The position numbers and the translations under genes were made by a program. From positions 1 through 52,955 of the forward strand of contig PNJC01000114.1 of the NCBI GenBank assembly GCA_002878215.1: 52,955 nucleotides of DNA. Direction: 5' to 3'. Below the pieces are notes generated by a model. It made no database searches. It was not told the DNA's origin and worked only from the letters and a program-made list of their open reading frames with translations. Positions 1-52,955 of the stretch are shown here, one piece after another. Positions within the stretch are counted from its first letter, which is position 1, and each line of letters opens with the position of its first letter. Origin of the DNA: Hydrogenobaculum sp. Lineage in GTDB: Bacteria > Aquificota > Aquificia > Aquificales > Aquificaceae.

Positions 1-1727
1 TCCAAGAGCTTTCCTACGCTTACCCATTTTTTTAAGACCATGCCTTGGGTAATGAGCTTGTCAAAGGGTTCTATATGGTCTATAAGACCTATATCGTATA
101 AAAACTTTTCAAAAAATCTAGAATAAAGAAGGTGAAGCACGGCGTGTTCTATACCGCCTATATATATATCAACGTTCATCCATTTGTTGGCTATATCTTT
201 ATCAAAGGGTAGCTTATCGTTTTTGGGGTCTGTAAACCTTATAAAATACCAAGAGGAATCAAAAAACGTATCCATCGTATCCGTTTCTCTTCTTGCCTTG
301 CCACCGCATTTTGGGCATGTGGTATTTACAAAGCTTTCTGAATGTTCTAAAGGGTTTCCGTGGCCTGTAAAGGTTACATCTTTTGGAAGAAGCACTGGTA
401 AGTCTTCGTAAGGCACCGGGACAATACCGCAGTTTTCACAGTGTATCATGGGTATAGGAGTGCCCCAATAGCGCTGTCTTGAAACGTTCCAATCCTTTAT
501 CTTGTAAGAAATTTTTTTCTCGGCTAAGTTTTTGGCTTTTAAAAACTCTAAAATCTTTTCCTTGGCATCGTCAGAGGTAAGTCCGTCGAAGATATCAGAG
601 TTTATAAGTATTCCCTTTTCTTCGTAGGCTTTTTCATTAAAATCATGATCATTTTGAGGTTTTACAACAGGTATAATATCCAAGTTGTAGGCTTTTGCAA
701 AATCAAAATCCCTTTGATCGTGAGCAGGCACCGCCATTATAGCACCTGTTCCATATTCCATCAATATATAGTTTGCCACATAAATAGGTATCTTTTTACC
801 GTTGACCGGATTTATTGCATATAAACCTGTAAAAACACCTTCTTTTGCTGAGGTGGTGCCTCTTTCTTTGGTGGATATGTGAGACATTTTTTCTAAGAAA
901 TCTCTTAATGCTTGGTTTTCATGAGATAGTTCTTTTGCCAGAGGATGCTCTGGGGCTATCGCCATAAAGCTTACCCCGTATATAGTGTCTATTCTGGTGG
1001 TAAAGATTTCTAAGTACTCAAAATCTTTTACTTTTCTTTCAAGGGGAAACTTTACCAACGCTCCTTCGCTTTTTCCTATCCAGTTTTTCTGCTGGGTTAA
1101 AACCTTTTGAGGCCACTTTCCTTCTAAAAGCTTCAAATCTTCCAAAAGCCTTTCTGCGTAGTCTGTAACTTTTATATACCAAGAGGGAATTTCTTTTTGG
1201 ACTATAAGAGTCCCACACCTCCAACATTTACCATCTATTACTTGTTCGTTGGCAAGGACAGTCTCATCCACCGGGCACCAGTTTACGGTGGCAGTTTTTC
1301 TATAAACAACGCCTTTCTCATACATTTTCAAAAAAATCCACTGGTTCCACTTGTAATAGCTAGGATCACAGGTAGCTATCTCCCTATCCCAGTCGTAAGA
1401 AAACCCAAGAGATTTTAATTGAGCTCTCATGTAATCTATATTTGAATAAGTCCAAATGTCTGGTCTTAAGTTATTTTTGATGGCGGCATTCTCTGCTGGA
1501 AGCCCAAAAGCATCCCACCCCATCGGATGAAGCACGCTGTAGCCTTCCATTCTCTTAAGACGGGCTATAGCATCTCCTATGGTATAGTTTCTAACATGCC
1601 CCATGTGTATCTTGCCAGAAGGATACGGAAACATTTCAAGCACGTAAAATTTGTTTATGGGCTCTTGGGTTTTAGATTCTTTTTCCCAGCGCTCTTGCCA
1701 CTTTTTTTCTATGCTTTTAAAATCCAT
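1..1727 (-). CDS. leuS: Leucyl-tRNA synthetase, N-terminal part, truncated by window edge
   Basis: Minus-strand reading gives [18 protein letters not shown]...[20 protein letters not shown] (HIGH-type motif HMGH) ...[13 protein letters not shown]; frame open to the window edge. Confidence 0.93.
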
Positions 1728-1732
1728 ATCTA

Positions 1733-2287
1733 TCAATATTCAAAAAGCATCGCCTTGGCCACTTCTTTTGCCTTTTCTTTTGAAGTTAATTTTTCTAAAA
1801 GCCTAAAACCAAATAGCATAGCTGTAGCTGGTCCTCTGCTGCTTGTTATATTTTCATCCTCTACCACTGGTTCTTCTTTGTATAAAGATTCACTAAACTC
1901 AAGCTTTACAGAAGGGTGAGAGGTTATTTGTCTATTTGAGACAACACCAGCTTCTTTTAATACAAGAGGGCCTGCACATATAGCGCTTACATACTTTTTC
2001 TTGTTGTTCATCTGTTCTATAAGATTTTTTACCTCTTGGCTTTTTTTAAGGTTTTCAACGCCCGTCATACCACCGGGTATCACAATCATATCTAAGCTAT
2101 CTACATCTTTTAGCTCATCTATCGTAATATCTGTTTCAATCTTGACGTTTCTAGCGCTTGGTATGACTTTATCTTTCACGCCTACTATTAATACCTCTAC
2201 TCCGCCTCTTCTTAGGATGTCTATAGGAGCTATCGCTTCTATTTCTTCAAAACCAGGAGCTAGTAAAACCGCTACTTTCGCCATCAT
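1733..2287 (-). CDS. DJ-1/PfpI family protein
   Basis: [28 protein letters not shown] and the AICAGP nucleophile elbow are typical of DJ-1/ThiJ proteins. Confidence 0.88.
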
Positions 2288-2604
2288 TCCCTCCTTTTTA
2301 TATCAAACTTTACTTCCTTTGCCCACTCCGGTCTTCTGTTTAACCAACTCATCATATTTTCCAAAGACCTTGAATAACAAACCTCACACATCAAAGTACC
2401 ATCGTCCATTATCTTAGAGTTGTCATCACAGCATTCGGTTATGTTCCAAAATTCGTAATTATCATGGAGTATAAGTTTCCCGCAACCCTTACATTCGTAT
2501 AGTTTGTAGTTTTTAGATGTTAGTATCTCATCAAAATTATCGTTGGTAATGTCTTGCTCAAATATATTTGACAAAAACTCCAGCTGTTCTTTTGAAAATT
2601 CCAT
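2284..2604 (-). CDS. Hypothetical protein with zinc-ribbon-like Cys pairs
   Basis: ORF with CxxC...CC...CxxC; overlaps start of downstream DJ-1 gene by 4 nt. Confidence 0.65.
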   Translation of the reverse strand: MEFSKEQLEFLSNIFEQDITNDNFDEILTSKNYKLYECKGCGKLILHDNYEFWNITECCDDNSKIMDDGTLMCEVCYSRSLENMMSWLNRRPEWAKEVKFDIKRRE

Positions 2605-2617
2605 AGATATATTCCAC

Positions 2618-2851
2618 TTATGCCACTTCTTCGTGGGCTTCTGCCATAACCATCTTTATAGCGTTTCTTTTTAACATATCAGAGCATACGTATACACAAA
2701 GAGCACAACCTTTACATCTATTTGTAACTACATAAGCGTGATGTTCGTTGTCATCGTACATGAGGGTATTTGGCTCTGGACAAAAAAGTGTGCATTGTTT
2801 GCAGTTGTATTTACTGCATTCGTCATTTATAACTTTAGCTACATAATACAT
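2618..2851 (-). CDS. 4Fe-4S ferredoxin-type protein (2-oxoacid:ferredoxin oxidoreductase delta/epsilon-like)
   Basis: CSKYNCKQCTLFCPEPN and CKGCALCVYVCSD cluster motifs; 77 aa. Confidence 0.75.
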   Translation of the reverse strand: MYYVAKVINDECSKYNCKQCTLFCPEPNTLMYDDNEHHAYVVTNRCKGCALCVYVCSDMLKRNAIKMVMAEAHEEVA

Positions 2852-3023
2852 AACCGACGCCTCCTTTAAGAATGGGATAAGTATATATTATAACATTTGT
2901 TTAGCGTGTCAATATGTCTTTTTATAGTATAAGCGTTTTTGAGCTTCTTATAAGAATATTTTTTATATTGTGCTTTAGTTTATGGTTTATAATTATATTC
3001 TAATACTTACGGAGGTATAAGTT

Positions 3024-3428
3024 ATGCTGCACGCTTTTTTTGCGATGTTTACAGGTGTTTACGCTCTAACGGCTTTCGTTGCCTATCTTCTAGTATTTAC
3101 GCTTTATAAAAAGAAGTCCATAATGCTATTTGGTCTTACAAATCATGGATTGTCTGTGATATTTGGGATTTTAGCGGTACTCGCAGGCTTTGGTGCTCAG
3201 AGGATATCTTACGTTATGGTGAAAGCCCCATGGCTTTTTGTATTTTTGCACAAATGGATTGCCATATTTTCAGCCCTTTACATAGTAGGTACTTTCATGT
3301 ATCTTTGGGTAAAACAAGAAGATGCCGGCAGAATAAAAGGCATAGCTATTGCGGTAAGTGGAATACTATTTTGCCTTCTAACGGTGTTTTTAGGTCTTGA
3401 TATCATATTTGATTTTGTAGCAAGATAA
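3024..3428 (+). CDS. Hypothetical integral membrane protein (about 4 TM)
   Basis: Hydrophobic segments throughout; good SD (ggaggt) upstream. Confidence 0.7.
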   Translation: MLHAFFAMFTGVYALTAFVAYLLVFTLYKKKSIMLFGLTNHGLSVIFGILAVLAGFGAQRISYVMVKAPWLFVFLHKWIAIFSALYIVGTFMYLWVKQEDAGRIKGIAIAVSGILFCLLTVFLGLDIIFDFVAR

Positions 3429-3441
3429 TATATTAATTTAA

Positions 3442-5325
3442 ATGAGTGTATTAGAGCGCGTAAACAGCTTATTGGATTTGAAAGAGTTATCAAAAGAAGA
3501 ATTGGAAGTCTTAGCTAAAGAGGTCAGAGACCTTATCATAGATGTAACATCTAAAAACGGTGGCCACGTGGCTCCCGGTCTTGGTACTGTGGAGCTCACC
3601 ATAGCACTTTTAAGGGTTTTTGATGTACCAAAGGATATTGTAGTTTGGGATATAGGGCATCAAGCTTACCCTTGGAAGATACTAACAGATAGAAAGAATG
3701 TATTCCATACGCTTAGAAAAAAAGATGGAATATCTGGATTTTTAAGAAGAGAAGAAAGTATATACGATGCCTTTGGAGCCGGGCATAGCTCTACTTCTAT
3801 ATCAGCGGCAGAAGGTTTTAGGGTGGCAAAAGACCTATTAAAAGATGACTCCTACGTAGTAGCTGTCATAGGAGACGGCGCTATGACTGCTGGCATGGTT
3901 TACGAAGCTTTAAACAACATAGGTCATCTTCACCACAACAGACTCATAATAATCTTAAACGACAACGAAATGTCCATATCAAAAAATATAGGTGCAATAT
4001 CCACATATCTAAACAAACTAATCACCGGCAAACACATACAAGATACAAGAAACAAAATAAAAAATATTTTAGATAAAGCAGGGTTTGTACCCAGAAGATT
4101 TGCAAAACTCACGGAAGAATTTGTGAAGGGTTTCGCCACACCTGGTATTTTGTTCGAAGAGCTTGGCCTAAATTACATAGGTATAATAGATGGTCACAAT
4201 GAAGATGCCCTTGAAACAACGTTAAAAAACGCAAAATCTATAGATGGACCTGTATTAATGCACATAGTCACAAAAAAAGGCAAAGGCTACGAACCAGCGG
4301 AAGAAAACCCTGTAAAATGGCATGGAGTGGCCCCTTACAAGAAGGAATCCGGTGAAGCTTCAAAAATGTCTGGTGGTAAATCTTGGACCCAATGCTTTTC
4401 AGAAGCGCTTCTTAAAATAGCAGAGCTTGATGAAAGAGTAGTAGCCATAACCCCTGCCATGAAAGAGGGTTCTGGTCTTATTGATTTTGCTAAAAAATAT
4501 CCAGACAGGTTTTTTGACGTTGGTATAGCAGAGCAACACGCCGCCACGTTTTCCGCTGGACTTGCTGCAGGTGGCCTAAAGCCAGTTTTGGCCTATTACT
4601 CTACTTTTATGCAAAGAGCCTACGACCAAATCATACACGATATAGCCCTTCAAAACCTAAACGTTGTTTTCGCAGTGGATAGAGCTGGTTTGGTAGGAGA
4701 AGATGGGCCTACACACCACGGGGTTTTTGACATATCGTTTTTAAATTGTATACCAAATGTTGTTATCTCATCTCCTAAAGACAACCTAGAGCTTCTAGAC
4801 CTTCTTTACACAGCCATAAATTCCAACAAACCTTTTGCAATAAGATATCCAAGAGGAGAAGCGGTTTTATCCAAAGAAGAAAGAGCACCAAAGCTCATAA
4901 AAATTGGCAAATGGGAAGTATTAAAACCTGGTACAGATATAGCTATACTTACAAATAGCTATCTCTTAAAAGAAGCTTTAGAGGCATCTTATGAACTTTT
5001 AGACCATGGCATAAATGCAGAGGTGATAAACGCAAGGTTTATAAAGCCTTTAGACAAAGATATGCTTTTTGATATAGCAAAAAGGTTTAACGTTGTTTTA
5101 AGCGTTGAAGACGGAGTTTTAAAAGGTGGTTTTGGGGCTTCTATTTTAGAGTTTTTTAACGACAACATGTTAGATGTACAACTTTATAGAATAGGTATTC
5201 CAGATAAATTTGTAGAGCATGCTTCTCAAAAAGAGTTGAGAGAGATGTTCAACCTTACAAAAGACGGTATTAAGAAGTTCGTATTAGAGCACATATTTTC
5301 CTCTGAAAAGCTAAAAAACTTTTAA
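3442..5325 (+). CDS. dxs: 1-deoxy-D-xylulose-5-phosphate synthase
   Basis: Full-length thiamin-dependent transketolase-type protein: GHQAYPWKILTDR, GAGHSSTSISAAEG, GDGAMTAGMVYEALNN, DRAGLVGEDGPTHHGVFD. Confidence 0.97.
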   Translation: MSVLERVNSLLDLKELSKEELEVLAKEVRDLIIDVTSKNGGHVAPGLGTVELTIALLRVFDVPKDIVVWDIGHQAYPWKILTDRKNVFHTLRKKDGISGFLRREESIYDAFGAGHSSTSISAAEGFRVAKDLLKDDSYVVAVIGDGAMTAGMVYEALNNIGHLHHNRLIIILNDNEMSISKNIGAISTYLNKLITGKHIQDTRNKIKNILDKAGFVPRRFAKLTEEFVKGFATPGILFEELGLNYIGIIDGHNEDALETTLKNAKSIDGPVLMHIVTKKGKGYEPAEENPVKWHGVAPYKKESGEASKMSGGKSWTQCFSEALLKIAELDERVVAITPAMKEGSGLIDFAKKYPDRFFDVGIAEQHAATFSAGLAAGGLKPVLAYYSTFMQRAYDQIIHDIALQNLNVVFAVDRAGLVGEDGPTHHGVFDISFLNCIPNVVISSPKDNLELLDLLYTAINSNKPFAIRYPRGEAVLSKEERAPKLIKIGKWEVLKPGTDIAILTNSYLLKEALEASYELLDHGINAEVINARFIKPLDKDMLFDIAKRFNVVLSVEDGVLKGGFGASILEFFNDNMLDVQLYRIGIPDKFVEHASQKELREMFNLTKDGIKKFVLEHIFSSEKLKNF

Positions 5326-5928
5326 CACTATAAACGACAGGTTGTCTTTTATGAGACGCTCTTTTGATAATATATGTTCTTTTATAGCTTTAGGGTCTTT
5401 TTCTACTATATCTTCCAATATATCTTTTATATCGCATATACCATCTGTGGATATTAAAAAAATGTCGTTTTTCTCAATGTTTCCTTGCTCTTTGTATAAC
5501 TCTATACTCCAATTTGTGCCGAGAGCTTTTACATATTTTTTATGGTTTTCTAGTTTGCTTTGGTCTTTAGTAAGCTGTATTAAGCTTTTATTACGAATAA
5601 GAAATATTTTTGAATCTCCTACATGATAAATATGATACATCATAGTGTTTAAATCACATTTTAATACGCTAAGCGTGGTACCACATATAAGCCCATCTGC
5701 ATATTTACTCAACCTGTTTATAATCTCCTTGTTTATTTTATCAAAAGCCTTTTCTATATCATAAAGATATCGCTCTAACACCTGTATAGCTATTTTTGAA
5801 GCAAGCTTTCCGGAGTTTTTATCTCCCATACCATCTGCCACTGCAAATACGCTATCTTGCACAAATATTTCATCGCTTTGATAATTCTTATCCCCAATTA
5901 TCTGTCCGCACTCGTAGACTATATTCAT
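5311..5928 (-). CDS. PP2C-family Ser/Thr protein phosphatase
   Basis: VFAVADGMGDKNSGKLAS, YHVGDSKIFLIR, LISTDGICD motifs; start taken at internal Met (MNIVYECGQ) that forms an ATGA overlap with the kinase stop; track ORF runs to 5997. Confidence 0.85.
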   Translation of the reverse strand: MNIVYECGQIIGDKNYQSDEIFVQDSVFAVADGMGDKNSGKLASKIAIQVLERYLYDIEKAFDKINKEIINRLSKYADGLICGTTLSVLKCDLNTMMYHIYHVGDSKIFLIRNKSLIQLTKDQSKLENHKKYVKALGTNWSIELYKEQGNIEKNDIFLISTDGICDIKDILEDIVEKDPKAIKEHILSKERLIKDNLSFIVLKVF

Positions 5929-6728
5929 AAAATCTCGTGAGTTTTTAGATATTCTCTTAGTTCTATAGCGTTTTGAAATCTTTTGTTGTAATCGCATTCT
6001 AAAAGCATTTTTATAAACTCTCTTGTTTTTTGAGGTATGTCTTCTGATATCTTGTAATCGCAGTTTTTGTTTCTTTTTAGCTTTGGGATGTCGCTTTCTA
6101 CATCAAAAGGGTCTTTTTTTGTAAGAATATAGTGAAGCAACGCTCCCATTGAGAATATATCGCTTGCTGGGTATATCTCGTTTCTAAATATCTCAGGCGC
6201 TATATAGCCTACAGTACCTTTTACAGATATAAGAGATTGGCCTTTTTTTGTTTTTAAAAGCCCAAAATCTCCCAACTTCCACACGAGCCCTTTTAGTATC
6301 TTTTTGCCAAACACGTTATCTGGTTTTATATCGCTGTGTATATAGCCCATTTGATGTAAAAAAGCAAGGCCGTTGGTTATATCCGCAAAAATCTTCAACA
6401 CAAGCTCTTTGCTGAGACTTTGGTGAGATATATATTCTTTTAAATTTCCAGTATCCATAAGCTCGTATATAACATACAATCTCTTTTCATCTTTTTTATA
6501 CAAATAGCTTATCAAAGATATGATGTTTGGGTGTCTTAAAAGTATCAAAGACTGAACTTCTTTCCAAAGGTATTCTATAGCATATTCATCTTTTGCTATT
6601 TTTAATGCAAACTCCTTCCACTTGTATTTACCTTTTAAACCCTCAACTTTGTATACCTTACCAAACTCACCTTCCCCAAGAATACCTACTATCCTATACA
6701 TATCTAAAACTATATCGCCTATCTCCAT
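5925..6728 (-). CDS. Ser/Thr protein kinase
   Basis: GEGEFGKVYKVE, HSDIKPDNVFG, LGDFGLLK, GTVGYIAPEIF kinase motifs. Confidence 0.92.
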   Translation of the reverse strand: MEIGDIVLDMYRIVGILGEGEFGKVYKVEGLKGKYKWKEFALKIAKDEYAIEYLWKEVQSLILLRHPNIISLISYLYKKDEKRLYVIYELMDTGNLKEYISHQSLSKELVLKIFADITNGLAFLHQMGYIHSDIKPDNVFGKKILKGLVWKLGDFGLLKTKKGQSLISVKGTVGYIAPEIFRNEIYPASDIFSMGALLHYILTKKDPFDVESDIPKLKRNKNCDYKISEDIPQKTREFIKMLLECDYNKRFQNAIELREYLKTHEIL

Positions 6729-7471
6729 CAGTAATACACCTTTTTTAAGTATAACCCATGCGCTTTTGCCGTGTGATTTGAAACTTTTTTGGCTTTTAAA
6801 AAATCGTTTACATCGTCTATGGATATAAGCCCTTGAGCGTAAGATAGCATCGTACCTATTATGCGTCTTACCATATACCTCAAAAATCTATTGGCAGTGA
6901 TCGATATTTCTACCAAGGGATAATCTATATTAAAAGTTATATTTTCTACGAAGCAATAGCTGTTTTCATCTTCAAGCTCTTTAGTAAACCCTCTAAAATC
7001 CTTATAACCTAAAAACAAGTAAGATATCTCCATCATCTTGCCTAAATCTGTAGGTTTATATACCAGCATAGCCCTATCTTGGAAAAACGGTGAGTTTTTT
7101 TCACCAAAAAATAATTTATATATATATGTTTTTTTAAAAGCGTCAAAACGTGAGTTAAACTCCAAAGGTACTTCTTCTATGCTGTGGACTTTTATATCCT
7201 TTGGTAGAGCACTGTTTAGGGCTTTTCTTAAAAAGTTTAAGTCTTTATCGTATTCCATCTTGACGTTGAATACAAACTCAATAGCATGAACACCTTTATC
7301 TGTTCTAGAACAACCTATAGCCCTTATTTTTTGTTTTATAGGTTTTTTCTTGTTTACTATGTAATATAGCTTTTCTTCTACTTCGTTTTGTATAGTGGGC
7401 ACGTTTGGTTGATATTGCCATCCGCTATAATTTGTACCCAAAAAGGATATTGTAAATTTGTAGTTCTTCAC
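6728..7471 (-). CDS. truA: tRNA pseudouridine(38-40) synthase
   Basis: FLGTNYSGWQYQPNVPTIQNEVE, GCSRTDKGVHA motifs. Confidence 0.95.
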   Translation of the reverse strand: MKNYKFTISFLGTNYSGWQYQPNVPTIQNEVEEKLYYIVNKKKPIKQKIRAIGCSRTDKGVHAIEFVFNVKMEYDKDLNFLRKALNSALPKDIKVHSIEEVPLEFNSRFDAFKKTYIYKLFFGEKNSPFFQDRAMLVYKPTDLGKMMEISYLFLGYKDFRGFTKELEDENSYCFVENITFNIDYPLVEISITANRFLRYMVRRIIGTMLSYAQGLISIDDVNDFLKAKKVSNHTAKAHGLYLKKVYY

Positions 7472-9147
7472 ACCGCCAACGTGTTCTTTAGATAAAGCTT
7501 TGTTATATATTCCATCACCATCCTATTTGTATTAAAATACGTCCCGCTTGTAGCTACAGCCATTTTCATGACGTTTACATATTTTCCAAAGCTGTTGTAG
7601 TAAGTAGGCAATATTACATATCTAAGCTTGTTGTAAAGGTCGTGTATCTCGTCCTTATCCCACTCTGGTTCTAAGGCTATATCTTCCCAAGATGTCCTTT
7701 TGCCTATAGACCAGCCGTTTACATTTTCCATGCAACCCTCTATCCACCATCCATCCAACACAGAGAAATGGGGAACGCCGTTTAAGGCTGCTTTCATTCC
7801 GCTTGTACCAGAAGCCTCCAAAGGTCTTTGCGGAGTGTTTAACCATATGTCTACACCAGATACAATAATTTTAGCCTTATACATGTCGTAATTTTCTATA
7901 AAAGCTATTTTTAGCTTGTTGGTTTTGGATTTTGCATAATCTTTTGCATCAAATATCTCTTTTATGATGGCTTTACCTTCCCCATCAAGCGGATGAGCCT
8001 TACCAGAAAATAATATTTGAATACCGTTAAAATCGTTGGCTATATCTATGAGCCAATCAATATCTTTCAATATCATGTGATTTCTTTTGTAGGCTGTTAT
8101 ACGCCTTGCTACCCCTATAGTAAACCAATCTCTAGAAAAGGAAGCATCCGTTTGAGAGTTTACCAAATCTATAAGGTCGTCTTTTGCCCTTTGATGGACT
8201 TGTACAAATATCTGGTCTGGCACATTTACTATCTGTCTTAGCAATGAAGGGTCTTCTTCCCAACCCCTTATAAATTCTGTGTAAAGCTTTTTATGGTGAG
8301 GTGATACCCACCTCATATGATGCACACCGTTTGTTACATACTCTAACTTATGCCCTTCAAAGATGCTTTCGGATACGTATTTGTGTTTTTTTGATACGGC
8401 AGCTACGGTTCTAGCTGCTTTTAAAGATACCCAAGATAGGTTAAACTCTTGATCGTGATCAAAAAGATCTTCCATGTTAGCATCTTTGATATAATCTTTT
8501 AAATACGTTTTTACATCTTCTATTGGAAACTTGTCAAAAGCGGCTGCCACAGGGGTATGAGTTACAAAAACTACCCTATCCCTCACCTTTTCTATATCTT
8601 GTAGATCTTTCAAAAGACCTACCGTGAGAAACGCTGAATGGCTTTCATTTATATGATATACCATTATCTTATAACCTAAAGCTTTTAAAAGCTCATAACC
8701 ACCTATACCAAATATAATCTCTTGAAGCATTCTGTCTTTCCCTTGGGCAAGATAAAGCCTGTCAAATATTTGCCTTATCTCTGGCTGGTTTTCTTTTAAG
8801 TTTGTATCTAAGAATAGCACAGGCACTATATGACCATTTATACCCATCATATCGTATTTCCAAGCCGTCACATATATATCTTGACCGTTAACAGGTATTT
8901 TGATTTTAACATCTAAGGGCTTCAAATATTTTGATGGGTCCCAAGTTTGCGGAAAATCTGTTTGAGCTCCATGAGCCGTAAGATGCTGAGATGTATAACC
9001 TTTTCTCCAAAGTATAGTAACGCCCACAGAGGGCACTTTTAAATCCGCAAGGCTTTGAAGCGTATCACCAGCCAACACTCCAAGCCCACCGCTATAAGTG
9101 GTTATATATGGCTCTATGCCACACTCCATTACAAAGTAAGCTATCAT
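7468..9147 (-). CDS. glgP: Alpha-glucan (glycogen) phosphorylase family
   Basis: YSGGLGVLAGDTLQSLADL; HINESHSAF; RRITAYKRN; PQRPLEASGTSGMKAALNG. Confidence 0.93.
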   Translation of the reverse strand: MIAYFVMECGIEPYITTYSGGLGVLAGDTLQSLADLKVPSVGVTILWRKGYTSQHLTAHGAQTDFPQTWDPSKYLKPLDVKIKIPVNGQDIYVTAWKYDMMGINGHIVPVLFLDTNLKENQPEIRQIFDRLYLAQGKDRMLQEIIFGIGGYELLKALGYKIMVYHINESHSAFLTVGLLKDLQDIEKVRDRVVFVTHTPVAAAFDKFPIEDVKTYLKDYIKDANMEDLFDHDQEFNLSWVSLKAARTVAAVSKKHKYVSESIFEGHKLEYVTNGVHHMRWVSPHHKKLYTEFIRGWEEDPSLLRQIVNVPDQIFVQVHQRAKDDLIDLVNSQTDASFSRDWFTIGVARRITAYKRNHMILKDIDWLIDIANDFNGIQILFSGKAHPLDGEGKAIIKEIFDAKDYAKSKTNKLKIAFIENYDMYKAKIIVSGVDIWLNTPQRPLEASGTSGMKAALNGVPHFSVLDGWWIEGCMENVNGWSIGKRTSWEDIALEPEWDKDEIHDLYNKLRYVILPTYYNSFGKYVNVMKMAVATSGTYFNTNRMVMEYITKLYLKNTLAV

Positions 9148-9152
9148 AACAA

Positions 9153-9938
9153 TTATTTTATCAGATTGTCAAACTCTTTGTACATTGTTTCTTTTGAGTT
9201 TGCAATACCAGTTTCTACTTTGCCGGTAGGGCCAACGAACGTAGGTGTTCCGTCTACTCCTAAACCTTGTAGATATGATATGTTTTTTCTCACTTTTTCT
9301 AGGCCTTTTTTACAAGGGTTTTTTGGTACCGGAGCACTGTACATAAATTCCAACATACTGTAGCTAGCGTTGTTATCGCATAAAAGCTCGGCAGATTTCT
9401 TAACAGAACCAGGATGCAAAGAACCTGTTGGTGTTTGCACAGGATATAAAATTACCTTTATCGCTATATGGTTTTTCTTTGCCCATTCTTTAAGAGGGTT
9501 TTCCGCTTCATGACAGAATGGACATTGTGGGTCTGTTATAAAATAGACAAAGTTTTTAGCGTTTTTACCGTTGTATACAAAATCAACATGATTTTCTAAC
9601 TCTTTTAGTTGATGTTGTGATAACTTTTCATACTTAGATAAATCTGGGGCTACCAAAGACTTACGCTTTATGTCTATAACCTGACCTTGTATTATATAGT
9701 TTCCGTTTTTGCTTATAAAAAAGTATTGAGCGTTTAACGGAGATACTTTAAACACCACTTCGCAAAAACCGTTAAGCCTTTTGGATGGATATACATCTTC
9801 TATTTTTATAGTAGGCGGTAGGTTAAAATTTTTCAATATGCTTTTAACCTCCGTTTTCGATGGACAAGAGTCCTTTGCGTAAGCACCACTTATCATCATA
9901 CCAAAAGCACCTATAGACAGCAACAACTTTTTATACAT
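9153..9938 (-). CDS. DsbC-like periplasmic thiol:disulfide interchange protein
   Basis: Signal peptide, N-terminal DsbC-like region, thioredoxin motif FITDPQCPFCHEAENPLKEW and cis-Pro GVDGTPTFVG. Confidence 0.85.
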   Translation of the reverse strand: MYKKLLLSIGAFGMMISGAYAKDSCPSKTEVKSILKNFNLPPTIKIEDVYPSKRLNGFCEVVFKVSPLNAQYFFISKNGNYIIQGQVIDIKRKSLVAPDLSKYEKLSQHQLKELENHVDFVYNGKNAKNFVYFITDPQCPFCHEAENPLKEWAKKNHIAIKVILYPVQTPTGSLHPGSVKKSAELLCDNNASYSMLEFMYSAPVPKNPCKKGLEKVRKNISYLQGLGVDGTPTFVGPTGKVETGIANSKETMYKEFDNLIK

Positions 9939-9964
9939 AAAAAACCTCCTAAATATTAAATGCC

Positions 9965-9970
9965 ATTATA
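9965..9970 (-). promoter_or_regulatory. Candidate -10 element for the dsbC-like gene
   Basis: Minus-strand TGTGGTATAATGG, followed by leader with TAGGAGG SD. Confidence 0.5.
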
Positions 9971-9976
9971 CCACAG

Positions 9977-10927
9977 CTAAATGAATAAATCATGAATAGT
10001 CTTCACCTTCTCCAGCACATCCTCTGGTTTCACAAAATCAAGGCATTGGTAGGTATTTGTTTTACAGCTTTTAGGATTTATAGAACAAGGATGACAATAA
10101 AGTTTAGGCTCTAAATAAAACCCGTCTGTAGGATAAAACCCATAAGAGGCTGAAGTAGCACAATATATTGAAATAGCTTTCACACCAAAGGCGTTTGCTA
10201 TATGAATAGCAGAAGAATCGTTTGCTATCACAAGAGAAGAAAGGCTCACAACGGCCAAAAACTCCTTTAAAGATGTTAGTCCAGATAAGTTTAAAACATT
10301 TTTAATATTGTCAAAAGCCTCTAAACGCCTGTCAGATAGTATAATTACAGGTTTGTCAAGAGATTTTGAAAGTGCTATGAAGTGCTCTAGTTTCCAAGTT
10401 TTTAAGAAAAAATTTGATATAGGAGATATTGCTATAAAAGAATGGGGTAAGCGGAACTTTTTTTTAACAACATCTTTTATTCCTTCTTCTAAATACAGCT
10501 TTGGGGGTTTTGGGTTTAGTTTTTTTGACGTTAAAAGCTCCAAAAGTTTTATATTTCTTTCTATCTCGTGAATACCCTTTTCTTTGTAAGGTATAAGGTC
10601 TGTATATAAAAATTTTCCCTCTGACCTATCAAAACCTATTCGCTTTTTAATGCCAGATAAATACAGCATTAAGGCGCTTCTAAAAGATACGTGCAAAGAC
10701 AAAACAGCATCGTAACCCTTTATGGCTTTTAGTATATTAAAAGAATCTTTTAACGACCTGTTGTAAGGGTGAAGCTCTATAGGATACCCATATAAAACAT
10801 CCTTTATAAAAGGTCTTCCTACAAAACCTACGTTGTACTCGCCAAAAATATCAACGGCATTTTGCAAAAGGGATGTAGCCAACACCACATCCCCTAAGTA
10901 AGCTGTTTGCCAGACAAGTACTTTCAA
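9977..10927 (-). CDS. ADP-heptose:LPS heptosyltransferase family (GT9)
   Basis: MKVLVWQTAYLGDVVLATSLL; NDSSAIHIANAFGVKAISIY. Confidence 0.88.
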   Translation of the reverse strand: MKVLVWQTAYLGDVVLATSLLQNAVDIFGEYNVGFVGRPFIKDVLYGYPIELHPYNRSLKDSFNILKAIKGYDAVLSLHVSFRSALMLYLSGIKKRIGFDRSEGKFLYTDLIPYKEKGIHEIERNIKLLELLTSKKLNPKPPKLYLEEGIKDVVKKKFRLPHSFIAISPISNFFLKTWKLEHFIALSKSLDKPVIILSDRRLEAFDNIKNVLNLSGLTSLKEFLAVVSLSSLVIANDSSAIHIANAFGVKAISIYCATSASYGFYPTDGFYLEPKLYCHPCSINPKSCKTNTYQCLDFVKPEDVLEKVKTIHDLFI

Positions 10928-10937
10928 TAAATAAACG

Positions 10938-11366
10938 TTAAAAACTTATGCTGGTTATCTTCCAAGAGTCATCCTCTTTTGATACAGTAAAGGTTATATC
11001 ACGTTCCATATGCTCGTTGTCTTTGGTTTCCAATACAACCTTTACCTCAGAATCTGAGATTTTTGACACATTTTTAATTTTCCAAGATTTTACGAAAGAC
11101 ATCTGACCCTCCAAAGAAGCTCCTAGAGCTTCGTACGGTTTCATCTCTACCAAAGCAAGCGGTAATTTTAATTGGTTTTCTAAACTTTCCCTTAAGCTTG
11201 GGTCAAGCTTTCTTATGGCTTTCATAGGATGATGGTCTTTTAGATTCGCCACAAAATCTGACACTAAATCTCTAGATATCCCTTGAGGTGAAGACCCGCA
11301 AGCTCTAAAAAGCAGAAACACAGCCCCTAAGGCTACTATTCCTATAACAATTTTCTTTTTTGACAT
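10938..11366 (-). CDS. Hypothetical membrane-anchored protein, DUF4878-like
   Basis: Short N-terminal hydrophobic anchor; small alpha/beta domain ending in DDSWKITSISF. Confidence 0.6.
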   Translation of the reverse strand: MSKKKIVIGIVALGAVFLLFRACGSSPQGISRDLVSDFVANLKDHHPMKAIRKLDPSLRESLENQLKLPLALVEMKPYEALGASLEGQMSFVKSWKIKNVSKISDSEVKVVLETKDNEHMERDITFTVSKEDDSWKITSISF

Positions 11367-11367
11367 G

Positions 11368-12765
11368 CTATGACCTCCTAAATTTATTAATAAGATAATC
11401 GTAAATATGCTTGGCCGCTTCTTTTCCCTCTTTTAAAGCTCTTACTACAGTATCACCGCCGTTTACCACATCCCCAGAAGCAAATATACCATCCACAGAA
11501 CACATATAATGTTGGTCTACTTCAAGAGTACCCCATTTTGTAGTTTTTAGGTTTAGTTCTTCAAAGGCTATAGGGTTTGGTTTTTGACCTATGGCTAAAA
11601 CCACCGCATCGCAGTCTATAACAAACTCTGAGTTTGGCACCTCAACTGGTCTAGGTCTTCCTGATTCGTCTGGTTCACCAAGTTCCATTTTTACACAAAG
11701 TAGGCCTTTTGCATAGCCGTTTTCATCTCCTATTATTTCTTTTGGCTGTGTAAGCCAATGTATTATAGCACCTTCTTCTTGAATATGGTCCCATTCTTCG
11801 TCTCTAGCCGAAGAAGTCTCTCTGGTTCTTCTATAAACTACATGGGTTTCCATGCCAAACCTTATGGCGCTTATAGCACAATCTACAGCTGTAAATCCAC
11901 CACCTATTATGGCTACTTTTTTTATATCGGCCATTGGACAACCTAAGGCTATATTCATGAGAAACTCTATCGCAGAATACACATTTATAAGGTTGTCTCC
12001 TTTTATACCTAGATTTCCTCTACCAGCACCTACGCCTATAAACACTGCATCGAAGCTTTCTTTTAGTTCTTTAAGCGATACACTTCTTCCTATTACTATG
12101 CCAGTGTGAAACTTTACGCCCATTTTTTTAAGCTTGTTTATTTCATATTCTAATATAGATTTATCAAGTCTTGCGTTTGGAATACCGTAAAACATAACAC
12201 CGCCAAGCTTAGGAAGCGCCTCGTAAACCTCAACATCTATACCTCTTCTAGCAAGTTCATAAGCACATCCTAGTGATGCCGGTCCTGAACCCACAATTGC
12301 AACTTTGTATCCTTTCTTATCTTCTACCTCTACTGAAGGTTCTATGCCAGATATCCTTACAAAATCCCCTACAAACTTTTCTAAAGCCCCTATATTAACA
12401 GGCAAACCTTTGTTCCTCTTGTTTCTTACCGTATCAAAGTACAATATACAAGCGCCTTCGCATTGCCTTTCTTGAGGACATACCCTTCCGCATATTGAGG
12501 GGAATATATCTGTTTGGGTGATTATCTTGTAAGCTTCCAATATGTTACCCTCTGCTATCTTTGATATAAAGCCTGGTATGTCTACATTTATAGGACAACC
12601 TTTCATACATCTTTTATCTGCATCTTTGCAAAGTATACAACGCTTTGCCTCATCTATGGCTAAATTTATCGTATAGCCAAGGGAGTACTCTTCAAAAGTT
12701 TTTGTACGCTTTTCCACTGGCATTAAAACTTCTTGATTTCTATCGTAATACCTAATTTTCTTCAT
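11368..12765 (-). CDS. GltD/NfnB/SudA-type FAD-NAD(P) oxidoreductase with two N-terminal 4Fe-4S motifs
   Basis: CILCKDADKRCMKGCP, CGRVCPQERQCEGAC, VAIVGSGPASLGCAYELARRG, AIIGGGFTAVDCA, FASGDVVNGGDTVV. Confidence 0.9.
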   Translation of the reverse strand: MKKIRYYDRNQEVLMPVEKRTKTFEEYSLGYTINLAIDEAKRCILCKDADKRCMKGCPINVDIPGFISKIAEGNILEAYKIITQTDIFPSICGRVCPQERQCEGACILYFDTVRNKRNKGLPVNIGALEKFVGDFVRISGIEPSVEVEDKKGYKVAIVGSGPASLGCAYELARRGIDVEVYEALPKLGGVMFYGIPNARLDKSILEYEINKLKKMGVKFHTGIVIGRSVSLKELKESFDAVFIGVGAGRGNLGIKGDNLINVYSAIEFLMNIALGCPMADIKKVAIIGGGFTAVDCAISAIRFGMETHVVYRRTRETSSARDEEWDHIQEEGAIIHWLTQPKEIIGDENGYAKGLLCVKMELGEPDESGRPRPVEVPNSEFVIDCDAVVLAIGQKPNPIAFEELNLKTTKWGTLEVDQHYMCSVDGIFASGDVVNGGDTVVRALKEGKEAAKHIYDYLINKFRRS

Positions 12766-12768
12766 GGC

Positions 12769-13536
12769 TTAGCTCTTCCTAGAACGCACCAACACTTCTT
12801 TTAAGATGAGGTGCCTTCTGTTTAAATCATCAAAATCTATCTTGTTGGCTTCAAGCCAAGGTCCTTCCACGCAAGGCAGTTTAAGCTTGCCATCGTACTG
12901 AATCCTGCAAGCCAAGCAAAGCCCTACAGTACAAAGCATCCTGGTTATAACTGCGCATAAAACATTTTTATCTTCATAAACACTAACTAACTCTTTAGCT
13001 AACTCATTAGAACCAGCACTTACAACAACATCGTATGGCTTATCAATCTTGCTAAAAGCTTCTACACTATCAAACTCATAAACACTATCAAATATACCTG
13101 TATAGCTTCTTAAATCCTCTAAATGCACAGCATCAGAATTTATGAAAGCAAGATCTATTTTGTTTTTTGGTTTTAGATGTTTTGCGACGTTGTATATGCC
13201 AGCAAAACCCCAATTTATACTTACAAAGAGTATATTTTTATATTCTAACTGGGGAAAAGGTTTTCCGGCTGGACCTTCAACGTAATGCAACTTTTGCCCT
13301 GGTTTTATATTTTCAAAAGCCTCAGTTACCACCATGTCATCAGACTTTTGCAACAAAAAAGAAACCGCATTACGTTCTATATCTGCATCCATGATAAAAA
13401 CGGGTATTCTTTCTGGCTTTTCTTGATATTGCATAATAAAAAATTGACCTGGTTTTGCTTTTGAAAGATACAAACTCTTTAGTGTTATTAGTTTCAGGCT
13501 TTTAGAAATATCTATAACCTCTAGTACTTCAGCCAT
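12769..13536 (-). CDS. Ferredoxin-NADP reductase-like subunit (NfnA/SudB/PyrK-type) with 2Fe-2S motif
   Basis: C-terminal MLCTVGLCLACRIQYDGKLKLPCVEGP (C-x4-C-x2-C-x11-C); 4-nt gap to the GltD-type subunit. Confidence 0.87.
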   Translation of the reverse strand: MAEVLEVIDISKSLKLITLKSLYLSKAKPGQFFIMQYQEKPERIPVFIMDADIERNAVSFLLQKSDDMVVTEAFENIKPGQKLHYVEGPAGKPFPQLEYKNILFVSINWGFAGIYNVAKHLKPKNKIDLAFINSDAVHLEDLRSYTGIFDSVYEFDSVEAFSKIDKPYDVVVSAGSNELAKELVSVYEDKNVLCAVITRMLCTVGLCLACRIQYDGKLKLPCVEGPWLEANKIDFDDLNRRHLILKEVLVRSRKS

Positions 13537-14527
13537 TCACAAAATCCCTAATATCAAATATCACAGTAGAGCAGCAGTTTGGGGATATGTGCGGTTTCAT
13601 ACCAAATTCTATACTTTGAGACACTATACCCTCTGCGGGAAAAGCTATACCGTTTGCTCCTGCCAACATAGCGTATGTATCAAAAGCCAAGCGATACTCT
13701 CCTGCTGGTCTTGCGCATCCTATTATTATAGGGTTTTTTGGCATTTTTTGCCTAGCGTAAAGTATCACCTCTGCAGCTTCTTCAGCGCTTGGAGGTTTTA
13801 TAAGTTGATATCTTGCGTTTCCGTAGTAAGGCATAACCACTACAAGCACTAAAGCATCTGGATCGTATTTTGATATCATATCTACCGCGTTAAACTCGCC
13901 TATAATTTTTCCATAATGTAAACCTATGATAATGTGAGGTACTATTTTAAGACCGTGCTCTTTCAATAGCCTCAAAGATTCGTCATAATCTTTAGTGCTT
14001 TTATGAGGAAGTTTATAAACTTTATGTATTGTTTCATCTTCGCCTATAATATCTAAAAGAACAGCATCCACTTCCGCTTCTTTTAACGTCTTAGCTAGTC
14101 TTTCATCCACAAGGCCCACATGACAGGTTACTATAAGTCCTAGCTCCTTTTTGGCATATATCATTGCATCTTTATAGTCGTAAAGCTCTACTACGTTATC
14201 TTTGTTTGAGCCTCCAGATATCAGTATACCTCCAACGCCCGCTTCTTTTAGATCTTCACAAACCCTTACAAGTTCTTCAGGAGAAGTGGCAGGTATCATA
14301 TGATGTAATATCTTAGAAGCGCAGTGATCACACATTAACTCGCACTTTTTACCAGTTATAGATATATCCACAAACCTTGGCTTTGAAACAGTTTTAAAAT
14401 CTTCTACTTCATAGTACTTAAAACCAGGTCCATAAAAATATATATTGCTTCCAAAATGTTCTTCTTTTGTTCTAAGACCTGTTTTCAGCTTTTCTAAAAA
14501 AGCTTCATTTATTTCTATATCTATCAT
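13529..14527 (-). CDS. Radical SAM protein, candidate LipS-type lipoate assembly enzyme
   Basis: Radical SAM CxxxCxxC (KKCELMCDHCASK) plus C-terminal GCARP and NCC cysteines; lies in the sHdr/LbpA operon; family is certain, LipS assignment is inference from context. Confidence 0.8.
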   Translation of the reverse strand: MIDIEINEAFLEKLKTGLRTKEEHFGSNIYFYGPGFKYYEVEDFKTVSKPRFVDISITGKKCELMCDHCASKILHHMIPATSPEELVRVCEDLKEAGVGGILISGGSNKDNVVELYDYKDAMIYAKKELGLIVTCHVGLVDERLAKTLKEAEVDAVLLDIIGEDETIHKVYKLPHKSTKDYDESLRLLKEHGLKIVPHIIIGLHYGKIIGEFNAVDMISKYDPDALVLVVVMPYYGNARYQLIKPPSAEEAAEVILYARQKMPKNPIIIGCARPAGEYRLAFDTYAMLAGANGIAFPAEGIVSQSIEFGMKPHISPNCCSTVIFDIRDFVNG

Positions 14528-14537
14528 AATGTTTACC

Positions 14538-14885
14538 TCAAAATGTTATCACTTCAGCACCTTGATCTATAAGTTCTAAAAGCTCTGGACCAATAGCCAA
14601 AACATTTATACCTTTTTCTTCGTTGTACTCTTTTTCTCCTAGCTTCGTAGAGTTGTTTATACAAGCCATTGTAGTAATACCTTTTTCTAAAAGCTTATAA
14701 AACAAATCTTTTAAATGAGGTATATCCTCTATTTGCCTTGGCACTTTAACTCCATCTGCCCAAAAGAAAAATCTAACATCAAACCTTGGGTCTTCGGAAG
14801 CCCTTAAAGCAAACCTCATACTCATCTCTACTTTCAATTCACTAATATTTACATCAGACATCAATACAATAGCTAGTTTCTTCAT
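14538..14885 (-). CDS. DsrE-family protein
   Basis: MKKLAIVLMSDVN...FALRASEDPRFDVRFFFWADGV...LLEKGITTMACINN. Confidence 0.75.
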   Translation of the reverse strand: MKKLAIVLMSDVNISELKVEMSMRFALRASEDPRFDVRFFFWADGVKVPRQIEDIPHLKDLFYKLLEKGITTMACINNSTKLGEKEYNEEKGINVLAIGPELLELIDQGAEVITF

Positions 14886-14922
14886 TTAAAACACCAAATA
14901 CAATTGATTTTTAAATTTAGTA

Positions 14923-14945
14923 GCCCTACTCCAAAAGAGTAGGGC
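14923..14945 (-). terminator. Intra-operonic hairpin (9-bp perfect stem)
   Basis: gccctactc-caaaa-gagtagggc between lbpA copy 2 and the next dsrE; no strong T-tract, so terminator or processing/stability element. Confidence 0.6.
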
Positions 14946-14955
14946 ATAGATTATA

Positions 14956-15402
14956 TTAACCGCAGGAGATACCTTTTTCTTTTGCTATAGCACCTAACTT
15001 TTCTACAGCTTCTGGGCCTTTAAGAAGCATTGACACTTCTGATGGATTGGTAGGTTTTATTTTTGCTATCCAACCTGCACCGTATGGATCGTCGTTAGCT
15101 AAGGCAGGGTTTGCTTTTACTGCGTCGTTTATCTCTACCACTTCGCCGCTCAATGGAGATGGCACTGGACCAACCCATTTTCCACTTTCTATAGTAGCTA
15201 CAGACTTTCTTCTTTCCACAGCTTTACCTGGTTTTTTAGGCGTATAGGCCACCAATCTACCAGCCATCGCTGCAGCTACGGAAGTGAGGCCCACCGTGAA
15301 AGTGCCATCACCGTTGTCTTTTGCCCATGTGAAGGCATTAGCCTCTGCGTCAACGTCGTAAAGTAAATCCTCTGGGATGTTGCACCCGTTTACTACTGCC
15401 AT
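14956..15402 (-). CDS. lbpA: Lipoate-binding protein, GcvH-like (LbpA), copy 2
   Basis: FTVGLTSVAAAMAGRLVAYTPKKPGKAVERRKSVATIESGKWVGPVPSPLSGEVVE with lipoylation-type Lys in ESGKW. Confidence 0.9.
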   Translation of the reverse strand: MAVVNGCNIPEDLLYDVDAEANAFTWAKDNGDGTFTVGLTSVAAAMAGRLVAYTPKKPGKAVERRKSVATIESGKWVGPVPSPLSGEVVEINDAVKANPALANDDPYGAGWIAKIKPTNPSEVSMLLKGPEAVEKLGAIAKEKGISCG

Positions 15403-15454
15403 ATATACCTCCTTAATAAATTATTTTCTAAATTAATTTTTAACTTTTAAAAGC

Positions 15455-15856
15455 CTAAAAAATTATTACCTTATCAGCTTCTAAGGATTTTTGAGCAAAT
15501 TCACCTGCTGGTACTACACCATCTAACAGTGGTATTAACTCCTCTTCTTTTAAACCAGACGAGTCTATAGCCTGCTTACAAGAATAAAGTTTAACACCAG
15601 CAGCTTTGGCATCTTTCATAAATTCATACACCGATTTTGGTTTTTGACCTGCTACGCAGGAATCTCCTCCGGGGTATATAGACTCTGGAACACCCTTTCG
15701 TATTAAATTTGTGCCATCCATATTAAAAAATATCTCTACTATTGCATCGTTTGAAGCCATTAAGGCTCCTATAAAAAACGGCGTAGCACATCTATGAGGT
15801 GTTTTTGGACCGCTTGTCATAAGTATTAACACTTTCTGACCTTCTGCTTCCATCAT
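15455..15856 (-). CDS. DsrE-family protein
   Basis: VLILMTSGPKTPHRCATPFFIGALMA...AAGVKLYSCKQAID; ATGA overlap with upstream thioredoxin-like gene. Confidence 0.82.
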   Translation of the reverse strand: MMEAEGQKVLILMTSGPKTPHRCATPFFIGALMASNDAIVEIFFNMDGTNLIRKGVPESIYPGGDSCVAGQKPKSVYEFMKDAKAAGVKLYSCKQAIDSSGLKEEELIPLLDGVVPAGEFAQKSLEADKVIIF

Positions 15857-16110
15857 GAGTTAAGCACCTTCCTTACCTCTTCTTCCGAGGGTACTCCTAC
15901 AAACGTTAGCTTGCCGTTTATTATGGTAGATGGGACACTTCTAACGATTAACTTTTTAGCCCAAGCCCTACCTTCTGGTTGAGCCACGTCAAGCACTTCG
16001 TACTTGAAACCAAGCTCAGCTTGTAACTTTTGATAAAGAGCATCTGCATCTGGACATGTAGCACACCACTGAGACACTAAAAGTATAACATGTTTATCAG
16101 AAGCCGCCAT
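15853..16110 (-). CDS. Small thioredoxin/glutaredoxin-fold protein
   Basis: VILLVSQWCATCPDADALYQKL (CxxC) and VRSVPSTIINGK cis-Pro; 85 aa. Confidence 0.82.
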   Translation of the reverse strand: MAASDKHVILLVSQWCATCPDADALYQKLQAELGFKYEVLDVAQPEGRAWAKKLIVRSVPSTIINGKLTFVGVPSEEEVRKVLNS

Positions 16111-16111
16111 A

Positions 16112-16588
16112 CTATGTACACCTCATACAAATGATATCCTCTCTATCTATATACTCTTTCATTTTTCTAATAGCTTCTTCACCAGTTACCAAATCTTTTA
16201 AATCTCTTTCTAAATTTACAGGCTTTAAAGTTACTATCCAACCTCTACCGTACGGATCATAATTTATTATATCCGCTTGCTCTAACAACTCTTCGTTTCT
16301 TCTTACTACTTCACCCTCTACGATACAAGGTATTGGACCTGCCCATTTACCGCTCTCCAACGATGCCACTGGTTTGCCTTTGGGTATTTTTTTACCAACA
16401 TCTTTTATGCGTATATGTAAAAGCTTACCAGACCTAGTTTGTCCAACATCTGTAAGACCGTATGTTACATTGCCATCTGGTTCTAACCTAATCCAAACTT
16501 GATTTTCTATATCGTAATACAAATCTTTTGGTATTAAACACCCGTTATGATCAACTATATTTTCGTCTACATTGCCATGTAAATCCAT
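16112..16588 (-). CDS. lbpA: Lipoate-binding protein, GcvH-like (LbpA), copy 1
   Basis: VTYGLTDVGQTRSGKLLHIRIKDVGKKIPKGKPVASLESGKWAGPIPCIVEGEVV. Confidence 0.9.
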   Translation of the reverse strand: MDLHGNVDENIVDHNGCLIPKDLYYDIENQVWIRLEPDGNVTYGLTDVGQTRSGKLLHIRIKDVGKKIPKGKPVASLESGKWAGPIPCIVEGEVVRRNEELLEQADIINYDPYGRGWIVTLKPVNLERDLKDLVTGEEAIRKMKEYIDREDIICMRCT

Positions 16589-16613
16589 ACCTATACACCT
16601 CTAGAGCTTAAAA

Positions 16614-16638
16614 TTGCCCCCAGGAAATATGGGGGCAA
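16614..16638 (-). terminator. Intra-operonic hairpin (8-bp perfect stem, followed by TTTT on the minus strand)
   Basis: ttgccccc-aggaaatat-gggggcaa, minus-strand RNA continues AATTTTAAG; between hdrB2 and lbpA copy 1. Confidence 0.65.
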
Positions 16639-16647
16639 CTTAGTATA

Positions 16648-17610
16648 TCATGCCAAACCGTATCTTTTCAACACCGGTAATGGATCAGATAGGTTGTCTT
16701 TTAGCTTTACTTCAGAGGCGCTTCTTCCCAATGCAAGACCTAACAGCTGAGTAAAATAGACAGCTGGCACATCAACATCTGGAACACCTTTTAACATTAA
16801 TCTATGTCTATACATTTCCAAAGAAGCATGACAAAGTGGGCATTCGGTAGCTATAACATCTGCACCATTTCTTTTAGCGTTTTGCAATATCATCATCACA
16901 AATTTTTCTGACACTGATTCATCCGACAATGAGTGAGGGCCGCCGCAACATTGAGTATGCATAGGTTCAAAATCTACGCTAGTAGCCCCTGCTGCTTCTA
17001 AAAGCTTGTTTTGGAAAAATGGATGTTCATCATCATCAGCTGTAGCCCTTCTCATTGGTCTATCTTTATCTAAGTCCTGACCGCCAGCATGCGAGTATGT
17101 CCTAGCATAAAAGTGCGGTCTTGTGTATAGACAGCCGTAATAGTTTGCCACCTTTAAACCTTTTAAAGGTTTCTTGGTTTTCTCTTTTATTTTTTCTGGA
17201 CCAGCTTCTTCATAAAGCCATTCCAAAGCATGGTAGGTCTCAGGTATTACATCCAAAGGATCCACACCACCTTCTCTTAAAAGGGCATTTGTTTTAGTAA
17301 GCACAGAATTATCGGTAGTTAGAAAGTACCATGCCCTTTGTAGTGAAAAAGAACAACCGTTGCAAGGAGCCACTATTACTTCATACCCTTGTTTTCTAGC
17401 CAAAGACATGTTTCTAGCATTCATTAAAATAGTACCCCAGAACGTTACATTCTTTGATTCCATTGCTCCACAACAGTTGTAATCTTTTAAATAATCAAGC
17501 TCTAAGCCCAAATCTTTAGCTACTAGTCTCAAAGATACGTCGTAAGCTCTAGCCGCACCTTCTAATGAGCAACCTGGGTAGTAAGCTACATTTTTACCTA
17601 TAACACCCAT
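16648..17610 (-). CDS. hdrB2: sHdrB2, heterodisulfide reductase B-like, two CCG domains
   Basis: YYPGCSLEG...NCCGAMESK...CNGC and YYGCLYT...QCCGGPHSLSD...CPLCH. Confidence 0.92.
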   Translation of the reverse strand: MGVIGKNVAYYPGCSLEGAARAYDVSLRLVAKDLGLELDYLKDYNCCGAMESKNVTFWGTILMNARNMSLARKQGYEVIVAPCNGCSFSLQRAWYFLTTDNSVLTKTNALLREGGVDPLDVIPETYHALEWLYEEAGPEKIKEKTKKPLKGLKVANYYGCLYTRPHFYARTYSHAGGQDLDKDRPMRRATADDDEHPFFQNKLLEAAGATSVDFEPMHTQCCGGPHSLSDESVSEKFVMMILQNAKRNGADVIATECPLCHASLEMYRHRLMLKGVPDVDVPAVYFTQLLGLALGRSASEVKLKDNLSDPLPVLKRYGLA

Positions 17611-17622
17611 GTAAAACCTCCT

Positions 17623-18384
17623 TTAATGAGTCATTATGCCTTCTTCTCTTATAACTCTTTCAAGAACTTGTTTGAATCTATTCCAGTTTTGAGTTCTTGG
17701 ATGTATCAACATATGTTTAGCATTTAATATCAAGAAGTCTATGTTCATGCCCTTTAACGGTTTAATAGCTAAACTCTTTAACCAATCTGGTAAACCACCT
17801 GCAAAAGGTATTGGTTTCTTGAGGATTGGATCTTTCATTACAGAATACCCTTGCTTTTCCATCCAACCGAATAGCAATTCTCCATCTTCTATGCGTCCAT
17901 ACTCTATAACGCTTTCTGTGAAGAATTTATCAAATTTCTTAGATGGGTACTCTTCTATAAGACCTCTTTTTGACATTTGATTTACTATTACCTTTAATAC
18001 TTCCTCTACCAAAACACCTTTTGGACATCTGTGAGTACATTTGTGGCAAGACACACATCTCCATATGACATCTGCTCTTTTCTGCAACTCATCTAGCATA
18101 CCTAATCTAGCTAGATATATGAAATGTCTTGGGTTGTATTTTTCATCCCAATAGTTATGAACAGGACAGCTAGCCGTACAGTATGCACATTGATAGCACT
18201 GATTTATAGTTTTCCCTTGGGGGTGGTTGATGATATCTTTGGCAAAGTTTAAATCGTAATCATTTATTACACGAGGAAGTATTATAAGGTTCCAATCTCC
18301 AGATGCATCAACACCGTCTATAACTATCCTATCTTTCTTTATTATACGTTCTTGCTCTACAAGGCCACGTTCATGAATAGCCAT
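17623..18384 (-). CDS. hdrC2: sHdrC2, heterodisulfide reductase C-like 4Fe-4S protein
   Basis: CYQCAYCTASCPVHN and CVSCHKCTHRCPKG. Confidence 0.92.
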   Translation of the reverse strand: MAIHERGLVEQERIIKKDRIVIDGVDASGDWNLIILPRVINDYDLNFAKDIINHPQGKTINQCYQCAYCTASCPVHNYWDEKYNPRHFIYLARLGMLDELQKRADVIWRCVSCHKCTHRCPKGVLVEEVLKVIVNQMSKRGLIEEYPSKKFDKFFTESVIEYGRIEDGELLFGWMEKQGYSVMKDPILKKPIPFAGGLPDWLKSLAIKPLKGMNIDFLILNAKHMLIHPRTQNWNRFKQVLERVIREEGIMTH

Positions 18385-18396
18385 AACAACCTCCTA

Positions 18397-19170
18397 TTAA
18401 TAGGTAAAAGTTACTTCATCGTCTCTTAAAACACCCAACAGACGTTTAGCAATAAAATCCGCGGGTGGGAAAAAACCTTTAGCACTATGCATCGTAGACA
18501 AGGTCATGTAATCAACGTAAGTACCGTAAATCATAGCTAAGAAGATATCTACAAACAAAAATCCCCTAACTCTTATACCGAACTCCAAAAGCTTTTCGTA
18601 AACCTGAACGTAGGTTTGATAAAATTCTTCGTAAGTAGAACCATACATCTCTCTGCCATGTCCATTTACCGGAGCTTCTTCTTTTAAGAACACAATAGCT
18701 CCACTTTCAGATTCTGGGTCCCATATCCAAGAGGTAAAAAGTATATAATCTTCTGGAAATGTAAAATGCAATATCTCTGCCGCGATATCCCTAGCGTTTT
18801 TCTTACTTACACCTCTTATTACATCCGTAAAAGCGTTAACCCTTTGCTCCCAGGTATCCGCTTTAGAATATAAAAGATCGCTTATAGCTTTTTTGAGGTT
18901 GTTAACACCAGTTTCTTCAACTATCTTGTTTCTGAACCTTCTAGCTGGGTACATTCTGTAAAATACATCAAGCAATTTATCCTTGTCTATAGATGCTAAT
19001 CGCTCCTTCGAGAATGTCTCTCTAAAAAGATTCGATTTCTCAAGAACCCTAGAATAGAACTCTTGCGCTAACTCTTCTCCATCTCCTAATATTTTTATTA
19101 GATAATCTCTTACTAAAAAGTCATCAAGAGGGGCCGCTTTGAACCCCTCGTTTGGTTTAATGTTGCTCAT
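18397..19170 (-). CDS. Conserved hypothetical protein of sHdr clusters (Hyp)
   Basis: Soluble 257-aa protein located between hdrA and hdrC2, matching the conserved sHdr gene order; 1-nt overlap with hdrA. Confidence 0.85.
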   Translation of the reverse strand: MSNIKPNEGFKAAPLDDFLVRDYLIKILGDGEELAQEFYSRVLEKSNLFRETFSKERLASIDKDKLLDVFYRMYPARRFRNKIVEETGVNNLKKAISDLLYSKADTWEQRVNAFTDVIRGVSKKNARDIAAEILHFTFPEDYILFTSWIWDPESESGAIVFLKEEAPVNGHGREMYGSTYEEFYQTYVQVYEKLLEFGIRVRGFLFVDIFLAMIYGTYVDYMTLSTMHSAKGFFPPADFIAKRLLGVLRDDEVTFTY

Positions 19171-20228
19171 TACACACTCACCTTAGCTCCTATAAAAGCT
19201 ATTGCCTCTGCAGCGGCTGCTTCACCCTCAGACATAGAAGACTCTATATCTATAGGACCTTTGCAAGCGCCTGCTATGAATATACCTTCTTTGTTGGATA
19301 TGATATTTGAACCTGAATTGTCAGAAGGTATTAGGAATTTACTATCTTGATCTTGGTTCAAACCTAGCATCTTAGCAACTTTCTTTGTGCCTTCAGATGG
19401 TTCCATTCCAAGCACCAAAACCACTAAGTCCATTGGTACTTCTGATGGTCTTTGTACTATGGTATCTTCGTGCTTTATCACAAGTCTACCATCTGATGGT
19501 CTGAAGGTTATTTCAGCAATTCTTCCTCTTACGTATCTAACACCGGCTTTTTCTTGAGGAGCCCAATAGAATGGGTATTCCCAAGTACCGTATGTTCTAA
19601 CGTCCATATAATAGCAAAATACATCTACATCTGGATAATGCTCTCTTATCTCCGTGCCTTGTAAACCAGAAAGAGCACATCCATATCTACAGCAGTGTAC
19701 ATTTGATACGCCTAATTGTCTATCTCTTGAACCAACACAGAATACAAACGCTACACGCTTTGGAAGTTGGCCGTTGGATGGTCTATAGAGCTTGCCTTGA
19801 CGAGAAAACATTTGCTCTAACTCGAGGTTTGTTATTACGTCTGGGAAAAGCCCATAACCTAGCTCACCTTTTCTTCTTGGATTAAAGTGTTGGAAGCCAG
19901 TAGCTACTACTATAGCTCCAACCTCTACAGTTTCACCGTTTGATAGCTTTACTTTGTAATTACCAGGCGTACCTTCGCAAGCTTCTACTTCTGTGCCTAA
20001 CTTGACTTTAACGTTTGGGTTCTTAGTTACTTCATCGATAACTGGGCCTAAAACTTGTGATGGTTTTAACTTTCTTGGGATAAGGGTATGGTAATCTTCC
20101 AATACTGGTCTACCACCTAGTTTTTGTTCCTTTTCCACTAAGATGGTAGATATCCCTAATTTACCAAGAGTTTTAGCTGCGGATACACCAGCAGGCCCGC
20201 CACCTATTACTAACACGTTCTTAGACAT
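19170..20228 (-). CDS. hdrA: sHdrA, FAD-containing heterodisulfide reductase A-like
   Basis: NVLVIGGGPAGVSAAKTLGKLG; FCVGSRDRQLGVSNVHCCRYGCALSGLQ; C-terminal GIFIAGACKGPIDI. Confidence 0.94.
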   Translation of the reverse strand: MSKNVLVIGGGPAGVSAAKTLGKLGISTILVEKEQKLGGRPVLEDYHTLIPRKLKPSQVLGPVIDEVTKNPNVKVKLGTEVEACEGTPGNYKVKLSNGETVEVGAIVVATGFQHFNPRRKGELGYGLFPDVITNLELEQMFSRQGKLYRPSNGQLPKRVAFVFCVGSRDRQLGVSNVHCCRYGCALSGLQGTEIREHYPDVDVFCYYMDVRTYGTWEYPFYWAPQEKAGVRYVRGRIAEITFRPSDGRLVIKHEDTIVQRPSEVPMDLVVLVLGMEPSEGTKKVAKMLGLNQDQDSKFLIPSDNSGSNIISNKEGIFIAGACKGPIDIESSMSEGEAAAAEAIAFIGAKVSV

Positions 20229-20248
20229 ATATAACCTCCTAAGGTTTA

Positions 20249-21565
20249 TTAAGATCTAAACAATACCTTATCAGCCGTTGCACTTGCTCTTGGTTTACCA
20301 TCTGATGTTCTGCTGTATGGTTCATATAAGTCATAGGTTTTGAAGAATTCTTGAAGCTCATCGTGTTTACCTGCTTTATCTAGCTCGTTTATATATTTTA
20401 CGGTGTCTTCCCATTCTTTCCTTAGCTCTTTCCAGTTGGTTATACCCATCTTTTCCAAGAGAGGTTCATAGCTTGAGCAGTTCCAGTATAGCTGGACTAT
20501 CTTGTATGGATGTGCACCACAAGCTAAAGCTGAGAACATAATATCTGACATTACAGCCACTGGATAGTACATGTCGTGAGCCTTACCTATCCATTGATTC
20601 TTTTCAAAAGTTGTAGTGCAACCAGTATCGTGAGTAACTATAAGATCTGCTTTAGCATCCTCGTATATTACCTTCAATTTTCTGTTTATAGCAAAAGACC
20701 TAGTAAACTCTCTTTCTGTCAAGATATGTCTAAATCCAAAACCACAGCAATCATACCATGTGTAATAGTCAGCAATTGTAGCTCCCAGCTCTTTTATAAC
20801 AGCCGCAGATGCTGCTGGTCTTTGGCCACCATATATTTCTGGATCATATACGTAATCGTCAGCTATCATTTTCCAAACGTGGCAAGCGTTGTGTATAGCA
20901 ACTCTTACATTAGATACATCTATACCCTTTGGTTTACCTTCTTTCTCATATAACTCTTTTATTTTGTATCTATTTGCATGTGTCCATTCTGAATAATGTA
21001 CTACTTCTTGAGGTATTATCAATTCACCATTTGGTCCTAATCTACCAAGCTTTTTAAGTATAGGTCTTACAGCATCTCTCAACTCTTTATTCATTATAAG
21101 CTGTTCCCTGGTTTCTTTATAAGACCCAAAAGATGTACCGCAGTGAATTAAAGGATAATAACCGGTTTTCCAAGCTTGGTGCATGTTTCTTAGCCATACG
21201 GCGGCCAATGCTACTGGGTTTGATGTGCCAGAACCGTGGTAGTTCCATGCGGTACAAGAAGTTTGGTGTGGCTCGTTAAGATAATCATATCCAAACTTGT
21301 TCATAAACCAGAATATAGAAGCCGGATATCCTGGTATGTTACCACATTGTCCGCAAGATTTATGATGCCACAACTTGTTGGTAGGCACAGTCTTTATACG
21401 GCCAGTTCTTGTATAAACCTCTACGGGTTTATGCTCCTCAGTGATTCTATGTATAAGGATCTCACCCTTTGCTTCCAATTCTTCCATACGCTCAAATATT
21501 TCATCGTAATGAGCGTGGTTGTTTTGAATTGGAAATTTGGTCTTGTCATATCTAAGTAAACTCAT
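20249..21565 (-). CDS. hdrB1: sHdrB1, heterodisulfide reductase B-like with degenerate CCG motifs
   Basis: HKSCGQCGN, YDCCGFGFRH, HDTGCTTTFEKNQ; position between hdrC1 and hdrA. Confidence 0.9.
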   Translation of the reverse strand: MSLLRYDKTKFPIQNNHAHYDEIFERMEELEAKGEILIHRITEEHKPVEVYTRTGRIKTVPTNKLWHHKSCGQCGNIPGYPASIFWFMNKFGYDYLNEPHQTSCTAWNYHGSGTSNPVALAAVWLRNMHQAWKTGYYPLIHCGTSFGSYKETREQLIMNKELRDAVRPILKKLGRLGPNGELIIPQEVVHYSEWTHANRYKIKELYEKEGKPKGIDVSNVRVAIHNACHVWKMIADDYVYDPEIYGGQRPAASAAVIKELGATIADYYTWYDCCGFGFRHILTEREFTRSFAINRKLKVIYEDAKADLIVTHDTGCTTTFEKNQWIGKAHDMYYPVAVMSDIMFSALACGAHPYKIVQLYWNCSSYEPLLEKMGITNWKELRKEWEDTVKYINELDKAGKHDELQEFFKTYDLYEPYSRTSDGKPRASATADKVLFRS

Positions 21566-21617
21566 AAAACTAACCTCCTAAAAAATTTTTTTGGCACTAC
21601 GCCAAAAATTGCATAAA

Positions 21618-22340
21618 TCACTCTTCTTGCATATCTTCCCAACGCTCTTCGTTTTCTTCTACCATATCCATAATAACATTGTAGAGGTTGGGGTCTATCT
21701 TCTCAAGCATGTCAAATATACCTGTTTCTCTCCAAATACTGTAAAGTTCTATGGCAGTTTGAAGAGATACTTCCCAAGCTGTTTTTACGGCTTTACCTAC
21801 GTCAAACGGGATAGCCATACGCTTTGCTCTCAGGTTTTCCATATTGTCAGCCATCTTTGGACCCCAGTCTGGGAAGAAGTCCGGCTGAAGCATATCCGCT
21901 GAGAGCTGGTTACCAGTGGTCATAACCTTCAAGAGCACGCGACCGTACGGTTTGAGAAGATCTTTGGTTGCATCAAAAGCGTTTCTAACAGCTACTTCTC
22001 TCATTATAGCCACTAAACCGCCTGGGTTGTTTACAAATGGGCATCTTATCCAGCATGTGAAACACTGAGAGCAAGCCCATATATATTCGTGCATCATGTC
22101 GTAAAGCACTTCCACATCATCTTCCAAAAATCTTTGGACTATCTCTCTGGGCGAATAATCAAAGAATCTATTTGATGGGCATGATGCAGTACACACACCG
22201 CAGTTTAAACACCCAAATATGTATTCGTGATAGCGAAAGTCAGATTTGACTTCCTCTACAATTCTAACCTTCTCTTCCCATGGCACATCTTTAGTCTTCT
22301 GTGATATGGGAAGATTGTATCCATAAGCGTGTCCATCCAT
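21618..22340 (-). CDS. hdrC1: sHdrC1, heterodisulfide reductase C-like 4Fe-4S protein
   Basis: CLNCGVCTASCPSNRF and CSQCFTCWIRCPF. Confidence 0.92.
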   Translation of the reverse strand: MDGHAYGYNLPISQKTKDVPWEEKVRIVEEVKSDFRYHEYIFGCLNCGVCTASCPSNRFFDYSPREIVQRFLEDDVEVLYDMMHEYIWACSQCFTCWIRCPFVNNPGGLVAIMREVAVRNAFDATKDLLKPYGRVLLKVMTTGNQLSADMLQPDFFPDWGPKMADNMENLRAKRMAIPFDVGKAVKTAWEVSLQTAIELYSIWRETGIFDMLEKIDPNLYNVIMDMVEENEERWEDMQEE

Positions 22341-22353
22341 AACAATTACCTCC

Positions 22354-22782
22354 TTAAAGAGTTATAACGGCGTACTCGCCACTCATTACTTTGTCCAAGA
22401 ATGCAGCACCACCTATTATACCATCACAAAGTTCAGTATTTACATCCTCTCTCTTGTATTCTTCCGTCAAATCTAAAGATGGTACGCAAAGATATACCTT
22501 TACTCCTGCTTCTTTTGCCATTTTTATGAAATCATATACAGTTTGCTCTACACCAGGTCTTACTTTAACCTTTTTTGCATTGTCTTTCATCAATAAAAAT
22601 CCAGCCTCTGAGGTAATAACCATCTCTACTTCAAAGTCCATCGTAGTAGCTGCAGTAGCCAAGAAAAAAGGTGCGCCCGCTTGAGGGTTTATAAGCTCAC
22701 CGGTCACCGCATCAGCTCTTTCAAAAAATGGGACAGTTAAAATATAGAAAATAATCTTATCAAATCCGTTAGGTACCGCCAT
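22354..22782 (-). CDS. DsrE-family protein
   Basis: GAPFFLATAATTMDFEVEMVIT...AKEAGVKVYLCVPSLDL...EYAVITL. Confidence 0.8.
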   Translation of the reverse strand: MAVPNGFDKIIFYILTVPFFERADAVTGELINPQAGAPFFLATAATTMDFEVEMVITSEAGFLLMKDNAKKVKVRPGVEQTVYDFIKMAKEAGVKVYLCVPSLDLTEEYKREDVNTELCDGIIGGAAFLDKVMSGEYAVITL

Positions 22783-22836
22783 AAATCTCTCCTTTAATAA
22801 GTTTAATCCTAAAATTTAAAAAATCAATTAAGATTT

Positions 22837-22868
22837 GCTTATAAGAATATAATAAAAATCTTATAAGC
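22837..22868. repeat. Perfect 10-bp inverted repeat (hairpin or operator)
   Basis: gcttataaga - 12 nt - tcttataagc between the dsrE next to hdrC1 and the DsrE2/E3-type gene. Confidence 0.7.
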
Positions 22869-22911
22869 CTTTCACTACAACTACACAATCTAGCCAATAC
22901 CATACTCCATC

Positions 22912-23445
22912 CTACACAAAAATTGTTATAGGCTTATCAGCTTCCAATATGAAGTCAAAAAGCGTCATAGCACCGCCTGGAGGCTCTAAACCATCTATTA
23001 AATCTTCATATTTGTATCCAAAAAGGTCCATAGTCATTTGACAAGGTATCATTTTTACATCGGCTTCTTTGCATAGCTCAAGAAGTTCTGGTATAGAGGC
23101 AACACCATGTTCTTTTATAGATTTTTTCATCATTTCAGTCATTAAATCTGTCATTCCTGGTATTACACCCATTAGCTGAGGCGGGCCTGGTATAAAGTTC
23201 GACACGCTTTTAAGGAAAGGAAACTTTTCTTCCATAGACGGTGGGAAAGCCATAGGCATAGCCGGATTTCCAACGGGAGCCAACTTCAGCTGGTTTACTT
23301 TTTCCTTATGTATTATATTCAAGCCGTAAAACGTAAAGAATATGGCTGTTTCTAAACCCATTGAAGCAGCTACCGATGCTAGTATCAGCGGCGGATACGC
23401 CATATCTAACGTACCTTTTGTGGCTATTATAGCCAGTCTTTCCAT
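22912..23445 (-). CDS. DsrE2/DsrE3A-like sulfurtransferase-family protein
   Basis: LAIIATKGTLDMAYPPLILASVAASMGLETAIFFTFYGL; Cys pair 10 residues apart in ELCKEADVKMIPCQM; adjacent to tusA. Confidence 0.85.
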   Translation of the reverse strand: MERLAIIATKGTLDMAYPPLILASVAASMGLETAIFFTFYGLNIIHKEKVNQLKLAPVGNPAMPMAFPPSMEEKFPFLKSVSNFIPGPPQLMGVIPGMTDLMTEMMKKSIKEHGVASIPELLELCKEADVKMIPCQMTMDLFGYKYEDLIDGLEPPGGAMTLFDFILEADKPITIFV

Positions 23446-23455
23446 AACAAACTCC

Positions 23456-23689
23456 TTACTTTTTCTTTAGATAGAATATAATTTTTCCACCTTCTTCCAC
23501 AGTTTCTAGTAACTCATCGCCAGTTCTTTTACAGTAAGCTGGTATATCTGCTTTTGCTCCAGGATCTGTGGTGATGAGTTCCAAAATTTGACCAGATGAC
23601 ATTTCTGCCATTTCTTTTTTGGTTTTAAGTACCGGTAAAGGACAATTGAGACCAGATGCATCTAAAGTTCTGTCTGCTTTTACAGCCAT
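23456..23689 (-). CDS. tusA: TusA-family sulfur carrier protein
   Basis: RTLDASGLNCPLPVLKTKKEMAEM...LITTDPGAKADIPAYCKRTGDELL. Confidence 0.95.
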   Translation of the reverse strand: MAVKADRTLDASGLNCPLPVLKTKKEMAEMSSGQILELITTDPGAKADIPAYCKRTGDELLETVEEGGKIIFYLKKK

Positions 23690-23791
23690 GTAGAATACCT
23701 CCTAAACAAAGTTATATTTTATTTTACTTTATTTTATATTTTATGTATTAAGATTTTATTAAAAAAAAATTAATTTTTTTTATAATTGCTG

Positions 23792-24340
23792 TTAAGCAAG
23801 GCCTCTTTGCTTTAGAGTGTCTTGATATATCCTTTTGTATAGAATATTCCACTCCGACGTGCCTTCTACAATCTTCTTTGAGTAGTTTTTTATACGCGTA
23901 CGCACTTCTTTCTCTATTTCTTCTTCCTCTTTGGCGGCTTCTATAAGGATAGAGGATATAACTTTTCTTATCATTGGTATATCTTCATAAATTTCTATAT
24001 TTGGGTCGTTTTTAATAAGATCTCTTATTCTATTGGTTATTTGGTTCATGCGCTCTCTAGGTTTTGTTTCTATTTTCATTTCTTCAGCCAGTTTTATTCT
24101 TATAGTTCTATAGGCTGTTCTATAGTCTATGTTTTCTTTTTCTATATAAGATAGTTGGTCTTTTAATATTTCTTTTGCTCTTTCATCTAAGTTTTTTTCT
24201 TCTTCATCGGCTTCTTTAAATATTGCTAGCAACTGTTTTTTAAAATAATCTACATCCTCTACTTCTATATATTTTTTTGTTAAAAGCTCGGATACTAACT
24301 TATTTATTATTCTTTCCACCAACCTTTCTGGTAATCTCAC
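23792..24340 (-). CDS. DUF507 family protein, apparently with two DUF507-like repeats
   Basis: MRLPERLVERIINKLVSELLTKK...; second half RERMNQITNRIRDLIKNDPNIEI similar in layout. Confidence 0.75.
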   Translation of the reverse strand: MRLPERLVERIINKLVSELLTKKYIEVEDVDYFKKQLLAIFKEADEEEKNLDERAKEILKDQLSYIEKENIDYRTAYRTIRIKLAEEMKIETKPRERMNQITNRIRDLIKNDPNIEIYEDIPMIRKVISSILIEAAKEEEEIEKEVRTRIKNYSKKIVEGTSEWNILYKRIYQDTLKQRGLA

Positions 24341-24350
24341 CTTTAGCTCC

Positions 24351-24761
24351 TTAAACTTTTATTTTAGGACTAAAATGCTTTGCTATGTTTATAAACGCTT
24401 CTGCCATCTCTCTTTTTTTCTGCCATTCTGATATTTCTTCCGCGGTTTTTGCATCAGATAACTTTCTCGTGGCTTCTTCAAAAACTTTGTTGTATTCTTC
24501 AAGGTCTATATTTCCTACTGGAATAGCCTCTTCTGTTAGTATTATAACTTTGTCCGGTGTTATATCGGCAAACCCATATCCTACAGCTATACCATTTTTG
24601 TCGTCTTTGTTGAAGTAAACCAAACCAGGTTTTATTTGAGTTAAAAGCAACATATGGTTTTCCAATATACCCATTTCACCATCGTAGGCTGGTATATTTA
24701 CAGACTCCACTTCTTCGGTGTATACAACGCCCTTTGGTGTAACTATGTCAACTTTTAACAT
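24351..24761 (-). CDS. atpC: F0F1 ATP synthase epsilon subunit
   Basis: LKVDIVTPKGVVYTEEVESVNIPAYDGEMGILENHMLLLTQIKPG. Confidence 0.93.
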   Translation of the reverse strand: MLKVDIVTPKGVVYTEEVESVNIPAYDGEMGILENHMLLLTQIKPGLVYFNKDDKNGIAVGYGFADITPDKVIILTEEAIPVGNIDLEEYNKVFEEATRKLSDAKTAEEISEWQKKREMAEAFINIAKHFSPKIKV

Positions 24762-24824
24762 AACGCCTCCATATCATAAGATAATATTATACCAGAATAT
24801 TTTTTGTAAAAAAATTAAATATGC

Positions 24825-24830
24825 TATAAT
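24825..24830 (+). promoter_or_regulatory. Extended -10 (TGCTATAAT) of dnaN
   Basis: atgctataat six nt upstream of the dnaN ATG. Confidence 0.6.
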
Positions 24831-24836
24831 TATGTT

Positions 24837-26033
24837 ATGGATTTAGAGAAAAACCAATGTAGCGTAGTCTTTGATAAAAAAGAATTTGAAGATATCGTAT
24901 CCAAAGCCAAAAATACCACAGAAACGAAATCTATACTTCCAATATTGTCAAATTTCCTTATAGAGATAGAACATTCTAAGTATTTCGTAAAAGCCACAGA
25001 CTTAGAAAACTATATAAAGATAGAAGGTAGACCAGAACAATCGGAAGTTAGCTGCACCTTGTGTATAAATTCTAAGAAACTAAGCGATATAGTAAAAAGT
25101 CTTTCTTCTGCTACATTCACGCTAACGCTTGTAAACGACACTTCAGCACAAAGCTCTTATGTCCAAATACAGAGCGGTAGGAGTAAATTTAAACTAACGC
25201 TGGCAGAAGCTTCCGAGTTTCCAGCTTTTCCAGAAATAGAAGACGATATGATATCAAACAGTATACTTGGCTCTATGCTTTTAGAAGGTTTAGAGAGGAC
25301 AGACTACGCTGTAGCGAAAGAAGATGCCATGAACCCCACACTTACAGGCGTAAATATGCTGTTTGATAACAACGATGGAAAGCCTTTTGTAGAATTTGCT
25401 GCCACAGACGGCAATAGACTTACAGTTTTCAAAAAATACTACCCCAAAGAGGAATCCAACGAAAATATAACTTTAAACAACGTGTCTTTTACAATACCAA
25501 GGAAAACGGTAAAAATACTAAAATCCATAGTAAACAAAGCATCTTTTGTAAACATTTACTACAAAAGCGGTGGCTCGTTTTTGATTTTTGAAGATAAAGC
25601 AACAGGTTGGACGTTGTTTAGCAGGCTTTTAGAAGGAGAGTTTCCAGATTACAAGATATACATAGAAAGCATAGAAAGACCGTTGAATGCCAAAATACAG
25701 CGTAAAGATTTGAGAGATTTGATAAGAAGACTTTCTTTTAGTGCAGATGGTACCGTTATACCTATAAAGCTCACCTTTGCCGACAACATTTTGATAGGAG
25801 AAACTTCAGACAGAGAATTAACAGAAGGAAGGGATGAGATAGATATAGACTATGTAGGAGAAGCTTTTAACGTAGACCTAAACGCGAGATATCTAAAAGA
25901 ATCGGTAGACTACGCTCCCTGTGACTACATAAACATATCTACCGATGACCCTATGAACGGCATATTGGTTTCTTGCGGAAACCTTGAAGAAGAAGGTTTT
26001 TATTACGCTTCTTTAATAATGCCTTTTGGATGA
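24837..26033 (+). CDS. dnaN: DNA polymerase III beta subunit (sliding clamp)
   Basis: Three-domain clamp sequence; TDGNRL motif, C-terminal YYASLIMPFG. Confidence 0.92.
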   Translation: MDLEKNQCSVVFDKKEFEDIVSKAKNTTETKSILPILSNFLIEIEHSKYFVKATDLENYIKIEGRPEQSEVSCTLCINSKKLSDIVKSLSSATFTLTLVNDTSAQSSYVQIQSGRSKFKLTLAEASEFPAFPEIEDDMISNSILGSMLLEGLERTDYAVAKEDAMNPTLTGVNMLFDNNDGKPFVEFAATDGNRLTVFKKYYPKEESNENITLNNVSFTIPRKTVKILKSIVNKASFVNIYYKSGGSFLIFEDKATGWTLFSRLLEGEFPDYKIYIESIERPLNAKIQRKDLRDLIRRLSFSADGTVIPIKLTFADNILIGETSDRELTEGRDEIDIDYVGEAFNVDLNARYLKESVDYAPCDYINISTDDPMNGILVSCGNLEEEGFYYASLIMPFG

Positions 26034-26057
26034 TTTTAAAAGCTTAAAACTTAAGTT

Positions 26058-26801
26058 ATGCTTGACAACAACCAGATATTGGAAGAGCTAAGGTTAAAAG
26101 AAGGAGACACATGGCGTATCTTTAAAATACTCAGCGAATTTGTGAGTGGATTTGATACGCTATCCCACGTAAGCCCAGCGGTAACATTTTTCGGAAGTGC
26201 CAGGTTTGATGAGAACAACTTTTACTATAAAAAGGCTTATCAACTTAGCTACGAGTTTGGGAAAGGTGGTTACAACGTCATAACAGGCGGTGGACCAGGT
26301 ATTATGGAGGCGGCCAACAGAGGCGCTAAAGACGCCGGAGTCATATCGGTAGGTTTAAATATAAAGCTTCCCAAAGAGCAAAAGCCAAACCCATATCAGA
26401 CGCTCTCTATGAGCTTTGAATACTTCTTTGTAAGAAAAGTCATGCTTATAAGATACTCTATAGCCTACCTTGTTTTTCCTGGTGGATTTGGCACTATGGA
26501 CGAGCTCTCCGAAGCCCTTACCCTAATACAAACTAAAAAGAGCCCCAAATTTCCGCTTATTCTCTTCGGTAAAGAATTTTGGGAAGGTCTTGTGGATTTT
26601 TACAAAAATACCCTAATAAAACACGGTACCATCGATGAGGAAGACTTATCCCTTATAAATCTTACCGATGATATAGATGAAGCTATAGCTATAGTGGATA
26701 AGCATCTCTTAGAAAAAATAAAACTCATGGAAGAACAAAAAGAAGACATTTCTAAGGTAGAAAGATACAAAAACACGGCAAGGATTAGAGGACTTCGATG
26801 A
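26058..26801 (+). CDS. LOG family protein (TIGR00730/lysine decarboxylase-like)
   Basis: VTFFGSARF, TGGGPGIMEAANRGA, FPGGFGTMDEL. Confidence 0.93.
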   Translation: MLDNNQILEELRLKEGDTWRIFKILSEFVSGFDTLSHVSPAVTFFGSARFDENNFYYKKAYQLSYEFGKGGYNVITGGGPGIMEAANRGAKDAGVISVGLNIKLPKEQKPNPYQTLSMSFEYFFVRKVMLIRYSIAYLVFPGGFGTMDELSEALTLIQTKKSPKFPLILFGKEFWEGLVDFYKNTLIKHGTIDEEDLSLINLTDDIDEAIAIVDKHLLEKIKLMEEQKEDISKVERYKNTARIRGLR

Positions 26802-27940
26802 CTAAGTTTTTACACATAGGAGACATACACGCTGGAAAAACGCTTCATAACAAATCAAGAAACGACGATGCAGAATACGCCATATCTCAGGTGATAGATT
26901 TTGTGAAAAAAGAGCCTGTGGATTTTATTCTTATGGCAGGGGATATTTTTGATCAATACAACCCGGATGCAGAAGCCACAAAAATCATCTTTGATTTTAT
27001 GGTAAGGGAGTTAAACGCTTTAAAGATTCCAGTGGTTATGATAACAGGAAACCACGACGGACAAGCTTTTTTTGAAGGTTATAAAACCCTTGCCAAATAC
27101 GCCAACATGCATTTGTTTGTAAGACCCTCTCCAGATGATTTTGTTATTACAATAAAAGATACCAATATAATATGCGTGCCTTACGCTTCTCCTAAGTTTA
27201 TAGCCAAGCTATGGGAAGACAGCGCCACATCGGAATACGCTCATAAAGTGGAAAGCTTTATAAACGCGCTCATCTCAAAAGCTCCAAAAAACACATTCAA
27301 CATATTGCTTTCCCACATGATGGTAAAAAGTGCGAAGATAACAAAATCCGAAAGAGAAGCTTCCGTAGGCGAGTATTACACAATAAATTTAAACAACATA
27401 AACGCTCTGAAAACCTTAAACTACGTTGCCTTAGGACACGTGCATAGATACCAAAAAATACAAACCACCACAGATGCATATTACACAGGTTCTTGTTTTC
27501 AGATAGATTTCAACGAAGAGGGCCAAGAAAAATACTTTAACTTTGTGATTTTAGAAAAGCAATCCACCAACAAAGTAGAGAAGATAAAATTAGATATAAA
27601 AAACCAGCTCAAAACTCTAAAAGTCGACGCCAAAAGCTTGAATATAAAAGATATAGAGGACGTAAAAGGATACGTAAGAGTGATTATAGACGATACCATT
27701 GAAAACACTAGGCTTTTAGAATCAAAGCTAACATCAGAACATATAGCTAGTAAAATATTAGAGATAAGAAGGAATGTTTTTGAAAAACCCGAAATAGAAG
27801 CAGATTTAAACAAAATAAGGGATAACCTCGTGGATTTTTACGAAGAATATTACAAAGCAAAATACCGCGAAGATTTACCAGAGGATTTAAAAAAAGCGTT
27901 TTTAGAACTTCAATACAAAGTAGAGCATACAGAAGAATAA
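26798..27940 (+). CDS. SbcD/Mre11-type DNA repair metallophosphoesterase
   Basis: LHIGDIHAGK, LMAGDIFDQYN, ITGNHDGQ, LGHVHRYQ. Confidence 0.9.
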   Translation: MTKFLHIGDIHAGKTLHNKSRNDDAEYAISQVIDFVKKEPVDFILMAGDIFDQYNPDAEATKIIFDFMVRELNALKIPVVMITGNHDGQAFFEGYKTLAKYANMHLFVRPSPDDFVITIKDTNIICVPYASPKFIAKLWEDSATSEYAHKVESFINALISKAPKNTFNILLSHMMVKSAKITKSEREASVGEYYTINLNNINALKTLNYVALGHVHRYQKIQTTTDAYYTGSCFQIDFNEEGQEKYFNFVILEKQSTNKVEKIKLDIKNQLKTLKVDAKSLNIKDIEDVKGYVRVIIDDTIENTRLLESKLTSEHIASKILEIRRNVFEKPEIEADLNKIRDNLVDFYEEYYKAKYREDLPEDLKKAFLELQYKVEHTEE

Positions 27941-28005
27941 ATTAAAAAAATAGCGATTGACTTTTCCACAAACTTTTTTATTTTAAAGTAAAGGAGGGTA
28001 AACAT

Positions 28006-28845
28006 TTGATAATAGTGCTTGCAATTGTAATCATCGCACTAGTATTGGTAAGATTTTCTATAAGAGCAGTCCCCCAAGGAGAAGAGTGGATTATAGAAAG
28101 ACTTGGTAGATACCATAGGACTTTAAAACCAGGCCTTGCCTTTATAATGCCTTTTATAGATTACATTAGAAACAAAGTTAACGTGAGAGAGCAATTTTTG
28201 GATGTACCATCTCAAGCTGTTATAACAAAAGATAACGCTATAGTTCAGATAGATGCGGTTTTTTTCTACAGGGTCGTGGATAGCTACAACGCCACTTACA
28301 ACATTACAAACATAGATGCATCGTTGATACAATTAGCCAAAACAAACCTAAGAGCCATAATAGGTTCTATGGAACTAGAACATGCCCTATCCAATAGAGA
28401 CGAAATAAACGCAAAGCTTAGAAACAACTTATCTGGTATAGAAAGTGAATGGGGTATAGTGATAACAAGGGTAGAAATAAGAGATATACTGCCTCCAGAA
28501 ACCATAGTAAAAGCCATGGAAAAACAAATACAAGCTGATAGAGAAAAAAGAGCTATCATTCTCCAAGCAGAAGCCAACAGAGAAAAACAACGCTTAGAGT
28601 CTGAAGGTTATCTCATAGCACAAACCAACAGGGCAGAAGCCATAAAAAGGGTAGGACAAGCTCAAGCAGATGTCATAGCAATGATAGGACAATCTTTGAA
28701 AGAATCGGGAGAAACAGCTGGTTTATTACAACTTGGGGAACGTTATATAGAGGCCATGAAGGATTTGGCTTCTTCAAATAGCTCTAAGCTGATAATATTC
28801 CCAAACAGCATAATAGATGCCGTAAAAGGCCTTATAGACAAATGA
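28006..28845 (+). CDS. SPFH/band-7 (stomatin/QmcA-like) protein
   Basis: VPQGEEWIIERLGRYHRTLKPGLAFIMPFID; TTG start after aaggagg SD. Confidence 0.92.
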   Translation: MIIVLAIVIIALVLVRFSIRAVPQGEEWIIERLGRYHRTLKPGLAFIMPFIDYIRNKVNVREQFLDVPSQAVITKDNAIVQIDAVFFYRVVDSYNATYNITNIDASLIQLAKTNLRAIIGSMELEHALSNRDEINAKLRNNLSGIESEWGIVITRVEIRDILPPETIVKAMEKQIQADREKRAIILQAEANREKQRLESEGYLIAQTNRAEAIKRVGQAQADVIAMIGQSLKESGETAGLLQLGERYIEAMKDLASSNSSKLIIFPNSIIDAVKGLIDK

Positions 28846-29312
28846 GCCCTTTTCTTTGGATACTGCTTGGCATAGTGCTTTCTTTGTTAGAACTAGCACA
28901 CCCTGTAATGATATTTTTTCCTATAGGGCTTAGTGCCATCGTAACTGGAGTTTTTGGGCTTTTAGCAGAATATTTTACAAAAATACCTTACGAAAGAATG
29001 CTTATAACCCAACTTATCACATTTTTTGTTGTGAGCGTTATAAATATATTGCTTCTTCGTAAAATCTCAAAAGAGTGGATAAGCGTAAAAACACCAAAAT
29101 CCTCTCAGCCAGAAAACGCTATACTTGGCAAGGAAGTTTACGCAAAAGAAGACGCTAAAGCAAAAACTATGATAGAAGTTGTCTCGCCCGCTCCTATATT
29201 AGGTGTGACAGAATGGCACGCCAAAGTCTTAGATGATGTTAAAAAAGGAGATAAGCTCATAGTAGTAGGCCACGAAGGCGGTATTTTGGTATGTAAAAAA
29301 GCATCTTCTTAA
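28842..29312 (+). CDS. NfeD-like membrane protein
   Basis: LGIVLSLLELAHPVMIFFPIGLSAIVTG plus C-terminal OB-like domain; ATGA-overlap with SPFH gene. Confidence 0.85.
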   Translation: MSPFLWILLGIVLSLLELAHPVMIFFPIGLSAIVTGVFGLLAEYFTKIPYERMLITQLITFFVVSVINILLLRKISKEWISVKTPKSSQPENAILGKEVYAKEDAKAKTMIEVVSPAPILGVTEWHAKVLDDVKKGDKLIVVGHEGGILVCKKASS

Positions 29313-29339
29313 AATATTTTCGTGCTATCATATTTAACT

Positions 29340-29552
29340 ATGAGAAAAAAGCTTACTATGTTAGGTATTTTTAGTCTTATTTTAGTTGGATGCTCTCATC
29401 AAGCCAAAACCAATCAAAACACAAGCGCATCGCAAAGCTCTGAAAAGCCCCCTCAAGCTGTATCTTGCAAAGATTATTGCAAAGAGCAGTGCCAAGGGCT
29501 TACCCAAAGCTGTGAAACAAACTGTCTAAACGCTTGCTACCCAACTCCTTAA
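29340..29552 (+). CDS. Small Cys-rich lipoprotein
   Basis: MRKKLTMLGIFSLILVGC lipobox; twin CX3CX3C; start adjusted from track 29322. Confidence 0.65.
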   Translation: MRKKLTMLGIFSLILVGCSHQAKTNQNTSASQSSEKPPQAVSCKDYCKEQCQGLTQSCETNCLNACYPTP

Positions 29553-29568
29553 ATCATATATTTATAAT

Positions 29569-30282
29569 ATGATAGCCGAAGATTTTGAATACAATTCCTC
29601 TGATATAGTTTGCGAAGGATACATAGCTTACGAAGAAAGCTCTAATATAAAAAGACCGGGTATATTGGTAGTCCCAAATTGGATGGGTGTAGGTGATTTT
29701 GTAAAAGAAAAGTGTAGAGCCTTGGCTTCTTTAGGCTACATAGCCTTAGGTGTGGATGTTTATGGAAAAGGTGTAAGACCAAAAAACAGAGAAGAGGCAG
29801 CTAAGCTATCATCATCTTACAAAGAAAACTACCGTCTTTTAAGAAAAAGACTCTTAGACGCTATGGAAGCTCTCAAGGGCTTTGAGCTTTTAAAAGAGGG
29901 TTATATAGGTGCTATTGGGTATTGCTTTGGCGGAACCGCCGTTTTAGAGCTTGCAAGAGAAGGAGTAGATGTAAAAGGAGTGGTTAGTTTTCACGGTGGG
30001 CTTTCTACGTTGGATATCAGCAGAAATCCTGTAAAAGCTAAGATCTTGGTTTGTCATGGAGTAGATGATCCCTTTGTGCCTATATCTCAAGTGGAAGATT
30101 TTATAAAGGAAATGAACGAAAGAAAAGCAGACTACCAAATCATAATGTATAGCGATGCGGTGCACTCTTTTACAGAAAAAGCAGCCGGAAACGATAAATC
30201 AAAGGGCAGTGCTTACAACGAGCTTGCCGATAAGCGTTCCTGGAACCACATGCTTTTATTCTTCCAAGAGATATTTAGATGA
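29569..30282 (+). CDS. Dienelactone hydrolase family protein
   Basis: [16 protein letters not shown] (nucleophile Cys elbow), [17 protein letters not shown]. Confidence 0.92.
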
Positions 30283-30620
30283 TCAAAACAAAAAGAGTGT
30301 ATGAGTCAAAGGAAGATGCTGATGGTTTAAGGATTTTAGTGGATAGACTTTGGCCAAGGGGTGTAAAAAAAGACAATATAGATTTATGGCTAAAAGACAT
30401 AGCTCCTTCAGATGAGCTTAGAAAGTTTTACCATGAGACGAAAGATTTTGAGGCTTTTAAGGGAAAATATATAGAAGAGCTTCAAAAAAAAGATATAAAA
30501 GAGCTCTTAAATTTAATCAAACAAAACACTATAACGCTTTTATACGCTTCAAAAGAACCCAAAAACAACGCCACCGTCTTAAAGGAGTATTTGGAGTGGA
30601 CATTAGAAAAGCAAAAATAA
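30279..30620 (+). CDS. DUF488 family protein
   Basis: [29 protein letters not shown]. Confidence 0.92.
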
Positions 30621-31054
30621 AAGACGCCCCATTTATACATGAGCTTATAAATGAGTATGCCAAAGAGGGAATTTTGCTACCAAGGTCACTTAGCTCAATA
30701 TATGAAAATATAAGAGATTTTTTTGTAGCAACAGACAATGAAAAGGTGATAGGTGTTTGTGCTCTTCATATAGTATGGGAAGATTTGGCTGAGATAAAAT
30801 CTTTGGCGGTAGAAAAAAATTACGTCAAAAGGGGCATAGGTAAAGCCCTTGTGGAAAGATGCTTAGAAGATGCATCATATTATGACATAAAAACGGTTTT
30901 TGTCCTTACTTACCAAGTGGATTTCTTTAAAAAGATGGGATTTAAACTTATACAGAAAGAGACATTACCTCACAAAATATGGGGAGAGTGCATAAACTGC
31001 TCTAAGTTTCCTTCCTGCGATGAAATAGCTATGTCTAAGCTTTTAAAAGCCTAA
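30596..31054 (+). CDS. GNAT N-acetyltransferase, short ArgA-like (amino-acid N-acetyltransferase)
   Basis: [29 protein letters not shown]...[28 protein letters not shown]...[15 protein letters not shown] start. Confidence 0.85.
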
Positions 31055-31072
31055 AAACGTTATAATATAAAT

Positions 31073-31486
31073 ATGAAAATAGGTTTTGTATGCGATAAAC
31101 ATTCAAATAGAAGCGTAATAGCAGAAGGGTTGGCTATAAAAATATTAAAAGAGTTGGGTTTAAAAGCAGAGGTTTATTCGGCAAGCTTAGAGCCAGACAA
31201 AGAAATAGCAGAGATCACTTTGGAGCTTTTGAAAGAAAAAGGATTAAACGTAGCCAACGTTAAAAACAATACGTTGGAAGATATACCTTATGAAGAGTTA
31301 GATGTGCTTGTAATGATATGCGACAAATTAGACAAAACCTGTCCCTATACAATATCTCACAAAAGGCGAGAAACTTGGCTTGTGGAAGAGCCTCATCCTC
31401 TTACAAGGGAAGAGTTAAAAAGAACTATAGACAAAATAGAAAGATTTTTGAAGGATTTGTTTAGATATGATAAGCTATCCAAATGA
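31073..31486 (+). CDS. Low-molecular-weight protein-tyrosine-phosphatase/arsenate-reductase family
   Basis: CDKHSNRS (CX5R) P-loop near N-terminus, EEPHPL. Confidence 0.8.
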   Translation: MKIGFVCDKHSNRSVIAEGLAIKILKELGLKAEVYSASLEPDKEIAEITLELLKEKGLNVANVKNNTLEDIPYEELDVLVMICDKLDKTCPYTISHKRRETWLVEEPHPLTREELKRTIDKIERFLKDLFRYDKLSK

Positions 31487-32517
31487 AAAAAATACTATGG
31501 TTAGCCACCAATGAAAACCCAAATTTTGGTGGGATAGAACTTCACAGCGTAACTTTTATAAAAGCCATAAAGCAAAGAGGTTTTGACGTAAGTTTATGCT
31601 TATCCAAAGGCAACTACGTAGATAAAAATACACATGAAATTGAAAAATGCTATACAACCACCCGCTATTCTCTTGATTTAAAAGCTTTTAGAAAGATATA
31701 CGAATTTGCAAAAAAAATAAACCCAGATGTCATAGTAGCCAACAACGCCAAGGAGTATGAAATAGCTCTTGTCGTATCGAGGTTTTTAAGAAAAAAGGTT
31801 ATAGCTTTCAGGCATATGGAGAATTTAAAAAACCCTTTAGTGGCAAGGCTAATACTATCAAACATGGATATAGTCTATACAGTAAGCGAAAAACTAAGAC
31901 AAGAGCTTTTGTCAAAAGGGGTTAAAGAAGATAAACTAAGAGTACTTTACAACATAGTAGAAGAAGGAAACCCTAAAAAGCAAAATACAGATAATATAAA
32001 GGTTCTTTTTGTAGGGAAAGTCATAGAAGCTAAAGGCATTTGGGAGTTTTTACATCTTGCCAAAGAGCTAAAACCCTATAAAGAGTTTGAATTTTATGTG
32101 GTGGGAGACGGCCAAGAGCTAATGAAAGCAAAAGCTTTTTCAGAAGAAAACGGTTTAAATGTAAATTTTGCAGGCTTTCAAAAAGATGTTTACCCTTATT
32201 ATCAGGCCGCGGATATTGTCTTGATACTATCAAAGTACGATGAGGCCATGACAAGGGTCGTCATAGAAGCTTTGGCCAACGGTTGTGCCGTTGTGGGTTC
32301 AATCGTCGGCGGTATAAAAGAAGCAATAGAAGAAGGTAAGAACGGTTTTCTGGTAAACCCAACTAATATAAAAGCCATAAAAGACGCCGTTCTTTCCTTT
32401 AGAGATAAAAACAAGCTTTTAGAAGCTCAAAAATACTCTTACGAGATATATAAAAGAAAGTTCTCAAAAGAAGCCATTTTAAATAAGTTTGAAAAGGATA
32501 TATTAAATCTGATATGA
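31483..32517 (+). CDS. Glycosyltransferase family 4
   Basis: NFGGIELHSVTF; VLFVGKVIEAKGIWEFL; EALANGCAVVGSIVGGIKEAIEEGKNGFLV. Confidence 0.9.
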   Translation: MKKILWLATNENPNFGGIELHSVTFIKAIKQRGFDVSLCLSKGNYVDKNTHEIEKCYTTTRYSLDLKAFRKIYEFAKKINPDVIVANNAKEYEIALVVSRFLRKKVIAFRHMENLKNPLVARLILSNMDIVYTVSEKLRQELLSKGVKEDKLRVLYNIVEEGNPKKQNTDNIKVLFVGKVIEAKGIWEFLHLAKELKPYKEFEFYVVGDGQELMKAKAFSEENGLNVNFAGFQKDVYPYYQAADIVLILSKYDEAMTRVVIEALANGCAVVGSIVGGIKEAIEEGKNGFLVNPTNIKAIKDAVLSFRDKNKLLEAQKYSYEIYKRKFSKEAILNKFEKDILNLI

Positions 32518-32524
32518 TATACCT

Positions 32525-33850
32525 ATGAACTGGCTTATAAACCTTATAAAAAAACTGTTTAAAATGGAATCAAAACAAGAATACGCCTATAAATTAACGC
32601 TTAGTTTCATAAAGCAGTTTGGATTAACTCCTAATGATAAAGAAGATGTTGACTTTTTTTATGTGATTTTTTTAGAATGGGGGAAAACAAAAAATGGCAT
32701 GAAAAATCTATACGAGCTTCTTAGCGGGGCATATGTAGTTTTTGCTAAGCTTTTAAAAGCAGAACCAAACTCTTTAAAATCTTTAGACCCTGATGTAAGC
32801 GAGGCTCAAAAAAATAAGAAACATATCATTAAATTGCTGGAATTTGTTTTATCAAAAGCAAAAACAAAGGGTAATTTTGAGAAAATTTTGGAAGCCATAG
32901 ATAGGCAAGAGGTGATAGACAATGCTCTTCCTTCTGTCATAATAAGATTTTTGATACCTATTATGTTAGACAACTTAACAAAGCTAAATGTAAAAAACGA
33001 CCTCGTAAAATTTGCCAACATCATTGAATTTTACAGAAACATCGTCAATCAGGAGATACTTCTATTTTTAGAAAATGTATTCGGTATATATTTAGACATA
33101 TACATAAAATATAAAAACGATATAGAAGTTTTTGCCATGAACACCATTCAAGATTTTGCCTCTTTCATAGATATTTACAAAGATAGTGATAAAGAAACTG
33201 TAAGAACTTTTATCAAGCATGTAGCACCCTCTTACGTATTGTTTCACATCAACAACTACAAAGAATACTCAGAGGAAGTTAAACAATATTTTGATGCACT
33301 TTTACCAAATTTAAAGCAAAGGTATGAGCAAGATGAAGCGCTTTTACAAGCAGTCTTTATAGTCTTGTCCAACATTTTAAAGCTTTCAAGCTCTTTAAAC
33401 GATGTTACTTTATATGTTCAAACCGTAGATAGCTACATAGTAGATTTCATAGAAGTGGCAAAATCTGAACAGGTAAAAGAAAGGTTGAAAGAGACTAAAA
33501 TGTATTTTTACGCGTCTAAGAAAATAAAAAAAGACATTTATACCACCGAAAGCCTTCTTATAAATTATGTAGCTTACGCAATACCAAACCTCCTAAGCGC
33601 TTGTCAGGATGTAGACTTATTTGAATACTGCAGAACGTTGGTGAAAGATTTAATGAATACTTTTACGGATGTAGAGATAGCTTTTTATTATGTATACGTA
33701 GTGTTGCCAAAATGGGTAAAAGTAAACAAAAATCAAGATGCGTTATTTGATATGCACGAAAAACTCAAAAGGATTCTTTATCCTATGCAAAAAGACATGA
33801 ATGAATTGGTAAGATTTTTCTATTTTGACTTCAAAGATTATATGGTATAA
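32525..33850 (+). CDS. Hypothetical protein, mostly alpha-helical
   Basis: 441-aa clean ORF preceded by TATGAT-N6-ATG; no motif recognised. Confidence 0.7.
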   Translation: MNWLINLIKKLFKMESKQEYAYKLTLSFIKQFGLTPNDKEDVDFFYVIFLEWGKTKNGMKNLYELLSGAYVVFAKLLKAEPNSLKSLDPDVSEAQKNKKHIIKLLEFVLSKAKTKGNFEKILEAIDRQEVIDNALPSVIIRFLIPIMLDNLTKLNVKNDLVKFANIIEFYRNIVNQEILLFLENVFGIYLDIYIKYKNDIEVFAMNTIQDFASFIDIYKDSDKETVRTFIKHVAPSYVLFHINNYKEYSEEVKQYFDALLPNLKQRYEQDEALLQAVFIVLSNILKLSSSLNDVTLYVQTVDSYIVDFIEVAKSEQVKERLKETKMYFYASKKIKKDIYTTESLLINYVAYAIPNLLSACQDVDLFEYCRTLVKDLMNTFTDVEIAFYYVYVVLPKWVKVNKNQDALFDMHEKLKRILYPMQKDMNELVRFFYFDFKDYMV

Positions 33851-33920
33851 ATGCTTTGTATCATGGCTTTTAAAATGAACTTTTTTAAATTCTAAAATCA
33901 CAAAAACAAAGGAGGTAAAG

Positions 33921-34223
33921 ATGAGCTACATACTTTCCATAAGCATGTTTCCAGTAGACAAAGGTGAATCTTTAAGTCAATACGTATCAAAGGTGTCTAA
34001 GATTATTCACGAGTCAGGTCTTGAGTATGTTATAACGCCTATGGCCACTATGATAGAAAGCACAGAAATAGAACCACTCCTTGAAATAATAAAGAAAGGC
34101 CTTGAAACAATGCAGCAAGATTCCAATAGAATATATGTTAATATGGCTATAGACTATAGGAAAGGAGATAAGACTGGAAGACTAAAACAAAAGGTAGAAT
34201 CTTTGAAGTCTAAGCTTGGTTAA
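33921..34223 (+). CDS. UPF0045/MTH1187 (YkoF-like thiamine-binding) family protein
   Basis: LSISMFPVDKGESLSQYVSKVSKIIHESGLEYVITPMATMIES. Confidence 0.9.
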   Translation: MSYILSISMFPVDKGESLSQYVSKVSKIIHESGLEYVITPMATMIESTEIEPLLEIIKKGLETMQQDSNRIYVNMAIDYRKGDKTGRLKQKVESLKSKLG

Positions 34224-34565
34224 TTATTCGTAATATTCGGCACCGCAGTTTTCTGTTTCCCAAACTACGACTTTTTTAACGTTGTATTTTGCTTTTAATG
34301 TATCAAAGAAATATTTAGCAAGGTTTTCTGCACTCGGCGAGAAATCAAATACATCGTTTAAAAGTTTATAGTCTGGAAGTATATCGTCAAGATAGTTGTC
34401 TACTTCCACAAAATCCACTCCTATACCACCTTGGTCTAACTCTTTTGCCTCTATAAAAACCTCTATGCCAAAAGTATGACCATGTATGGGTTCTGGAGCA
34501 CCCTTGTAATATGTGAGAAAATGAGCAGCGTTAAACTTCTTTTTAACCCTTATCGTATAAGGCAT
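34224..34565 (-). CDS. 6-pyruvoyl-tetrahydropterin synthase family protein, PTPS-III-like motif
   Basis: KKKFNAAHFLTYYKGAPEPIHGHTFGIEVFIEA; start set at MPYTIRV. Confidence 0.87.
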   Translation of the reverse strand: MPYTIRVKKKFNAAHFLTYYKGAPEPIHGHTFGIEVFIEAKELDQGGIGVDFVEVDNYLDDILPDYKLLNDVFDFSPSAENLAKYFFDTLKAKYNVKKVVVWETENCGAEYYE

Positions 34566-34801
34566 CAAATATCCTCTATGGATTCTCCTTTTAAAAGCCT
34601 TCTTGCTTTGTTTACCACAGAAAGTACCACAAACCAAAGGGCATGATAATCTGTATTCTCAAATTCTTCAGCCACATCAAGGGTTCCATCGTCTTTTTTA
34701 ACAAGGTAAACGTATTTCATAGCCTCAAGACAAAGCACTTTATTTACGCATGTAGCCAATATCTTGTCTTTCATTTCTTTTGGTAGTTCTAGCTTTTCCA
34801 T
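34565..34801 (-). CDS. Hypothetical protein (78 aa)
   Basis: SD upstream; stop overlaps next start by one base. Confidence 0.65.
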   Translation of the reverse strand: MEKLELPKEMKDKILATCVNKVLCLEAMKYVYLVKKDDGTLDVAEEFENTDYHALWFVVLSVVNKARRLLKGESIEDI

Positions 34802-34811
34802 ATTTTCTCCT

Positions 34812-35666
34812 TTATTCTAAATTTGCGGACTGTTGCTTTATTTTATCGGTTTCGTACTTCATGTTTACCGCTATACGAGATAGTTCTGGTACTTTGTTAG
34901 ACATTGTGGTAATCTCTCTATGAAGCTCCTGAGCTACAAATTCTATCTTCTTACCCTTTTCTACTTGCTCAGATGATATGATATCAAGCATGTGATTAAG
35001 ATGATTTTCTATGCGAGATAGCTCTTCAGATATATCAAGCTTTTGAAGTAAAAGCATAAGTTCGTTTATTACCAGGGGATTTTGCTCTTCTAAGTTTAAG
35101 CTTTTGGCCTTTTCTAAAATTTTTTCCCTTGATGCGTTTTCGTATTCTTTAAAGTTTTCCCTTGCTTTTAACAAGTATTCTTCTAAAAGCTCCACACGGG
35201 ATTTTATATCCTTTAAAAGAAATTCTCCCTCTTTTTCTTTAGATTCTATAAACTCCCTTAAGGCTTCCTCAAAAAGCGTCAAGATGGTATCTTTTATACG
35301 CTCTTTTGTTTCTTCGTCTTTTTCTTGAGATGTTTTGTAGGTTTCCATAGCGATATCAAAGATTTTATCATCTGTTAAGCTTATGTTTAGCCTATTACAA
35401 GCTTCTTTTAAATCTTTTATTATGTTTTCCAAAAATCCAACATCGATATCCTTTATATCTTTTTTCTGTTTTAAATCTATGGACACCAAAACAGTGCCTC
35501 TTGTCAGGTAGTTTTTTATCCTATCTTTTATATAAGTTTCTAAGATTTGAAAATCCTGAGAAGGAATCTTGACGGATATATCAAGACCCTTCCCGTTTAC
35601 AGATTTTAACGTTAAAGTTATACTAAAGCCGTTTACTTCCGCAGTTTTCTGGGCGAACCCAGTCAT
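34812..35666 (-). CDS. yicC: YicC family endoribonuclease-type protein
   Basis: SMTGFAQKTAEVNGFSITLTLKSVNGKGLDISVKIP; C-terminal KIEFVAQELHREITTMSNK; start at internal MTGFAQ. Confidence 0.92.
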   Translation of the reverse strand: MTGFAQKTAEVNGFSITLTLKSVNGKGLDISVKIPSQDFQILETYIKDRIKNYLTRGTVLVSIDLKQKKDIKDIDVGFLENIIKDLKEACNRLNISLTDDKIFDIAMETYKTSQEKDEETKERIKDTILTLFEEALREFIESKEKEGEFLLKDIKSRVELLEEYLLKARENFKEYENASREKILEKAKSLNLEEQNPLVINELMLLLQKLDISEELSRIENHLNHMLDIISSEQVEKGKKIEFVAQELHREITTMSNKVPELSRIAVNMKYETDKIKQQSANLE

Positions 35667-35689
35667 GCTCCTTGCAAAAAGCGCTATGC

Positions 35690-37084
<1,395 letters not shown>

Positions 37085-37174
37085 TTAGCTAAAAGCTCAA
37101 AAGTCAATGGTATTTTATCATTGTTTTATAGATTTAAGGATGTAGATTATTTTGTTTTTAATTATTTAATTAAA

Positions 37175-37252
<78 letters not shown>

Positions 37253-37271
37253 TACCATCAAGTATTTTTTT

Positions 37272-37300
37272 ATTATACCAAAGTACACTTTTCTTGTAAA
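37272..37300 (-). promoter_or_regulatory. Sigma70-type promoter of tRNA-Glu
   Basis: Minus strand TTTACA-17 nt-TATAAT ending about 20 nt before the tRNA 5' end. Confidence 0.75.
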
Positions 37301-37361
37301 TGATTTTGGTTATATTGATTGAGCTAGAGCTATACAACTGTATACAATATCAATTATATTT

Positions 37362-38477
37362 CTATTCTCCAGTGTCATACTTTATGATGCTATCGTGAGA
37401 TAAAAGGCTAAACTTGGTTTCTCTATGGCTATTTACTATCGAAAAGCAAAGCCCAAGAAGTATAGAACTCACCATTATGTTGCTTCCTCCATAAGATATG
37501 AAAGGAAGCGGTATACCTACCACCGGCATAAGACCCATAGCCATAGCTAAGTTTATTGTAGAATGAAAAAAGATAAAAGCCGCCACCATTGCCACGTATA
37601 TTTTTTCTGTATACAACCTAAGATAGTAAGATATGCTTAAAAGCCTCAAAACCAAATACAAATACAGTATTATTATAAGTATAGATATCACAAATCCAAA
37701 CTCTTCGGCTATAACAGAAAAAATAAAGTCAGTGTGTCTTTCTGGTAGAAACAAAAGGTGTGATTGGGTGCCTTTTAAAAAACCTTTACCAAAAATTCTA
37801 CCAGAGCCTATCGATATTATAGATTGAATAAGCTGATAACCACCTTTGGCATAATAGGCTTTAGGATTTAAAACCGTCAATATTCGCTCTTTTTGATACG
37901 GCTTCATAAAATGCCACGCTACTATAGGAATGATCGTCACTATTGGTATTGCATATTTGAAAAAATTTTTAGGAAACTTTGCAAAAAATACTAAAGACAT
38001 TACAGGTAATACCATTATCACCGCAGAACCTAAATCTGGTTGCTTATATATTATAAGAAAGGGTATGCCAATGCTAAGGAGTATATAAGCTATTTTTTGG
38101 GCTTTTAAATAAGGGCTCATGTAAATTATATAATCTACTATGAGTATTACGGAAGCTTTCATGAACTCGGATGGCTGTATTCCAAAGGGGCCTATCCCTA
38201 TCCATCTTTTTGCACCGTATATAGTTTTTCCAACAAACATTACCGCTATCAAAAGAAAAAGATTTACACCATATATCAAAGGAGCTAGAGAGAGGACTGA
38301 AGAGAACCTTACCTTACTTATACCATACATAATAACCCAGCTTAGGATAATGTATAAAAGTTGTTTTATGAAAAGTCCGTATTGAACACCGTAAGTAGTA
38401 TACGTAGAGCTATAAACCCCCACCAATCCTATTATCTGAATAAAAAGTATAGTAAGTATCAAGTCAACGGGGCGCAT
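37362..38477 (-). CDS. rodA: Rod-shape-determining protein, FtsW/RodA/SpoVE family
   Basis: KRWIGIGPFGIQPSEFMK, MGLMPVVGIPLPFISYGGSN. Confidence 0.94.
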   Translation of the reverse strand: MRPVDLILTILFIQIIGLVGVYSSTYTTYGVQYGLFIKQLLYIILSWVIMYGISKVRFSSVLSLAPLIYGVNLFLLIAVMFVGKTIYGAKRWIGIGPFGIQPSEFMKASVILIVDYIIYMSPYLKAQKIAYILLSIGIPFLIIYKQPDLGSAVIMVLPVMSLVFFAKFPKNFFKYAIPIVTIIPIVAWHFMKPYQKERILTVLNPKAYYAKGGYQLIQSIISIGSGRIFGKGFLKGTQSHLLFLPERHTDFIFSVIAEEFGFVISILIIILYLYLVLRLLSISYYLRLYTEKIYVAMVAAFIFFHSTINLAMAMGLMPVVGIPLPFISYGGSNIMVSSILLGLCFSIVNSHRETKFSLLSHDSIIKYDTGE

Positions 38478-39174
38478 TTATTGTATAAAACACCAACGAG
38501 CTAAACATAAGAGCATCAAACCTATCTAAAAAGCCACCGTGTGGACCAAACACATTTGAGAAATCCTTAACGTTGTATTGTCTTTTTATTAGGCTTTTAA
38601 AAAGATCACCAAATACACCAACGATACTTACGGCTATGCCTATTATAATACCCCTTGAAAAACCAAAATAAAATATATTAAATATTATGCACGATAAAGA
38701 CCCACCGATAAATCCTTCTATAGTTTTATTTGGAGAAATCTCAGGTGCCAATTTACGTTTGCCAAAATTCTTGCCTACATAATAGCTCATTGTATCAAGT
38801 ATCCAAACACCCAGCAGAAGCCCTAAAATATAATAATTGCCAAGGGTCTTAACTTTATATACGTATTCTGGAAGCGTTGTGCTAAGTATCAATATAAAAA
38901 AGCTCTTATAAAAAGACTCTAAATCCTTTGTTATTAAAAGCTCTAAAAAAACTGCCAAGAAAATGGCCAAAAATCCATAGCTTATATTGTAAATGCCTAT
39001 CAAAGCAATAAAAGGCGCTAAAAATACGTTTGTTTTTGACTGTGATACGTCTTTTAGTTCCTTTGCTACAAAGAAGCTTAATATGCACACTCCCAAAAGC
39101 GTTATAAACTTAAAAGACAACAGGAAAAATAGCGTGCTAAGACCTACAATTACACCATAAAATTCTCTGTTCAT
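38464..39174 (-). CDS. cdsA: Phosphatidate cytidylyltransferase
   Basis: ISPNKTIEGFIGG and SVVGVFGDLFKSLIKRQYNVKDFSNVFGPHGGFLDRFDALMFS-type CdsA signature. Confidence 0.94.
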   Translation of the reverse strand: MNREFYGVIVGLSTLFFLLSFKFITLLGVCILSFFVAKELKDVSQSKTNVFLAPFIALIGIYNISYGFLAIFLAVFLELLITKDLESFYKSFFILILSTTLPEYVYKVKTLGNYYILGLLLGVWILDTMSYYVGKNFGKRKLAPEISPNKTIEGFIGGSLSCIIFNIFYFGFSRGIIIGIAVSIVGVFGDLFKSLIKRQYNVKDFSNVFGPHGGFLDRFDALMFSSLVFYTINAPR

Positions 39175-39989
39175 TTAATTTCTAATTCAGATCTTGCCAA
39201 AGCTGCTTCTATACTGTCTGGATAGAGCTTTATAAGCTCTTTGTATAAGTTTATAGCCGCTGATTTTTGTCCCATTTCTTTATATATGTTTGCCGCAGAA
39301 AAATACGCTGAAGGAGCCTTATCGCAAGATGGCAATTCGCCTTTTTTACACTTATCTATCAAAGACAGCAGTATAGCTAACGCTTCGTTGTTATGATTCA
39401 TAGCTTTTTCGGTCATCCCTAGCCAATAGTATGCGTTGTTTGTAAGTTTTGAGTGTGGGTTTTTTAATATAAACTCTTTGAAAAGCCTCTTGGCTTTTTG
39501 ATAATCACCAGACTGGTAAGCTCTGTAAGCCATTCCGTATAGCTCTTGAGGACTTTGAGGCGTGTTTGAGATAAGAGATTGCAAATTAGGAGATGAATTT
39601 TGAGTTTCAGAAGGAGCTGTAGAGTTTATTATAGTGACTGTGTTTGATAGATGTTTGATGCCTTTTGAAGGTTTTATGGCTGGTAAAGAGCTAAGGTTTG
39701 AAGGTGAGGGTGGTGTTTGAGAAGATATCGGTGGGGTTTGAGGTTCAGATTCTCCAAGGTTTTTTGTAATGTTGTTGTATGCAGAAAGTCCAAGCTTTAC
39801 CCTTAACTTTGCCAAAGACTCATCCAAAGAATCAAGCCTTCTATTTATTTCATTGATTTCTTGCTGTTGATACTGATACTGTTGCTGAAGCATAGCTATT
39901 GGATTTGGTCCTTGCTGTGTTGGTTCTGCACAAGAACTAAGAAGAATCGCCAACCCGCTCATTGCAAAAAACAATTTCTTTTTTTTCAT
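39171..39989 (-). CDS. YbgF/CpoB-like TPR lipoprotein
   Basis: LSSCAEP lipobox, coiled coil, YGMAYRAYQSGDYQKAKRLFKEFILKNPHSKLTNNAYYWLGM. Confidence 0.87.
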   Translation of the reverse strand: MKKKKLFFAMSGLAILLSSCAEPTQQGPNPIAMLQQQYQYQQQEINEINRRLDSLDESLAKLRVKLGLSAYNNITKNLGESEPQTPPISSQTPPSPSNLSSLPAIKPSKGIKHLSNTVTIINSTAPSETQNSSPNLQSLISNTPQSPQELYGMAYRAYQSGDYQKAKRLFKEFILKNPHSKLTNNAYYWLGMTEKAMNHNNEALAILLSLIDKCKKGELPSCDKAPSAYFSAANIYKEMGQKSAAINLYKELIKLYPDSIEAALARSELEIK

Positions 39990-40039
39990 GCTTTTATTTT
40001 AACATAGTTACGGTTTGAATTTTAGGTTAAAATAGATAT

Positions 40040-41506
40040 ATGGGATTTGTGCTTTATAATACGCTTAGTGCTGAGCTGGAAGAGTTTGTACCTATAAACC
40101 CTCCTCAAGTAAACATATACACCTGTGGTGTCACCGTGTACGATGATTCTCACGTAGGGCATGGAAGAAGCCTTATAGTATTTGATGTTTTTAGAAGATA
40201 CTTAGAAAAGCTAGGATACAGGGTAAAGTTTGTCAGAAATTTTACAGACATAGACGATAAGATTATAAACAAAGCAAACGAAGAAAACAAAGATTTTATG
40301 AGCATTGCAAACAGATATATAGCTAGATACTATATAGACATGGAAGCCATAAACGTAAAACCTGCCAACGTAGAACCAAGAGTTACAGAACACATGGAAG
40401 AGATAATAGAGCTAATCTCCAACCTTATCAAATTGGGCAAAGCGTACGAAAGCGATGGTGACGTATATTTCTCAATAGATAGCTTTAAAGATTACGGCAA
40501 GCTTTCAAAAAGAAGCCCAGAAGAACTAGAAGCTGGAGCCAGAATTGAACCCTCTTTAAAGAAGAGAAACCCTCTTGACTTTGCATTGTGGAAAGCGTCG
40601 AAATCCCACGAACCTGGCTGGGAATCCCCTTGGTCTTACGGAAGACCAGGTTGGCACACCGAATGTGTGGCTATGATATTTAAACACCTTGGAGAAACCA
40701 TAGACATACATGCCGGTGGTATAGACCTCGTATTCCCTCACCACGAAAACGAGATTGCTCAAGCAGAAAGTATCACTGGTAAACCTTTTGCCAGGTATTG
40801 GATGCACAACGGCCTCGTTACGGTGGGCGGTAAAAAAATGTCAAAATCTCTTGGAAACTTCGTTACTCTAAAAGAGATATATACAAAATACCATCCAGAT
40901 GTTTTAAGGCTTTTAGTGTTGTTTACACATTATAGAAGTCCTTTAGATTTTTCCTTTGAAAAGATGGAAGAAACAAAAAAAGCTTACGAAAGGCTAAAAA
41001 GCGCCATAGAAGAAATAGAACCTTTAAGAGCTATAGCAAAAGATGGAAACCCTATATTAGACATAGACTTTTATAGCTTGGAGAAAAACACCCAAGAGCA
41101 GTTTTACAAAGCTCTATCGGAAGACTTCAACACATCGCTTGCTATGGCTCACGTTTTCAACGCTGTAGCCGAGTTAAACAGAGCAAAAACAGAAAGCTTT
41201 AAAATAGGCTATATTACACCTAAAGAGCTTGAAGGATATCTGTTTTTGGCAAACAGCTTAAAGCAGACTTTGAAAGATATTTTTGGGCTTTTAGAAGAAA
41301 ACACTTTGCAAAATACCCTAAAGACGCTAGAACCAGCTTCAAGTGTAAATATATCCACAGAATTTTTAGAAATTTTGATAAAAGCTAGAAACTTGGCAAA
41401 AGAAAACAAAGATTTTAAGGTGGCAGATTTTATAAGGGATGAGCTTCTAAAGCATGGTATAAAGCTTGAAGATACAAAAGCCGGTACCATCTGGAAAGAG
41501 CTCTGA
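40040..41506 (+). CDS. cysS: Cysteinyl-tRNA synthetase
   Basis: [55 protein letters not shown]. Confidence 0.97.
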
Positions 41507-42306
41507 TGCCATTTTACATAAGAATAGGCAAGTTTGCCGTATCGGCATTAGGCCTAATGATAACTATTTCCCTTTTTATTTCTTATGTAGTTTCTTTGCA
41601 AATTTCTAAATACGTAGGTATATTAAAATCACAAACAGAAAATATATTTTTGGCGGGGGCACTTTCTGGTATTTTATTTGGAAGACTATCTTACATTATC
41701 AAAAACCACGACCAGATACCAAACTTTGTAAGCGTTTTTCAAATATGGAACGGCGGTATTGACTATTATGGGACTATCATAGGCGTTATAATAGGAGTCG
41801 TTTCCGTGGCTTGGTTTTACAACATACCTATTTTAAAAGCCTTGGATATAACCTCTATCATAGGCTCTCTGATGCTTGGATTTGGTTATATATCAGCAGG
41901 CCTTGTAGGTTTTGGTTTTGGAAGACCTGTACCTTTGGCAGTAGACGTTACACCGGGGTTTCACCTTTTGAAAGCGTTTCCATTTTTTTATGTGGTTTAC
42001 AAGTTTGGCGATATAGCTCCTCCTTCTATTCCCTTTTATCCAGTGCAGTTTATCTACGGTGCGTTGTTTTTGCTATGGAGCATCGGCTTAATATTTTATG
42101 TGATAAAAAAACAAGATAGATTCATGGGAGAAGTGTTTTCTATTTTTCTTATACTTTACGGAATTTCAAATATGATGGTAGGATACTACACCACAAGCCA
42201 TGTTGTATTTGGTCATATTAACTTAGCACAGTTGTTTGGACTGTTAAGTTTTATATCTGGCTTTGTTATTTTGATGCTTTTAAAATCAGAAAAAACCAAC
42301 GTATAA
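41506..42306 (+). CDS. Divergent Lgt-family (prolipoprotein diacylglyceryl transferase-like) membrane protein
   Basis: Multi-TM; FQIWNGGIDYYGTIIG aligns with the Lgt WxGGxSFHGGLIG region, FYPVQFIYG with the HPSQLYE region; catalytic motifs absent. Confidence 0.65.
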   Translation: MPFYIRIGKFAVSALGLMITISLFISYVVSLQISKYVGILKSQTENIFLAGALSGILFGRLSYIIKNHDQIPNFVSVFQIWNGGIDYYGTIIGVIIGVVSVAWFYNIPILKALDITSIIGSLMLGFGYISAGLVGFGFGRPVPLAVDVTPGFHLLKAFPFFYVVYKFGDIAPPSIPFYPVQFIYGALFLLWSIGLIFYVIKKQDRFMGEVFSIFLILYGISNMMVGYYTTSHVVFGHINLAQLFGLLSFISGFVILMLLKSEKTNV

Positions 42307-42328
42307 AGATTTGCTATAATACTTCTAT

Positions 42329-43552
42329 ATGTACTACAACGAAGAAGATAGATATGCTAAGCACAAGAATCTAAAAAGGGTTCTTGTGTTGTTGGTGCTT
42401 GGATTCATTTTTTATGCCGGTTTTCAACTTTTCAAAGGTTGGCCAAAACCACAGTTAGAGCTTTCCTTGAAAAATCAACAGATACCAGGTTCTTTCAACA
42501 TTTCCTGGCCTACAGATATAAGGTATGGAGTAATTGGTACGCTACAAAGCGGTATCATATCAAAAACTCCAAACCAAGGTCAATGGCCATTGGCCAGCGT
42601 AGCTAAAATAATGACTGCTTATATAATCTTAAAAGACCATCCTCTTTCAATAGGACAAGATGGACCCACTCTTACCGTTACACAAAAAGAGGTAAACGAA
42701 TATGAATCTTTTAAAAAGGACGGTCAATCTGTGGTAAAAGTAGTCTTAGGCGAAAAGCTTACAGAAAGACAACTTCTAGAAGGACTCATGATACCATCTG
42801 CCAACAACTTTGCATATATATTGGCTAGATGGGATGCCGGTAGCGTGAAAGCTTTTGTAGATAAAATGAATAAAACCGCTCAAAACCTTGGTCTAAAAGA
42901 TACACATTATGAAGACCCGGCAGGTGCTAGCGCTGGGACCGTTAGCACGCCAACAGACCAATTTAAACTAACTCAGCTTGCCATGCAAATACCGACTTTT
43001 AGACATATAGTAGCTATGCCTCAGGTAAATTTACCTGTAGCAGGCATACAATACAACGTAAACTATGACCTTGGTAAAGACAACATAGTAGGCGTAAAAA
43101 CTGGTTCTTCTTTACCAGCTGGTGCAAACTTTGTCTTTGATTCAAAACAAGGCAACATAGATATACTTGGTGTAATCTTTGGGGCATCAGGTAAATCTCC
43201 CCTTATCACAGCCTTAAAAGATGCTATAGCCCTTATAGATATGACAAAAACTCAGCTATCTACCGAAAAACTTATATCAAAAAATCAACAGATAGGTTTT
43301 ATCAAAGTCCCTTGGATGAAAAAAGAAATTCCCATATTGGCATCTCAGGATTTTAGCACAGTAGTTTATCCTGGCATGAAGATAACTTACTCTCTTTATC
43401 CTATAAAGGATATAAAATTTCCAATCAAAGCAAACGAAGTAATCGGCACTCTTGTTATAAATTATGGAGATTCTAGCTACAGTATGCCGATAATAGCTTC
43501 TCAAGAGATAGAAGCGCCTAGTTTTTCAGATAGATTAAGGAGGGTGCTGTGA
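42329..43552 (+). CDS. D-alanyl-D-alanine carboxypeptidase (DacC/PBP5-type, S11)
   Basis: SVAKIM (SxxK), SAN, GVKTGSS (KTG); N-terminal TM. Confidence 0.9.
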   Translation: MYYNEEDRYAKHKNLKRVLVLLVLGFIFYAGFQLFKGWPKPQLELSLKNQQIPGSFNISWPTDIRYGVIGTLQSGIISKTPNQGQWPLASVAKIMTAYIILKDHPLSIGQDGPTLTVTQKEVNEYESFKKDGQSVVKVVLGEKLTERQLLEGLMIPSANNFAYILARWDAGSVKAFVDKMNKTAQNLGLKDTHYEDPAGASAGTVSTPTDQFKLTQLAMQIPTFRHIVAMPQVNLPVAGIQYNVNYDLGKDNIVGVKTGSSLPAGANFVFDSKQGNIDILGVIFGASGKSPLITALKDAIALIDMTKTQLSTEKLISKNQQIGFIKVPWMKKEIPILASQDFSTVVYPGMKITYSLYPIKDIKFPIKANEVIGTLVINYGDSSYSMPIIASQEIEAPSFSDRLRRVL

Positions 43553-43968
43553 AAAATTTTCTCATTGTAGGGCTTTTCATAGGAATAGGGCTTAAAATGG
43601 CTTTTGGTTATATAGGTGATTCATACGATACATTTTTAAAAGAGTACAAACATGTAAAGATTTTGAGCGTGGACAAAAACATTACGCCAAATGCCAAAAG
43701 AGCTCTTGAAATAGAAAAAGATGGTTTTAAGGTATACGCTCTCTTTGATGAAAAAGATATTTGCTACGAAGAATATACGTTAAAAAATAAAACCCTTCCA
43801 TCGCCAGATTTATTTATAAAAGAGGCTTCCAAGATAAAACCAAAGCTCTTGTTTAGGATACCTTTAAGAATGTCCGTATGGGAATACGATACCCCAAAAT
43901 ACAAAATTATTTACCAAACCTTTGGCCTACCAGGCTATCTTGGTGCCGATGCAAGAATAAAACAGTAA
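43549..43968 (+). CDS. Hypothetical secreted protein
   Basis: Signal-peptide-like N-terminus; ATGA-type overlap with preceding gene. Confidence 0.65.
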   Translation: MKNFLIVGLFIGIGLKMAFGYIGDSYDTFLKEYKHVKILSVDKNITPNAKRALEIEKDGFKVYALFDEKDICYEEYTLKNKTLPSPDLFIKEASKIKPKLLFRIPLRMSVWEYDTPKYKIIYQTFGLPGYLGADARIKQ

Positions 43969-43969
43969 A

Positions 43970-44749
43970 ATGGATTTAGACAAGATAAAGTTTATAGGTT
44001 TTTCAAATAAAAAGTTAAACAAATTTATAGACAAATCAAATTACATTTTTTGGGATTGGATAAATAGGTTAAAAGCCGAATATAAACTTCAGTATATAAA
44101 AATATACGGAAAAGACGCCGTATATTTTGGAAAAGAGTTTGGAAGGGCTCAGGTGTTTGTAAAGTTTGAAAACCTTTATAGGGGTATAATAACCCTCCGC
44201 AAAAAAGCGGTGGCAGTAGGTGTCTTTGCATTTTCTGATGATATATATCAATTAAACGTAAAACAGTTTAGATATCCTATTTTAGACGAAGCGGAAGAAA
44301 TAGTGGCAGGTCTTATAGACGCTATAAAATACAACGATTTAGAAAAATCCATAGAAGAAACTATAAAAAAAGAGGTTGTAGAAGAGCTTGGCATAGAACC
44401 AACATGGAATATATACAAAAGCTTGATGAAATCCAAAGCTATTTTTATAAAATCATTGTATCCAACCATAGGAGATTCTTCTGAAGAAGTATTTTTGTAT
44501 GTCTTATTTTTAAAAACCAAAAAAGAAGAGCTAGAACATCTTTGCAAAAAAGAAGCTGGCAACAAAGAAGAAAACGAATATACAAAGGTTTTATGCATAA
44601 AAGGCATAGAAAATATCTTAAAAAGAGATTACATAGACGCCAAAAGCTTTATAGTACAACTTTGGTTAAAAACCAAATACTTAGAATTCAAGCAATCTTC
44701 TTTTTCTAATTTTGAAGATTTTATTGAAAACTTGTATAAACAAAACTAA
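43970..44749 (+). CDS. Nudix-like protein with altered Nudix box
   Basis: VAGLIDAIKYNDLEKSIEETIKKEVVEELGIEP resembles ADP-sugar pyrophosphatase Nudix box. Confidence 0.6.
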   Translation: MDLDKIKFIGFSNKKLNKFIDKSNYIFWDWINRLKAEYKLQYIKIYGKDAVYFGKEFGRAQVFVKFENLYRGIITLRKKAVAVGVFAFSDDIYQLNVKQFRYPILDEAEEIVAGLIDAIKYNDLEKSIEETIKKEVVEELGIEPTWNIYKSLMKSKAIFIKSLYPTIGDSSEEVFLYVLFLKTKKEELEHLCKKEAGNKEENEYTKVLCIKGIENILKRDYIDAKSFIVQLWLKTKYLEFKQSSFSNFEDFIENLYKQN

Positions 44750-44785
44750 TAAATTAAATACCTATCATATGCTAAGATATTTAGT

Positions 44786-45538
44786 ATGGATTTAAAGCAA
44801 GAAACCCAAGAAGTACCGTTTTTTTTGGTATCTATACTGATAAACATATTTTTGTTTTCTGGTTTAGCTATGCTTTTCACCATGAGACCACTTCTAAGCC
44901 AATATCAAAATCCGCCTGTCAACGTACAACTGATAAATCCACCAAAAGAAGTACCAACTCCACCAAAACCTATAAAACTTCAAAAATTTCATATGAAAAG
45001 AAGTTATTCTAAGCCCTTAAGCCCTGCAAAAGGCTACAAACCCTCAATCGGCACCCATCATTTGCAAACAAGCGCATTGAGGCCAAAGCAGGTTTTTCAA
45101 AAAGGAGATATAAAAATACCCGTAGTACATCATCCACCGAAAGCACCGCCAAAAAACGTCAGCGTATTGTCATCTTTGGAAAAAGAAATTGAAGCCCAGA
45201 GAAGACAAGCTCAAACAGATATAGAAGGAGCCATAAAACAGGTGGGAAATTTAAGCGCCACTATAAGCTCAAGAGGGTCTTACCTTCATGAGGGTTCTAG
45301 GAAGCTCATATACACACCACCGGCTCCTATTATAAGAGCAGGTGAGTTTCCAGCGCCTGTGGTTTTAAGGATTTTTGTATCACCTTCTGGTTATGTCACT
45401 AGGGTTATTATCATCAAAAGAAGTGGTATAGCATACGTAGATAGAGAAGTGGTAAACTACGTAAGAAGGTTTAGATTTGAACCTATAAATGGACCGGTAG
45501 AAAGTGGTACAATTACTATCAACTTTAAAGGAGGTTAA
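44786..45538 (+). CDS. TonB-family energy transducer-like protein
   Basis: N-terminal TM, Pro-rich stretch, C-terminal FPAPVVLRIFVSPSGYVTRVIIIKRSGIAYVDREVVNYVRRFRFEP. Confidence 0.83.
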   Translation: MDLKQETQEVPFFLVSILINIFLFSGLAMLFTMRPLLSQYQNPPVNVQLINPPKEVPTPPKPIKLQKFHMKRSYSKPLSPAKGYKPSIGTHHLQTSALRPKQVFQKGDIKIPVVHHPPKAPPKNVSVLSSLEKEIEAQRRQAQTDIEGAIKQVGNLSATISSRGSYLHEGSRKLIYTPPAPIIRAGEFPAPVVLRIFVSPSGYVTRVIIIKRSGIAYVDREVVNYVRRFRFEPINGPVESGTITINFKGG

Positions 45539-45541
45539 GCT

Positions 45542-46144
45542 ATGCAAATTGAGTTTATCGGTAAGCACTTTGAAATCACAGAACACCTAAGGGCTTTTGT
45601 AGAGACAAAGCTATCAAAGTTTAGGAGGCTTTTAAGAGAAACTGGTGAGGACCAAACAGAAGTAGTAGTAACAATATCAAGCGCCAGAGCAAAACACACC
45701 GACGACAACATAAACAAAACTTCTATCTTCAGAGTAGACATAGACATATACATAAAAAGCAACGGCGGTGGTGCAGTACACGCTTGGGAAGAAGACAAAG
45801 ACGTATACACAGCTATAGATAGAGTAATAGATGAAATAGAACGTCAACTTTTAAAACTAAAAGAAAGAAGACTCAACTATCGTCGTAAAAGCTCAAAAAC
45901 AAAAGAAGAAATGAGGGAAATACCGCTAGAGCAAATTGAAGAAGAGCAAGAGGCCAAAACGTTTGTAATAGAAGAAACTTTTTCAGTGGAAAAGCCTATG
46001 AGCGTTGAAGATGCTATCTTAGAACTAACCGAAAACCATATGGTATTTTTACCTTTTATGGATACAAAAGACGGTAAGATAAAAATTTTGTACAGAAAAC
46101 GTTCAGACAGTTTTGGTGTTATTGACTTAGGTTGTAAAGGATAA
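45542..46144 (+). CDS. hpf: Long ribosome hibernation promoting factor
   Basis: MQIEFIGKHFEITEHLRAFVETKLSKFRRLL and C-terminal KPMSVEDAILELTENHMVFLPFMDTKDGKIKILYRKRSDSFGVIDL. Confidence 0.93.
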   Translation: MQIEFIGKHFEITEHLRAFVETKLSKFRRLLRETGEDQTEVVVTISSARAKHTDDNINKTSIFRVDIDIYIKSNGGGAVHAWEEDKDVYTAIDRVIDEIERQLLKLKERRLNYRRKSSKTKEEMREIPLEQIEEEQEAKTFVIEETFSVEKPMSVEDAILELTENHMVFLPFMDTKDGKIKILYRKRSDSFGVIDLGCKG

Positions 46145-46146
46145 GT

Positions 46147-47649
46147 ATGCCAAAGAATATTTTTGTTAACATTCTTATAGGAGCTTTTATCATAATAGGC
46201 TCTTTGCTGGTGGTGGCTTTCAAACCGGTAAACCTTGGCCTTGACTTGAAAGGGGGTATAAGCATGGTCTTAGCTCCCGATGTGGACAAAGTTATAAAAG
46301 AAGAGTATGAAAACACGGCCTCTGATATATCAAAACTTTTCTTGAAAAATCATATAAACGTGCTGGATGTTACACCTTCTCAAGACGGCATATACATAGA
46401 CTTATTAAATGCATCAGATTACAGCAAAGTTTATGAGCTTTTAAAGAAATACTACACAAACAGAATAGATGTTTCCAAAGTATCACCTCTTAAAGTTAAA
46501 GTTACATTTAGCTCTATCTATCTTAATCAGATAAAAGAAAATGTTATAACCCAAACGGTGGAAGTGTTAAGAAGAAGGGTAGACCAGCTTGGTGTAGTAC
46601 AACCTGTAATTACAAAATTAGGTAATTCAAAAGTTATGGTGGAACTGCCCGGCGTTATGGACCTAGAAAGAGCCAAAAAAGTCCTTGGGAAAACTGCCCA
46701 GCTTGAACTTATGGAAGTAGTGGACGCCTCGCCTTCTTTAGACGCTTTGCAAAAAGAGTTAAAACCAGATGAAAAAATATTGCCATCAAAAGATGGGCAC
46801 GAATGGTATTTGGTAAAGAAAAAACCCATAATAACAGGGGCTGATTTAAAAACCGCTTACGAGAGCACGGATAGTTTTAACAACCCAGCAGTTAGCTTTG
46901 AGCTAAACTCTAAGGGTGCCGAGATATTTGGTAATTTTACCCAAAGTCATATAGGTAAAAGGCTCGCTATAGTCCTTGACAACAGAGTAATGTCTGCTCC
47001 AGTTATTCGATCAAGGATATCTGACCAAGGACAAATAACTGGTAATTTTACACCAGACCAAGTAAGAGACTTAGCGGCTATTTTAAGGGCCGGTGCTTTA
47101 CCTACAACGCTTCATATACTTCAAGACGCCGTCGTAGGACCTACTTTGGGAAAAGCAGCTATAAAACAAAGCATCTATGCCGGCTTAGCGTCGTTTTTAT
47201 TTGTGGTGCTTTTGATAATAGCAAGGTATAAGACTGCAGGGGTCACAGCCACTATAGCAATAATAATGAATGGACTTCTTCTGTGGGCTGGGCTAGTACT
47301 TTTGGGAGCTACGCTAACATTACCAGGCATTGCAGGTATCATACTCAATATGGGTATAGCGGTAGACTCAAACGTCCTAATATTTGAACGTATAAAAGAA
47401 GAAATAGCAAGGGGCAACACGCTAAGAAAGGCTATAGAATATGGCTATAAGAGAGTGCTTAGCGCTGTTTACGATACGCACGCGACACTTTTGGTGGCGG
47501 CTTTGATACTTTTCCAGTTTAGCAGCGGTCCGGTAAAAGGCTTTGCCACCACACTCACCATAGGTACCATAGCCTCTTTCTTGTCAAACGTATATTACTC
47601 AAAAGTTATGATAGATATTTTAGCCAAATTAAGAATGCTTAAAATATGA
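46147..47649 (+). CDS. secD: Protein translocase subunit SecD
   Basis: LGLDLKGGISMVL, EVLRRRVDQLGVVQP, GIAVDSNVLIFERIKEE. Confidence 0.95.
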   Translation: MPKNIFVNILIGAFIIIGSLLVVAFKPVNLGLDLKGGISMVLAPDVDKVIKEEYENTASDISKLFLKNHINVLDVTPSQDGIYIDLLNASDYSKVYELLKKYYTNRIDVSKVSPLKVKVTFSSIYLNQIKENVITQTVEVLRRRVDQLGVVQPVITKLGNSKVMVELPGVMDLERAKKVLGKTAQLELMEVVDASPSLDALQKELKPDEKILPSKDGHEWYLVKKKPIITGADLKTAYESTDSFNNPAVSFELNSKGAEIFGNFTQSHIGKRLAIVLDNRVMSAPVIRSRISDQGQITGNFTPDQVRDLAAILRAGALPTTLHILQDAVVGPTLGKAAIKQSIYAGLASFLFVVLLIIARYKTAGVTATIAIIMNGLLLWAGLVLLGATLTLPGIAGIILNMGIAVDSNVLIFERIKEEIARGNTLRKAIEYGYKRVLSAVYDTHATLLVAALILFQFSSGPVKGFATTLTIGTIASFLSNVYYSKVMIDILAKLRMLKI

Positions 47650-48446
47650 CAATTTTAGTTTTACTCATATCTTTTGTGCTTGGAAGCATTTTTGGAAGTT
47701 TATTCAACGTTTTAATATATAGGCTTCCAAGGGGCGAATCTGTAGTTTATCCAAATTCCAGATGCCCTCACTGCGGACACCGCATAAAACCTTACGAAAA
47801 TATACCGATACTATCCTACATTTTTCTAAAAGGTAAATGTAGTGCTTGTAAAAACAAAATATCTATCAGATACCCCATCGTAGAAGCTCTTACAGGTTTT
47901 TACTTTTCCCTTTGTGTTTATGCTTTTTATATAAAAAATAATCCAGATTTATCTATATTGAATATAAAAGATATTGTCAAAACTATAGAAGCTGTTTTGT
48001 TTGGTTCAATCCTCATAGTACAATCTTTTATAGATTTAGACTGGTTTATACTTCTTGATAGCTTTAACTATGGTGGTATTTTGCTTGGACTTTTGTTTTC
48101 TTTAACTCCATACGGTTTTGTTGATATTAAAAGCTCTATACTGGGAATTTTATTTGGTGGTTTACTACCGTTTTTAATATACTATATTTATCTTAAGGTA
48201 AGAAAGATGGAAGGGCTTGGCATAGGCGATATAAAGCTTTTAGCGATGATAGGGGCTTTTGGTGGAGTCTATATGGTATTAGGTGCAATGTTTTTTGGTT
48301 CGGTTATAGGGCTTTTAGTAAGCATACCTACCATACTTAAAAATAAAAACATGCAATATTATATACCCTTTGGCCCATTTTTGTCTATGGGTGCTATATT
48401 GTGGATGTTTTTTGGCAAAGTTATAGAGAGAGTTTTATGGACTTAG
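47646..48446 (+). CDS. Prepilin peptidase (type IV leader peptidase)
   Basis: RCPHCGHRIKPYENIPILSYIFLKGKCSACKNKISIRYPIVEALTG; GLGIGDIKLLAMIGAFGG. Confidence 0.94.
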   Translation: MTILVLLISFVLGSIFGSLFNVLIYRLPRGESVVYPNSRCPHCGHRIKPYENIPILSYIFLKGKCSACKNKISIRYPIVEALTGFYFSLCVYAFYIKNNPDLSILNIKDIVKTIEAVLFGSILIVQSFIDLDWFILLDSFNYGGILLGLLFSLTPYGFVDIKSSILGILFGGLLPFLIYYIYLKVRKMEGLGIGDIKLLAMIGAFGGVYMVLGAMFFGSVIGLLVSIPTILKNKNMQYYIPFGPFLSMGAILWMFFGKVIERVLWT

Positions 48447-48715
48447 GACAAATAATCATAATACTAGTTATAGCGTATATAGTGCTTGGTCCTGAAAAGA
48501 TGATGGATGTAGCCACAAAGCTAGGAGAATTTACTAGAAAAACCAGAGAGTTCATAGACGAGATAAAAATGCAAGCTTACATAGAAAATGTAAACAAAAA
48601 AGTGTTAGAGCTTGAAAAAGAACAAACTAACACCGAGGAAAAGAAAGATGGAGAAGGAACTTCCGAAAGCTCCACTGATGGAGCATCTTCAGGAACTAAG
48701 GCAGAGAATACTTAA
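48437..48715 (+). CDS. Twin-arginine translocase TatA/TatB-like subunit
   Basis: MDLGQIIIILVIAYIVLGPEKMMDVATKLGEFTRKTREF; start adjusted from 48401. Confidence 0.87.
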   Translation: MDLGQIIIILVIAYIVLGPEKMMDVATKLGEFTRKTREFIDEIKMQAYIENVNKKVLELEKEQTNTEEKKDGEGTSESSTDGASSGTKAENT

Positions 48716-49400
48716 ATCTATAGCAGCTGTACTTATATTTTCTGCTATAAGCTTTTTCTACGCTAAGTATGTTTTTGAGATTTTAAAATATCCAATAGAC
48801 ATATACTATCCCGGTATGAAACTTATAACGTTATCTCCAACGGAACCTCTTTTTATAATGATGGAGATATCTGTAATAGTGGGAATAATTCTTGCTATAC
48901 CTGTTATCTTATATCAAATATGGAAATTCGTAGAGCCGGCTCTTTACCCAGAAGAAAAAAGGCTCGTTTTTCCTTTGGTGTTCTTTTCTTTGATATTGTT
49001 TGTAATGGGAGCTAGTTTCGCATATTTTGTAGTGCTTCCAATGGCTTTAAAATTTCTAATAGGTATAGGTTTTAGCCAGCTTAGGGCAAAACCCATGCTC
49101 TCAGCAGAGCTCTATATAAACTTTTTGCTAAAAATGCTTCTTGGTTTTGGTATAGCCTTTGAGATGCCTATTTTTCTTTTTATGCTACAAAGAGCTGGCA
49201 TAATATCTACAAAACAATTAAAAGCTTTTAGAAAATACTTTATAGTAGTAGCATTTTTTATAGGAGCTTTGATAGCCCCAGATGTTTCCACTCAAATCCT
49301 CATGGCCTTACCACTTATAGCCCTTTACGAAATATCTATATTTATAGGTAAATTTGCCGTTAAAAAGCAAAATACTTCAAAGGAGATACAAAAAGCTTAA
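48648..49400 (+). CDS. tatC: Twin-arginine translocase TatC
   Basis: PLMEHLQELRQRILKSI; LSPTEPLFIMMEISV; WKFVEPALYPEEKR; start adjusted from 48612. Confidence 0.95.
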   Translation: MEKELPKAPLMEHLQELRQRILKSIAAVLIFSAISFFYAKYVFEILKYPIDIYYPGMKLITLSPTEPLFIMMEISVIVGIILAIPVILYQIWKFVEPALYPEEKRLVFPLVFFSLILFVMGASFAYFVVLPMALKFLIGIGFSQLRAKPMLSAELYINFLLKMLLGFGIAFEMPIFLFMLQRAGIISTKQLKAFRKYFIVVAFFIGALIAPDVSTQILMALPLIALYEISIFIGKFAVKKQNTSKEIQKA

Positions 49401-49482
49401 CGGTTATTTAACTTTTTGTTTAAGCCGTGTAAAAATTATACATTAACTGTTTCAAATAGCTAGTTTGTAGTATAATAATTTT

Positions 49483-51147
49483 ATGCCAAAAAACACCAAC
49501 ATAAAAAGAATACTAATCTTAGGAGCAGGCCCTATTATCATAGGCCAAGCAGCAGAATTTGATTATTCTGGCACTCAGGCTTGCAAAGCCCTTATGAGAG
49601 AAGGCTATGAAGTAATACTTGTAAATTCAAACCCAGCCACTATAATGACCGATGAACAGTTGGCTACAAAGACTTATATAGAACCGTTGACAGTAGAGGT
49701 CTTAGAAGAGATTATAAAAAAAGAACGCCCAGATGTCTTACTACCTACTTTAGGAGGACAAACCGCTCTAAACTTAGCAAAAGATTTATACGAGTCTGGT
49801 ATATTAGAAAAATACGGTGTAGGAATAATAGGTGCAAACTACGAGGCTATAAAAAAAGGCGAGGATAGGGCTCTTTTCGCAAAAGCTATGGAGGAGATAG
49901 GCCTAAAAGTACCACCAAACGCAATAGTAAACTCTCTTTCAGAAGGTATGGCTTTTATAAAGGATATAGGTTTTCCAGCTATACTAAGACCGGCTTTTAC
50001 ATTAGGCGGTACAGGTGGTTCTATCGTTTACAACTTAGAAGAGTTTCCTTCAAAATTAAGCGCTGCTTTAGAGGCCTCACCCATACATCAGGTGCTTATA
50101 GACAAATCTCTTATAGGCTGGAAGGAGTTTGAGCTTGAAGTCATAAGAGATACACAAGACAACGTAGTTATAGTATGCTCTATAGAAAACTTTGACCCTA
50201 TGGGCGTTCATACCGGTGATTCTATAACAGTAGCCCCAGCCCAAACATTGACCGATAAGCAATATCAGATGCTAAGGGATGCAAGCCTTGCCATAATAAG
50301 AAAAATAGGGGTTGATACAGGTGGCTCAAATATTCAATTTGCAGTAGACCCAAACAGCGACAATTTTTACGTGATAGAGATGAACCCAAGAGTTTCTAGA
50401 AGCTCAGCTTTAGCTTCTAAAGCAACCGGTTTTCCGATAGCAAAAGTAGCAGCTCTTTTAGCGGTTGGATACACCCTCGATGAGATAAAAAACGACATTA
50501 CAAAAAACACTCCTATAAGCTTTGAACCAAGCATTGACTATGTTGTAGTAAAAATACCAAGGTTTGATTTTGCAAAGTTTAAAGAATCAAGCAAAATTCT
50601 TGGTACCACAATGAAATCTGTGGGTGAGGTGATGGCTATAGGAAGGACTTTTAAGGAAGCTTTCATGAAAGCTGTAAGAAGCTTAGAAACCGACAACCCA
50701 TACCTTTTTATGAAAGATTACGAAGCGCTTTCTTACGATGAACTTATAACAAGCATAAGGATACCAACACCAGAACGTATTTTTTATATAAAAGAAGCCT
50801 TCATGAGAGGTATATCAATAGATAAAATACATGAAGTAAGCCATATAGATAAGTGGTTTTTACATCAGATAAAAGAACTAGTGGAGGCTTACAAAGAAGA
50901 TGTACCTTTTGATAAAAACTATGTATTTGAATTGAAAATATTGGGCTTTTCAAATAAAGAAATAGCCAAAAAGTTTAACAAAACAGAAAAAGAGGTAGAA
51001 GAACTTTTGGGAGACTTGAGCCCTACTTTTAAAGCGGTGGATACTTGTGCAGGTGAATTTAAAGCTTATACACCTTATTATTACTCTTCTTGGGAGTACC
51101 CTTACTATAAAGTAGGACAAGAAGAAGCTATTTTTGACAACGACTAA
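49483..51147 (+). CDS. carB: Carbamoyl phosphate synthase large subunit, N-terminal half (split CarB)
   Basis: [28 protein letters not shown]; ends at [23 protein letters not shown] boundary, followed by rpsT. Confidence 0.94.
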
Positions 51148-51191
51148 ATTGTTTGTTATAATATAATATTAACTTTTAAAGGAGGTTTTAG

Positions 51192-51473
51192 ATGCCCAAC
51201 AAGAGACAAGCTGCTAAAAGAGCTAGAAGAGACGAAAGAAGAAGAGAGATAAATGCATTGCATGTATCAAGGATGAAAACTGCCATAAGAAACTTTAAGA
51301 AGCTAATACAATCTAAAGATTTAGAAACTGCCAAAGCAAAGCTTCCTTTTGTGGTAAGCATGATACAGCACGCAGCCGCTAAGGGTTCTATACACAAAAA
51401 CGAAGCGGCCAGAAGAGTTTCAAGAGTCACTCAGCTTTTAAACAAGGCTTTGGCATCCAATGAGCAAAAGTAA
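51192..51473 (+). CDS. rpsT: 30S ribosomal protein S20
   Basis: MPNKRQAAKRARRDERRREINALHVSRMKTAIRNFKKLI...HKNEAARRVSRVTQLLNKA. Confidence 0.95.
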   Translation: MPNKRQAAKRARRDERRREINALHVSRMKTAIRNFKKLIQSKDLETAKAKLPFVVSMIQHAAAKGSIHKNEAARRVSRVTQLLNKALASNEQK

Positions 51474-52041
51474 GCTTTATACAGCGTTATCGCTTGTTCT
51501 GACAGCAATTTTTGTAGCAATAGGTTTTTACTTTCTCAAAAAGCATGAAAAAGAGTACAACGAAGCTGCAAGCTATCAACTGTCAAAAGTAGATGAGCTT
51601 TTACAACAAAAAAATTATCAAGGTGCCTTAAATCAAGCTCAATTTGTGGCCACTCATTACAAGAAAAGCCCAATGGCACTTCTAGCGATGTCCTATGAAA
51701 TAGGTATATCCACGTTAGCAAACTTGCCCGTGAACGACGTTGCTTTATCTCAAGATATATCATCTAAGGCAAAAACGTTGCCTGCTAAATTTTTATACGA
51801 AGAAAGAGCAGCTTACGGACTATACAAAGAAGGCAAATATCAACAAGCCATAAGCATACTAAACACCATACCAAACAACGCATTCAACAAACCATCCGCC
51901 TTGTTGCTAGAAGCCGAGTCTTATGAAAAGCTAAACGACAAAGTCAAAGCTATAACAATTTACAACGAAATACTGAAAACATTCCCAAAAAGTTACTACG
52001 CAAACGTAGCCTCTCTTAGAATATCAACACTAGAATCATGA
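51460..52041 (+). CDS. Hypothetical membrane-anchored tetratricopeptide protein (YfgM-like)
   Basis: N-terminal TM, TPR-like repeats ending ITIYNEILKTFPKSYYANVASLRI. Confidence 0.72.
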   Translation: MSKSKLYTALSLVLTAIFVAIGFYFLKKHEKEYNEAASYQLSKVDELLQQKNYQGALNQAQFVATHYKKSPMALLAMSYEIGISTLANLPVNDVALSQDISSKAKTLPAKFLYEERAAYGLYKEGKYQQAISILNTIPNNAFNKPSALLLEAESYEKLNDKVKAITIYNEILKTFPKSYYANVASLRISTLES

Positions 52042-52739
52042 ACAAGCTTTATGAAGGCAAGGCTAAGATAGTCTATGAAAATGACGAAGACACTTACATA
52101 ATAAAGTTTAAAGACGACGTTACCGCTTTTGATGCCATCAAAAAAGACAACATATCTGGCAAAGGACATATAAACTTAGAAATAACATCCTTCATTTTTG
52201 AGCTTTTAAAAGCCAAAAACATAAAAACCCATTTCATAAAAAAACTTTCAGAAGATTCGATGCTTGTTTTAAAAGCCAAGCGCTTGGATGTAGAAGTGGT
52301 GGTAAGAAACATAGCTGCCGGAAGTCTCTCAAAGAGACTTGGTATAAAAGAAGGAACCCCTTTAAACCCGCCTTTGGTAGAGCTTTTCTACAAATCCGAC
52401 GAACTTCACGATCCACTCATATGCATAGAACATGTAAAGCTTCTTAATCTTGCCACTGAAGAAGACATAACCTTTATGAAACAAACAGCTTTAAAAGTAA
52501 ACGATATTCTAAAAGAGTTTTTTGACCAACTTGATATAATCCTCGTGGATTTTAAACTGGAATTTGGCAAAACAAAAGACGGAGAAATAATATTAATAGA
52601 TGAAATATCTCCAGACAGTTGCAGACTTTGGGACAAAAAAACCGGTGAAAAATTAGACAAAGATAGGTTTAGGTTTGATCTCGGCGACCTCAAAGAAGGT
52701 TATCTTAAAATCTTAGAGCGTATAAAAGCTAATTTATAG
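52038..52739 (+). CDS. purC: Phosphoribosylaminoimidazole-succinocarboxamide synthase
   Basis: LYEGKAKIVYENDEDTYIIKFKDDVTAFD; VVVRNIAAGSLSKRLGI; IDEISPDSCRLWD. Confidence 0.96.
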   Translation: MNKLYEGKAKIVYENDEDTYIIKFKDDVTAFDAIKKDNISGKGHINLEITSFIFELLKAKNIKTHFIKKLSEDSMLVLKAKRLDVEVVVRNIAAGSLSKRLGIKEGTPLNPPLVELFYKSDELHDPLICIEHVKLLNLATEEDITFMKQTALKVNDILKEFFDQLDIILVDFKLEFGKTKDGEIILIDEISPDSCRLWDKKTGEKLDKDRFRFDLGDLKEGYLKILERIKANL

Positions 52740-52783
52740 ATAAGCTAAGGCCTGAAACAACTTTAACATACTCTGGCAAATTC

Positions 52784-52807
52784 ATGTATTTAGCTCTACA
52801 AATACAT
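52784..52807 (+). terminator. Weak AT-rich stem-loop downstream of purC
   Basis: atgtattt-agctctac-aaatacat then tttt. Confidence 0.35.
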
Positions 52808-52955
52808 TTTTAAATTTCCATATCTTAGTTTTTATTTTTGCTGTTTGTTTGTTTATTTTGAAGGTAGTTTTAATTTAAAAGCTTAAATACTTTGTAAGAT
52901 AAACTTTTTATTTTTACAATTATAACACGATATATATCATAAAAAATGTTTTATA

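Follow-up and report, generated by a model that had tools for sequence, protein, structure and literature searches.

Gene order at the locus

The window, i.e. the whole stretch of DNA that was analysed (52,955 bp), comes from a 1.5-Mb genome of Hydrogenobaculum (Aquificota), a hot-spring bacterium. Its minus strand includes a same-strand run that leads from an shdr-LbpA cluster through lipS1 to genes for a small and a large subunit related to those of Nfn enzymes, and on to genes for a DUF4878 protein and a GT9 glycosyltransferase. In the direction of transcription, the features are:

14538–22782, minus strand: shdr-LbpA cluster, upstream of lipS1 and the subunit pair
13529–14527, minus strand: lipS1, radical SAM gene for a lipoyl synthase subunit (NF053742, 234 bits; cut-off 230)
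12769–13536, minus strand: small subunit, NfnS/Xfn-like, 255 aa
11368–12765, minus strand: large subunit, NfnL-like, 465 aa, with predicted two [4Fe-4S] clusters and FAD and NADP(H) Rossmann folds
10938–11366, minus strand: DUF4878 protein, downstream neighbour of the large subunit, kept in most Aquificaceae genera
9977–10927, minus strand: GT9 glycosyltransferase, conserved next gene in the order NfnL-DUF4878-GT9

The shdr-LbpA cluster encodes two LbpA, DsrE-like proteins, a Trx-like protein, HdrB, HdrC, a hypothetical protein, HdrA, HdrB2 and HdrC2, and LipS1 is one subunit of the LipS1/LipS2 lipoyl synthase. Both subunit ORFs (465 aa and 255 aa, minus strand) were confirmed. The start of the small-subunit gene overlaps the end of lipS1 by exactly 8 nt (13529–13536), as the first-pass annotation had it, whereas the spacing between the two subunit genes, given there as 4 nt, is 3 nt (12766–12768). 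A promoter and terminator scan returned sites no more numerous than in shuffled sequence.

In Hydrogenobaculum, an extra DsrE-like gene (14538–14885) is located between lbpA and lipS1; it was not found at that position in the shdr clusters of other Aquificaceae genera. A second contig of the same assembly (G000:C94, L073) is identical to positions 4793–24767 of the window (about 19.9 kb), save two short deletions (16581–16607 and 16850–16897) around lbpA2 and hdrB, and probably represents assembly redundancy or a strain variant rather than a genuine second cluster. At 5311–6728, the genes for a PP2C-like phosphatase and a serine/threonine kinase overlap by ~70 nt as called, and the translations, read by eye, indicate that the phosphatase probably starts further downstream.

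The large subunit

Two 4Fe-4S motifs and two dinucleotide-binding folds had been described in the large subunit, and both pairs are present. The protein matches the Pfam families Fer4_20 (125 bits) and Pyr_redox_2 (142 bits) as well as TIGR01316 (634 bits; cut-off 472). Scores of 399 and 397 bits were obtained against NfnL of P. furiosus and T. maritima, respectively, and 277 bits against Azospirillum GltD, and the similarity to NfnL 5jca_L (E 2e-118) is far above chance. The following sites were assigned:

12592–12642, minus strand: Fe-S ligands RCILCKDADKRCMKGCP, aligned to 5jca_L/4ylf_B
12448–12498, minus strand: Fe-S ligands SICGRVCPQERQCEGAC, by alignment
12373–12390, minus strand: GALEKF, with Glu at the position of P. 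furiosus NfnL E126, proximal [4Fe-4S] ligand by alignment
12160–12177, minus strand: NARLDK, with Arg aligned to P. furiosus R201
11821–11904, minus strand: NADP(H) site GGGFTAVD ... YRRTR, by alignment

We take R201 of P. furiosus to be the conserved Arg at N5 of the bifurcating FAD. The N5 arginine matters in Nfn (PMC6405883), and E126 of P. furiosus NfnL is a ligand of the proximal [4Fe-4S] cluster (PMC9503767). None of the Fe-S cysteines has been lost, and the proximal-cluster Glu, the FAD motif and the arginines of the NADP(H) site (YRRTR) are likewise retained.

In a tree with few references (two NfnI chains and one GltD chain), the Aquificota large subunits group together (100/99) in a clade that excludes 5jca_L, 4ylf_B and the Desulfurobacteriaceae. 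The nearest relatives of the large subunit are not GltD, as judged from the scores and this tree with its single GltD chain, and it lies outside the NfnI clade. The Aquificota clade has the signatures GGGFTAVDC and TSSAR, which are residues near the NADP(H) site that differ from those of NfnI. Given the separate clade and these substitutions, the reaction of the Aquificota large subunit may be different from that of NfnI.

The small subunit

A scan of genome contigs with the small subunit gave no match and was replaced by searches of whole genomes; the Hydrogenobaculum genome itself was searched by family and by protein. Genus labels g1–g30 are those of this analysis. The motif positions in the small subunit are:

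13396–13413, minus strand: ERIPVF in place of the flavin motif ERxPxT, with Thr replaced by Phe at the flavin-N5 position
13333–13350, minus strand: QKSDDM in place of the FAD loop GxST, loop lost
13201–13221, minus strand: SINWGFA in place of the NAD motif GGGxG, motif lost and INWGF found instead
12859–12933, minus strand: [2Fe-2S] motif C-x4-C-x2-C-x11-C, first ligand Cys where NfnI has Asp

The role of GxST as the FAD loop is our reading from the FNR family. Among the changed sites, ERxPxT, the NAD-site GGG and the Asp ligand of the cluster are published NfnA motifs (PMC6405883). The 2Fe-2S motif reported earlier was recovered as CTVGLCLACRIQYDGKLKLPC (residues 202–222): CTVGLCLACRx10CV replaces DGTGMCGxCRx10CV, such that the cluster motif is kept with Asp exchanged for Cys, and the [2Fe-2S] cluster would apparently be ligated by four Cys. 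In Pfam, the sole match is the DHODB Fe-S domain, the FAD- and NAD-binding domains being unmatched. Similarity to NfnS 5jca_S (E 3e-21) is far above chance, and the best Foldseek matches to the AlphaFold model (pLDDT 93) are 5vj7_B (Xfn) and 5jca_S (NfnI).

The NAD motif is gone in all Aquificales examined and retained in 6/6 Desulfurobacteriaceae examined. Pfam NAD_binding_1 matches both Desulfurobacteriaceae NfnS tested and none of the Aquificales small subunits; hence, as judged from these sequences, loss of the NAD motif is an order-wide feature of Aquificales, and the FAD contacts have been lost in a narrower set. The first-pass annotation had envisaged coupling to NAD+ as in NfnAB and SudAB, the latter an older name for an NfnAB-type enzyme. 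This does not agree with the lost NAD motif and the unmatched Pfam domain and, since the NAD site of the small subunit appears to be lost, NAD+ is very unlikely to be its partner.

The dN/dS ratio is 0.09–0.12 for the small subunit, which is thus under purifying selection but changes faster than the large subunit (0.02–0.04). As both values are low, both subunits are maintained. The cluster cysteines are retained in every Aquificaceae small subunit aligned. The FAD loop is lost in Hydrogenobaculum and g10, the two genera in which the pair is linked to shdr (see below). The small-subunit tree groups these genera, both on very long branches that were flagged by the tree program. Loss of the FAD loop was considered as a marker of shdr linkage; as the loop is likewise altered or deleted in G049 and G006, where the small subunit is unlinked, it is suggestive only.

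Two further variants were seen. The NfnS homologues of genus g14 (L062:9752-10609, L063, L064) have lost all cluster cysteines (IMIDPIGLAGSDRV) and are still encoded beside a large subunit. NfnS of genus g10 (L066:9828-10511, L065, L137), the gene for which lies directly behind lbpA, is shortened to 227 aa, and the FAD loop and its helix are missing in the AlphaFold model.

Identification of the small subunit as PyrK was rejected: a separate second PF10418 (PyrK-like) gene is present in three Hydrogenobaculum relatives. G060 and G029 show a third PF10418 match, which is a different FNR-type subunit and not NfnS, and in the incomplete Hydrogenobaculum genome NfnS is the only PF10418 match. In a genome that is probably Hydrogenobacter thermophilus (L260:5054-5902), a LipA-like lipoyl synthase gene adjoins another FNR-type subunit (seen by eye); this genome also carries LipS1/LipS2.

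Distribution in Aquificota and linkage to shdr genes

The large subunit was found in 28 of 30 Aquificota genera, and sHdr, within this phylum, only in Aquificaceae. In genus g3, no large subunit was found at E 1e-60 in 17 genomes (one a single contig), 13 of which include HdrB2 (sHdr) and nearly all LipS1. As many of the genomes are drafts, absence from a single genome carries little weight; that from g3 rests on 17. The subunit genes are apart in g4, g6, g8 and g9, and in g2 the small-subunit gene was found with no large-subunit gene next to it. Relatives in the Hydrogenothermaceae mostly have a large subunit without a small one, and solo copies of the large subunit occur in Hydrogenothermaceae and Desulfurobacteriaceae. 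The most stable neighbours of the large subunit are DUF4878 and GT9 (g1, g4, g5, g6, g8, g9 and g11), not shdr, and the order NfnL-DUF4878-GT9 is kept without shdr in all of these except g1.

Of the 80 shdr loci taken from public genomes (29 Aquificaceae and 51 other), at least two carry the pair, those of Hydrogenobaculum and genus g10 (L156), both Aquificaceae; this count is a lower bound, as several shdr loci are cut by contig ends. It was found in none of the 51 loci from outside Aquificota. The position of the pair in the shdr-lipS1 run is real, and the linkage to shdr extends to a second genus, g10, where the pair directly follows lbpA and LipS1 is absent. A single clade of Hydrogenobaculum and g10 is rejected by rpoB (AU p 0.0017), and hence the linkage either arose twice or is old and was repeatedly lost. 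The concatenated Hdr proteins do not tell a single origin of the linkage in these genera from a double one (AU p 0.107).

In the complete genome G001, probably Aquifex aeolicus, HdrB2 (L109:2031-3374) is broken by several stop codons, and the adjoining shdr genes appear intact.

Comparison with known systems

The first-pass assignment to an Nfn-type heterodimer is borne out by sequence, fold and cofactor ligands. With NfnI (NfnAB/NfnSL) of T. maritima and P. furiosus, the pair has in common the two subunits, the small-large gene order, the large-subunit ligands and the fold. However, the small subunit is without the GGG NAD motif, the Thr of ERxPxT, the GxST loop and the Asp cluster ligand, and the large subunit falls in a separate clade. 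NfnII/Xfn of P. furiosus (5VJ7) is the best fold match and likewise has an altered NAD domain, but identity in the fold alignment is ~21% and Xfn retains the Asp-ligated cluster sequence VDGTGMC. NAD-independent ferredoxin:NADP+ activity with an unknown high-potential acceptor is reported for P. furiosus NfnII/Xfn (PMC6405883, PMC6085437), which by analogy would provide a precedent for an NAD-blind Nfn here.

Nfn of the Desulfurobacteriaceae (same class) likewise has adjacent NfnS-NfnL genes, but the canonical NAD, FAD and Asp-ligand motifs and a separate large-subunit clade. GltD, the NADPH subunit of glutamate synthase, has the same domain plan as the large subunit but a lower score (277 bits) and, unlike it, no NfnS partner. 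PyrK, the electron-transfer subunit of dihydroorotate dehydrogenase, shares the Fe-S domain PF10418 with the small subunit. LipT is, like the pair, a proposed electron supplier beside lipS1, but is an unrelated flavoprotein.

Possible role of the subunit pair

Given the observed gene order, motif losses, distribution, predicted fold and purifying selection, we infer the cofactor occupancy, reaction, direction and partner of the pair as follows. The two proteins would form an Nfn/Xfn-type NADPH-ferredoxin oxidoreductase of an Aquificota-specific clade with a second partner other than NAD, a reading to which we assign a probability of roughly 0.57. In the large subunit, electrons would be exchanged between NADP(H), bound at the FAD, and ferredoxin by way of the two [4Fe-4S] clusters. 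The small subunit, which has lost the NAD site and, in Hydrogenobaculum, also the recognised FAD contacts, would keep its [2Fe-2S] cluster and would either hand single electrons to some protein or merely tune the large subunit. Retention of the cluster in a gene under selection suggests that the small subunit has a partner, possibly a protein, and sHdr or LbpA could be that partner in the two shdr-linked genera. The position behind shdr-lipS1 would be a local arrangement atop an older NfnS-NfnL-DUF4878-GT9 block. As most relatives keep the pair elsewhere and some sulfur-oxidising relatives are without it, it is probably a general NADPH/ferredoxin enzyme and not a dedicated part of sulfur oxidation. 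Linkage to shdr in two unrelated genera runs counter to a purely housekeeping role, which does not predict it.

The first-pass annotation had proposed the pair as an electron outlet for sHdr. As a general proposal this is not supported: one genus with sHdr does not have the pair, most other Aquificaceae with sHdr have it unlinked to shdr, Aquificota that have no sHdr carry it as well, and it is linked in 0/51 shdr loci from outside Aquificota. A Hydrogenobaculum-specific link via the [2Fe-2S] small subunit is possible. In such an outlet, the small subunit would dock on sHdr or LbpA and the large subunit would reduce NADP+ or ferredoxin with electrons from sulfane-sulfur oxidation. We regard this as unlikely. 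It would account for the pair lying inside the shdr run in Hydrogenobaculum and g10, for a linkage that, by rpoB, either has two origins or survived in these genera and was lost in others, and for the lost FAD loops and very long small-subunit branches of both genera; moreover, type I sHdr clusters, to which the one here belongs, have no assigned outlet (type II clusters carry etfAB) (PMC11582611). However, the pair is missing from the g3 sulfur oxidisers, which have sHdr, in most Aquificaceae with sHdr it lies elsewhere (the two subunit genes being apart in five genera), the FAD-loop loss recurs in unlinked small subunits, and the published LbpA model already includes dihydrolipoamide dehydrogenase and NAD+ (PMC6067878). 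A more specific version, in which the small subunit of Hydrogenobaculum and g10 is a flavin-free, NAD-blind [2Fe-2S] adaptor that connects sHdr-LbpA with the large subunit's bifurcating flavin, is a long shot; if true, it ties sulfane-sulfur oxidation directly to the reduction of NADP+ and ferredoxin for the reductive TCA cycle.

Also quite unlikely is a small subunit that survives as a structural relic in decay, beside a large subunit that acts alone as NADPH:ferredoxin oxidoreductase. The stepwise loss of the NAD site, the FAD loop and, in g14, all cluster Cys is what decay would produce, and many relatives have the large subunit only, but the small-subunit dN/dS is about 0.1, its cluster cysteines are intact in all aligned Aquificaceae proteins and its gene persists even in genera in which the large-subunit gene lies elsewhere. 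The 8-nt overlap with lipS1 would suit a donor of electrons to LipS1/LipS2, with low-potential ferredoxin in place of LipT, given that LipS1/S2 need reducing power and LipT occurs in only about half of LipS1/S2 bacteria (PMC10332631). This role is improbable: replacement of LipT by the pair is weakened by the presence in the same genome of a LipT relative (C91, 35% identity, 167 bits), which is found across LipS1-bearing Aquificaceae, and of LipS2 (C121), g10 has the pair without LipS1, and g3 has LipS1 without the pair. Equally hard to credit is the function after which TIGR01316 is named, the NADPH-oxidising small subunit of glutamate synthase. The 634-bit match, a large-chain domain of that enzyme in the same genome (C81) and the solo large-subunit copies in Hydrogenothermaceae and Desulfurobacteriaceae speak for it. 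However, NfnL outscores Azospirillum GltD by >100 bits, and an Nfn-type small-subunit gene directly precedes the large subunit, with no linkage to gltB.

Implications

To our knowledge, the source of reduced ferredoxin for the reductive TCA cycle in microaerophilic Aquificales is not settled. As an Nfn-type enzyme that is conserved through Aquificales and has an altered high-potential branch, the pair is a concrete candidate for this supply; as the electron outlet of type I sHdr it is a weaker candidate. A 2019 review names one aerobe with Nfn and does not mention Aquificota (PMC6405883). The natural Asp-to-Cys and NAD-site variants would allow tests of the coupling between the two branches of Nfn.
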